From Mollicutes bacterium (lineage in GTDB: Bacteria; Bacillota_I; Bacilli_A; RFN20; CAG-826), in contig JALEXS010000076.1 in the NCBI GenBank assembly GCA_022780025.1, positions 1 to 41,064 on the forward strand: DNA of 41,064 bases, in the 5' to 3' direction. This document shows positions 1 through 41,064 of this stretch, piece by piece. The position numbers and the translations under genes were made by a program. Numbering within the stretch: the first letter of the stretch is position 1; each line of letters begins with the position of its first letter. The notes under the pieces are model-generated. The model made no database searches. It saw nothing but the letters and a program-made list of their open reading frames with translations, and was not told the origin of the DNA.

Positions 1-54
1 GGTAAAGATAAATTTGTTCCTCTAGATATTTATAACGCAAAAATTAAAAAATAA
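1..54 (+). CDS. C-terminal tail of an unidentified protein (partial)
   Basis: An open frame runs from the first base of the window to a TAA stop and encodes the last 17 residues (ending DIYNAKIKK). The 5' part lies outside the window, so the family cannot be named. A basic lysine-rich C-terminus and the two hairpins that follow (93-116 and 145-169) fit the end of a real plus-strand gene that converges on the pheST operon. Nothing else can be said of its function. Confidence 0.45.
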   Translation, partial: GKDKFVPLDIYNAKIKK

Positions 55-92
55 GCTTTTCATAACAAATATTTTTTTAAAAATTTAGTTTA

Positions 93-116
93 ATAAGCTT
101 TTTGCTTATGATTTTT
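93..116 (+). terminator. Possible terminator of the partial plus-strand gene
   Basis: ATAAGC (93-98) and GCTTAT (104-109) form a 6-bp stem around a TTTTT loop, followed by GATTTTT. The stem is short and AT-rich, so this is a weak candidate; the stronger hairpin at 145-169 may serve both strands. Confidence 0.35.
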
Positions 117-140
117 ACAAAATAGAAATTCCTAATCAAT

Positions 141-176
141 AAAAAAATATTCGACTGGGTCGAATATTTATTTATT
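141..176 (-). terminator. Strong bidirectional intrinsic terminator between convergent genes
   Basis: A perfect 11-bp inverted repeat, AAATATTCGAC (145-155) and GTCGAATATTT (159-169), closes a 3-base loop. On the minus strand it is followed by an uninterrupted T run (complement of 141-147), so it ends the pheS-pheT-yceD transcript. On the plus strand the tail TATTTATT is less pure but probably works for the upstream partial gene too. Confidence 0.85.
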
Positions 177-184
177 AAATTAAT

Positions 185-670
185 TTAGTCTAAATCAAGG
201 TCATCTAAGATATCAAATGGTGAAGAATGCGTTTGTTCTTTCTCAATATCTTCTTCTTTAATTACTCTATATCCTTCTCCAACAATTACTTTATCTTCAT
301 TAGGAGCATGAATTGTAATAGGAATATTAGTAATCAATAAACTAAATATAAGATTATCAATATCTAATAAACCATCAATATATTCAGTATCTTCACTTTC
401 ATATTCCTTATCATTAGTAAAATATAAAGTTTCCTTAATATCAAAATCCTTATCAAACTTTTTTAAACTCAATGAACTAGTAATATTTAAATTAGCTAAT
501 ATATTTATTTTAAAAATATAAACTTTATTAACTTTTTCTATTTTAATTAAACCATCAATTTTATTAAATTTATTAATAATGTCATTAGAATACATTTTAT
601 TAAAAGCGTTTAAATCAAGCTTTATAGGTAATTCTAAAGGCTTATTAATATCTATAAATTCAAATTTCAT
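185..670 (-). CDS. YceD/DUF177-like protein
   Basis: A 161-residue acidic soluble protein without signal peptide or membrane segment. The layout recalls the YceD (DUF177) family, linked to 23S rRNA accumulation: N-terminal beta-rich part, a central acidic DLLDIDNLIF segment, a LLITNIPITIHAP strand, and the SPFDILDDLDLD tail that matches the family's usual xPFxxLxxL ending. The assignment rests on these patterns only. It starts 3 bases after the pheT stop, so it is probably translationally coupled to the Phe-tRNA synthetase operon, and it is the last gene before a strong terminator. YceD genes usually sit beside rpmF (ribosomal protein L32); that partner is not in the window. Stop is TAA. Confidence 0.6.
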   Translation of the reverse strand: MKFEFIDINKPLELPIKLDLNAFNKMYSNDIINKFNKIDGLIKIEKVNKVYIFKINILANLNITSSLSLKKFDKDFDIKETLYFTNDKEYESEDTEYIDGLLDIDNLIFSLLITNIPITIHAPNEDKVIVGEGYRVIKEEDIEKEQTHSSPFDILDDLDLD

Positions 671-673
671 TAA

Positions 674-3037
674 TTACCTCATTTTAAGATTTAATTTATT
701 TACAATTAAATTCTTAATCTTCTCATCAATTTCACTAATCTCATCATTTTTAAAAGATGCATCAGCTTTTTCTAAAGTAACACTAATAGTAATTGCATTT
801 TCATAAATATCAATTAATTCAATATTTTTAATGAAACCACTAGTTTTCTTAATCTCTTTAATAACATTACTATAATCCATATTATTATCATTAATAAATG
901 TATAATCTCTTGAAACACTTGGATATTTAGAGAATTCTTTAAATTTATTATTACCACTTCTCATATTTAATAATATGGATAAATTAAGTTCCATTACTAA
1001 GACATTTGCTTTTTTAAAACTATAATTAGATTTAATAGTAGGATGTAATTCACCTAAAACACCGAATAATTTATTATCTAAATAAACATAAGCTGATCTA
1101 TTAGGGTGAAATTCATTAGTATTTAATATTCTTTCATAACGGACTCTAGATTCGCTAATATTAAATAATTTAAATATATTAATTAAATATCCTTTTAAAT
1201 CATAAAAACTAAAATCTTTAGCATTATATAATTCTTGATTTAATTCTTTACCACATAATCCAATTGATAAATGAACTTCATTTTTCTTATTAGTTTCAAT
1301 ATTACTAACTTCAAATAATTTAAAATCTCTATTTTGATGAGCAAAATTATAATCTATACAATTTAATAAACTACTAAGCAAATTCCTTCTAACAATTTTA
1401 TGATCTTCAGTTAAAGGATTTAAAACTTTATATGGTTCATCTTTAGTTAGATAATTGAAAATTTCATTATCTTTATCATTTATTAAAGTATAAGTTAATA
1501 TTTCATCTAATCCTCTATTTAATAAATAATCTTTAATAACTTTTATTTTACTATCTTCTAATGAACGTTGCCCAATAGTAGTTTCCATTAAAGGAAGTGA
1601 AGATTTAACATTATCAAATCCTAAATAACGAATTATTTCTTCACTTAAATCAGCTTTTCCTTCAACATCAATTCTAAAAGATGGGACAGTTGCAATAAAA
1701 TTGTCTTCATCTACTTTATTTATTTTGAAATATAAAGTTTCTAAAGTTGAAATAATAGTTTCTTTATCAAAGGATGTACCAAGTCTATTATTAATATAAG
1801 ATATAGAGCAATTAATTTCTTTAGCTTCATGAATAACTTTATCAAAAATAATAGAATTAGATATTTCTTTAGCTTCACATAAATTTAAAACATAGTAACT
1901 AGCAATTTTTAATACTTCTAATAAATTATCTTTATTAATGCCTTTTACAAATCGTGATGAACTATCGCTACTTAATCCAAGTCTACTACTTGTTTTACGT
2001 ACTTTAGTTCCATTGAAACTAGCAACTTCAAGAGCAATATTTTTACTATCAGTAGTAACTTCTACATTTTTTAAACCCATAATACCGCCGATTGCAACAG
2101 GGATATTATCACTAGTAACAACTAAATCATTACTAATTAAGTCATATTCTTTATCGTCTAAAGCTATAACTTTATTATTAATGTCATCTTTTACAATAAG
2201 TTCTTGTTTAGGTAACTTATCTAAATCATACATATGAACTGGTTGGCCAGTTAAAAGCATCACATAATTACCAATATCAACAATATTATTGATACTTCTA
2301 ATTCCTTCACTTCTTAAAACTTCTTTAAGCCATTTTGGTGATTCTTTAACTTTTACATCTTTAAAAATTCTAAGAGTAAAAGCATCACAATTTGTAGTTA
2401 AACTATCAACTTTAAAATTAGTTTCATTATAATTTGCTGTTTCTTCATAAATAGGTAAAGTTAACTTTCTTTTAAATAAAGCAGCAATTTCTCTAGCAAC
2501 ATTAAATAAGCCATTGCAATCGCTTCTATTAGCAAGAAGTTTTAAATCTAAAATAGTATCATCAAGTCCTAAATAATTTAAAACATCTTCATTACCAACA
2601 GTAGCATCATCAGGTAATTCTTCAATTCCTTCAATTTGTTCTTTTCTTAAATATTTTTCATCAACACCTAATTCATTTAGAGCACAAAGCATTCCATAAC
2701 TTTCATGTCCTAATAAGCAACCTTTTTTAATTTCACCTTTTGGTAATTTAGCACCAACTTTAGCAACTATTACTTTTAAGCCAACTCTGGCGTTAGGTGC
2801 ACCACAAACGATATCTAATATTTCATCTTTTATATCAACTTTACAAATATGTAAATGATTACTTTCAGTCATTGAATCACATTTAATAATTTGTCCTATT
2901 ACTAAATTAGTAGCAGAGGCTAAACGTTTAATTTCTTCTACTTCAATACCTGCAAAAGTTAATCGATCAGCAATTTCTTGATCACTTATTCCGACTAAAT
3001 CAACATATTTTCTTATTTCTTTTAAAGATACTAACAT
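674..3037 (-). CDS. pheT: Phenylalanine--tRNA ligase beta subunit
   Basis: The 787-residue beta subunit of the alpha2-beta2 cytosolic enzyme that charges tRNA-Phe. Length and order of parts match full-length bacterial PheT: an N-terminal EMAP/OB tRNA-binding domain (about 40-148), then B3/B4 editing and B5 regions (for example GIRSINNIVDIGNYVMLL and the SSRLGLSSDSSSRF segment), a core synthetase-like fold, and a C-terminal FDX-ACB anticodon-binding domain (about 697-787, beginning KYPSVSRDYTF). It starts 2 bases downstream of the pheS stop, with AGAGGATTAATT upstream as ribosome binding site. Expression should follow the pheS T-box leader. No truncation or frameshift is visible. Confidence 0.97.
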   Translation of the reverse strand: MLVSLKEIRKYVDLVGISDQEIADRLTFAGIEVEEIKRLASATNLVIGQIIKCDSMTESNHLHICKVDIKDEILDIVCGAPNARVGLKVIVAKVGAKLPKGEIKKGCLLGHESYGMLCALNELGVDEKYLRKEQIEGIEELPDDATVGNEDVLNYLGLDDTILDLKLLANRSDCNGLFNVAREIAALFKRKLTLPIYEETANYNETNFKVDSLTTNCDAFTLRIFKDVKVKESPKWLKEVLRSEGIRSINNIVDIGNYVMLLTGQPVHMYDLDKLPKQELIVKDDINNKVIALDDKEYDLISNDLVVTSDNIPVAIGGIMGLKNVEVTTDSKNIALEVASFNGTKVRKTSSRLGLSSDSSSRFVKGINKDNLLEVLKIASYYVLNLCEAKEISNSIIFDKVIHEAKEINCSISYINNRLGTSFDKETIISTLETLYFKINKVDEDNFIATVPSFRIDVEGKADLSEEIIRYLGFDNVKSSLPLMETTIGQRSLEDSKIKVIKDYLLNRGLDEILTYTLINDKDNEIFNYLTKDEPYKVLNPLTEDHKIVRRNLLSSLLNCIDYNFAHQNRDFKLFEVSNIETNKKNEVHLSIGLCGKELNQELYNAKDFSFYDLKGYLINIFKLFNISESRVRYERILNTNEFHPNRSAYVYLDNKLFGVLGELHPTIKSNYSFKKANVLVMELNLSILLNMRSGNNKFKEFSKYPSVSRDYTFINDNNMDYSNVIKEIKKTSGFIKNIELIDIYENAITISVTLEKADASFKNDEISEIDEKIKNLIVNKLNLKMR

Positions 3038-3039
3038 AA

Positions 3040-4077
3040 TTAATCCTCTACTTTTTTATTAAATTCTTCAATAAATCTAATATCGTTTTGATAAAATTTT
3101 CTAATATCATCGATACCATATCGAAGCATTGCAACTCTTTCAATACCAATACCAAAAGCGAAGCCACTATAAACATCAGGATCATAACCAGACATTTTTA
3201 AAACATTTGGATGAACCATTCCAGCACCTAATATTTCAATCCAGCCACTTCCTTTGCAAATATTGCAGCCTTTTCCATGGCATGAGAAACAACTAACATC
3301 AACTTCAACACTTGGTTCAGTAAATGGGAAATAACTACTTCTAAACCTAATTTTACTATCCTTAGAAAACATTTTTTTAGCAAATAATTCTAAAGTAGCT
3401 TTTAAATTACCCATATTAATATTTTTATCAATAACAAGTCCTTCGACTTGAGCAAATTGGTGAGAATGAGTCATATCATCATCATCACGACGATAAGTTT
3501 TACCAGGGCAAATAATTTTAATAGGTTGTCCTTTAGCTTTTTCCATTACATGAGCTTGAACAGCTGAAGTGTGACTTCTTAATAAAGTTTCATTATCAAT
3601 ATAAAGAGTATCTTGCATGTCACGAGCTGGATGATCTTTAGGAATATTTAATAATTCAAATACATAATGATCTTTATCAACTTCAGGACCTTTTTCAACT
3701 TTATATCCCATACCAATAAAAATATCTTCGATCTCATCAATAATTTTATAAAAAGGATTAGCTACTCCACTATGACTATCAATAGGAGGTAAAGTAATAT
3801 CGATTTTTTCACTTTCTAGTTTTTGATTCAATTTCTTCTTCTCAAGTTCAACCATTTTATTATTAATTAATGATTCAACATAAGCTTTAGCATCATTTAA
3901 TTCTTTACCAAAAGACTTCTTTTCTTCTATTGATAACTCTCTCATTTTATTTATTAAAACACTTAATTTACCTTTTTTAGATAAATATAAATTTTTAATT
4001 TCAATAAGTCTTTCTAAACCAACATCTTGTTCAATATCACTTTTAGCTTCTGATAATATTTTTTTAATTTCTTCCAT
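3040..4077 (-). CDS. pheS: Phenylalanine--tRNA ligase alpha subunit
   Basis: The 345-residue catalytic alpha subunit. An N-terminal coiled-coil arm (1-90) is followed by the class II core: motif 1 region HPARDMQDT (149-157), motif 2 with RRDDDDMTHSHQF (196-208), and motif 3 FGIGIERVAMLRYGI (308-322). The Cys-rich insert with C263, C266, C271 and C274 is typical of bacterial PheS. The start is fixed by TAGGAGGC just before the ATG. First gene of the pheS-pheT-yceD operon; transcription is read through or stopped by the T-box at 4095-4292. Confidence 0.97.
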   Translation of the reverse strand: MEEIKKILSEAKSDIEQDVGLERLIEIKNLYLSKKGKLSVLINKMRELSIEEKKSFGKELNDAKAYVESLINNKMVELEKKKLNQKLESEKIDITLPPIDSHSGVANPFYKIIDEIEDIFIGMGYKVEKGPEVDKDHYVFELLNIPKDHPARDMQDTLYIDNETLLRSHTSAVQAHVMEKAKGQPIKIICPGKTYRRDDDDMTHSHQFAQVEGLVIDKNINMGNLKATLELFAKKMFSKDSKIRFRSSYFPFTEPSVEVDVSCFSCHGKGCNICKGSGWIEILGAGMVHPNVLKMSGYDPDVYSGFAFGIGIERVAMLRYGIDDIRKFYQNDIRFIEEFNKKVED

Positions 4078-4094
4078 ATAGCCTCCTAATAAAT

Positions 4095-4292
4095 AAAAAA
4101 GAATTAGTCTAGGAACGAATAATTATCCGCGGTACCATCCTAATTCTTCAGCACTTAATTTATTCTATTTAACGAATAGATCCGGTATTCCTACATGCTC
4201 CAAGGTGAATTCATTAAGCTATTTTGAAGATGTTTTCACTTTATCATCTCTCCCTAAACAAACATCACTTAATTACTACTTCTTTTCAACGC
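4095..4292 (-). promoter_or_regulatory. Phenylalanine T-box riboswitch upstream of pheS
   Basis: The minus-strand leader has the T-box core AGGATGGTACCGCGG (complement of 4126-4140), which pairs with the uncharged tRNA acceptor end. A GGGAGAGATGATAAA AG-bulge type stem I element lies near 4240-4255. Upstream in the leader, GAATTCACCTTGGAGC carries a UUC codon (complement of 4207-4209) followed by A, the expected Phe specifier. A terminator forms from AAGAATTAG (complement of 4140-4148) and CTAATTCTT (complement of 4099-4107) followed by six T. Low charged tRNA-Phe should favour the antiterminator and switch on pheST. Confidence 0.93.
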
Positions 4293-4298
4293 TCATTC

Positions 4299-4328
4299 AT
4301 TATAACATTTTCAAATTAAATTTGTCTT
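4299..4328 (-). promoter_or_regulatory. Promoter of the T-box/pheS operon
   Basis: On the minus strand an extended -10, TGTTATAAT (TATAAT = complement of 4299-4304), lies 18 bases from AAGACA (complement of 4323-4328). It places the transcript start near 4292, just ahead of stem I of the T-box. Confidence 0.75.
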
Positions 4329-4362
4329 AAAATATATTTAATTCATAAAATTTTCCTTAATC

Positions 4363-4378
4363 ATATTATATATAATAT
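4363..4378. repeat. Perfect 16-bp AT palindrome behind the large lipoprotein gene
   Basis: ATATTATA followed by its mirror TATAATAT. It starts right after the lipoprotein stop codon (minus strand) and upstream of the pheS promoter. No T run follows, so it is not a clear terminator. It may be chance in AT-rich DNA or a binding site. Confidence 0.4.
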
Positions 4379-4381
4379 AGA

Positions 4382-7300
4382 TTAAGCGAATTTAGATGGA
4401 TTCAATGTCTCTGATAATTTATTTGAATAAGTTGCAACACCAAAATAATCTAAACTTGTTAATGTTTTATCACTTGTATTTCCGCAATAAATTAAATTAT
4501 CGAAATCAATATATAAAACTTTAGTTTTTTCTACTCCATCTTCAATGTATGTAAGTTTAATAGTAGAAACTTTAATAGCAGTTTTTAAATCAACGATTTC
4601 ACTATTGGAAATTGTATTAAATACACCTGTTTCAAATTTAAATAATTCAATAACTCCAGTTGTGTCATTTAATGCAAATACATATTTTTCACCATTTATA
4701 AGAATATATTGATGTCCAACAAATTGATCTCCTGCATCTGCTGGAATTAGATTCTTTAATGAATCGACTAAATTTTCTTTTTTAATATCAATTCCACCAC
4801 ATTTTACAAATTGGGTTATTTCTTTTTGATATCCATTATCCATTAAAATAGCAAAATTCTTAGTATTATCTTTTAAATTAAGGATCTTGAATAAAGTAAA
4901 TCCATGGGTACTTTCACTATTAAACTTCTCTACTTTTTCCCAATTTGAAGAAATATAGCCATAATATACATTTTTATTTGAACTAATTAAATAACTTGAT
5001 TCTTCAACAGTAACTAATGAATTTTTAGCATAAATCCAACCATCTTCATTTGAATACACAAACTTATTTGTAGAATCTGAAGCTATTTTATGAGTTAAAT
5101 CTATGTTATCAACTAAACTGGATTTATTTAAATCACTTACGATATATTTATCAGTATTATTTTTAATTACATGATTTATAGAATCATAATCATTATTATC
5201 GTTTAATGATATAAAATTAGAATTATAAACTAATCTTACTTTAGAATAATTTTCACTATTATAAATTTTATTACCAATTAAAGAGTCGTTTTTAAAATAA
5301 GCAACAACATTATCTTTTTCGAATAATTCAATATATTTCCAATCACTAGAATCATCAAAAATAAATAATTTACCTTGAGTAGTTTCGAATAATTTATAAC
5401 TTAAAATATTTTTATCAAGAATTACTCCTTCTAAAAGTTCATTATTATATTTAATAAATGTTTTTCCTTCTATTAAATATGTATGAGTAGTTGGGTTAAT
5501 ATCACTAGCTTTAGCCCATGCGCCTTCATTAGTTAAAGTATAAGTTGCATCTTCACTACTATCACTATGATGAACAGTTGAAATAAATTCATTATTAGAA
5601 TTAGAATCGATTAATTTTCCGTTATAATCAATAATCCAGGTTGATCCACTATTTTTATATGCTAAAACAGTTGTAGGATTACTAACATTATTAATTGTGC
5701 GATCGTTTCCATTATCTAAATAGAAATATCCTTTATTATAACGAGAATATTTTTTATTATTTTTAAGATCTTTTACTATAAAATCAAATTTAAGATTATC
5801 AATTGAATTAAATGAATTAGTATTTTTATTATAATAACCATCTTTAATTGCTTCGTTATATTTATATTCAACTTTATTAAATATAACTAATAATTTATTA
5901 AATGTACTTTCTTCATTTGTTTTTATAAGACCATTAATAAAATTACCATTTTTTAAAATTAAGTTACCATCAATAATGAGTTCACTTTCTTTTTGATAAT
6001 TTGCATTTAAATCTTTTAAAGAATTATCAAGTTTTGAATAAACAAAAATATTACCATTAAGATTTAAAGTTGATTTACTATCAATATATAATTTTCCACC
6101 ATTTGTTAATTTATAATTATTATTTAATGTCAATTTAGAATTTAAAACATTGATATCTAAAATATTACTAACAATTGGGAAATAGAAATTTTCAGAGCTT
6201 TGTTTATTAGAATAAATAAATTTATTAAATTCAACTTCATTATCAACAAAATTTAAAATAGTTTTATCATTATTTTTGTTAATAGATAAATAACCATTTT
6301 CATTATTATTTAAAGGTTTAATAAAATAATTTTCTTTTTCACTAGGATTACCAAAATATAAAAATTCATAATTAATTGAGCTAAATTCATCAGTTAATGT
6401 TTCTTTAGTATACATTTTAGATCCATTAAATAATTTTACATTACAATTTAAATCAGCAAAATCGTATTCATTAAATGGATTGATTCCATTATTTAACGAA
6501 CTTATATAAGAATTATAACTATTTACATCATGGGTAATTAAATTAGTTTTAATAATTCCACCTTTATTAACGATTATCTCACCACTTTTAGTAGTACTAC
6601 TATCAATTACTTTACCATTAATATCTAATAAACCGCCGTTTAAAATAGTAAGTTTATGACCATTTAAATCGATATTTGTATAATTTGAAATAGCAATACC
6701 ATCAATAGAATCATTTCTTCCAATAGTTCCACTACTTACAAGAGTTCCTTCTATTTTTAAATCATTTTCTAATTTTAATGTATAAATAGCATTACTAATT
6801 GTATTATTACCAGCATTATAATCTCTATATTTATTTAAATTAGCGTTAATTAAAGTTCCATCTTTTTTAGATTTAGCACTAGCTAAAAATAAACTTTGTC
6901 CTTTGTTTAATTTAGTAAATTTTTCATCGCTAATAATTTTATTTTCAGGAATATCTAAATTATATATAGGATTAATAGCGTTAGTATTTTTAAATCCTTC
7001 TGATAAACTCTTATAAGTTTTATTGCCATCTTTATCGACATAATTTACAATATCTTCCATTTTTTTATTTTCAGGAAGAGTTAAATCATTATAAGGGAAA
7101 TCTAAAGCATTTTTATTATCATAATTTTCGAAAATTAAATTATTAATTTTAGTATTATGAAATTGAGAACTAACAGTTAAATTAATTTTTGTATCAGTTC
7201 CAGGTTTTGTAAAATCAAATGTAAATGTTGCACCTTTAGTTTCAATCAAATTAAGTTGTTTTTTAGTATCGCTTACATATAAGGTATCTAAATTTAAATT

Positions 7301-8275
7301 AGATAAGGAACTCAATGAGATAGTTTCTAAAGTTGATGGAATATTAATTTCTTTTAAATTAGTAGCATCATTGAACGCAAAAAAGCATAAATCAGTAACG
7401 CCTTCTTCTAATTTTACTGAAGTAATATCTTTATATGTTTCTTCTTTAAATAACTCTTTAAAACCAATAGGTCCTAAAGCAACATTTTTCTTTTCTTTTC
7501 CAAAATATCCAGGAATTGTTAAGTTAGTAGGTATTTTTTGACCATCAGCTAAATTATTAGCTTTATTATAACTTTTCAATAAAATTTTTGATAAAGATAA
7601 ATTTAAAGGTAATTGATTATTTTCTCCACCAGTCATTGACTCAATTAGTGGATAGATATCACGCTTCAAAATAGCAGTTTTTTTAGTAGAATAATCAATA
7701 TCAAAATCTTTAAAATTTTCTATATTTAATTCAAATTTAAAGCCATCTAAATAGAATAAAGTAGGGTCATAATTTTCTTTATAAGCACATTGATCGATAT
7801 TTCCTTCTTCATCGAATTTAGTATAAACATCATCTAAAGTTGCACTAGCATCGTTATCTTTTATTAAAACCATTGGAAGTTGTTTCATAAAATCAATTGG
7901 ATTATCAACAAAAGAAGGTAAATCAAAATTACCAGTTGTATTATCATAACTTATATCATAATTAGGAATATCTAAATAATATTTAGATTCAGTGTCGCTA
8001 AAACATAAGTTTTGAAAATTAATTATTCCTAAATATTCATAATCAGTAAGCGAATTAAATACTACTCCTTTTAAAAGTTCAGAATTATAATACCAAGCAT
8101 GATATTCTTGCTTATCATCGGTAATATTTAACTTTTTTCTTAAATTTTTATAGTATTCAAGAGCTTTGTTTGTAAAATCTAAATTTGGGTTTTTAGTAAC
8201 CTTAAAAGAGCAACTGCTAAGTGATAAAGTAGCTATTGCTGCTAAAGGAAATATAAATAGCTTATTTTTATTCAT
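4382..8275 (-). CDS. Very large surface lipoprotein with one LRR unit and beta-rich repeats
   Basis: A 1297-residue protein with a lipoprotein signal peptide (basic MNKNK, hydrophobic core, lipobox SLSSC with lipidated C22), so it is anchored outside the membrane. Near 283-335 there is one BspA-type leucine-rich unit (VTDLCFFAFNDATNLKEINIPSTL). Around 510-580 a stretch with NIDLNGHKLTILNGGLLDING and GEIIVNKGGIIKT looks like right-handed beta-helix coils. The C-terminal third has two related segments (about 910-950 and 1067-1107: TNEGAWAKASD..TYLIEGK and SNEDGWIYAKN..SYLISSN). No enzyme motif is recognised. An adhesin or ligand-binding role is inference. Codon use is as AT-rich as its neighbours. 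It has no Shine-Dalgarno site; its promoter is six bases from the ATG. Confidence 0.85.
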   Translation of the reverse strand: MNKNKLFIFPLAAIATLSLSSCSFKVTKNPNLDFTNKALEYYKNLRKKLNITDDKQEYHAWYYNSELLKGVVFNSLTDYEYLGIINFQNLCFSDTESKYYLDIPNYDISYDNTTGNFDLPSFVDNPIDFMKQLPMVLIKDNDASATLDDVYTKFDEEGNIDQCAYKENYDPTLFYLDGFKFELNIENFKDFDIDYSTKKTAILKRDIYPLIESMTGGENNQLPLNLSLSKILLKSYNKANNLADGQKIPTNLTIPGYFGKEKKNVALGPIGFKELFKEETYKDITSVKLEEGVTDLCFFAFNDATNLKEINIPSTLETISLSSLSNLNLDTLYVSDTKKQLNLIETKGATFTFDFTKPGTDTKINLTVSSQFHNTKINNLIFENYDNKNALDFPYNDLTLPENKKMEDIVNYVDKDGNKTYKSLSEGFKNTNAINPIYNLDIPENKIISDEKFTKLNKGQSLFLASAKSKKDGTLINANLNKYRDYNAGNNTISNAIYTLKLENDLKIEGTLVSSGTIGRNDSIDGIAISNYTNIDLNGHKLTILNGGLLDINGKVIDSSTTKSGEIIVNKGGIIKTNLITHDVNSYNSYISSLNNGINPFNEYDFADLNCNVKLFNGSKMYTKETLTDEFSSINYEFLYFGNPSEKENYFIKPLNNNENGYLSINKNNDKTILNFVDNEVEFNKFIYSNKQSSENFYFPIVSNILDINVLNSKLTLNNNYKLTNGGKLYIDSKSTLNLNGNIFVYSKLDNSLKDLNANYQKESELIIDGNLILKNGNFINGLIKTNEESTFNKLLVIFNKVEYKYNEAIKDGYYNKNTNSFNSIDNLKFDFIVKDLKNNKKYSRYNKGYFYLDNGNDRTINNVSNPTTVLAYKNSGSTWIIDYNGKLIDSNSNNEFISTVHHSDSSEDATYTLTNEGAWAKASDINPTTHTYLIEGKTFIKYNNELLEGVILDKNILSYKLFETTQGKLFIFDDSSDWKYIELFEKDNVVAYFKNDSLIGNKIYNSENYSKVRLVYNSNFISLNDNNDYDSINHVIKNNTDKYIVSDLNKSSLVDNIDLTHKIASDSTNKFVYSNEDGWIYAKNSLVTVEESSYLISSNKNVYYGYISSNWEKVEKFNSESTHGFTLFKILNLKDNTKNFAILMDNGYQKEITQFVKCGGIDIKKENLVDSLKNLIPADAGDQFVGHQYILINGEKYVFALNDTTGVIELFKFETGVFNTISNSEIVDLKTAIKVSTIKLTYIEDGVEKTKVLYIDFDNLIYCGNTSDKTLTSLDYFGVATYSNKLSETLNPSKFA

Positions 8276-8281
8276 ATAAAA

Positions 8282-8310
8282 ATTATAAAAGTTATGTGCT
8301 TTTTTATCAA
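8282..8310 (-). promoter_or_regulatory. Promoter giving a leaderless mRNA for the 1297-residue lipoprotein
   Basis: Minus strand TTGATA (complement of 8305-8310), a 17-base spacer, then TATAAT (complement of 8282-8287). Only six bases (TTTTAT) separate the -10 from the ATG at 8275, so transcription should begin at or within a base or two of the start codon and there is no room for a ribosome binding site. Confidence 0.75.
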
Positions 8311-8394
8311 TGAAAAATATGTAAATTAATGAAAACTTTATAAATATAAAGAGCTAAAAAAACATTGTCAATCAATAAAAAATAAAATATGAAT

Positions 8395-8411
8395 AAAAAA
8401 CTACTAGTTTT
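8395..8411 (-). terminator. Probable terminator of the hypB-to-DUF1667 operon
   Basis: Minus strand AAAACTAGTAGTTTTTT: a 5-bp stem (AAAAC/GTTTT) around TAGTA, ending in a T run, about 25 bases after the DUF1667 stop. Short stem, so only moderate support. Confidence 0.4.
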
Positions 8412-8433
8412 ATACTAATAAACTACAGTTTAA

Positions 8434-8778
8434 TTACTTAATTTCTTTTGTTGCGACTATGTTAACGCCAGTATTTAAAACATTTTCAATAACAATTTGA
8501 TGCATTGCGATTGGTCTAGTTAATTCAACTTTATTAATCTCTTTCAAAACATCAAAAATCATTTCTTTTGGTAATGGTTTATCAGATTTACATGGTACTA
8601 CATAAATATCGATTGGATTTTTAATCTTAACTGATGTAGTAAGTACTCTTTTTGGATGAGTTAATTCATCTTTTGCGTATTGAAGACCTCTTGGACAAGA
8701 GTAATTAAAAATACCTTGATCATTTACTAAAATATGACATCCTCTTGGACAACATATACAAATCATTTCTTTTTCCAT
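8434..8778 (-). CDS. DUF1667 cysteine-rich protein, partner of GlpA/GlpB-like enzymes
   Basis: A 114-residue protein with an N-terminal cysteine cluster: C7, C9, C10, C14 (CICCPRGC) and C28 (SCPRG). This is the hallmark of DUF1667, small proteins usually encoded after a GlpA-like and a GlpB-like flavoprotein. The cysteines could hold an iron-sulfur cluster; that is inference. No signal peptide or membrane segment, so cytosolic. It starts 3 bases after the GlpB-like stop with TTGAGGATTAAT as binding site and ends the operon. It most likely acts as the small electron-transfer subunit of the two enzymes before it. Confidence 0.88.
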   Translation of the reverse strand: MEKEMICICCPRGCHILVNDQGIFNYSCPRGLQYAKDELTHPKRVLTTSVKIKNPIDIYVVPCKSDKPLPKEMIFDVLKEINKVELTRPIAMHQIVIENVLNTGVNIVATKEIK

Positions 8779-8781
8779 ACA

Positions 8782-10032
8782 TTAATCCTCAACTACATCG
8801 ATTCTTATAGAATCTATATTTTTAAAATCTACATCTTTTAATAAAATAGTTATCATTTCGCTTGGAACCATATACATTTTATTTAATTTTTTGAGTATCT
8901 TGTCATTATCTCTAATAACTATAGTTCCTTTATTAATTATTTTATTAATTCTAAATGAGAACGTAACTTCACTTAAATTATCATCAACATCAATAAAATT
9001 AGGAAGTAAATATACAAGATTATTACCTGCAGTTGTATTGATAGTTTTTAAAACTTTATTTTCACTATTTTTAATAAAATTACTTGCGCATTTTCCTACT
9101 TTGATTGACTCTTTAGAGACTTCATCTACAAGGTCATGGACATGTAAACTATTACCAGTGATAAACAATCCTTTTATAGAAGTTTGATAATTTTGATTAA
9201 TGCAAACACCTTTAGTATTTCTATATAATTTAACATTAATTTTCTTTAATAAATTAATAAAAGGATATAAGCCAACACTTAGTAATAATGCATCACATTT
9301 TATTATCTTTCTGGTATCTTCAATAATATTGAATTTTTCATCAACATCAGCAATTTCAATTGCTTCTAAATTATCTTTACCAATAATTTTTGTAACTGTA
9401 TTACTTAATCTTAAAGGAATATTAAAGTCATTAAGGCATTGGACAATATTTCTATTAAGACCATTACTATAAGGCATTAATTCACTAACGCCAATTACAT
9501 TAGCACCTTCTAAGCTCATTCTTCTAGCCATAATTAATCCGATGTCGCCACTACCTAAAATATAAACATTTTTTCCAACTAAAAAACCGTCTATATTTAT
9601 ATATTTCTGTGCTAATCCCGCAGTAAATACTCCGTTTGGACGATCACCAGGAATCATAATTTGTCCATAAGTTCTCTCATTACATCCTAAAGCACAAATA
9701 ATAGCTTTCGCTTTAACTTCAGTTGCTCCGTCTTCATTTACATAAGTAACAGTAAGATCATCTTTAATATTACTTACTAAAGTATTTAATAAAAATTTAA
9801 TATTTCTTTTATTAAATTCTTCAATAAATTTATAAGCATATTCTGGACCAGTTAATTCTTCTTTAAAATAATTTAAACCAAATCCATTATGAATACATTG
9901 ATTCAAAATGCCACCAAGTTCATGGCTTCTTTCTATAAGTAAAATATCATTTATTCCATTATCATAGGCACTAATAGCACTAGCTAAACCAGCACTACCA
10001 CCACCAATAATTATTAAATCTACAGTCTTCAT
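8782..10032 (-). CDS. FAD/NAD(P)-dependent oxidoreductase, GlpB-like
   Basis: 416 residues with two dinucleotide-binding folds: GGGSAG at 10-15 for FAD and GSGDIG at 160-165 for NAD(P), the Pyr_redox_2 arrangement. The LGGILNQCIHNGFGL segment (39-53), with C46, and EELTGPEYA (58-66) are characteristic of the flavoprotein encoded beside GlpA-like enzymes and DUF1667. It likely passes electrons between the GlpA-like dehydrogenase and NAD(P) or another carrier. It starts 2 bases after the stop of the preceding gene. The physiological substrate pair (glycerol 3-phosphate or another 2-hydroxyacid) cannot be read from sequence; no glpK or glpF lies in the window. Confidence 0.85.
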   Translation of the reverse strand: MKTVDLIIIGGGSAGLASAISAYDNGINDILLIERSHELGGILNQCIHNGFGLNYFKEELTGPEYAYKFIEEFNKRNIKFLLNTLVSNIKDDLTVTYVNEDGATEVKAKAIICALGCNERTYGQIMIPGDRPNGVFTAGLAQKYINIDGFLVGKNVYILGSGDIGLIMARRMSLEGANVIGVSELMPYSNGLNRNIVQCLNDFNIPLRLSNTVTKIIGKDNLEAIEIADVDEKFNIIEDTRKIIKCDALLLSVGLYPFINLLKKINVKLYRNTKGVCINQNYQTSIKGLFITGNSLHVHDLVDEVSKESIKVGKCASNFIKNSENKVLKTINTTAGNNLVYLLPNFIDVDDNLSEVTFSFRINKIINKGTIVIRDNDKILKKLNKMYMVPSEMITILLKDVDFKNIDSIRIDVVED

Positions 10033-10034
10033 CT

Positions 10035-11459
10035 TTATTTACCTTTTGCTTGATACTTTAAGATTGTAGTATCAACATCACTATATTTAATATCTTCAAT
10101 TGACAAATTTAATTCACGAGCAAGTATTTTTATTACTTCATCTTGGCAGAACGTTCCTTGACATTTTCCAAATCCAGCTCTAATACGTTTTTTTACACCT
10201 TTTACAGTTCTTGCACCGCAATTTCTATTTATTACATCAATAATAGCACCTTCGCTAACTTGTTCACATCTACAAATGATATGTCCGTATTTCTTATCTT
10301 TTTTGATAAGTTCATTTAATTCATCAACATTATTTGCTTTTAAGTGTTTTCTAATATAAGGATTAAATTCTTTATTTATTTCTAAATGTAATTTATCTTT
10401 AACATAATTTGCAACATATTCTCCAATTGCAGGACTACTTGCAAGTCCTGGTGAAGAGATACCTGCGACATTAATAAAATTCTTATTAGTTTTACTTTCT
10501 TCAATAATAAAATCATCACTATCATTATTAGCACGTACACCAGCAAATTCTCTTATAACTTCAGTTAATGGTAAATCAGGAATTAATCTTTTTGCTTCTT
10601 GTTTTATATAATCAAAACTATTTTTATCAGTTGATGTATCACATCTATCACTAGTGACACTATTTGGACCAATAAAATAATTATTTGAAGTTGTTGGAGA
10701 GAATAGGACGCCTTTACCTAATTCTGTAGGACACATAAATAAAGTGCTATGTACAAAATTTTGGTCAAAGTGATCAAATAATATATATACGCCTTTCTTT
10801 GGAGTAATTTTAAAAGCAGGTTTTTCAATGAAATTTGTTACTAAATCACTACTAGTACCAGTACAATTTATTAATACTTTTGCATCAAAAATCTCATTAT
10901 TTTTAGTAAAAACCCTGTAGAAGTCATCTATTTTTTCAATTTTTATAACTTCAGTATTTAAATTTAATTTAACTCCATTATCCATTGCGTTTTCCATAAA
11001 GCTAACACATAAATTAAATGGAGAAATAATACCTGCATCCTTACAATACAAAGCGTATTTACATTCTTTATTTAAATTTGGCTCTCTTTTATGGAGTTCA
11101 TCATAATTTAAAATTTCTGCGTTAACGTTATTTTCTTTTGCTCTTTCTAATAGACTAGTCAAGGTTTTTAAATCGAATTCAGTAAATCCAATTGTTAAAG
11201 AGCCGTTTTTCTTAAATGGAACATCTAATTCTTCAGAAATTTTAGGCATCATTTTACATCCCTTAACATTAAAATAAGCCTTTTTAGTTCCTGGTAATGG
11301 ATCATAACCACTGTGTACTATTCCACTATTTGCATTAGTAGTTTCTTCACCAACATCATTATGTCTTTCTAGCAATAAGAAATTGCCTTTATATTGAGAA
11401 AGAAATCTAGCAACAGAACATCCAATTACTCCACCACCAATTATTATTACATCGTACAT
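10035..11459 (-). CDS. GlpA-like FAD-dependent dehydrogenase with C-terminal [2Fe-2S] BFD domain
   Basis: 474 residues. The N-terminal GGGVIG (8-13) binds FAD in a DAO/GlpD fold; NANSGIVHSGYDP (42-54) and GISSPGLASSPAIGEYVA (333-350) are typical of anaerobic glycerol-3-phosphate dehydrogenase/L-2-hydroxyglutarate-oxidase-type enzymes. From about 390 there is a bacterioferritin-associated-ferredoxin-like domain with four cysteines (C396, C398, C433, C438) for a [2Fe-2S] cluster. With the next two genes it forms the usual GlpA-GlpB-DUF1667 triad. The oxidised substrate is probably glycerol 3-phosphate but a 2-hydroxy acid is possible. The binding site upstream (AAGAAG) is weak; it begins 16 bases after hypA. 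Confidence 0.87.
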   Translation of the reverse strand: MYDVIIIGGGVIGCSVARFLSQYKGNFLLLERHNDVGEETTNANSGIVHSGYDPLPGTKKAYFNVKGCKMMPKISEELDVPFKKNGSLTIGFTEFDLKTLTSLLERAKENNVNAEILNYDELHKREPNLNKECKYALYCKDAGIISPFNLCVSFMENAMDNGVKLNLNTEVIKIEKIDDFYRVFTKNNEIFDAKVLINCTGTSSDLVTNFIEKPAFKITPKKGVYILFDHFDQNFVHSTLFMCPTELGKGVLFSPTTSNNYFIGPNSVTSDRCDTSTDKNSFDYIKQEAKRLIPDLPLTEVIREFAGVRANNDSDDFIIEESKTNKNFINVAGISSPGLASSPAIGEYVANYVKDKLHLEINKEFNPYIRKHLKANNVDELNELIKKDKKYGHIICRCEQVSEGAIIDVINRNCGARTVKGVKKRIRAGFGKCQGTFCQDEVIKILARELNLSIEDIKYSDVDTTILKYQAKGK

Positions 11460-11475
11460 AATTTACTTCTTAATA

Positions 11476-11820
11476 TTAAATAACTTCAATTTCTTTAATA
11501 TTAATTTCATCTCCTTTCACTAAATAAGTATGACTACCACCACATTTTGGACATGTTTTACCATTTTTAACTGTTTCAAACTCAGTTTTACAAGTTTCAC
11601 AATAACTAAATGCTTTAATAGTCTCGATTTTTAATTTACAATTTTTCGTTAATTCATTTTTATTAGTTGCCCAATTCCAACAATCTAAAAGATATTCAGG
11701 AATTATAGTTGATACTTCACCAACCTCTATAGTCACACTATTAACATGTTCTACATTGTTTTCTAAGGCTACTTTTTTTACATCATCTAATATATAAAAA
11801 ACTATACCTAATTCATGCAT
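11476..11820 (-). CDS. hypA: Nickel metallochaperone HypA
   Basis: 114 residues, the normal HypA length. It begins with the MHE motif whose His2 is the known nickel ligand, and has the zinc site of two CxxC pairs (C74, C77, C90, C93). HypA hands nickel to HypB and to target enzymes, usually [NiFe] hydrogenase or urease. Its ATG overlaps the TAA of the upstream oxidoreductase by one base (TAATG), so translation is coupled. Finding it inside a redox operon without hydrogenase or hypCDEF is unusual; see the finding on this operon. Confidence 0.95.
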   Translation of the reverse strand: MHELGIVFYILDDVKKVALENNVEHVNSVTIEVGEVSTIIPEYLLDCWNWATNKNELTKNCKLKIETIKAFSYCETCKTEFETVKNGKTCPKCGGSHTYLVKGDEINIKEIEVI

Positions 11821-14639
11821 TAATCTTGTGCCTTACTTTTCTTTTTATTTTTTACATATTCTTTATGTTTTCTTTGTGATTCTTTCATTTCTGGCGTTTT
11901 CTTACCAAATTTAATTTTTATAGCACGTTTTGCAGCATAAGGAAGAATAACTTTAAATTTATCTTCACTTCTTACCATTCTACTTGCTTCAGGAAGATCA
12001 CGTGTTAAATGTATTGCATCAAATTCACACTTAGTAGTACAAATACCACAACCAATACATTTATTTTCATCAACGATACTAGCTCCACATTTTAAGCATC
12101 TATTTGTCTCTTTTTTGACTTCTTCTTCAGTCATGACTTTTCTAGAATCTTTAAAAGGACTTTGTTTTAAAATGTTTGGATCAATATGAACTTTCGTTCT
12201 AGGAGTTTTATCATATTGAGGAATTTCTAAATTCTCTTTATCTAAAGTAATAAAGTCTCTTCTATTTCTACCAATAGTTAAACTTGTATTAAGTTGAACG
12301 AATCTATGTAATGAAATAGCACCTTCTTTACCTTGAGCAATTGCATTAATTGCAAAGCTTGGACCTGTATAAACATCACCACCAACGAAGATATCTTCTT
12401 CGTCAGTTTGATAAGTTAATTTATCAGCAATAGGTGTATTATTTCTATTAAATTTAACTTTAGTTCCTTTTAATAATTCTTTCCATTCGATTGATTGACC
12501 TATTGAGAAGATTACATGTTTACATTCAATAGTTATTAACTCATTTTCATCATATTTAGGTGAAAATCTCTTATTTTCATCATAAACACTTATACACTTT
12601 TTAAGAACAATACCTTTTACATTATTATTTTCATCAACTAAAACTTCTTTTGGACCCCAGCCATAATTAATAGAAACATATTCTTCGGTAGCTTCTTTTA
12701 TTTCTTCATCACTAGCAGGAATTATATCTCTAGTTTCTAAAGCAAACATATTAACTTTGCCATCAGTAAGTCTTATAGATGTTCTAGAAGCATCGATAGC
12801 AACATTTCCGCCACCAATAACAACTACATCACCTTCAAGTTTTTGTACTTTTTTAGTTTGAACATCCTTTAAGAATTCAACAGCAGTAATGCATCCATTC
12901 GCGTTTTCGTTTCCAATTCCAGGAAGTCTGCCACCTTGGCAACCAATAGCAATATAAAAGCCTGTATAGCCTTCTTTTCTTAATTCTTCTATTGTTATAT
13001 CTTTACCAACTTCAACATTGAATTTAAATTCAACACCCATTTCCTTTAATACATCAACTTCAGCAAATACAACATCTTTTTCTAATTTATAAGAAGGTAT
13101 ACCATAAGTTAACATGCCACCAGGCTGTTCATTCTTTTCAAATACAGTAGGTAAATAACCTTTTTCTGCTAAATAATAAGCGCAACTTATACCAGCAGGA
13201 CCAGCACCAATAATTGCTATTTTTTGTTTCCAATGTTTTTGAACATTTGATGGAATAATTACTGGTGGAACATATCTTGTTTCTTTATTTAAGTCGAGTT
13301 CTGCAATGAATTTTTTAACTTCATCTATAGAAACTGCTTCATCTATCAAAGCTCTAGTACAAGCATCTTCACATTTTTTATTACAAATTCTTCCACATAC
13401 AGCAGGTAATGGATTATCTTTTTTAATCAATGCTAAGGCTTCTTTATATCTACCTTCATGTGCCATTTTTAAATATCCTTGAACAGCAATATGTGCAGGA
13501 CAATTAGCTTTACATGGGGCAGTACCAGTGTCGTAACAATTTATTCTATTTTTATCGCGATAATCTTCGTCCCATTTATCTTCACCCCAACTTAATGCAT
13601 CAGGGAGTTCGTGTTTAGGGTATTGAATTTCACCATTTTTAGTACATAATTTTTGGCCTAATTTAACTGCGCCAGCAGGACAATATTCAACACATTTACC
13701 ACAAGCAACACAATTTATAGGATCAACATGCGCAACATATGCACTTCTTGACATATTTGGAGTATTAAATAATTGACTAGTTCTTAAAGCATTACAAATA
13801 TTAACGTTACAATTGCAAATAGCAAAAATCTTATTTTCACCATCGATATTAGTAACTTGATGAACGAATCCATTATCTTCAGCTCGTTTTAAAACTTCTA
13901 AAACTTCTTCTTTAGTTGCATAACGACCTTTGTTGGTTTCGACACAATAATCAGCCATATCACCAACACTTATACACCATTCTTCAGGATCATCTCCACA
14001 TCCTTCTTTCAAAATAGAACGTCCATATCTACATGAGCAAAGTGAAAGTCCTAAATGTCCTTCATATTTATCTAGCCAATAAGAAATATGTTCAATATCA
14101 ATAGATTTATTTTCTGTTGAAATAGCTTTTTCAACAGGAATAACGTGCATTCCAATACCAGCACCACCAAGTGGGACCATTGGAGTCACTTTTTCAAGTG
14201 GTAAAAAAGTCATTCTTTCAAAGAATTGAGCTAATTCAGGATGTTCATCAAGTTGCTCTTTTCTCATGTTTGTAAATTCAGCACTACCTGGAACAAACAT
14301 AGGAAGAACGTATTGTTTTTCACGTTTTTCGTTTTCCCAATTATATTCTAATAGTCCAATCACGGACATTTGTTCTAATAAAGATTGTAATTTTGTATCT
14401 TCTAATTTAGTTTTCTTTTTAAGTTCCTCAAAAGTTATAGGAACTCTTACATCCATTTTAAGAGCGACATCAGCCATTTCATCAGTAACAATACAGGCTA
14501 ATCCCCAATATTCAGGATCATCAGAAGTTACTTTATGACCAATACGATCAGTAATTTTTTGTCCAAGTTTTAAGATTTTCTTTCGTGGGTTTTTATCTCC
14601 TTTAAATTTAGGAGTATAAGCATTACTCATTTCTGGCAT
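11820..14639 (-). CDS. Multi-cluster iron-sulfur FAD/NADPH oxidoreductase (GltD-type core)
   Basis: 939 cytosolic residues in several modules. An N-terminal part (about 40-110) resembles a winged-helix fold. A Cys-rich region follows (C201, C203, C214, C222, C232, C275, C277, C282), then a CxxCxxCxxxC ferredoxin site (C310, C313, C316, C320). A GltD-like N-terminal cluster domain holds C376, C380, C415, C419, C423 and C427. FAD is bound by GAGPAG (478-483) and NADPH by GGGNVA (609-614). The C-terminal ferredoxin part has C848, C851, C861, C864, C867 and C871, then a basic lysine-rich tail. It should move electrons between NAD(P)H and ferredoxin or a partner enzyme; the reaction is not known from sequence. 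It lies between hypB (3-base gap) and hypA (1-base overlap), so its job is tied to them. The binding site AGAGGA is within the end of hypB. Confidence 0.85.
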   Translation of the reverse strand: MPEMSNAYTPKFKGDKNPRKKILKLGQKITDRIGHKVTSDDPEYWGLACIVTDEMADVALKMDVRVPITFEELKKKTKLEDTKLQSLLEQMSVIGLLEYNWENEKREKQYVLPMFVPGSAEFTNMRKEQLDEHPELAQFFERMTFLPLEKVTPMVPLGGAGIGMHVIPVEKAISTENKSIDIEHISYWLDKYEGHLGLSLCSCRYGRSILKEGCGDDPEEWCISVGDMADYCVETNKGRYATKEEVLEVLKRAEDNGFVHQVTNIDGENKIFAICNCNVNICNALRTSQLFNTPNMSRSAYVAHVDPINCVACGKCVEYCPAGAVKLGQKLCTKNGEIQYPKHELPDALSWGEDKWDEDYRDKNRINCYDTGTAPCKANCPAHIAVQGYLKMAHEGRYKEALALIKKDNPLPAVCGRICNKKCEDACTRALIDEAVSIDEVKKFIAELDLNKETRYVPPVIIPSNVQKHWKQKIAIIGAGPAGISCAYYLAEKGYLPTVFEKNEQPGGMLTYGIPSYKLEKDVVFAEVDVLKEMGVEFKFNVEVGKDITIEELRKEGYTGFYIAIGCQGGRLPGIGNENANGCITAVEFLKDVQTKKVQKLEGDVVVIGGGNVAIDASRTSIRLTDGKVNMFALETRDIIPASDEEIKEATEEYVSINYGWGPKEVLVDENNNVKGIVLKKCISVYDENKRFSPKYDENELITIECKHVIFSIGQSIEWKELLKGTKVKFNRNNTPIADKLTYQTDEEDIFVGGDVYTGPSFAINAIAQGKEGAISLHRFVQLNTSLTIGRNRRDFITLDKENLEIPQYDKTPRTKVHIDPNILKQSPFKDSRKVMTEEEVKKETNRCLKCGASIVDENKCIGCGICTTKCEFDAIHLTRDLPEASRMVRSEDKFKVILPYAAKRAIKIKFGKKTPEMKESQRKHKEYVKNKKKSKAQD

Positions 14640-14642
14640 AAA

Positions 14643-15317
14643 CTATTCCTCTGTTTTAAATCTAATTATTTCATTCGCTAAATATTCAACTAATTCAGGT
14701 ACACCTTCACCTGTTTTTGCTGAAATTAAGAATATTTTTGCATTTTTATTACGCATTAAAATATTTGCTTTAGCTTTTTCTACATCAAAATCAAAATAAG
14801 GCAAAACATCAATTTTATTAATAACGACAAGGTCACAAACTTCAAACATTAAAGGATATTTTAATGGTTTATCATCACCTTCAGGAACACTTAAAATATT
14901 CATATTTTTAATACTTCCAGTATCAAATTCAGCTGGGCAAACAAGATTACCAACATTTTCTAAAATAATTAAATCGTAATTTTTATTATTTAAATTATCA
15001 ATTCCTTGTTCAGTCATTGAAGCATCAAGATGGCACATTCCTCCAGTATGTAATTGAATAGAATCAATACCACTATTAGCGATAGTTCTAGCATCTACAT
15101 CGCTATCAATATCAGCTTCCATAACAGCAATGTTAAATCTCTCTTTCAATCTTCCTAAAACATTAACAAGAGTGGTAGTTTTTCCACTTCCAGGACTTGA
15201 CATTACATTAAGTAAATAAGTTCCTCTCTCTTTAAGTTTTTTTCTTAATAAAGCAGCATGTTCATTATTATTTTTAAATACACTTTCTTTAACTTCAATA
15301 ACTCTAATTTTATCCAT
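14643..15317 (-). CDS. hypB: Nickel-inserting GTPase HypB
   Basis: A SIMIBI GTPase that works with HypA in nickel insertion. With the upstream ATG it is 228 residues; in that numbering the P-loop SSPGSGKTT is at 44-52, the metal site GGMCH supplies C99 and H100, C131 (NLVCPAEFD) completes the known G-domain metal site, NKID is 171-174 and SAKTGEG 203-209. There is no N-terminal CxxCGC nickel site or His-rich storage stretch. I place the start at Met5 (15317) because GGAG lies six bases before it, whereas the ATG at 15329 has no binding site and lies upstream of that GGAG. First gene of the operon; it ends in TAG. Confidence 0.93.
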   Translation of the reverse strand: MDKIRVIEVKESVFKNNNEHAALLRKKLKERGTYLLNVMSSPGSGKTTTLVNVLGRLKERFNIAVMEADIDSDVDARTIANSGIDSIQLHTGGMCHLDASMTEQGIDNLNNKNYDLIILENVGNLVCPAEFDTGSIKNMNILSVPEGDDKPLKYPLMFEVCDLVVINKIDVLPYFDFDVEKAKANILMRNKNAKIFLISAKTGEGVPELVEYLANEIIRFKTEE

Positions 15318-15365
15318 ATTTTTCTCCATTATGATTAATATTTTAATAAATTTTAATTAATATTT

Positions 15366-15379
15366 AAATAGCGATAACA
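15366..15379. promoter_or_regulatory. Possible cre-like site upstream of hypB
   Basis: AAATAGCGATAACA agrees with 12 of 14 positions of the CcpA cre consensus TGWNANCGNTNWCA; the right half is perfect and the leading TG is missing. It lies about 50 bases ahead of the hypB start. Weak evidence; a chance match is possible. Confidence 0.25.
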
Positions 15380-15503
15380 CTTTACTTGAATAAAAATAAT
15401 TAACTAAAAATAACAAATAATTAATTATTGTACTTTTTAGCCAAAAAAATTATTTTTCTATAAAATTTTTTCAATTATTAAGATTTTAAAATAATTTAAG
15501 AAA

Positions 15504-15529
15504 TGATATACTTTTTAATAGTGAGGTAT
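15504..15529 (+). promoter_or_regulatory. Extended -10 promoter and binding site of the hydroxyacyl-CoA dehydrogenase gene
   Basis: TGATATACT (15504-15512) is an extended -10 with TATACT; the -35 is poor (TTTTAA at 15484). GTGAGGT follows as ribosome binding site before the ATG at 15535. Confidence 0.6.
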
Positions 15530-15534
15530 TAAAA

Positions 15535-16482
15535 ATGAAATTAAATAATGTTGTTGTCGCTGGTGGTGGCGTACTTGGCAGTCAAATTGCATTCCAAGCT
15601 GCTTATTGTGGTTTTAATGTTACAATTTGGTTAAGAAGTGAAGGTAGTATTGGTAGAACCCAACCTAAGCTTGATAAATTAAAGGAAGATTACATTGCTT
15701 CTATTAAAAAGATGGCTTCTCCAGAAGGAAAAACCAAAGAAAATTGGTGCATGGGAATCGCTGATTTTGATTCTTTTAATGAAGAAGAATGTATTAAAAA
15801 AGTTGAAAATGCTTATAGCAATATAAAACTCGAATTAGATATGTCAAAAGCTTGTAAAGATGCTGATATTGTAATTGAGTCAATGGCTGAAAATGTTGAA
15901 GAAAAGAAAAATTTCTATAAAAAATTAGCACTTGTTTTACCTGAAAAAACAATCATCGTTACTAATTCATCAACTTTATTACCAAGTAAATTTGCTAAAG
16001 ATACTGGTAGACCTAATAAATTCTTATCATTACACTTTGCTAATACTATTTGGAAAAATAATATGACTGAAGTTATGTCTCAAAGTAAAACTGAGAAAAA
16101 ATATTTTGATGAAGTAATAGAATTTGCTAAAGAAATTAGAATGATTCCTCTTCCAGTTTTAAAAGAAAAATCAGGATATTTATTAAATTCAATGCTTGTC
16201 CCATTATTATTCTCTGGTATGGATTTATATGTTAATGGAATCAGTGATCCAGAAAGTATTGATAAAGCTTGGACACTTGGTACTGGTTCACCAAAAGGAC
16301 CTTTCCAAATTTTAGATACTGTTGGTTTAAAAACTGCTTATAACATTGTTATGATGTATGTAAAAATTCCTTCATTCTTAGCTCCTTATAATTTTAAAGG
16401 TATGGCTAAAATGCTTAAACAATATATCGATGAAGGAAAGCTTGGTAAATCATCCGGTGAAGGATTTTACAAGTATAAATAA
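15535..16482 (+). CDS. 3-hydroxyacyl-CoA dehydrogenase family protein
   Basis: 315 residues, normal length for the bacterial short 3-hydroxybutyryl-CoA dehydrogenase type. The N-terminal Rossmann motif GGGVLG (10-15) binds NAD. The catalytic pair is seen as H167 (LSLHFAN) and E179 (MTEV), with N218 in the SGYLLNSM motif. The usual HFFNP is replaced by HFANTIW, a variant I recognise from lactobacilli-type members. It would oxidise or reduce a 3-hydroxyacyl-CoA with NAD(H). No thiolase, crotonase or acyl-CoA dehydrogenase lies nearby, so the pathway is unclear; a different 3-hydroxy acid substrate is possible. Single gene between its own promoter and terminator. Confidence 0.87.
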   Translation: MKLNNVVVAGGGVLGSQIAFQAAYCGFNVTIWLRSEGSIGRTQPKLDKLKEDYIASIKKMASPEGKTKENWCMGIADFDSFNEEECIKKVENAYSNIKLELDMSKACKDADIVIESMAENVEEKKNFYKKLALVLPEKTIIVTNSSTLLPSKFAKDTGRPNKFLSLHFANTIWKNNMTEVMSQSKTEKKYFDEVIEFAKEIRMIPLPVLKEKSGYLLNSMLVPLLFSGMDLYVNGISDPESIDKAWTLGTGSPKGPFQILDTVGLKTAYNIVMMYVKIPSFLAPYNFKGMAKMLKQYIDEGKLGKSSGEGFYKYK

Positions 16483-16512
16483 TCGTTTAAATCTAATTTA
16501 AAACAATAAGAT

Positions 16513-16547
16513 AAAAGGCACATCTATTAAAATTAATGTGCCTTTTT
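16513..16547 (+). terminator. Bidirectional terminator between dehydrogenase and lipoprotein genes
   Basis: AAAAGGCACAT (16513-16523) pairs perfectly with ATGTGCCTTTT (16536-16546), 11 bp, with T on the plus side and T from the A run on the minus side. It serves both convergent genes. Confidence 0.88.
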
Positions 16548-16582
16548 AATTCGAAACTTTGCTTGAAAAATACCTTATTTTT

Positions 16583-19195
16583 TTAAAAAACCTTGCTAAA
16601 GCTAATTGTTTTTTCTAAATTTGTATAATTTGAATATAAAGAAATTACAAATAAATTATTTTTTTCATCTACTTTATTTATCTTTATTTTATTAATTTTT
16701 GGAGTAAGTGTTCCATTATCTTTAACCGTTCCATTTCCATAATTATACATGTCTAAATAAGTACCACTTGTTAATCTATATGTTCCAGAAATATTATGAC
16801 CTTCATATGTTATTTCAAATTTACCATTATAAGGATTTATAGCAGTTTTACTGAAGATAATTTTTTCATTTTCACTACTTATAAATTCTCCATTTAAATA
16901 AATGTCTTGAGCGTAATTTGTATATTCAATTGATTCATATTCGCTCTTATTAAAGTTTATAGAAACATTCTTTATAGCTTTATTATTTAAATGATCAAAA
17001 CCAACTTCAGCTTGGAATTTTTTGACGTATGTATTTTCTCCGCTTAAAGATAACACATTATTATTTAATATAACATTAAATGTAATGTCCAAATTCTTAT
17101 CATTAATCAAAGTGGCCGAGCCATCATTATTGATAATAATTTTAGATACCCAATTTGGAGAATACGATGTATCAAAATAAGATCCTGCAATATTAATAAA
17201 ATCAGCATTTTCCTTTATTTCAAAAGTTTTAATAATCGATAAGTTAGAATCATTTAAAGAAGTAATTTTAATTCTTCCAACTCCTTCTTTAAGAAATTTT
17301 AGTGACAATAAAGAACCTGTTTCATTGTTTTCTAGTTTAGTAAGACTTATATAATCTGTATCTAAAACATCAACTTTAACACCTTGTTTAGTCTTACTTG
17401 GTTCTAAATTTATATTAAAATTATAGGTCTTTCCTGAATAATAATTATCAACATATTTCTCATCTTTTATTGTTATTGATTTAGCTACTGGATAGTCAAT
17501 TATTACTTTAATTTTACATTCAACGTTATTATAAGAATTACCGATTGTTAAAATAGTTCCTTCTTTATTTGGATTAAACGCTTCATAAACATTATTTAAT
17601 TGTCTAATATATTTTTCATCATAATTTTTTATATAAAAATTATTCTTATCTAATGATGTAGTTGGAGATAATGATAAGTTAATATCACTTATAGAGAATG
17701 TGTCGCCTGCATCTAATAATAAATCAAATCCATCAATTTTATTTGCAAAATAAATATCTTCTTTTAATAAGAAATTATTTTCGTCATTAGTAGTTTTAAC
17801 TCCTTCTTTTATATCAATATTAGTTAAAATATTGCTTAATTCAGAAGCACCTTCTTTTATAGTATAAGTGTTTTTACTCTCATCAAAAATTACATCTTCA
17901 ATGTTATATTCAATTTTATTCATTTCTGATGATAATAAATTTAAATTTTCATCAAGTTTTAAGTTTAATTTATATGAAAAAGCCTTATTCAAAGAACTTG
18001 ATGTATAATATTCAAAATTTGTTAATGTTATATCTAATGCATCACTATAATTATTTAAATATTTGATCTCATAAGTTAATCTATTTTTAAAATCAGTTAG
18101 ACTATCCTTATTTTGATTTACATAAGAGCCTTTATAAATTTCTTTAATCGTACTTGATAAAAATAAATTAGTGTTATCATTGACATTATTTATGATATCT
18201 TTCGCTTTTGAAATACTAATACCTTCTTCTTTACTATCATCAGTAATAATCTTTTGAGCATTAGCATAAGACTTTGTAGGATCTTTTTCACTAACATAAA
18301 TTTTATTAAGTTGTTTAGAAGTTAAATATGTATCATAAATGTCTTTTTTATTATTAGTTAAATCTTCAACAACTTCAGTAACTTCATTTTCAAATCTATC
18401 AATTTTTATATTGGTATTTGTAATAATACCATCATTAATATTCTTTTGTTTTATTATTGAACCGATTGAATTGGCTAAATAATTTGTAGATAAATTATCA
18501 ATAATATTAATCATTTCATCTTCATTTATATCAAGAGAATTAACTTTAATTTCATTTTTTAATTCGAGTTTTAAAGGCTTTTTGTTTAAAAAATCGACTT
18601 TTAAATCAAACGTTCCTTTTGTTAAGTTCTTAATATTACCTTCTATTTCATTAAAATATTTAGAAGTATTATCGTCTAAATATAGATCGTCATAATCTAA
18701 TTTATCTTCATCTAACTTTATATAAAATTGATCATTAAACGGTATAAATACATCATTTAAATAATAAGTAAAATCAGATTCATTGTAATTCAATTTAATG
18801 CCTTCACTATATTTTAAAGAATATAATTTAGCTTCTTTATATGAAGAACTTACTTTATTAAAATAAACTTCAATATTGTTATATATCAAAATATTAACAT
18901 TATAAATTCCTTCATTTAATGCATAAAAAGAATTTAAATCTTCGTTTAATATTGACTTTTTTGACTCATTATCAAAAGAATCATAACTTATTTTAGTTGG
19001 TCCTTCTATTTTAAAAGTGTCGCCTCTTTTTAAGATTAAATTTAAACATTCATATTGTTTATTGGAACGTTTATTAAACTTAATTTTTTTATTAGTACCT
19101 GAAAAAGTACCATAAATATAATAAAAATTATTAGAATTATTACTACATCCTGATAATAAAATTGCTAATGCTGGTAGGATAAATATTTTTCTCAT
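16583..19195 (-). CDS. Large surface lipoprotein with an Ig-like segment
   Basis: 870 residues. The signal peptide MRKIFILPALAILLSGC has a clear lipobox with lipidated C17, so the protein is held on the outer face of the membrane. Most of it is unrecognised, Asn/Lys/Asp/Ile-rich and beta-strand-like. Residues about 570-660 (IDYPVAKSITI... with GVGRIKITS) resemble a bacterial Ig-like (Big_2) fold, and the C-terminal 150 residues could form a small beta-barrel (SGTYRLTSGTYLDMYNYG). No catalytic motif. It is divergent from the three plus-strand lipoproteins, which suggests a shared surface function. The start has no good ribosome binding site and the -10 is only 11 bases away. Confidence 0.8.
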   Translation of the reverse strand: MRKIFILPALAILLSGCSNNSNNFYYIYGTFSGTNKKIKFNKRSNKQYECLNLILKRGDTFKIEGPTKISYDSFDNESKKSILNEDLNSFYALNEGIYNVNILIYNNIEVYFNKVSSSYKEAKLYSLKYSEGIKLNYNESDFTYYLNDVFIPFNDQFYIKLDEDKLDYDDLYLDDNTSKYFNEIEGNIKNLTKGTFDLKVDFLNKKPLKLELKNEIKVNSLDINEDEMINIIDNLSTNYLANSIGSIIKQKNINDGIITNTNIKIDRFENEVTEVVEDLTNNKKDIYDTYLTSKQLNKIYVSEKDPTKSYANAQKIITDDSKEEGISISKAKDIINNVNDNTNLFLSSTIKEIYKGSYVNQNKDSLTDFKNRLTYEIKYLNNYSDALDITLTNFEYYTSSSLNKAFSYKLNLKLDENLNLLSSEMNKIEYNIEDVIFDESKNTYTIKEGASELSNILTNIDIKEGVKTTNDENNFLLKEDIYFANKIDGFDLLLDAGDTFSISDINLSLSPTTSLDKNNFYIKNYDEKYIRQLNNVYEAFNPNKEGTILTIGNSYNNVECKIKVIIDYPVAKSITIKDEKYVDNYYSGKTYNFNINLEPSKTKQGVKVDVLDTDYISLTKLENNETGSLLSLKFLKEGVGRIKITSLNDSNLSIIKTFEIKENADFINIAGSYFDTSYSPNWVSKIIINNDGSATLINDKNLDITFNVILNNNVLSLSGENTYVKKFQAEVGFDHLNNKAIKNVSINFNKSEYESIEYTNYAQDIYLNGEFISSENEKIIFSKTAINPYNGKFEITYEGHNISGTYRLTSGTYLDMYNYGNGTVKDNGTLTPKINKIKINKVDEKNNLFVISLYSNYTNLEKTISFSKVF

Positions 19196-19206
19196 ATCAC
19201 TTAAAT

Positions 19207-19212
19207 ATTATA
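19207..19212 (-). promoter_or_regulatory. -10 box very close to the 870-residue lipoprotein start
   Basis: Perfect TATAAT on the minus strand with 11 bases to the ATG, so the 5' leader would be about five bases, too short for a Shine-Dalgarno site. No convincing -35 is seen. Confidence 0.5.
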
Positions 19213-19305
19213 TATTCATCATATTTTTTTGCATTATTTTTTATTTTTAATAAAAAAATTGTTTTCTTTTATTTTATAGCATTTAAAATATACGCGAGGG
19301 AAAAT

Positions 19306-20649
19306 ATGAAGATATCAAAATACGCACTTTGCTTAGCCCCATTTCTAATTCTATCTTCTTGTGGGAAAGTAAATGATGATAATAACGAAGAAGGAACATA
19401 TACAAAATTAACAAACGCAATATCTAAATTAGATAACTTTACTGCAAAAGGTACTTTAGGAATAAAAAATATTGAAAGTTCTAGTTCTAGTTCATCTTCT
19501 ACTGAAGAAACTTACGAAACTAAAATAGAAATTTCTAAAGATTCTTATTATTATGAAGAAAAAAATGAATTAACTAGTGAAACTATAGTTCAAGAATCGT
19601 ATTACAAAGATAAAGATGGCTATTTAAGTCAAGATCAGTTAGATTACACAACTAATAAAGTTTATACCACTTCATATAAAGCTGAATATGATAAGCAAAT
19701 GAAGAATAACTTTACTAATCTTAAAGTTAAAAATTTAAAAGGAATTAAAGGACAACCAAATTGGTACGAATTATATAATTTAAATGAACTTGGTTTTTCC
19801 AGTTTTGATATATCTTATTTTTTAACAGGTTACGGTTATTTAAGTGGTGGTGAAGAAAAATTAAGCTGTTCTCAATTTGCTTTACATTTTGATGGGGAAT
19901 TTTTTGATCAATTTCAAATTCTATTAGAGTATACAAGTGAAGAAAGCGAAGGATCAGTTTATGCTTATCAATATCAATTTAAACTTCAATTATCCAAATT
20001 CCAAACAACTACTCCTAGTAAAATTAAAGCATATAAAGATGATGAAAATAGTGTTAAGCTAACAGCAGCTTTAACCGAACTTCAAAGTCATAATTCCTAT
20101 CAAGTAATTATTGATAATAAAACCGAAACTACTAATTATTATTACGATTTAAATAATAAAATTATTTATAGTGATTTTGTTAATTCATATACTTCTCAAA
20201 ATGTCAATTTTTATGTAGCTTATAAAGAAATAAATAACAAATTAATGATGTATTATGTAAATATAGATACACATGAAGTTTTCAAAGAATTTGATTTTAA
20301 TACATATTTTGGTACTTCTAATATTACATTTAATTATTTGCCTTTGATGTTTAATGGTGTAAATGGTGCTTGCTATAAATATGAAGGTAATAATAAATAT
20401 AATACTTATTATCAAACATATGATTACATTTTAGCTTGTTTAATTCCAAGTGATGAAGGCGGATTAACAAGTTCTAGTAAAGATAATTTCTCTTTATATT
20501 TAGATGATAATAATAAATTTGATCATATTGAATTAACCACTACTTCATCTACAGATTCTGGATCTTTATCAAATACTATAACAACAATTAAATATGATAA
20601 TTTCGATAAAGTTATAATTCCAGATTATATATTAAAATTAGGAGAATAA
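19306..20649 (+). CDS. Surface lipoprotein of unknown function with a poly-serine linker
   Basis: 447 residues with signal peptide and lipobox ILSSC (C19). A run of eight serines (58-65) follows a short helical stretch, then a repetitive beta-rich body with many Tyr/Asn/Lys residues (for example YYYDLNNKIIYSDF). The fold resembles LolA/LppX-like lipoprotein carriers in general appearance (alternating strands, DKDGYLSQ), but I do not recognise a family. First gene of a three-lipoprotein plus-strand operon; binding site GCGAGGGAAAAT. The next gene starts 6 bases after its stop. Confidence 0.8.
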   Translation: MKISKYALCLAPFLILSSCGKVNDDNNEEGTYTKLTNAISKLDNFTAKGTLGIKNIESSSSSSSSTEETYETKIEISKDSYYYEEKNELTSETIVQESYYKDKDGYLSQDQLDYTTNKVYTTSYKAEYDKQMKNNFTNLKVKNLKGIKGQPNWYELYNLNELGFSSFDISYFLTGYGYLSGGEEKLSCSQFALHFDGEFFDQFQILLEYTSEESEGSVYAYQYQFKLQLSKFQTTTPSKIKAYKDDENSVKLTAALTELQSHNSYQVIIDNKTETTNYYYDLNNKIIYSDFVNSYTSQNVNFYVAYKEINNKLMMYYVNIDTHEVFKEFDFNTYFGTSNITFNYLPLMFNGVNGACYKYEGNNKYNTYYQTYDYILACLIPSDEGGLTSSSKDNFSLYLDDNNKFDHIELTTTSSTDSGSLSNTITTIKYDNFDKVIIPDYILKLGE

Positions 20650-20655
20650 ATTATT

Positions 20656-22275
20656 ATGAATAAAAAAGTTTTATCATTATTTTCGTTGTGTTTATTGAGT
20701 AGTTTTATAACTTCATGTAATAAAGAAACATATACCAAAACTCAATATACAGACGGTCTTCAATTCGAACTTAACGAGAAAAAAGATGGTTATATACTAA
20801 CTGAAAATTTATCTAACGAAGAAGAAATAATTATTCCTGAATTATATAAAGGAAAACCTGTAAGAGAAATTGCTGATGAAGTTTTTATTTATAGTGAAAT
20901 TAAATCAGTTGAACTTCCAAAAAGTTTAAGAAAAATAGGTAAAAAAGCATTCTTTAACGCAACTGGCCTTACAAAACTTGAAATTCCAAATGGTGTTACT
21001 ACTATTGAAAATGAAGCATTCTTTTTAAATACTTCATTAAAAGAAATTGATATTCCATCTTCAGTTTCTTATATAGGAGAGAATGCATTTTCTCATGAAA
21101 CTTCATTAGTAAAATTTGTTGTTGATGAGAAAAATAAAACATATACTTCATTAAATAATGTTTTATATAATAAAGATTATTCAACTTTAATTAATTATCC
21201 ATTAGGAAGTAAAAATACTACGTATGATATCAATAAAGCTACAAAAACGATTAGTAGTTATGCTTTTTATGGATGTTCTAATTTAACTTCTATTACAATT
21301 CCTAATAGTGTTGAAACAATTGAATATCGTGGATTAGCAGCTTTAAGTTCTCTAACTACTATAACAATAGATTTAGATGAAAGTAATTTAAAAACAATTG
21401 GTGAATATGCTTTCAGTGAAAATTCTTCTTTAACAAGTTTTAAACTTCCAAATAAAGTTGAAGCTCTTGGTGAATATGCTTTTTATAAAGATCGTTCTTT
21501 AACTTCTTTTTCGTTTAATAATAATGAAAATATTAAAGAGATACCTAGATGTTTGTTCCATTCTTGTGCTGGTCTTACTACTCTTATTTTACCTAGCAAT
21601 TTAACATCGATAGGTGATAAAGTATTTTATTCTTGTTCACAACTTAAAAAATTAAGTATTCCTACTACTGTAACTAATATAGGAAGTTATGCTTTTTATG
21701 GAAATCATTCAATAACTAGCATTGAAATTCCTGAATCAATTAAAACTATTAAAGAAGGCTGCTTTTCAAGTTGTATTTCATTATCTAAATTTAATTTTCA
21801 TAAAAATTTAGAAGTAATCGAAGACAAAGCTTTCTTAGGATGTTCTGCTTTTACTTCTTTAGACTTATCTAAAACAAAAATTAATAGTATAGGTGCTAGT
21901 GCTTTTTATGGATTAACATCAATAACATCAATAGAATTTCCAACAACTTTAAAAAATATTGGTGAAAAGGGATTTGATGGTGGTACTATTGCTAAAATAA
22001 AAAATTTAGAATTACCTGAAGGATTAGAAACTATTGGTGCATATGCATTCAATAATTATCAAGTCCTTAATAGTGTTTATCTTCCAAAAACTATAAAAAC
22101 TATAGGTGATTATATCTTTTTATCAGCTGGTTTTGATCAAAAATTAAGTTTTAAAATATATACTCCTTTATCAGAAATGCCAACTGGAGTTAGCAAAAAT
22201 TGGGTTAGACCAGAAATTTTAGAAAGAGTTCAATTTAACACTACTTTAGATCAATATCATACTTTAATAGGATAA
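20656..22275 (+). CDS. BspA-type leucine-rich repeat lipoprotein
   Basis: 539 residues. Lipobox FITSC gives lipidated C21. From about residue 55 to 510 there is an almost unbroken series of LRR_5/BspA repeats of about 23 residues with the pattern IGxxAFxxCxxLTSxxIPxSVxx, for example YAFYGCSNLTSITIPNSVETI. Such proteins are surface adhesins or binding proteins in gut and oral bacteria; the ligand here is unknown. Its ribosome binding site (AGGAGA) lies in the last codons of the upstream gene, so the genes are translated from one mRNA. Near 130-165 the series is broken by a NNVLYNKDYSTLINYP insert typical of this family. Confidence 0.9.
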   Translation: MNKKVLSLFSLCLLSSFITSCNKETYTKTQYTDGLQFELNEKKDGYILTENLSNEEEIIIPELYKGKPVREIADEVFIYSEIKSVELPKSLRKIGKKAFFNATGLTKLEIPNGVTTIENEAFFLNTSLKEIDIPSSVSYIGENAFSHETSLVKFVVDEKNKTYTSLNNVLYNKDYSTLINYPLGSKNTTYDINKATKTISSYAFYGCSNLTSITIPNSVETIEYRGLAALSSLTTITIDLDESNLKTIGEYAFSENSSLTSFKLPNKVEALGEYAFYKDRSLTSFSFNNNENIKEIPRCLFHSCAGLTTLILPSNLTSIGDKVFYSCSQLKKLSIPTTVTNIGSYAFYGNHSITSIEIPESIKTIKEGCFSSCISLSKFNFHKNLEVIEDKAFLGCSAFTSLDLSKTKINSIGASAFYGLTSITSIEFPTTLKNIGEKGFDGGTIAKIKNLELPEGLETIGAYAFNNYQVLNSVYLPKTIKTIGDYIFLSAGFDQKLSFKIYTPLSEMPTGVSKNWVRPEILERVQFNTTLDQYHTLIG

Positions 22276-22278
22276 TAT

Positions 22279-23868
22279 ATGAAAGCTAAGTTTATTTTAA
22301 CGACATTAATACTTTGCAATTTTAGCTTAGTCAGTTGTAATAATACTCCAAGTCAAAAATATTCTATTTCAATTGACAATACTTATTTAGGAATTAATGA
22401 ATATTTACAAATCCATGTTTTTATCAATAACAATGAAATAACAAATTATAATCTTTTTACTTTTGAAAGTTCAAATAGTGATATTGCTACAGTTTCAAAA
22501 GCAGGCATTATAAAAGGGATTAGCTTAGGAAATGTAACTATCAAAGTTTTCTTAAAAGGTACTAATAAAGAATTAAGTACATTAGATTTAACTGTTGGCG
22601 AATCATTAAACGTTCAACAAGTTTTTAATCGTTTTAAAAAAGCTAATAATTACACAATTTCTTATGAAGGAAGTCTTATTTTAGATGAAAAAATTGAATT
22701 TAAAAACATCGAGAAAATAACAAAAAATAATTATTATTTTTCTACAAATTCTGAAAAAATATTCAGAAACTACGGGGTTTCTACTTCAAATTCAACAGTT
22801 TTTGAATATACAATTAAAGATAGTAAAATTGTAAATCCGACATATAATCGTAGAGATTTTACAACTTTAAATAAGTTTATTTATACATTCCAAGAAAGTG
22901 GAAATTATTATGATAATTTAGCATTAACAAAAGACAACAAATATAATCTAACTAATACAAAAGATACAGATTTATTTAATAAATTATTATTTCAAAACAT
23001 TTTGGAAGATAAGCAATCTTTAATTCAATTTATGTTAAATAATTCTTCATCAACTATATCATTAGAAATTTTGAATAGCGAGGAATTTAATCTATCTATT
23101 AGTTTCAATGATTCTAATTATGTTACAATGAAATTTCATAATTTAAATAATACATCTATTGACGAATTTAAAACATTTAATTATCAAGATATAAATTATT
23201 CTGATCCATATCAAGATATTCAAAATATAGATAATTATATATCTAATTATAACTATTCTTATGATTTAGGTGGGACAGTTACATCAGATAATAAAAACAT
23301 TCAAATAGGAACTATCAATTATACTTCTAATTATATTTACTATAATTATTCAGATGAATATCTAACTAAATTAAGAAAAGAAAATAAAGATAGTTATCGA
23401 CACGGTTTTATTAACTTAAAGGATGGTGTATATAAATTCAATATAGATGATTCTGATAATATTAAAATATTAGATAAGTATATTACTGATAATAATGATA
23501 CATTCAATAAATATTATGATTTTATTTTAACGCCAACATATGTCTATAATTATCTAAAAAATTTAAATAAATTATATTCATTTATTAATTATGATAGCGG
23601 TATGCTCACTTCTTTTAATGAATATTGTTCCTTATCTAAAGAAGCAATTACATTAGCTAGTGAAATTAATACTGAAGCTAGTGATTATAGTGTTGAATCT
23701 CTTGGTATTGCTTTTGGAATAAATTATTCAGGTGAAGAAATAAAAATAGCTTATTCACCATTAGTTAGTTTTAATGGAATAGCAATTCCTTCAAAATATA
23801 AAACTTATTATAATTTTAATAAATCTAACGTCGAAACACTCGATACTTATTTAAATTCAGTAAAATAA
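22279..23868 (+). CDS. Surface lipoprotein with N-terminal Ig-like (Big_2) domain
   Basis: 529 residues, lipobox SLVSC (C20). Residues about 27-108 form a Big_2-type Ig-like domain, recognisable by SSNSDIATVSKAGIIKGIS and the final VTIKVFLKGT strand. The rest is an Asn/Tyr/Asp-rich beta body without a recognised family; part of it echoes the 447-residue lipoprotein (paired YYNYS and FNKYYDF strands), so the two may be distant relatives. Third gene of the plus-strand lipoprotein operon, starting 3 bases after the LRR gene. Followed by a strong terminator. Confidence 0.8.
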   Translation: MKAKFILTTLILCNFSLVSCNNTPSQKYSISIDNTYLGINEYLQIHVFINNNEITNYNLFTFESSNSDIATVSKAGIIKGISLGNVTIKVFLKGTNKELSTLDLTVGESLNVQQVFNRFKKANNYTISYEGSLILDEKIEFKNIEKITKNNYYFSTNSEKIFRNYGVSTSNSTVFEYTIKDSKIVNPTYNRRDFTTLNKFIYTFQESGNYYDNLALTKDNKYNLTNTKDTDLFNKLLFQNILEDKQSLIQFMLNNSSSTISLEILNSEEFNLSISFNDSNYVTMKFHNLNNTSIDEFKTFNYQDINYSDPYQDIQNIDNYISNYNYSYDLGGTVTSDNKNIQIGTINYTSNYIYYNYSDEYLTKLRKENKDSYRHGFINLKDGVYKFNIDDSDNIKILDKYITDNNDTFNKYYDFILTPTYVYNYLKNLNKLYSFINYDSGMLTSFNEYCSLSKEAITLASEINTEASDYSVESLGIAFGINYSGEEIKIAYSPLVSFNGIAIPSKYKTYYNFNKSNVETLDTYLNSVK

Positions 23869-23922
23869 AAACTAGAAATTATAACGATTTCCTCTTTAGA
23901 AGTTGTTATATTTCTAGTTTTT
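23867..23922 (+). terminator. Bidirectional terminator after the lipoprotein operon
   Basis: AAAAACTAGAAATTATAAC (23867-23885) pairs with GTTATATTTCTAGTTTTT (23905-23922) with one bulged base. The right arm ends in a T run and the left arm gives one on the minus strand, so it also ends the SPFH/NfeD transcript. Confidence 0.85.
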
Positions 23923-23929
23923 TAATTAA

Positions 23930-24865
23930 TTATTTTTTAACTATTTCGCTAACACTAGACACGATAGAAGCTAAATTTGTAAGATCGCTAGGAATAATTA
24001 ATTTAGTAGCTTGTCCTTCAGCTACTTTTCCTAAAGCTTCATAAGATTTTAGTTTTAATACAGCTTCATCTACTCCTGCTCTTTTTAAAGCTTCTAAACC
24101 TTGAGCTTCAGCTTCACGAACTTTAATAATACCTTGTGCTTCTGCTTCTTTTACAGCGACGATTGCAGCAGCATCACCTTCAGCATTTTTAATTTTCTTT
24201 TGCTTTTCAGCTTCAGCATTTAAAATGGCACTTTCTTTATTACCTTCAGCGATTAAAATGGCACTTTGCTTTTCACCTTCAGCTAATAAGATTTTTTCTC
24301 TTTTTTCTCTTTCAGCACGCATTTGACGTTCCATTGCATCGCGGATATCTTTAGGAGGTAAAATATTTTTTAACTCAACACGATTAACTTTAATTCCCCA
24401 AGGATCAGTTGCTTCGTCTAAAATAGCTCTCATTTTAACGTTTATAACATCTCTACTTGTTAAAGTTTCATCTAAATCTAATTCGCCAATAATGTTTCTT
24501 AATGTTGTTGAACTTAAAAATTCAATAGCACTAATAGGATTTTCTACTCCATAAGCATATAATTTTGGATCTGTAACTTGATAAAATACGATAGTATCGA
24601 TTTGCATAGTTACATTATCTTTTGTAATAACAGGTTGTGGATCAAAATCTTTAACTTGTTCTTTTAATGAAACAACTTCAGCTACTCTATCAATAAAAGG
24701 AATAAGCATATGTACGCCAACACCCCAAGTTTTGACATAGCCACCAAATCTTTCAATAATATATTTATTAGTTTGTTTAACAATTCTAATGTTAGAAATA
24801 ATAACTAATAAAATAATAAATAAAAATACACCAAATACGATTAAGATAATTGCCCATGGCTCCAT
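23930..24865 (-). CDS. SPFH/band 7 (stomatin-like) membrane scaffold protein
   Basis: 311 residues. An N-terminal membrane anchor (about 5-27) precedes the SPFH domain (RFGGYVKTWGVGVHMLIPFIDRV and TMQIDTIVFYQVTDPKLYAYG are classical) to about residue 190. Then comes an Ala/Glu/Lys-rich coiled coil (about 170-250) with repeated AEGxKxSAILIAEG units, and a short C-terminal hydrophobic stretch. Stomatin-like proteins form ring oligomers in membrane microdomains. The gene is downstream of nfeD, the usual SPFH partner, with an AGGAGG site; 19 bases separate them. Confidence 0.95.
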   Translation of the reverse strand: MEPWAIILIVFGVFLFIILLVIISNIRIVKQTNKYIIERFGGYVKTWGVGVHMLIPFIDRVAEVVSLKEQVKDFDPQPVITKDNVTMQIDTIVFYQVTDPKLYAYGVENPISAIEFLSSTTLRNIIGELDLDETLTSRDVINVKMRAILDEATDPWGIKVNRVELKNILPPKDIRDAMERQMRAEREKREKILLAEGEKQSAILIAEGNKESAILNAEAEKQKKIKNAEGDAAAIVAVKEAEAQGIIKVREAEAQGLEALKRAGVDEAVLKLKSYEALGKVAEGQATKLIIPSDLTNLASIVSSVSEIVKK

Positions 24866-24884
24866 ACTTTTTTTCCTCCTTATT

Positions 24885-25355
24885 TTAATCTATTTTCTTA
24901 ACAATAATTTTATTACCGTTAATTGCAACAATTTTTATAACTTCACCTTCATTAATTTCTATTGTTGGTTCAGATGACACTGCAGTCCAAGTTACACCAT
25001 TAATTATAATCTCACCGTTATTTAATTCCGAGATTTTTTTAACTACTTTTGCTTTTTTTCCAATTAATTCTTCGATATTAGATTTTGTCTCTTTTCTAGT
25101 CAACAATTTTGCTGTGAGAGGTCTTAAGCATAATAATAAAAGTGCACTTATTAAAACGAAAGCAATTATTTCACCCCAATATGGAATTCCAGGTATCCAA
25201 GATAAGATAAAAGCTATAAATGCAGCACCTGCAAACCATACAGACACTAATTCGACAGTTAAAATCTCAACTAAAATAGCAATGATAAAGATTCCTAGCC
25301 AAACAAAAATCATATAATTTTCAACTGTCCAAGTGCTAGTTAATAAACTTATCAT
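24885..25355 (-). CDS. NfeD family membrane protein
   Basis: 156 residues: two to three membrane segments in 14-80 (IFVWLGIFIIAILVEIL and the following hydrophobic hairpin), then a soluble OB-fold domain (about 95-155, beginning IGKKAKVVKKI and ending INGNKIIVKKID). This is the short NfeD1b form without the ClpP-like protease domain. NfeD and SPFH proteins are nearly always encoded together, as here, and interact in membrane microdomains. Good AGGAGG binding site; it begins 1 base after the upstream small gene. Confidence 0.92.
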   Translation of the reverse strand: MISLLTSTWTVENYMIFVWLGIFIIAILVEILTVELVSVWFAGAAFIAFILSWIPGIPYWGEIIAFVLISALLLLCLRPLTAKLLTRKETKSNIEELIGKKAKVVKKISELNNGEIIINGVTWTAVSSEPTIEINEGEVIKIVAINGNKIIVKKID

Positions 25356-25356
25356 A

Positions 25357-25725
25357 TTATATAACCTCCTTATCTAGATCAATTATAATAATGTCGTTTT
25401 TTTCATCATATGTTGTAGTGAATTTTTTATCATTAATATTAAAATGATAATTTTCAAGCAAGTCACTAATTAATCCTTTATTTGTAATTCTACCATAGGA
25501 CTTATTTATACTTATTTTATAAACAGTGCCTTCATCGACAGCCCCAATATCAACAGTTTCATTACTAAGTGGTTGCACCACTATCTTTTTAAGATTACTA
25601 TCAACGCCAATTCTAACATAATTGGATTTGAAATATTGAAGTAATGCCATATTAAAAGTTATGCAATTGTTTTGAAAGGATGCAAATCCTAATTTATTTT
25701 TATGATTTAACCATTCAATTTTCAT
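25357..25725 (-). CDS. Small protein of unknown function at the head of the NfeD-SPFH operon
   Basis: 122 residues, no signal peptide or membrane segment, beta-rich (VRIGVDSNLKKIVVQPL, KFTTTYDEKNDIIIIDL). I do not recognise a family. It is preceded by AATAGGAGAAT, a good binding site, and its stop is one base from the nfeD start, so it is almost certainly co-translated with nfeD and SPFH. A role as a cytosolic partner of the SPFH/NfeD complex is an inference from position only. Confidence 0.8.
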   Translation of the reverse strand: MKIEWLNHKNKLGFASFQNNCITFNMALLQYFKSNYVRIGVDSNLKKIVVQPLSNETVDIGAVDEGTVYKISINKSYGRITNKGLISDLLENYHFNINDKKFTTTYDEKNDIIIIDLDKEVI

Positions 25726-25772
25726 TTTTTTATTCTCCTATTAATAATCTACTATATACATTTTATTTTGTC

Positions 25773-25842
25773 TATTATTTTTAATTATTTTTTATTATTT
25801 TTAAATATTTTTAATTTTTTATTATTTTTCTCTATTATTTTT
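25773..25842. repeat. Four copies of TATTATTTTT in a low-complexity divergent intergenic region
   Basis: The 10-mer occurs at 25773, 25793, 25820 and 25833. The whole 25741-25860 stretch is almost pure A/T. It lies between the divergent 122-residue and XRE genes and may give curved DNA near both promoters. It is not a regular tandem array and may simply reflect base composition. Confidence 0.45.
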
Positions 25843-25850
25843 ATTTTAAA

Positions 25851-25874
25851 TATAATAAAATAGGTTTAAGGAGA
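25851..25874 (+). promoter_or_regulatory. -10 box and ribosome binding site of the XRE gene
   Basis: TATAAT (25851-25856) on the plus strand with only a weak -35 (TTCTCT 17 bases upstream), then AAGGAG before the ATG at 25880. Confidence 0.5.
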
Positions 25875-25879
25875 TACAT

Positions 25880-26404
25880 ATGACACCTGGAAGCAAATTA
25901 AAAGAAAAAAGAATATTAATGGGTTTTTCAATTAAAGATTTAAGTGGAAAAACTGGTATATCAGAATCTTTATTAGAAAATTATGAGGAAGATTTAGTTG
26001 AAATTAAAAACGAAGATTTAATAAAAATTGCTAAAGCTCTTAATGTTAATATTGCCGAATTATTTAATAATACTTCATCTAGTTCAGATAAAAATAATAT
26101 TGATGAAGCATTTAACAAAATCATGAAAATTTCAGATAAACGTAAAACTAATACGATTCTTTTTGGTGGAGCTGCATTTTCATTTGTTGCTATAATTGAA
26201 TTAATTGTTTCAAATGTAATTTTAACCATTTCTCAAAAGAACTTTATTGAAAATAGTCCATCACAAGAAGCTATAAATAATTTCAATAGTTTTATATTAA
26301 TACCAAAAATAGTATTTAATGTTGTTGGTGCATTTATCTTAATTTTAGGAATAGTTTTATTAATTGTTGGCACTAATAAAAGAAAAAAAGATAAACAAAA
26401 ATAA
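25880..26404 (+). CDS. Membrane-anchored XRE-family transcription regulator
   Basis: 174 residues. Residues 6-60 are a Cro/CI-type helix-turn-helix (LKEKRILMGFSIKDLSGKTG, helix 3 ISESLLENYEE). A polar linker with SSSSDKNN follows, then two membrane segments (about 92-117 and 137-164) and a basic tail. Such single-protein membrane regulators sense an envelope or small-molecule signal. It is encoded divergently from the 122-residue/NfeD/SPFH operon across a 154-base AT-rich gap, so autoregulation or control of that operon is plausible but not shown. Confidence 0.85.
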   Translation: MTPGSKLKEKRILMGFSIKDLSGKTGISESLLENYEEDLVEIKNEDLIKIAKALNVNIAELFNNTSSSSDKNNIDEAFNKIMKISDKRKTNTILFGGAAFSFVAIIELIVSNVILTISQKNFIENSPSQEAINNFNSFILIPKIVFNVVGAFILILGIVLLIVGTNKRKKDKQK

Positions 26405-26424
26405 TATAAACAATTTAAGCTAAT

Positions 26425-26451
26425 AAAAAGTTCCGCCTAAGGGGAACTTTT
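26425..26451. terminator. Bidirectional terminator between the XRE gene and the MalK-like gene
   Basis: AAAAGTTCC (26426-26434) pairs with GGAACTTTT (26443-26451). A runs on the left and T on the right give T tails on both strands, so it ends both the XRE transcript and the malE-to-malK operon. Confidence 0.85.
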
Positions 26452-26468
26452 AATTTTCATTATTCTAA

Positions 26469-28946
26469 TTAGTGAAGTCTGATATCGAAATGATTTTCGT
26501 ATAATTGACAATTATTTATATCGATTTTTAAGCGAATTTTTTCACCTTTTTTGTAATCTTTATCACTTAAAACATATAATGTATCGTGAATTGTTTCGCA
26601 TTTAATGAATTTCTTATTACCATAATCTGCTTCATCAAGTACCACTGCTTCAAGATCATTTTCATCATTAGAAATAGTATATGCATCGTGATTTACTTCG
26701 ATTCTATAAATACTATTAAATGTCTTAGCTTGTAAAGCTTGGATCATCTTATTCTCAATAGATTCATTACATTTGAAATAGAATCCATTATACATAAAGA
26801 ATCCTTGGCGTTCTGAGAATTCAACTTTACCTTGAAGTTTATTGAATTCTTCTAAAACTGAAATATTAGTTTTTTCCTTGAGTTCTGCAAGGTTTTTCTC
26901 TTTAAAAACGTTAAATTCAGTTAAAGCATCATGTTTAAGTTCTTTAGATTCGTTTAATAAAGCTTTATCGTGATTATTGATAACTTTCTTAAATTCTTCT
27001 AAGTATGACTTAATTGCATGTATTTTTTCTTCAAAAGGAACAGAAATGATTTTTGCTTTTTCATCTAATTTTGCTTTTTCTTCGTTTGATAAACCAAGTA
27101 ATCTATTTTTATTCTCATTGAATTTTGCCATGCCTTCTTGATAATCTTTTGTAGCCTTAGCAATTTCTTCTTTTGCTTTATTTTTTACTTTAACTTTACC
27201 ATCTTTTCCAAGTTCACCTTTTTGTAATTGGAAAGCTTCTTCAGCTTTTATAATTGACAATTTTTCCTTATATTCTTTTTTAAGTATCTTAGGAATTTCA
27301 GGGTTAATTTTTAATTCATTTAAAGCATCATTTTGTTCTTTAATGATATTTTCAACTTGCTTATTGCAATTACTAATAATAAATTTTTCATATGTCTTCT
27401 TAGAAGATTTTAATGTAGCTTGACTTGTAAAACCAACAAGAATGCTATCACGTTCTTCTAATGGTTTTACTATTTCTTTACCATTAATACACATTTCGAT
27501 TCTAGCAAAATCGATTGCAATTTTAACTTTATCACCAACTTTATATTCTTTATCACTATAAGCAAAGAAAATACGATCATTAATTCTAAGATGGATTAAT
27601 TTTTGTTCATTAATTTCTTCTATTAAAGCAACTTCAGCTTCGATATCACCATCAAAAGTAATAGCATCGCAAGGTAATAACATTTCTATATTATTAGCAT
27701 TATCAACTCTAATAGCCTTAGGTAAAGCAATCTTATTGCCTAATAAATCTAAAACATCATCTTCTACACATACATCAAATAAATTAACTTTAGGTAATCT
27801 AGGTGCGATTGACTCTTCTGTTTCTTTATCAAAGAAATGTAAATGATCAATATCGATAGCAGCAGCGATAACATCACCTTGACTTAATTCTAATTTATTA
27901 CTAAATGATTTAATAATAATTCTAGTATTAGATTCATCATATCCATTACCTTCCATATCTAAATCACCATAAACTAAAGTTTCACTACCTAAATCTTCAA
28001 AATGAGATACTTTAACTTTAATAATATTGTTACTCTTTTTAACTATTTCAGGATCAATAGAAATATGTTCACATCTAACACCTAAAATAACATCTTTATC
28101 GCCATTAAAATAATTAGGTTTTACTTTTAATAAAGAATTGAAAGGAATAGTTAATTTATCATCGCAATCTTTGAAATTAATATTAACATTATCTTTTTCT
28201 TTTAATAATGAAACATTAAAGAAATTCATTTGAGGAGTGCCAATAAATCCAGCAACGAATTTATTTTCAGGATAATTATATAAATTTTTAGGAGTATCGA
28301 TTTGTTGAACTCTACCTAATTTCATAACAACAATTCTACTACCCATAGTCATAGCTTCAACTTGATCATGAGTAACATAAATAAATGTTGTACCTAATTC
28401 TTTATGAATCTTAGAGATTTCACTTCTCATTTGAGTTCTTAATTTAGCATCAAGGTTACTTAATGGTTCATCAAGTAAGAATACTTTAGGATTTCTTAAA
28501 ATAGCTCTACCTAAAGCAACACGTTGTCTTTGACCACCACTCATTGCCTTTGGTTTACGATCTAAATAATCGCTAATACCAAGTATTTTAGCAGCCCATA
28601 ATATTTTTTCATGAATTTCAGCATCTGGAACATGTCTTAATTTTAATCCAAAAGCCATATTATCATAAACAGTCATATGAGGATAAAGAGCATAGTTTTG
28701 GAAAACCATTGCGATATCTCTATCTTTAGGTTCAATATCATTAACTAATGTATCCCCAATAAATAATTCACCAGCAGAAATATCTTCAAGTCCTGCTATC
28801 ATTCTTAAAGTAGTTGATTTACCACATCCACTAGGTCCAACAAAGACAATAAATTCTTTATCTTTGATCTCCATATTAAAATCACTAACTGCTTTAGTTC
28901 CATTTGGATAGACCTTATACAAATGTTTTAAACTTAAATTTGCCAT
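26469..28946 (-). CDS. Extended MalK/MsmK-type ABC sugar ATPase with extra TOBE-like modules and coiled coil
   Basis: 825 residues, more than twice the usual 360-380. The ATPase is intact: Walker A GPSGCGKST (37-45), Q83, signature MSGGQRQ (135-141), Walker B FLLDEP (156-161) and H193. A normal regulatory TOBE/OB part follows (about 240-375). The extra half has a TOBE-like module (about 390-495, ending YKVGDKVKIAIDF), a long Lys/Glu-rich coiled coil (about 540-700), and a third TOBE-like module (about 705-825, ending YKKGEKIRLKIDI). The three module ends are alike. It is the last gene of malE-malF-malG-amylase-malK and should power maltodextrin import. The frame is open throughout, with AGGAG at the start and no sign of an assembly join. 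Confidence 0.92.
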   Translation of the reverse strand: MANLSLKHLYKVYPNGTKAVSDFNMEIKDKEFIVFVGPSGCGKSTTLRMIAGLEDISAGELFIGDTLVNDIEPKDRDIAMVFQNYALYPHMTVYDNMAFGLKLRHVPDAEIHEKILWAAKILGISDYLDRKPKAMSGGQRQRVALGRAILRNPKVFLLDEPLSNLDAKLRTQMRSEISKIHKELGTTFIYVTHDQVEAMTMGSRIVVMKLGRVQQIDTPKNLYNYPENKFVAGFIGTPQMNFFNVSLLKEKDNVNINFKDCDDKLTIPFNSLLKVKPNYFNGDKDVILGVRCEHISIDPEIVKKSNNIIKVKVSHFEDLGSETLVYGDLDMEGNGYDESNTRIIIKSFSNKLELSQGDVIAAAIDIDHLHFFDKETEESIAPRLPKVNLFDVCVEDDVLDLLGNKIALPKAIRVDNANNIEMLLPCDAITFDGDIEAEVALIEEINEQKLIHLRINDRIFFAYSDKEYKVGDKVKIAIDFARIEMCINGKEIVKPLEERDSILVGFTSQATLKSSKKTYEKFIISNCNKQVENIIKEQNDALNELKINPEIPKILKKEYKEKLSIIKAEEAFQLQKGELGKDGKVKVKNKAKEEIAKATKDYQEGMAKFNENKNRLLGLSNEEKAKLDEKAKIISVPFEEKIHAIKSYLEEFKKVINNHDKALLNESKELKHDALTEFNVFKEKNLAELKEKTNISVLEEFNKLQGKVEFSERQGFFMYNGFYFKCNESIENKMIQALQAKTFNSIYRIEVNHDAYTISNDENDLEAVVLDEADYGNKKFIKCETIHDTLYVLSDKDYKKGEKIRLKIDINNCQLYENHFDIRLH

Positions 28947-28956
28947 ATAAACACTC

Positions 28957-30480
28957 CTATTTATAAATTAAAATTGATTTTGAAGGCATTTTAACCTTAT
29001 TTTTATCAAATTTTATATTTTTATTATTATCAACAACTAATGAATACTTATCTAAATTAGTTAAATTTAACTTAGATAAATCATATTCAACATCGTTATC
29101 ATTAAAATTCATAACAATTACATTTCTTTCGTTTTGATAAATCTTTTCAAAAGCTAAAACATAATTATCATTAAATTCAATTAAATTAAATTTCCCTTTT
29201 CTTATCGCATTACTAGAATTACGAATATAATTTATTTTCTTAATATAATTAAGAATAGAATTTGAATCTTTCTTTTGCTTAATTACTGATCCATAAATAT
29301 TATCACTAGCATTAGCACCATTAGGATCTATACAATTAGTTTTATCACCCCAATCCATATGACATCTAACATTTTCATCAGTTGGATTAACTCCAAATAA
29401 ACCAATTTCATCACCATAATAAGTAAATGTAGTACCAGTAGAAAGTTGCATTAAAGCATGACCAAATTTAGTATTTTTATTACTTCTTTTAGATTGTAAT
29501 ATATTAGCTGCTCTAGCATTATCGTGATTAGTAATAAAAGGTGCAGGAATATTATCCCCAGCTTGTCCTATTAAATAATTATTAGTATTAATAAAAGATT
29601 TACCATCATTATTTACAATTTCGTAAACAAATTCATCACCTAAAACTTTACTATCATAATAACTAAAGAAACTATCAATACCACTTTGATACATTCTAGT
29701 AATACTTCCACCATTAGTCCAGGCTTCACCAACAATATATGAATCTTTATTAATAGATTTGCAATAATCATTAAACCATCTTAAAAATTCAATATTTTTC
29801 TCTTCATTACCAGCAAAATACCAAGTAGTAGCATCAAGTCTAAATCCATCAATTCCTATATCAAAATAAAATTTAACTATATTTTTAATTTCTTCTTTGA
29901 CATAGTCACTATCTAAATTTAAATCAGGCATATCACTTCCAAAATTAGCTTCATAATAAACCCCAGCATATCCATAATTGTGAATATCATCTTTTGTCAT
30001 AGAAAAATTATAATATTCACTATATTTATTAGATTTATCACCATTTTTAAAAGCATTAACACCATCTAAAAACCATTTATTTTTATTACTACTATGATTA
30101 ATAACTAAATCTATAATAATATTAATATCTTTTTCATGAGCTTTATTAACTAAACTCTTTAAATCATCAATATTACCAAATTGAGGATTAATTTTATAAT
30201 AATCAACAACATCATAACCATGATATGTTGTAGTTTCATTAATAGGAGTTAACCAAATACCATTAAATCCCATATCAGAAATATAATCTAATTTATTTTC
30301 AATTCCTTTAAGATCCCCGATATAATCATTATTACTATCAGCATAACTTCTAGGAAATATCTCGTAATAAGTACGATATTTATCTTCTTTAGCTAATTTA
30401 GTATCAAAAAGATTATCTTTATTATTACAAGATACTAAACTAAATAACGTAATTAATAAGAAAGAGATACTTTTTTTCAT
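28957..30480 (-). CDS. Surface-anchored GH13 alpha-amylase-type lipoprotein
   Basis: 507 residues. Lipobox SLVSC (C18) anchors it outside the cell. The GH13 barrel has the three catalytic residues D216 (GFRLDATTW), E252 (IVGEAWTN) and D320 (ITNHDNAR), plus region I IDLVINHSS. It would cut alpha-1,4 glucans (starch, maltodextrin, pullulan-type) at the surface and feed the transporter encoded with it. It begins 2 bases after malG. Stop is TAG and overlaps the binding site of the next gene. Subfamily specificity cannot be read with certainty. Confidence 0.93.
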   Translation of the reverse strand: MKKSISFLLITLFSLVSCNNKDNLFDTKLAKEDKYRTYYEIFPRSYADSNNDYIGDLKGIENKLDYISDMGFNGIWLTPINETTTYHGYDVVDYYKINPQFGNIDDLKSLVNKAHEKDINIIIDLVINHSSNKNKWFLDGVNAFKNGDKSNKYSEYYNFSMTKDDIHNYGYAGVYYEANFGSDMPDLNLDSDYVKEEIKNIVKFYFDIGIDGFRLDATTWYFAGNEEKNIEFLRWFNDYCKSINKDSYIVGEAWTNGGSITRMYQSGIDSFFSYYDSKVLGDEFVYEIVNNDGKSFINTNNYLIGQAGDNIPAPFITNHDNARAANILQSKRSNKNTKFGHALMQLSTGTTFTYYGDEIGLFGVNPTDENVRCHMDWGDKTNCIDPNGANASDNIYGSVIKQKKDSNSILNYIKKINYIRNSSNAIRKGKFNLIEFNDNYVLAFEKIYQNERNVIVMNFNDNDVEYDLSKLNLTNLDKYSLVVDNNKNIKFDKNKVKMPSKSILIYK

Positions 30481-30482
30481 AA

Positions 30483-31388
30483 TTAGCCTTTAACAGATCC
30501 ACCAGTAATACCTTCAACGTAATATCTTTGTAATAAGAAGAATAAAACCATAATTGGTATTGAAGTAAATACTGCTCCACTACAGAATCTAGTGAAGAAT
30601 TTAGAAATATTTTGACCATTATTACCAGTTAACCAGTTTTGTAAACCAACAGCAACAGTCCAACTAGATTGCTTAGTACCTAAAATATAGCTACTAAGCA
30701 TAAAGTCACCCCAAGGAGCAACAAATGTAATTAAAATTGTATAAATTACGATTGGTTTAGATAAAGGTAAAATAATCTTCCAGAAAATAGTATTACGATT
30801 AGCACCATCAATCATAGCAGCTTCATCTAAACTCTTTGGAATAGTATCAAAAAATCCTTTAACAATATAATATTGAGTAGCACTACCTGCAATATAAACT
30901 AAAATTAAAGCTAAAGGTCCACCAAAATTTGGAGCATCATTACCAATAAGTCCTAATTGTTTTATAACAAAATATATTGCAATCATGCTTAAAAATCCAG
31001 GGAACATACCAATAATTAATATAAGTTTCATTATTCCTTTTCTTGCTTTAAATCTCATTCTTGATAAACAATAAGAAGTCATTAAAACAAAAATAGTTTG
31101 GAATATACAACTTACTAAAGCAATTACTAAAGTAGTAAGATACCATCTCATAAATGGATATTGACCTGAAAAATCAAACAAAGCTTTATAATTATCTAAA
31201 GTCCATTTTTGAGGAATCATATAACCAACAACGTGAGTTGATTCACCTCTAAAGCTTTGTAAAAGTAAATAAACAAATGGAAAAATCCAAATAATAGAAA
31301 TTATTACTAATATAATATAGATAAATGTATTAGAAATAATTCTTCTTGCTTTCATTGAGGAAGTCTTACGTGTATTTAAATTATTCAT
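30483..31388 (-). CDS. malG: Maltodextrin-type ABC transporter permease MalG
   Basis: 301 residues, six membrane segments, N-terminus basic. The EAA loop that docks on the ATPase is LDEAAMIDGANRNTIFWKIILPL (about 187-208). It ends with the short cytosolic VEGITGGSVKG tail typical of MalG. The ATG overlaps the malF TAA (TAATG), showing translational coupling. Confidence 0.94.
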   Translation of the reverse strand: MNNLNTRKTSSMKARRIISNTFIYIILVIISIIWIFPFVYLLLQSFRGESTHVVGYMIPQKWTLDNYKALFDFSGQYPFMRWYLTTLVIALVSCIFQTIFVLMTSYCLSRMRFKARKGIMKLILIIGMFPGFLSMIAIYFVIKQLGLIGNDAPNFGGPLALILVYIAGSATQYYIVKGFFDTIPKSLDEAAMIDGANRNTIFWKIILPLSKPIVIYTILITFVAPWGDFMLSSYILGTKQSSWTVAVGLQNWLTGNNGQNISKFFTRFCSGAVFTSIPIMVLFFLLQRYYVEGITGGSVKG

Positions 31389-32890
31389 TATTGGAAATCC
31401 TCCTCATTTTTAACAGCATTACTCTTTGAATAGAAAATCATAGAGATAACAGCAACAATAATAAATACGACAATACCAATTGCACTTGCCATCTTATAAT
31501 TATTTTCATTAACAGTTAATTTATAAAGCCAAGTAATTAATAAATCAGTATCGCCACCAATTAATTTATCACTATTAACAGGAACTCCACCAGTTAATAA
31601 GAAGATAACATTGAAGTTATTAATATTACCAATAAATTGAGAAATTAAATAAGGTCCCATAACAAACATCATATAAGGTAAAGTAATTTTCATATACATT
31701 TTGAAAGGACCAGCTCCATCAATACGAGCAGATTCATATAAATCATTAGGTATATTCATTAAAATACCAGTACATGATAAAACAGTATAAGGTACACCAA
31801 CCCAAATATTAATGATAATAACGAATATTCTTGCCCATACTGTATTCATAGCATAAACAAGTTTAGGTAATCCCATAAGTTCTAACATATGGTTAACAAT
31901 ACCACCACTAGAGAACATTTGAGAAATAAGTAATAAAGAAACGAATTGAGGAACTGCAATAGTTGTAACTAAAATAGTTCTCCAGAATTTCTTAAATTTA
32001 ATACCTTTTTTATTAATAACTAAAGCTAAAATCATTCCTAAGAAATAATTAGAGAAAGTAGCAAAAAATGCCCAAACTAAAGTCCAAAGTAAAGCATCTT
32101 TAAATGTATAAGCAAATTTTGCGTTCTCACCAAGAACATTTTTACCAAGTAAAATATCAAAATTGCTTAAACCACTCCAAGTGAATAAATGTTCAGGAGG
32201 TAAATGTCCTTTATCCCAATTAGTAAAAGCAATAAATATCATAAAAATTAAAGGAATAATTGTAAAAGTTACTAATCCAAGCATTGGAATAGCTAATAAA
32301 GTTTTATGATATTCACGATCAGCTAAAGACTTAAAAACATCTTTAGTAGTTTCGATTTTTCCACCGACATTACTGATTTGTTGTAATTTATAGCTACTTT
32401 TAATATTTTGATAATAAGTATATATAAATCCTAATATAACAACTAAACAAACAGTACCATAAAGTAAAATAAGTAAGGAATTATCACCTTTTACATAAAT
32501 GTAGCTTTGTGTCGCTTCATCCCACACTTCATGTGGTAATTCTGTACCTAAAGAACCAAATTTAGATAAATATTTCCGACCCCAAAAGCCCATAAAAAGG
32601 CCAAATATTATTTCAAATAAGAAAAAAAGTATACCTTTAAGAAATTCCTTTCTAGTAAAAAGACCAAAACCCATAAATATGAAAGATAATCTAGTTTTCA
32701 AGTCTCCATAAACTAAAGCATCTTTAATTTCTATAAAAGGTTTCGATACTTTTTTTCCTATCTTTACAAATTTTGATGGAATTGATTTAAAAAATGATAG
32801 AGTTTTCTTCGGTATACTAACAAAAAAATTTCTTGTCTTAAACAAGAATCTCCTTGGCTTAGATAAGCCCAAATAAGCATAACTATCCAT
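31388..32890 (-). CDS. malF: Maltodextrin-type ABC transporter permease MalF
   Basis: 500 residues. A basic, amphipathic N-terminal region (1-65) with KxxKK/SIPKK runs precedes the hydrophobic part; membrane segments begin near 68. The permease core from about 195 has the EAA loop NDLYESARIDGAGPFKMYMK (382-401). Gram-positive MalF homologues commonly run 430-450 residues, so the N-terminal part is somewhat long. Second gene of the operon after malE, separated by a strong hairpin at 32906-32931; its binding site is TAGGAG. Confidence 0.94.
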   Translation of the reverse strand: MDSYAYLGLSKPRRFLFKTRNFFVSIPKKTLSFFKSIPSKFVKIGKKVSKPFIEIKDALVYGDLKTRLSFIFMGFGLFTRKEFLKGILFFLFEIIFGLFMGFWGRKYLSKFGSLGTELPHEVWDEATQSYIYVKGDNSLLILLYGTVCLVVILGFIYTYYQNIKSSYKLQQISNVGGKIETTKDVFKSLADREYHKTLLAIPMLGLVTFTIIPLIFMIFIAFTNWDKGHLPPEHLFTWSGLSNFDILLGKNVLGENAKFAYTFKDALLWTLVWAFFATFSNYFLGMILALVINKKGIKFKKFWRTILVTTIAVPQFVSLLLISQMFSSGGIVNHMLELMGLPKLVYAMNTVWARIFVIIINIWVGVPYTVLSCTGILMNIPNDLYESARIDGAGPFKMYMKITLPYMMFVMGPYLISQFIGNINNFNVIFLLTGGVPVNSDKLIGGDTDLLITWLYKLTVNENNYKMASAIGIVVFIIVAVISMIFYSKSNAVKNEEDFQ

Positions 32891-32905
32891 AAATTCTCCT
32901 AAAAT

Positions 32906-32931
32906 TGCTTACCCCAATTAAGGGGTAAGCA
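32906..32931 (-). promoter_or_regulatory. Intercistronic hairpin between malE and malF
   Basis: TGCTTACCCC (32906-32915) pairs perfectly with GGGGTAAGCA (32922-32931) around a 6-base loop, the most GC-rich stem in this operon. On the minus strand it follows the malE stop by only 15 bases. The T run after it is short, so it may act as a partial terminator and as a 3' stabiliser, giving more MalE than MalFG, as in other binding-protein operons. Confidence 0.8.
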
Positions 32932-32946
32932 TTAAAGTTACTTAAA

Positions 32947-34206
32947 TTATTTAGCGATTGTAGTAATATCAGTAACTAATTGATCTAATTTTGTTTGTAA
33001 ATTAGCAGCAGTAATTTCTTTCTTATAGCAAGCTGCAGCACCAAAGTTTTGAACTGCTGTCCAGAATGTTGATGGAACGTTAATTTGTGGATCGCCTGCT
33101 TTAGCAACTTGAGCAGCTAAACCAGCAATAGCTTTATTAGCTTTAACATCAGCAGAATTACTTAAATTAATGTTACTTGGACCCATATTAAGTTTTTCAA
33201 ATCTAACTTTTTGAGCAGCTTCATCACTGATAAATTTAGCAAATTGTAATGCTAATGCAGTGTTTTTAGATTGCTTATTAACACCAACCATTTTACCACC
33301 AATAAATGATCTCATTCTGGATGTAGCATCACCTTTTGTCATTAATGGCAAATATGTACAATTTGTTTTATCTGCACCCCATGCTGTAGAAATTTCTGCA
33401 TATTTCCAAGTTCCTACAACAACAGCACCGATTTCACTAGTTTTTGCAGTAATGTAATCATTTAAGACAACTGACTTATCGCCACTTGATCCACCATCAG
33501 CATATTGGAAGCCTTCTAAATTAGCTAAATTAACAAAGAAATTACCAGCTTTTAATCCTTTTTCTCCGTTATAATCACATTTAATTTCAGTTTCTTTACC
33601 TTTATCATCATAAGTGACTTCGTATTTTGCACCATAGCCAGAGAAAATACCATATCCGTACCAGGAATCGCCAACAGGAACTACGAATTTCTTACCTTTA
33701 GCAGCACATTGAGCAGCTACTTCTTCAAATGAAGTTGTTTCATCATATTTTGTGACAACATCACTATTATAATATAAGAAATATCCGTTATCAGCAGTGA
33801 TTGGGAAAGCATAAAGTTTATCACCTTTTTTAGCTGCATTAACCATACCTTCTAAGTTTGTAGTTTCGACAAATGTTTTATAATCGCCACCTAATTCAGC
33901 TAAACCACCAACTTTAATTAAATTATATAATTGGTCATTAGCAAAACTATAAACATCTGCTCCGCCTTCAACGTCTTTTGAAAGAGTGCCATAAGCATCA
34001 CCTTCACCACAAGCACCAATTTTAATATTTAAGTCCTTGTACTTTGCATCAGTTGCTTTAAAATCTTCGACGAATTTCTTATAAATCTCAGTATGTTCAA
34101 CTGGGCACCAAACAGTAAGATCTACTTTTTCACCACCACAAGAAGCTAAGCCAGCTACAGTTAATACGCCTGCTGCTAAAACTCCTAACATTTTAACTTT
34201 TTTCAT
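32947..34206 (-). CDS. malE: Maltose/maltodextrin-type solute-binding lipoprotein
   Basis: 419 residues, lipobox GLASC (C23). The mature part begins VDLTVWCPVEH and has the extracellular sugar-binding (SBP_1) layout: YAFPITADNGYFLYYN, AQKVRFEKLNMGPSN near the C-terminal lobe. It captures oligosaccharides for MalFG. First gene of the operon with a strong GAGGTT site. Ala- and Gly-rich and of higher GC than its neighbours, as expected of a highly expressed gene. Confidence 0.94.
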   Translation of the reverse strand: MKKVKMLGVLAAGVLTVAGLASCGGEKVDLTVWCPVEHTEIYKKFVEDFKATDAKYKDLNIKIGACGEGDAYGTLSKDVEGGADVYSFANDQLYNLIKVGGLAELGGDYKTFVETTNLEGMVNAAKKGDKLYAFPITADNGYFLYYNSDVVTKYDETTSFEEVAAQCAAKGKKFVVPVGDSWYGYGIFSGYGAKYEVTYDDKGKETEIKCDYNGEKGLKAGNFFVNLANLEGFQYADGGSSGDKSVVLNDYITAKTSEIGAVVVGTWKYAEISTAWGADKTNCTYLPLMTKGDATSRMRSFIGGKMVGVNKQSKNTALALQFAKFISDEAAQKVRFEKLNMGPSNINLSNSADVKANKAIAGLAAQVAKAGDPQINVPSTFWTAVQNFGAAACYKKEITAANLQTKLDQLVTDITTIAK

Positions 34207-34247
34207 ATTGTTTAACCTCCTAAAATAATCAAAAGTTTTGTATTACT

Positions 34248-34262
34248 AACTCCTAAAGAGTT
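34248..34262. promoter_or_regulatory. Operator-like palindrome in the malE leader
   Basis: AACTC CTAAA GAGTT is a 5-bp inverted repeat with a 5-base centre, between the malE -10 and its ribosome binding site. It could be a regulator site or a small RNA hairpin; no regulator of that kind is in the window. Confidence 0.35.
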
Positions 34263-34278
34263 TAATAAATAATTTTAT

Positions 34279-34307
34279 TTAATATAAACTATGCTACAAT
34301 AATTCAA
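34279..34307 (-). promoter_or_regulatory. Promoter of the malE operon
   Basis: Minus strand TTGAAT (complement of 34302-34307), 17 bases, TATTAA (complement of 34279-34284). It overlaps the divergent promoter of the 142-residue gene. There is no cre site in this interval. Confidence 0.6.
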
Positions 34308-34313
34308 TCGGAG
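34295..34313 (+). promoter_or_regulatory. Promoter and binding site of the 142-residue membrane protein
   Basis: TGCTACAAT is an extended -10 (TACAAT 34295-34300); GGAG (34310-34313) lies six bases before the ATG. Back to back with the malE promoter, so one may be affected by the other. Confidence 0.55.
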
Positions 34314-34319
34314 AACTCT

Positions 34320-34748
34320 ATGAGACTTAAATTATTTAAAATCAGTTCACTTACATTACTCTCACTTGAGATAATTATTGACATCATTCTTACTATTTTT
34401 ATTTTTCTTAATCAAGGTTATAAGGATATCTTAATAACATTTATTTTAATTATGATTTTTGTTTTAAATCTAATTTTCTTTATCGGTGATATTAAATCTA
34501 TTCATAATAATGATTATTTTTTTCAACCATTAGTTTTTAATAATAATGGTTCTACTAATAAGAAATTTATTACTATTTTAATTTTCCAAGGTTCGATTGG
34601 TTTAATATTATTAGGTATAAGTATTTATTTTCTCGTTATGAGTAATTTAAATTTATTTCTATTATTATTAACTTCTTCTATCTTTATATTATTTAAAATA
34701 ATAATTTTTATAGTTTATATTTATAATTCAAAGAACAATTTTTATTAA
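34320..34748 (+). CDS. Small four-helix membrane protein of unknown function
   Basis: 142 residues with four predicted membrane segments (about 9-31, 36-56, 83-107, 111-135), a polar loop FQPLVFNNNGSTNKK between the pairs, and a short basic end. No family is recognised. It sits alone on the plus strand between malE and malQ; its stop and the malQ stop face each other 14 bases apart. A link with the sugar locus is possible from position only. Confidence 0.75.
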   Translation: MRLKLFKISSLTLLSLEIIIDIILTIFIFLNQGYKDILITFILIMIFVLNLIFFIGDIKSIHNNDYFFQPLVFNNNGSTNKKFITILIFQGSIGLILLGISIYFLVMSNLNLFLLLLTSSIFILFKIIIFIVYIYNSKNNFY

Positions 34749-34762
34749 TTTCTAGTTAATTT

Positions 34763-36271
34763 TTAATATCTTTTATATTTATCGTTTAATTGAACTAACA
34801 TTTTTTCTAATTCAGGTTTATGACGATCGAATATTTCTTTATTAACTTTATAACTCCAATTATCGGTAGATAAGGTTGATGGTAAATTCATTCTTCCTTC
34901 TTTTCCGGTTCCTAATAAATCTTGAACAGGAACCATTGAAGCTATAGCATTATTTGCAAAATCTAATTCTATTACCTTTAATGTTAACTCATAATTTGAT
35001 AAATTTCTATTGAAATCAATATTGAAGTATTGACATTCACTTTCCATGATATCTAAGAATAATTCTTTTTTACTAGGATTTAACTCATCTATAAATTGAC
35101 GAGTAGTTTCACTATCATGAGTTGATGTATAAGAGAAATAATGTTCATTATAGTTTCGAGGTCTCCATGTATCATTAATATCTTGATTTAATAAACCTTG
35201 AGTAATGATCTTCATTCCAGGATAGCCACAATCTTTCAAAAATCTCTCGAAGTCATCATCCATAAAGCCTAAGTCTTCAGCGATAATTGGTAAGTGAGTT
35301 TTATCTTTAAATAAATCAAATCCTGGTCCTTTAATCCATTTACCGTTTTTAGCTGTTTTATCACCATATGGAATGGAATAATAACCACTAAATCCTCTAA
35401 AATGATCAATTCTAATTAAGTCATATAACTTTAATGCGTTATTAATTCGATCATTCCACCATTTATAACCAGTAGATTTTAAATATTCCCAGTTATATAA
35501 AGGATTTCCCCAAAGTTGCCCATCAGCACTGAAGCAATCTGGTGGACATCCTGCGACTCTTGTAGGATTATGATGTTCATCAAATTGGAACATTTCAGGA
35601 TATTTATAACATTCAACGCTATCGTAAGCTAAGTAAATTGGAATATCTCCCATAATCTTTACACCTTTATCGTTAGCGTATTTCTTTAATTTATAATATT
35701 GATTAAGGAATTCGAATTGAGTCCACATATAGAAATCATATAATTTCTTGTTATTATTAATGACTTCATCTTCTATTTCCTTAGAATAATTTCTTAAATC
35801 ATCATTCCAGTTGTACCATGGTTGATAATTATTTAATTCTTTTAAGACCATAAAGAATGCAAAATCTCTAGCATTTTTATTAGTATCTAAAAAGTTTAAA
35901 AATTCTTTATTATATTTAAAATTATTAAAGGCTTTTTTTAAAATAACTATTCTATTATTAAATATTTTTTCATAATTTACTTTTTCTTCATTATTACCAA
36001 AATCAACATTGTTATAGTCTTCAAGTTTTAATAAACCTTGCTCTTTTAAAGTATCAAGATCTATAAAATAATAATTAAATCCATAATTTGATGGAGATTG
36101 ATAAGGACTATCGCCATAACTAGTTAAATTTAAAGGTAAAATTTGCCAAATTGAAATATGGGAATTATTTAGAAAATCAACGAAATCATAAGCTTCTTTT
36201 CCAAAGGTTCCAATACCATATTTATTAGGTAAACTTGAAATGTGCATTAATATACCACTAGTTCTTTTCAT
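34763..36271 (-). CDS. malQ: 4-alpha-glucanotransferase (amylomaltase, GH77)
   Basis: 502 residues, standard length. The GH77 catalytic residues are all present: nucleophile D289 in RIDHFRG (R287), acid/base E332 in AEDLG, and D386 in THDSE. GCPPDCFSADGQLWGNPLY (241-259) is the signature loop. It transfers maltosyl units between dextrins in the cytosol, releasing glucose and longer chains. It has its own promoter and a perfect cre site just upstream, so it should be glucose-repressed. The second paralogue upstream keeps the fold but not the active site. Confidence 0.96.
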   Translation of the reverse strand: MKRTSGILMHISSLPNKYGIGTFGKEAYDFVDFLNNSHISIWQILPLNLTSYGDSPYQSPSNYGFNYYFIDLDTLKEQGLLKLEDYNNVDFGNNEEKVNYEKIFNNRIVILKKAFNNFKYNKEFLNFLDTNKNARDFAFFMVLKELNNYQPWYNWNDDLRNYSKEIEDEVINNNKKLYDFYMWTQFEFLNQYYKLKKYANDKGVKIMGDIPIYLAYDSVECYKYPEMFQFDEHHNPTRVAGCPPDCFSADGQLWGNPLYNWEYLKSTGYKWWNDRINNALKLYDLIRIDHFRGFSGYYSIPYGDKTAKNGKWIKGPGFDLFKDKTHLPIIAEDLGFMDDDFERFLKDCGYPGMKIITQGLLNQDINDTWRPRNYNEHYFSYTSTHDSETTRQFIDELNPSKKELFLDIMESECQYFNIDFNRNLSNYELTLKVIELDFANNAIASMVPVQDLLGTGKEGRMNLPSTLSTDNWSYKVNKEIFDRHKPELEKMLVQLNDKYKRY

Positions 36272-36284
36272 AATACTCTCTTTC

Positions 36285-36298
36285 TGTAAGCGCTTTCA
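36285..36298. promoter_or_regulatory. Perfect catabolite-responsive element (cre) at malQ
   Basis: TGTAAGCGCTTTCA matches the CcpA consensus TGWNANCGNTNWCA at every position and is nearly a full palindrome. It directly follows the malQ -10 box (sharing its edge), so bound CcpA or a LacI-type regulator would block transcription start. A LacI-family MalR could also use it. Confidence 0.85.
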
Positions 36299-36326
36299 TT
36301 TTAATAATAATGTAAAGCCTTGTCAA
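36298..36326 (-). promoter_or_regulatory. Strong malQ promoter
   Basis: Minus strand TTGACA (complement of 36321-36326; perfect -35), 17 bases, TAAAAT (complement of 36298-36303). It leads directly into the cre site. Confidence 0.85.
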
Positions 36327-36635
36327 GCATTAAAATTCAAAAAAATGTTGATATAATCGTTACATTTTAACTTTGCTGTTAAATCTTTGCAAAAATTATA
36401 TATTAATATACATTAAATCTAAATTATATCGACACAATCATAATTATTTACATTTTTAAATGCATTTTAAATAAAATAGAAGACATCGATTATTTTAAAT
36501 TTGTTTGCTTAATATTTAACTAATTATTTAGTAAATTTGCTATAAAAGTTTAAAATTTCACTTTTTCTCATATAAAAGTGATTAATAAAAATAATGATTC
36601 TATCGATTATAATTAAATTTGTTGTAAATTTTAGA
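36304..36635. other. Intergenic region between the two malQ paralogues
   Basis: About 330 bases, nearly pure A/T, between the malQ promoter and the stop of the GH77-like paralogue. I see no convincing gene or tRNA. CACTTTT (36559-36565) and AAAAGTG (36574-36580) make a 7-bp hairpin about 55 bases after the paralogue's stop, with a mixed A/T tail; it is the only candidate terminator for that gene. The region 36327-36540 holds nothing I can name. Confidence 0.5.
36559..36580 (-). terminator. Weak candidate terminator of the GH77-like paralogue
   Basis: CACTTTT/AAAAGTG stem with an 8-base loop, followed on the minus strand by AAATTTTAAACTTTTA. No clean T run, so support is low. Confidence 0.25.
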
Positions 36636-38165
36636 TTAAAAATCGAAATTTTTTGTGTTTATTCTATTATATTTTTTATTTAAATTATAAAATTTTTCAA
36701 TAATTTTTGGTGAAATATCACTATTTAAAAATCTATAAGTCCAGTTATCATTAGAAAAAATACCTGGAATATTCATTCTTGAAACACTACCTTGATTTAA
36801 TATATCTTGCATTGTAATGGTAGTATATTTTGCTTTACTACTTAAAAGTAATTCAATAATTTTTAAATGTAAATAAGAATTAGATGCTTCTTTTTCGATA
36901 AATTCTACATTTAATAAAGAACATTCATTTTTAACTTTTGAAATGACTTCAAGTTTTTCTTCTTCATTTAAGCTTTCGATTCTTCCTCTTAAAGAATTAT
37001 TGTCATGATTTCCAATATAAGCTAAAGAATCTTCTTTTAAATTTGATGGATAAAATCTTTCATATATTTTTTTATTTTTAAAAATAGGTAATAAAATAGT
37101 TTTTAAAGTTGGATAACCCGTTTCTTTAACAAATTTTTCAACATCTTTTGAATAAACACCTAAATCACTAGCAAATATATTCTTATCATTTATATCTTCA
37201 AAAAGTTCCATTCCAGGCCCATAGTAAAACGATCCTTCTTTATTACTTTTTGCTCTATAAGGAATGCCATAAACTTGGTAAAATCCTGAAAAATGGTTAA
37301 TTTTAACCATATCAAATAATTCTAAAGCTTGATTAATACGAGATTTCCGCCATTTGTAATGAGTATTTTTCATATAAGCCCAATCATAAAGTGGTTCACC
37401 CCATCTTTGTCCAGTTTTTGAGAATTCATCAGGTGGAAAGCCAGCAACAACATTCATTAAATTATATTTATTTAAATTAAATATTTCGCTATATCCATAT
37501 AAAGAAGCACTATCAAAATCTAAAAAATGTGAGATTTCACCGATGATTTTGATATTTTTACTTTTTGCATATTCATGAAGATTATTCCATTGTTTAAGAA
37601 AAATAAATTGAATAAAGTAATAATAATTATATCGATCGTTATAATTATTAATTACATCTTCTTCGACTTCTTTTGAATAATATCGATCTTCAAGTTTAAA
37701 ATCATACCATGCTTTAAAATTATTTTTTTCTTTTAAAGTCATATAAATAGCATATTTTTTATAAAGATCATTATTTTTAAAACGTATAAAATCATAATTA
37801 TTCTTATTAAATCTTTTATAAGCTTTTGATAATAATTTATTAGAATTATCAAATACTTTTTTATAATCTACTTTTCTAGCATCTTTAAAGAAAGTTATAC
37901 CTTGTAAATCTCTACTATTTAATAATCCATCTTTAATTAATAAATCATAGTCGATAAAATAATGATTTAATCCAAAAGCACTTAAAGTTTGATATGGAGA
38001 ATTAGAATAACTAGTTTCGGTTAAAGGTAAAATTTCCCAATAACTAAATCCAGCGCTTGCTAAAAAATCAATGAATTTATAAGCAGATTCACCTAATGTT
38101 CCAATACCATATTTACCAGGTAAACTTGATATATGTAAAAGTACTCCTGATTCTTTATTTTGCAT
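36636..38165 (-). CDS. GH77-like amylomaltase paralogue, probably catalytically inactive
   Basis: 509 residues, clearly homologous to malQ over its whole length (HISSLPGKYGIGT at the start, GFPPDEFSKTGQRWGEPLY 242-260, RMNIPGIFSNDNWTYR near 463-478). The active site is changed: RIDHFRG reads KINHFSG, so the nucleophile Asp is N290 and the neighbouring Arg is K288; AEDLG reads ASDLG, so the acid/base Glu is S333. Only the third Asp (D388, NHDNN) remains. I confirmed the AAC and AGT codons in the DNA. It probably binds alpha-glucan without cutting it. The gene is intact, so it appears to be kept. Its start has no ribosome binding site and its -10 is six bases from the ATG. Confidence 0.92.
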   Translation of the reverse strand: MQNKESGVLLHISSLPGKYGIGTLGESAYKFIDFLASAGFSYWEILPLTETSYSNSPYQTLSAFGLNHYFIDYDLLIKDGLLNSRDLQGITFFKDARKVDYKKVFDNSNKLLSKAYKRFNKNNYDFIRFKNNDLYKKYAIYMTLKEKNNFKAWYDFKLEDRYYSKEVEEDVINNYNDRYNYYYFIQFIFLKQWNNLHEYAKSKNIKIIGEISHFLDFDSASLYGYSEIFNLNKYNLMNVVAGFPPDEFSKTGQRWGEPLYDWAYMKNTHYKWRKSRINQALELFDMVKINHFSGFYQVYGIPYRAKSNKEGSFYYGPGMELFEDINDKNIFASDLGVYSKDVEKFVKETGYPTLKTILLPIFKNKKIYERFYPSNLKEDSLAYIGNHDNNSLRGRIESLNEEEKLEVISKVKNECSLLNVEFIEKEASNSYLHLKIIELLLSSKAKYTTITMQDILNQGSVSRMNIPGIFSNDNWTYRFLNSDISPKIIEKFYNLNKKYNRINTKNFDF

Positions 38166-38171
38166 GAGGTT

Positions 38172-38200
38172 ATTGTATAGTAATATCAGCTATTTTTAAA
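38172..38200 (-). promoter_or_regulatory. Promoter giving a leaderless mRNA for the GH77-like paralogue
   Basis: Minus strand TTTAAA (complement of 38195-38200), 17 bases, TACAAT (complement of 38172-38177), then six bases (AACCTC) and the ATG. The start is supported by alignment of the N-terminus with MalQ. Confidence 0.65.
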
Positions 38201-38209
38201 TAAGAAAAA

Positions 38210-38239
38210 TTGACTAATTTTAAAATTTTTGCTTATAAT
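38210..38239 (+). promoter_or_regulatory. Promoter of the GH13 gene
   Basis: TTGACT (38210-38215), 18 bases, TATAAT (38234-38239); AAAGAGG (38286-38292) is the ribosome binding site. The leader is about 50 bases, unlike the leaderless divergent gene. Confidence 0.75.
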
Positions 38240-38298
38240 ATTAAGTCTTTGTTATTAAAACAAGTAATAAAAAAGGCACTTTTATAAAGAGGTTTGAT

Positions 38299-39594
38299 AT
38301 GAAAAACGAATTAAAAAATCAAATAATTTATCAGGTTTTTGCAAGGAATTTTACAAAAGAAGGCACTTTTTGCGCTTTTAATGAACATATAAATTATATT
38401 AAAAATTTAGGAGCTGATATCGTCTATTTTACTCCTATTAATGAGATTGGTCTTATTGATAGAAAGGGCGATTTAGGTAGTCCTTATTCAATAAAAGATT
38501 ACTATAAAATAAACCCTGAATTAGGTACTTTAGAAGATTTTAAAAGCACAATAAATAAGATTCATGATGCTAATATGAAAGTCATGATTGATGTTGTTTT
38601 TAATCATACATCAAAAGATTCAACTTTATTTAAAGAGCATCCAGATTGGTTTTATAAAAATAAAGATAACAAAGTCACTAGTAAGTGCGAAGATTGGACT
38701 GATGTTATTGATTTAGATTATAAAAATAATAAAGAATTAGTAAAATATATAGTTGATGTTCTTAAATATTATATTGATTTAGGAGTTGATGGCTTTAGAT
38801 TTGATGTCGCTAGTATGATTGATATTAGTTTATATAAAGCTATTCAAAAGAATATTTTGAAAAATAATCCTAATATAATAATGTTAGGTGAAGCAATTGA
38901 TGCTGGTTTTACAAATTATTTAAGAAGTAAACATATCGAAGCAATCGATGATGCTACATTATTTAATACTGGTTTTGATTTATTATATGAATATAATACT
39001 TGGAAAGAATTAAGAGAATATTTAGAGCAAGATAATATTTTAAGCTTAGAAAGATATAAGATTTTAAAATCTTATGAAGCAGGCTATAACCCAATTAATG
39101 CTTTAAGAGTTCGTGGAATAGAAAATCATGATCAAAAAAGATTATGTGAATTCACTACTTCTACTTTAAAAAGATATAATTTAGCAGCTATGGCTTCCTT
39201 TATGAATGGTCCAATGTTTATATATAATGGATTAGAAACTAAAGCTGATCATCATCTATCTTTATTTACTAAAGATTTATTGGATCTTTCAATAGATCAA
39301 GAATGGTTTGATTTTATTAAAAAACTTATTGATATTAAAAAAGATCCTATTAATAAAGATATAATTATCTCATTAGTTGACACAACTAAAGGTGAATTTA
39401 TGATTATTAAAAATATATATAAAGATGAAAGTTATACTTTAGGTATTTTTAATTTATCTACCCGTGAACAACTTATTAAAAGTGACTTTTTAATCGATGG
39501 AATCTATACTAATTTATTAGATAATAAAATACATTTTATTGAAAATAATTCAATAAAAGTCAGTAAACCATTAATTTTAACTACTAGAAAATAA
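38299..39594 (+). CDS. Cytosolic GH13 family glucan hydrolase or transferase
   Basis: 431 residues without signal peptide, so cytosolic. GH13 residues are present: D169 (GFRFDVAS), E198 (MLGEAIDA) and D278 (ENHDQKR); region I is DVVFNHTS. The ENHDQ form and short length recall small alpha-glucosidase, oligo-1,6-glucosidase or cyclomaltodextrinase-like enzymes; the C-terminal beta domain is reduced. It should act on imported oligosaccharides together with MalQ. The exact bond specificity cannot be told. Its TAA directly abuts the MFS stop on the other strand. Confidence 0.9.
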   Translation: MKNELKNQIIYQVFARNFTKEGTFCAFNEHINYIKNLGADIVYFTPINEIGLIDRKGDLGSPYSIKDYYKINPELGTLEDFKSTINKIHDANMKVMIDVVFNHTSKDSTLFKEHPDWFYKNKDNKVTSKCEDWTDVIDLDYKNNKELVKYIVDVLKYYIDLGVDGFRFDVASMIDISLYKAIQKNILKNNPNIIMLGEAIDAGFTNYLRSKHIEAIDDATLFNTGFDLLYEYNTWKELREYLEQDNILSLERYKILKSYEAGYNPINALRVRGIENHDQKRLCEFTTSTLKRYNLAAMASFMNGPMFIYNGLETKADHHLSLFTKDLLDLSIDQEWFDFIKKLIDIKKDPINKDIIISLVDTTKGEFMIIKNIYKDESYTLGIFNLSTREQLIKSDFLIDGIYTNLLDNKIHFIENNSIKVSKPLILTTRK

Positions 39595-40794
39595 CTAATT
39601 ATTTACTAATTTAGTTTTATCTTTAACTTTTATATTAACAACTTCATTACATGCACTCATTATTATAAAGAATAATAATAAAAGATAAGGTAATAATAAG
39701 TAAGTTGTATATTTTCCTATGACTCCAAATAAAGGAGAAATTGTTATATTAGCAATATAAGCACAACTAACTTGGATAGACATAACTGATTGAGAATAAG
39801 TTTTAGTAAATCTAGTTGGTGTAGAATGAATTATACTAGGATAAATTGGTCCACAGCCAAATCCTATAATAAATAAACTAGCTGGCATAATATATAAATT
39901 AAAACGCAAAGTCATTAGTATAATACCAATTAACAAAATAGATTCACCTAATCGAATCATATTTTTATCATCAACTTTAAGTGATATAAATCCACTAATA
40001 ATTCTTCCAGATAATATACCTAAATAAAATAATCCATTCCAATTATTAGCAATTTTAACACTTACTTCGAAATTATTAACAAGCATAGTTGAAAACCACA
40101 TTGCAGCAGTTTGTTCAACAGCCATATAACAAAAGAAAGCAATTAAAGCGAATATTACACCTTTAATTCTAAAAGTTTTTATAAAGCCAAAATTTACCGC
40201 ATTTATTTCTTCATCTTCATCTTTTTCTCTTTTACTAAAAATAATTTCAGCTTTATCCCATAATTTAATTGAGCATATCGAAATTAATAAGATAAAAGAC
40301 TGAATAATAGCTAAACATAAGGCACCATTTCTCCATCCGTTTAAATTAGTTAAAAATATACCAACTATAAAAGGTGAAATACCAGCCCCAATTCCCCAAA
40401 AAGCATGTAAAAAATTAAGATGTATTGCTTTATAATTTATTGCAACATAATTATTTAAAGTAGAGTCTATTGCTCCAGCTCCAAATCCTAAAGGAATAGC
40501 ACTTAAGCATAAATAAACAAATTTAGAACTATAGCTAATGCAAATTAAACCTATAACAGTTAAACAAATTGAAATTATTACAACACCTTTTTGCTTAAAT
40601 GTACTTACTAATTTACTACTAGCAAAACTAGAAATAATAGTACATAAAGAAATGATTAAAGTTAAAAAACCTTGTAATGAACTAGATACGTTTAAAGATT
40701 GATATATTGCAGGCCAACTTGATCCAATTAATGAATCAGGTAAACCTAACGAAATAAATATTAAATATATTACTAATAATAGTAAAATTGACAT
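39595..40794 (-). CDS. Major facilitator superfamily transporter
   Basis: 399 residues, 12 predicted membrane segments. The N-terminal LGLPDSLIGSSWPAI and FGAGAIDSTLNNYVA segments are typical of the fucose/glucose-permease-like branch of Firmicute MFS proteins. A central cytosolic loop near 185-205 holds KLWDKAEIIFSKREKDEDEE. A sugar or small-metabolite substrate is likely, but it cannot be named. Its stop (TAG) directly faces the GH13 stop. There is no ribosome binding site and the -10 box is six bases from the ATG. Confidence 0.88.
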   Translation of the reverse strand: MSILLLLVIYLIFISLGLPDSLIGSSWPAIYQSLNVSSSLQGFLTLIISLCTIISSFASSKLVSTFKQKGVVIISICLTVIGLICISYSSKFVYLCLSAIPLGFGAGAIDSTLNNYVAINYKAIHLNFLHAFWGIGAGISPFIVGIFLTNLNGWRNGALCLAIIQSFILLISICSIKLWDKAEIIFSKREKDEDEEINAVNFGFIKTFRIKGVIFALIAFFCYMAVEQTAAMWFSTMLVNNFEVSVKIANNWNGLFYLGILSGRIISGFISLKVDDKNMIRLGESILLIGIILMTLRFNLYIMPASLFIIGFGCGPIYPSIIHSTPTRFTKTYSQSVMSIQVSCAYIANITISPLFGVIGKYTTYLLLPYLLLLFFIIMSACNEVVNIKVKDKTKLVNN

Positions 40795-40800
40795 AAAATA

Positions 40801-40829
40801 ATTTTATTTAATAGGTCAATAAAATTCAA
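40801..40829 (-). promoter_or_regulatory. Promoter giving a leaderless mRNA for the MFS gene
   Basis: Minus strand TTGAAT (complement of 40824-40829), 17 bases, TAAAAT (complement of 40801-40806), six bases TATTTT, then ATG. Confidence 0.65.
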
Positions 40830-40887
40830 TTAAAATATACAAAAACCCTTTAAAAGTTAAATATTTTTCAAAAATTTTAAAATATAA

Positions 40888-40916
40888 TTGATTAGATATT
40901 TTTGTTTTTCTACAAT
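40888..40916 (+). promoter_or_regulatory. Plus-strand promoter at the right edge, probably of an rRNA operon
   Basis: TTGATT (40888-40893), 17 bases, TACAAT (40911-40916). No open frame follows within the window; a structured leader and a boxA-like element do. Confidence 0.6.
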
Positions 40917-40927
40917 TATAACTAAGC

Positions 40928-41015
40928 CTTTCGGTAAGAAGTAAAGATATATTTTACTGAAAAGTTGTGTTTTTAAAATTACGTCTAGAAAACGTTAAAA
41001 ATTGTTCTTTGAAAA
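40928..41015 (+). promoter_or_regulatory. Structured leader with boxA-like antitermination element
   Basis: CTTTCGGTAA (40928-40937) pairs with TTACTGAAAAG (40954-40964) with one bulge. Then TGTTCTTTGAAAA (41003-41015) resembles the boxA element found ahead of 16S rRNA in Firmicutes (T-TCTTTGAAAA). The rRNA itself would begin beyond 41064, so this is an inference. Confidence 0.5.
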
Positions 41016-41064
41016 ACTATTAGATTATGACTATTTAGGTTGATAAAGCTTATTTTGAGAGACG

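Follow-up and report, generated by a model that had tools for sequence, protein, structure and literature searches.

The window (the whole 41,064-nucleotide stretch that we analyzed, which has 25% G+C and is a complete contig of a 1.43-Mb metagenome genome) encodes a GH77 protein in which the nucleophile and the acid/base of the family have been replaced, upstream of an intact malQ. We describe it as a conserved, vertically inherited pseudoenzyme. It is very likely to be catalytically inactive, and it probably binds glucan, while a helper role in maltodextrin breakdown is a more tentative suggestion; all three are inferences. The reading that we favor, that the protein holds alpha-1,4-glucan without cutting it and helps MalQ or the neighboring GH13 enzyme, seems to us about an even bet.

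A GH77 homolog without its nucleophile and acid/base

The gene (36636..38165, minus strand) encodes 509 amino acids in an unbroken frame, as the first-pass annotation had reported, and its product matches the GH77 family (PF02446) at 407 bits over the full length of the profile (residues 10-482 against profile positions 1-462). The translation also agrees exactly with what that annotation said of the catalytic center. Where malQ of the same locus has RIDHFRG and AEDLG, the pseudoenzyme has asparagine for the nucleophilic aspartate (N290, codon at 37296..37298), lysine for the arginine (K288, 37302..37304), and serine for the acid/base glutamate (S333, 37167..37169; all on the minus strand). 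Of the three acids that are expected of a GH77 transferase, only the transition-state stabilizer is present, as D388 within NHDN; the histidine before it is retained as well (H387-D388, 37002..37007, minus strand). The motifs that were said to mark the fold are kept (GFPPDEFSKTGQRWG from residue 242 and RMNIPGIFSNDNW from residue 463). The malQ gene (34763..36271, minus strand), which lies 364 bp downstream, encodes a catalytic 4-alpha-glucanotransferase with intact D, E, and D, as judged from its translation and Pfam match. A third GH77 gene lies elsewhere in the genome, and its catalytic residues are intact.

We compared 26 species genomes from the genus, which comprises Candidatus Onthovivens and its relatives (uncultured Bacilli); 19 of them contain an ortholog of the pseudoenzyme, and the gene is missing from the other 7. 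All 18 orthologs that cover the sites have Lys288 and Asn290, and position 333 is serine in 13 of them and asparagine in 5. Thus, the catalytic residues are lost throughout the ortholog group, and the alignment to GH77 members and related genomes uncovered no ortholog with an intact D and E among these 18. (D388 is an aspartate in 16 of 17 orthologs and an asparagine in one.) Aspartate, glutamate, and arginine occupy the three positions in all 64 of the other GH77 proteins that we compared (27 MalQ_A and 7 MalQ_B proteins from the genus and 30 proteins from other genera of the family). Because 18 independently assembled orthologs share the same state, chance or assembly error is excluded.

We also searched more widely for this combination of residues. 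The codon pattern K-x-N-H-F-x-G-F gave no further GH77 in 198 other genomes of the family (matches in G152 and G153 were rejected, as the fetched DNA did not contain GH77). A looser pattern gave a few extra matches in 279 genomes of the order, and those that were fetched (L185-L187, which leaves two in G223) were not GH77. When 84,980 species genomes were scanned with a protein pattern, the matches were limited to uncultured Bacilli, among them one named Candidatus Onthovivens merdipullorum, and a single Borreliella GH77.

Genomic context and candidate partners

In the window, malQ is followed by genes for a maltodextrin ABC importer, as identified by profile matches: a sugar-binding lipoprotein (32947..34206), a MalF-type permease (31388..32890), a MalG-type permease (30483..31388), and, beyond the second GH13 enzyme of the cluster (28957..30480), a MalK-type ATPase with a 446-amino-acid C-terminal extension (26469..28946; all on the minus strand). 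The extension is without a Pfam or PDB sequence match, and ORFs of similar length are present in other loci of the genus (e.g., L033 and L051). On the other side of the pseudoenzyme gene is a divergent GH13 amylase-type gene (38299..39594, plus strand; Pfam match) with the motifs GFRFDVA, GEA, and ENHD. Farther away, the ORFs at 4382-8275 (1297 amino acids) and 19306-20649 (447 amino acids) had no Pfam match, and 20656-22275 encodes a BspA-type leucine-rich repeat protein.

The pseudoenzyme gene is directly before malQ in 14 genomes, and in those loci with enough contig, the maltodextrin ABC importer comes next. The opposite flank usually has a divergent GH13 gene. In four genomes (G013, G001, G022, and G011), the pseudoenzyme gene is away from malQ and among unrelated genes (an ECF transporter and TruA, or SpoU and YgjP). 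Two genomes (G012 and G024, loci L042 and L044) carry a pair of MalQ genes within or close to the cluster, and a separate GH13 gene accompanies each of them, which suggests repeated duplication of the GH13-malQ unit.

A promoter-like TTGACA-17-TAAAAT (36298..36326, minus strand) lies before malQ and downstream of the pseudoenzyme gene, and a LacI-type palindromic operator (TGAAAGCGCTTACA, 36285..36298, minus strand) overlaps the last base of its −10 element. The genome encodes four LacI-family regulators. Across the genus, a LacI-type operator (TGWAAGCGCTTWCA) is present just 5' of malQ in 20 loci with zero mismatches; elsewhere in 511 kb we found only two matches, each with one mismatch, and never an operator upstream of the dead paralog. 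As the operator lies between the genes and upstream of malQ only, the paralog is probably transcribed apart from malQ. Around the start of the pseudoenzyme gene (38160-38200), there is no clear Shine-Dalgarno sequence and a −10-like TACAAT is very close by; possibly, the message is leaderless.

The best of the alternative explanations, which we still consider unlikely, is that the pseudoenzyme is an obligate regulatory subunit: it would form a hetero-oligomer with MalQ or GH13 and shift glucan affinity or product size, in the style of ISA2 and ISA1. Its location immediately 5' of malQ in the 14 genomes would fit, and MalQ_A is also present in 18 of the 19 carriers. In the carrier G011, though, neither MalQ_A nor GH13 is detectable, the gene is unlinked from malQ in four species, and the separate, operator-controlled promoter of malQ means that a complex with MalQ is not specially favored. 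Presence of the pseudoenzyme and of the neighboring GH13 gene agrees in 24 of 26 genomes (18/1/1/6, Fisher p = 0.0002, although the genomes are phylogenetically non-independent), and three losses of the pseudoenzyme within the carrier clade coincide with a missing adjacent GH13 gene. These co-losses amount to only about three independent pairs, which is too few for significance, and one of the loser genomes (G004) is only 52% complete. Also, the evolutionary distances of the putative partners are only weakly correlated beyond the species signal: the correlation is 0.17 for MalQ, and the partial correlation for GH13, which was 0.71 on 10 loci, fell to 0.31 once 17 genomes and a species marker were used. 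The precedent for a subunit is plant ISA2, a noncatalytic glucan-enzyme paralog that is kept in complexes (PMC12510319).

The predicted fold and the putative glucan-binding cleft

The predicted fold of the pseudoenzyme (pLDDT 94, pTM 0.93) has the (beta/alpha)8 barrel, the subdomains, and the gate hairpin of GH77, and it aligns to the S. agalactiae amylomaltase (6M6T) with a TM-score of 0.92 and a Z of 47.5 (1.8 A over 487 residues). The prediction was made with 57 sequences and replaced an earlier model from 15 sequences (pLDDT 75); the larger alignment includes active relatives, and so it aids prediction of the fold but is uninformative about function.

At positions equivalent to the contacts that are described in PMC4705983 and PMC7990933, the orthologs keep S56 (17/17), D246 (18/18), F248 (16/18), Q253 (18/18), W255 (17/18), H291 (18/18), H387 (17/17), and N465 and P467 (17/17), and position 58 is F or Y. 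The gate (250s-loop) hairpin, as defined in PMC4705983, is retained at residues 239-258 (37392..37451, minus strand). In DPE1, this gate traps glucan with Asp-329, Phe-331, Gln-336, and Trp-338 (PMC4705983), which correspond to D246, F248, Q253, and W255 of the pseudoenzyme and are kept. Among the cleft residues that are named for the Thermus amylomaltase in PMC8465469, converted to their equivalents here, S56, P57, W255, H291, L335, G336, H387, D388, N465, and P467 show little or no variation in the clade. Three changes are conservative (F/Y58, a tyrosine platform that is often Phe; D/E210, where D210 is often Glu; and K288 for Arg), and the differences are N290, S/N333, N386 (Thr in active enzymes), and a variable position 334 (the Asp after the acid/base). 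With the gate and most of the contact residues conserved, glucan binding is plausible.

New residues are also fixed at or near the catalytic center, as judged by sequence: E44 (38034..38036, minus strand; 17/17 in the clade, with Gln in 64/64 other GH77 proteins), H213 and F214 (37524..37529, minus strand; 18/18), and N386. The fixation of E44, H213, and N386 could reflect an altered ligand or new chemistry instead of plain holding. A second alternative, then, is a neofunctionalized enzyme whose new catalytic set (E44, H213, K288, N290, S/N333, N386, and D388) acts on a different glucan bond or on a modified maltodextrin. This seems improbable because the nucleophile and acid/base positions contain neither Asp nor Glu, because S and N alternate at 333, and because several of the fixed changes are conservative. 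Still, seven positions at or near the center are fixed for a new residue or a narrow new set where the active relatives are invariant or different, and purifying selection on the protein equals that on MalQ in strength (see below). If the rebuilt pocket did have a new reaction, or did bind a distinct modified glucan, it would represent a functional class that is new for the GH77 scaffold, but we give this little credence.

A third possibility is that the protein is still an active 4-alpha-glucanotransferase despite its substitutions, as its NCBIfam score would imply: it passes the cut-off of the malQ equivalog TIGR00217 (214.5 versus 205.65 bits). Because it does so, it would receive the name of an active enzyme, which is a trap for annotation. 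Also, lysine in place of the arginine is tolerated in Borrelia GH77, as the B. burgdorferi protein has lysine at this position. According to Godany 2008, as cited in PMC8875642, only the catalytic triad is kept in the B. burgdorferi enzyme and it was active when assayed, so K288 alone is not proof of inactivity. However, both the nucleophile and the acid/base are replaced in every ortholog that covers the sites, and the replaced nucleophile is the residue that forms the covalent intermediate that is visible in GH77 crystals (PMC4705983, PMC7990933). With both of these residues gone, the protein should be unable to form the glycosyl-enzyme intermediate, and we consider continued activity to be very improbable.

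Inheritance and selection

In a tree that was built without the three catalytic columns, the dead copies form a single clade (support 100/100) that adjoins a group of MalQ_A and one MalQ from a neighboring genus but lies outside it. This placement suggests a duplication before the origin of the genus, though an AU test did not reject the alternative (p = 0.19). Distances among the pseudoenzymes track those of the species marker PheT (r = 0.92), and the PheT tree requires about four gains or losses of the gene, so inheritance was mainly vertical, with losses.

For the closest pairs of pseudoenzymes, dN/dS is 0.04-0.25, as compared to 0.06-0.20 in active MalQ (Nei-Gojobori method); dS is close to 1 in many cases, which makes the ratios approximate, but they lie well below the neutral value. 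Together with the substitutions that are fixed in the orthologs that cover the sites, these ratios support the claim of the first-pass annotation that this is a conserved pseudoenzyme that is kept by purifying selection. A functionless copy in decay is the least credible explanation of all: nonsynonymous differences across species pairs are 1.3 times those of MalQ and there have been several losses, but the frames are intact except at contig ends, dN/dS is low, the contact residues are conserved and the new residues are fixed across deeply diverged species, and the GH77 lineage that is truly eroding in a neighboring genus (discussed below) has a quite different appearance.

A proposed role in maltodextrin metabolism

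We return to the reading that we favor, a cytoplasmic helper that holds glucan, or reports on it, for MalQ and the neighboring GH13 enzyme. As the contacts of subsites −2, −1, and +1 and the mobile gate are kept, a maltodextrin chain should still be captured and held uncut. The pseudoenzyme would grip the chain in the retained −2/+1 cleft, beneath the gate, and might store, present, or report cytoplasmic maltodextrin for the two enzymes. It would be expressed from its own promoter, regardless of the state of the operator-controlled malQ promoter. Counting against this reading are the altered cleft positions (K288, N386, the variable 334, Phe at the tyrosine platform, and Glu at 210), the newly fixed E44, H213, and N386, and the lack of the gene in 7 of the 26 genomes.

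The pseudoenzyme is a bacterial example of a question that is best known from plant starch metabolism, namely why selection retains an inactive duplicate of a glucan enzyme alongside the live one. The bacterial version is small and is usually confined to a single gene cluster. Pseudoenzymes of glucan metabolism are already known, above all ISA2 (PMC12510319). In the literature that we searched, which covers few subscription journals, we found no vertically inherited GH77 lineage that lacks both the nucleophile and the acid/base beside an active MalQ in a gut genus.

Comparison with known systems

The characterized GH77 amylomaltases (S. agalactiae 6M6T, Aquifex 1TZ7, Thermus 1CWY, and Arabidopsis DPE1 5CPS) are homologous to the pseudoenzyme over its whole length. 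The predicted fold is the same (Z of 44-47), the gate hairpin and most of the cleft contacts are common to both, and both are without the C-terminal domain C. The pseudoenzyme differs in the replaced Asp nucleophile and Glu acid/base, in Lys for Arg, in Asn for Thr before the HD pair, and in Glu for Gln in strand 1. The D293A/D395N double mutant of the Thermus amylomaltase was crystallized with bound cycloamylose (PDB 5JIW; PMC8465469). Thus, a GH77 protein without its nucleophile can bind a long alpha-glucan, and binding without catalysis is realistic, although this mutant is engineered and its third Asp, which is kept here, is altered.

Plant ISA2 is a GH13 pseudoenzyme whose nucleophile is altered across its lineage and which selection keeps beside an active paralog (PMC12510319). 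In this respect, as a noncatalytic paralog of an alpha-glucan enzyme, it is like our protein. It belongs to another GH family and another kingdom, and its complex with ISA1 has been demonstrated, whereas here a complex is hypothetical.

GH77 proteins of borreliae with changed invariant residues were also known before, and were reportedly described by Kuchtova and Janecek in 2015 (cited in PMC8465469 and PMC8875642). They resemble the pseudoenzyme in having Lys for Arg, and the protein of Borreliella japonica (L113:7953-9479) also has Asn at the nucleophile position. It differs in that its acid/base Glu is present (VEDFG) and the His that precedes the third Asp is missing. Its identity to the protein in the window is just 28%.

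Finally, GH77 copies with lost catalytic residues are present in a neighboring genus of the same bacterial family (L144:8047-9486, plus strand; L153:1453-2910, plus strand; and L152:937-2220, minus strand). Their substitutions (CIDDF and VKDY, with R to C and E to K) are different, and, judging by sequence, this lineage is apparently of separate origin. In these copies, the gate, the HD pair, and the Asn and Pro contacts are gone as well. In contrast, the pseudoenzyme has lost the residues for cutting and kept most of those for the grip.
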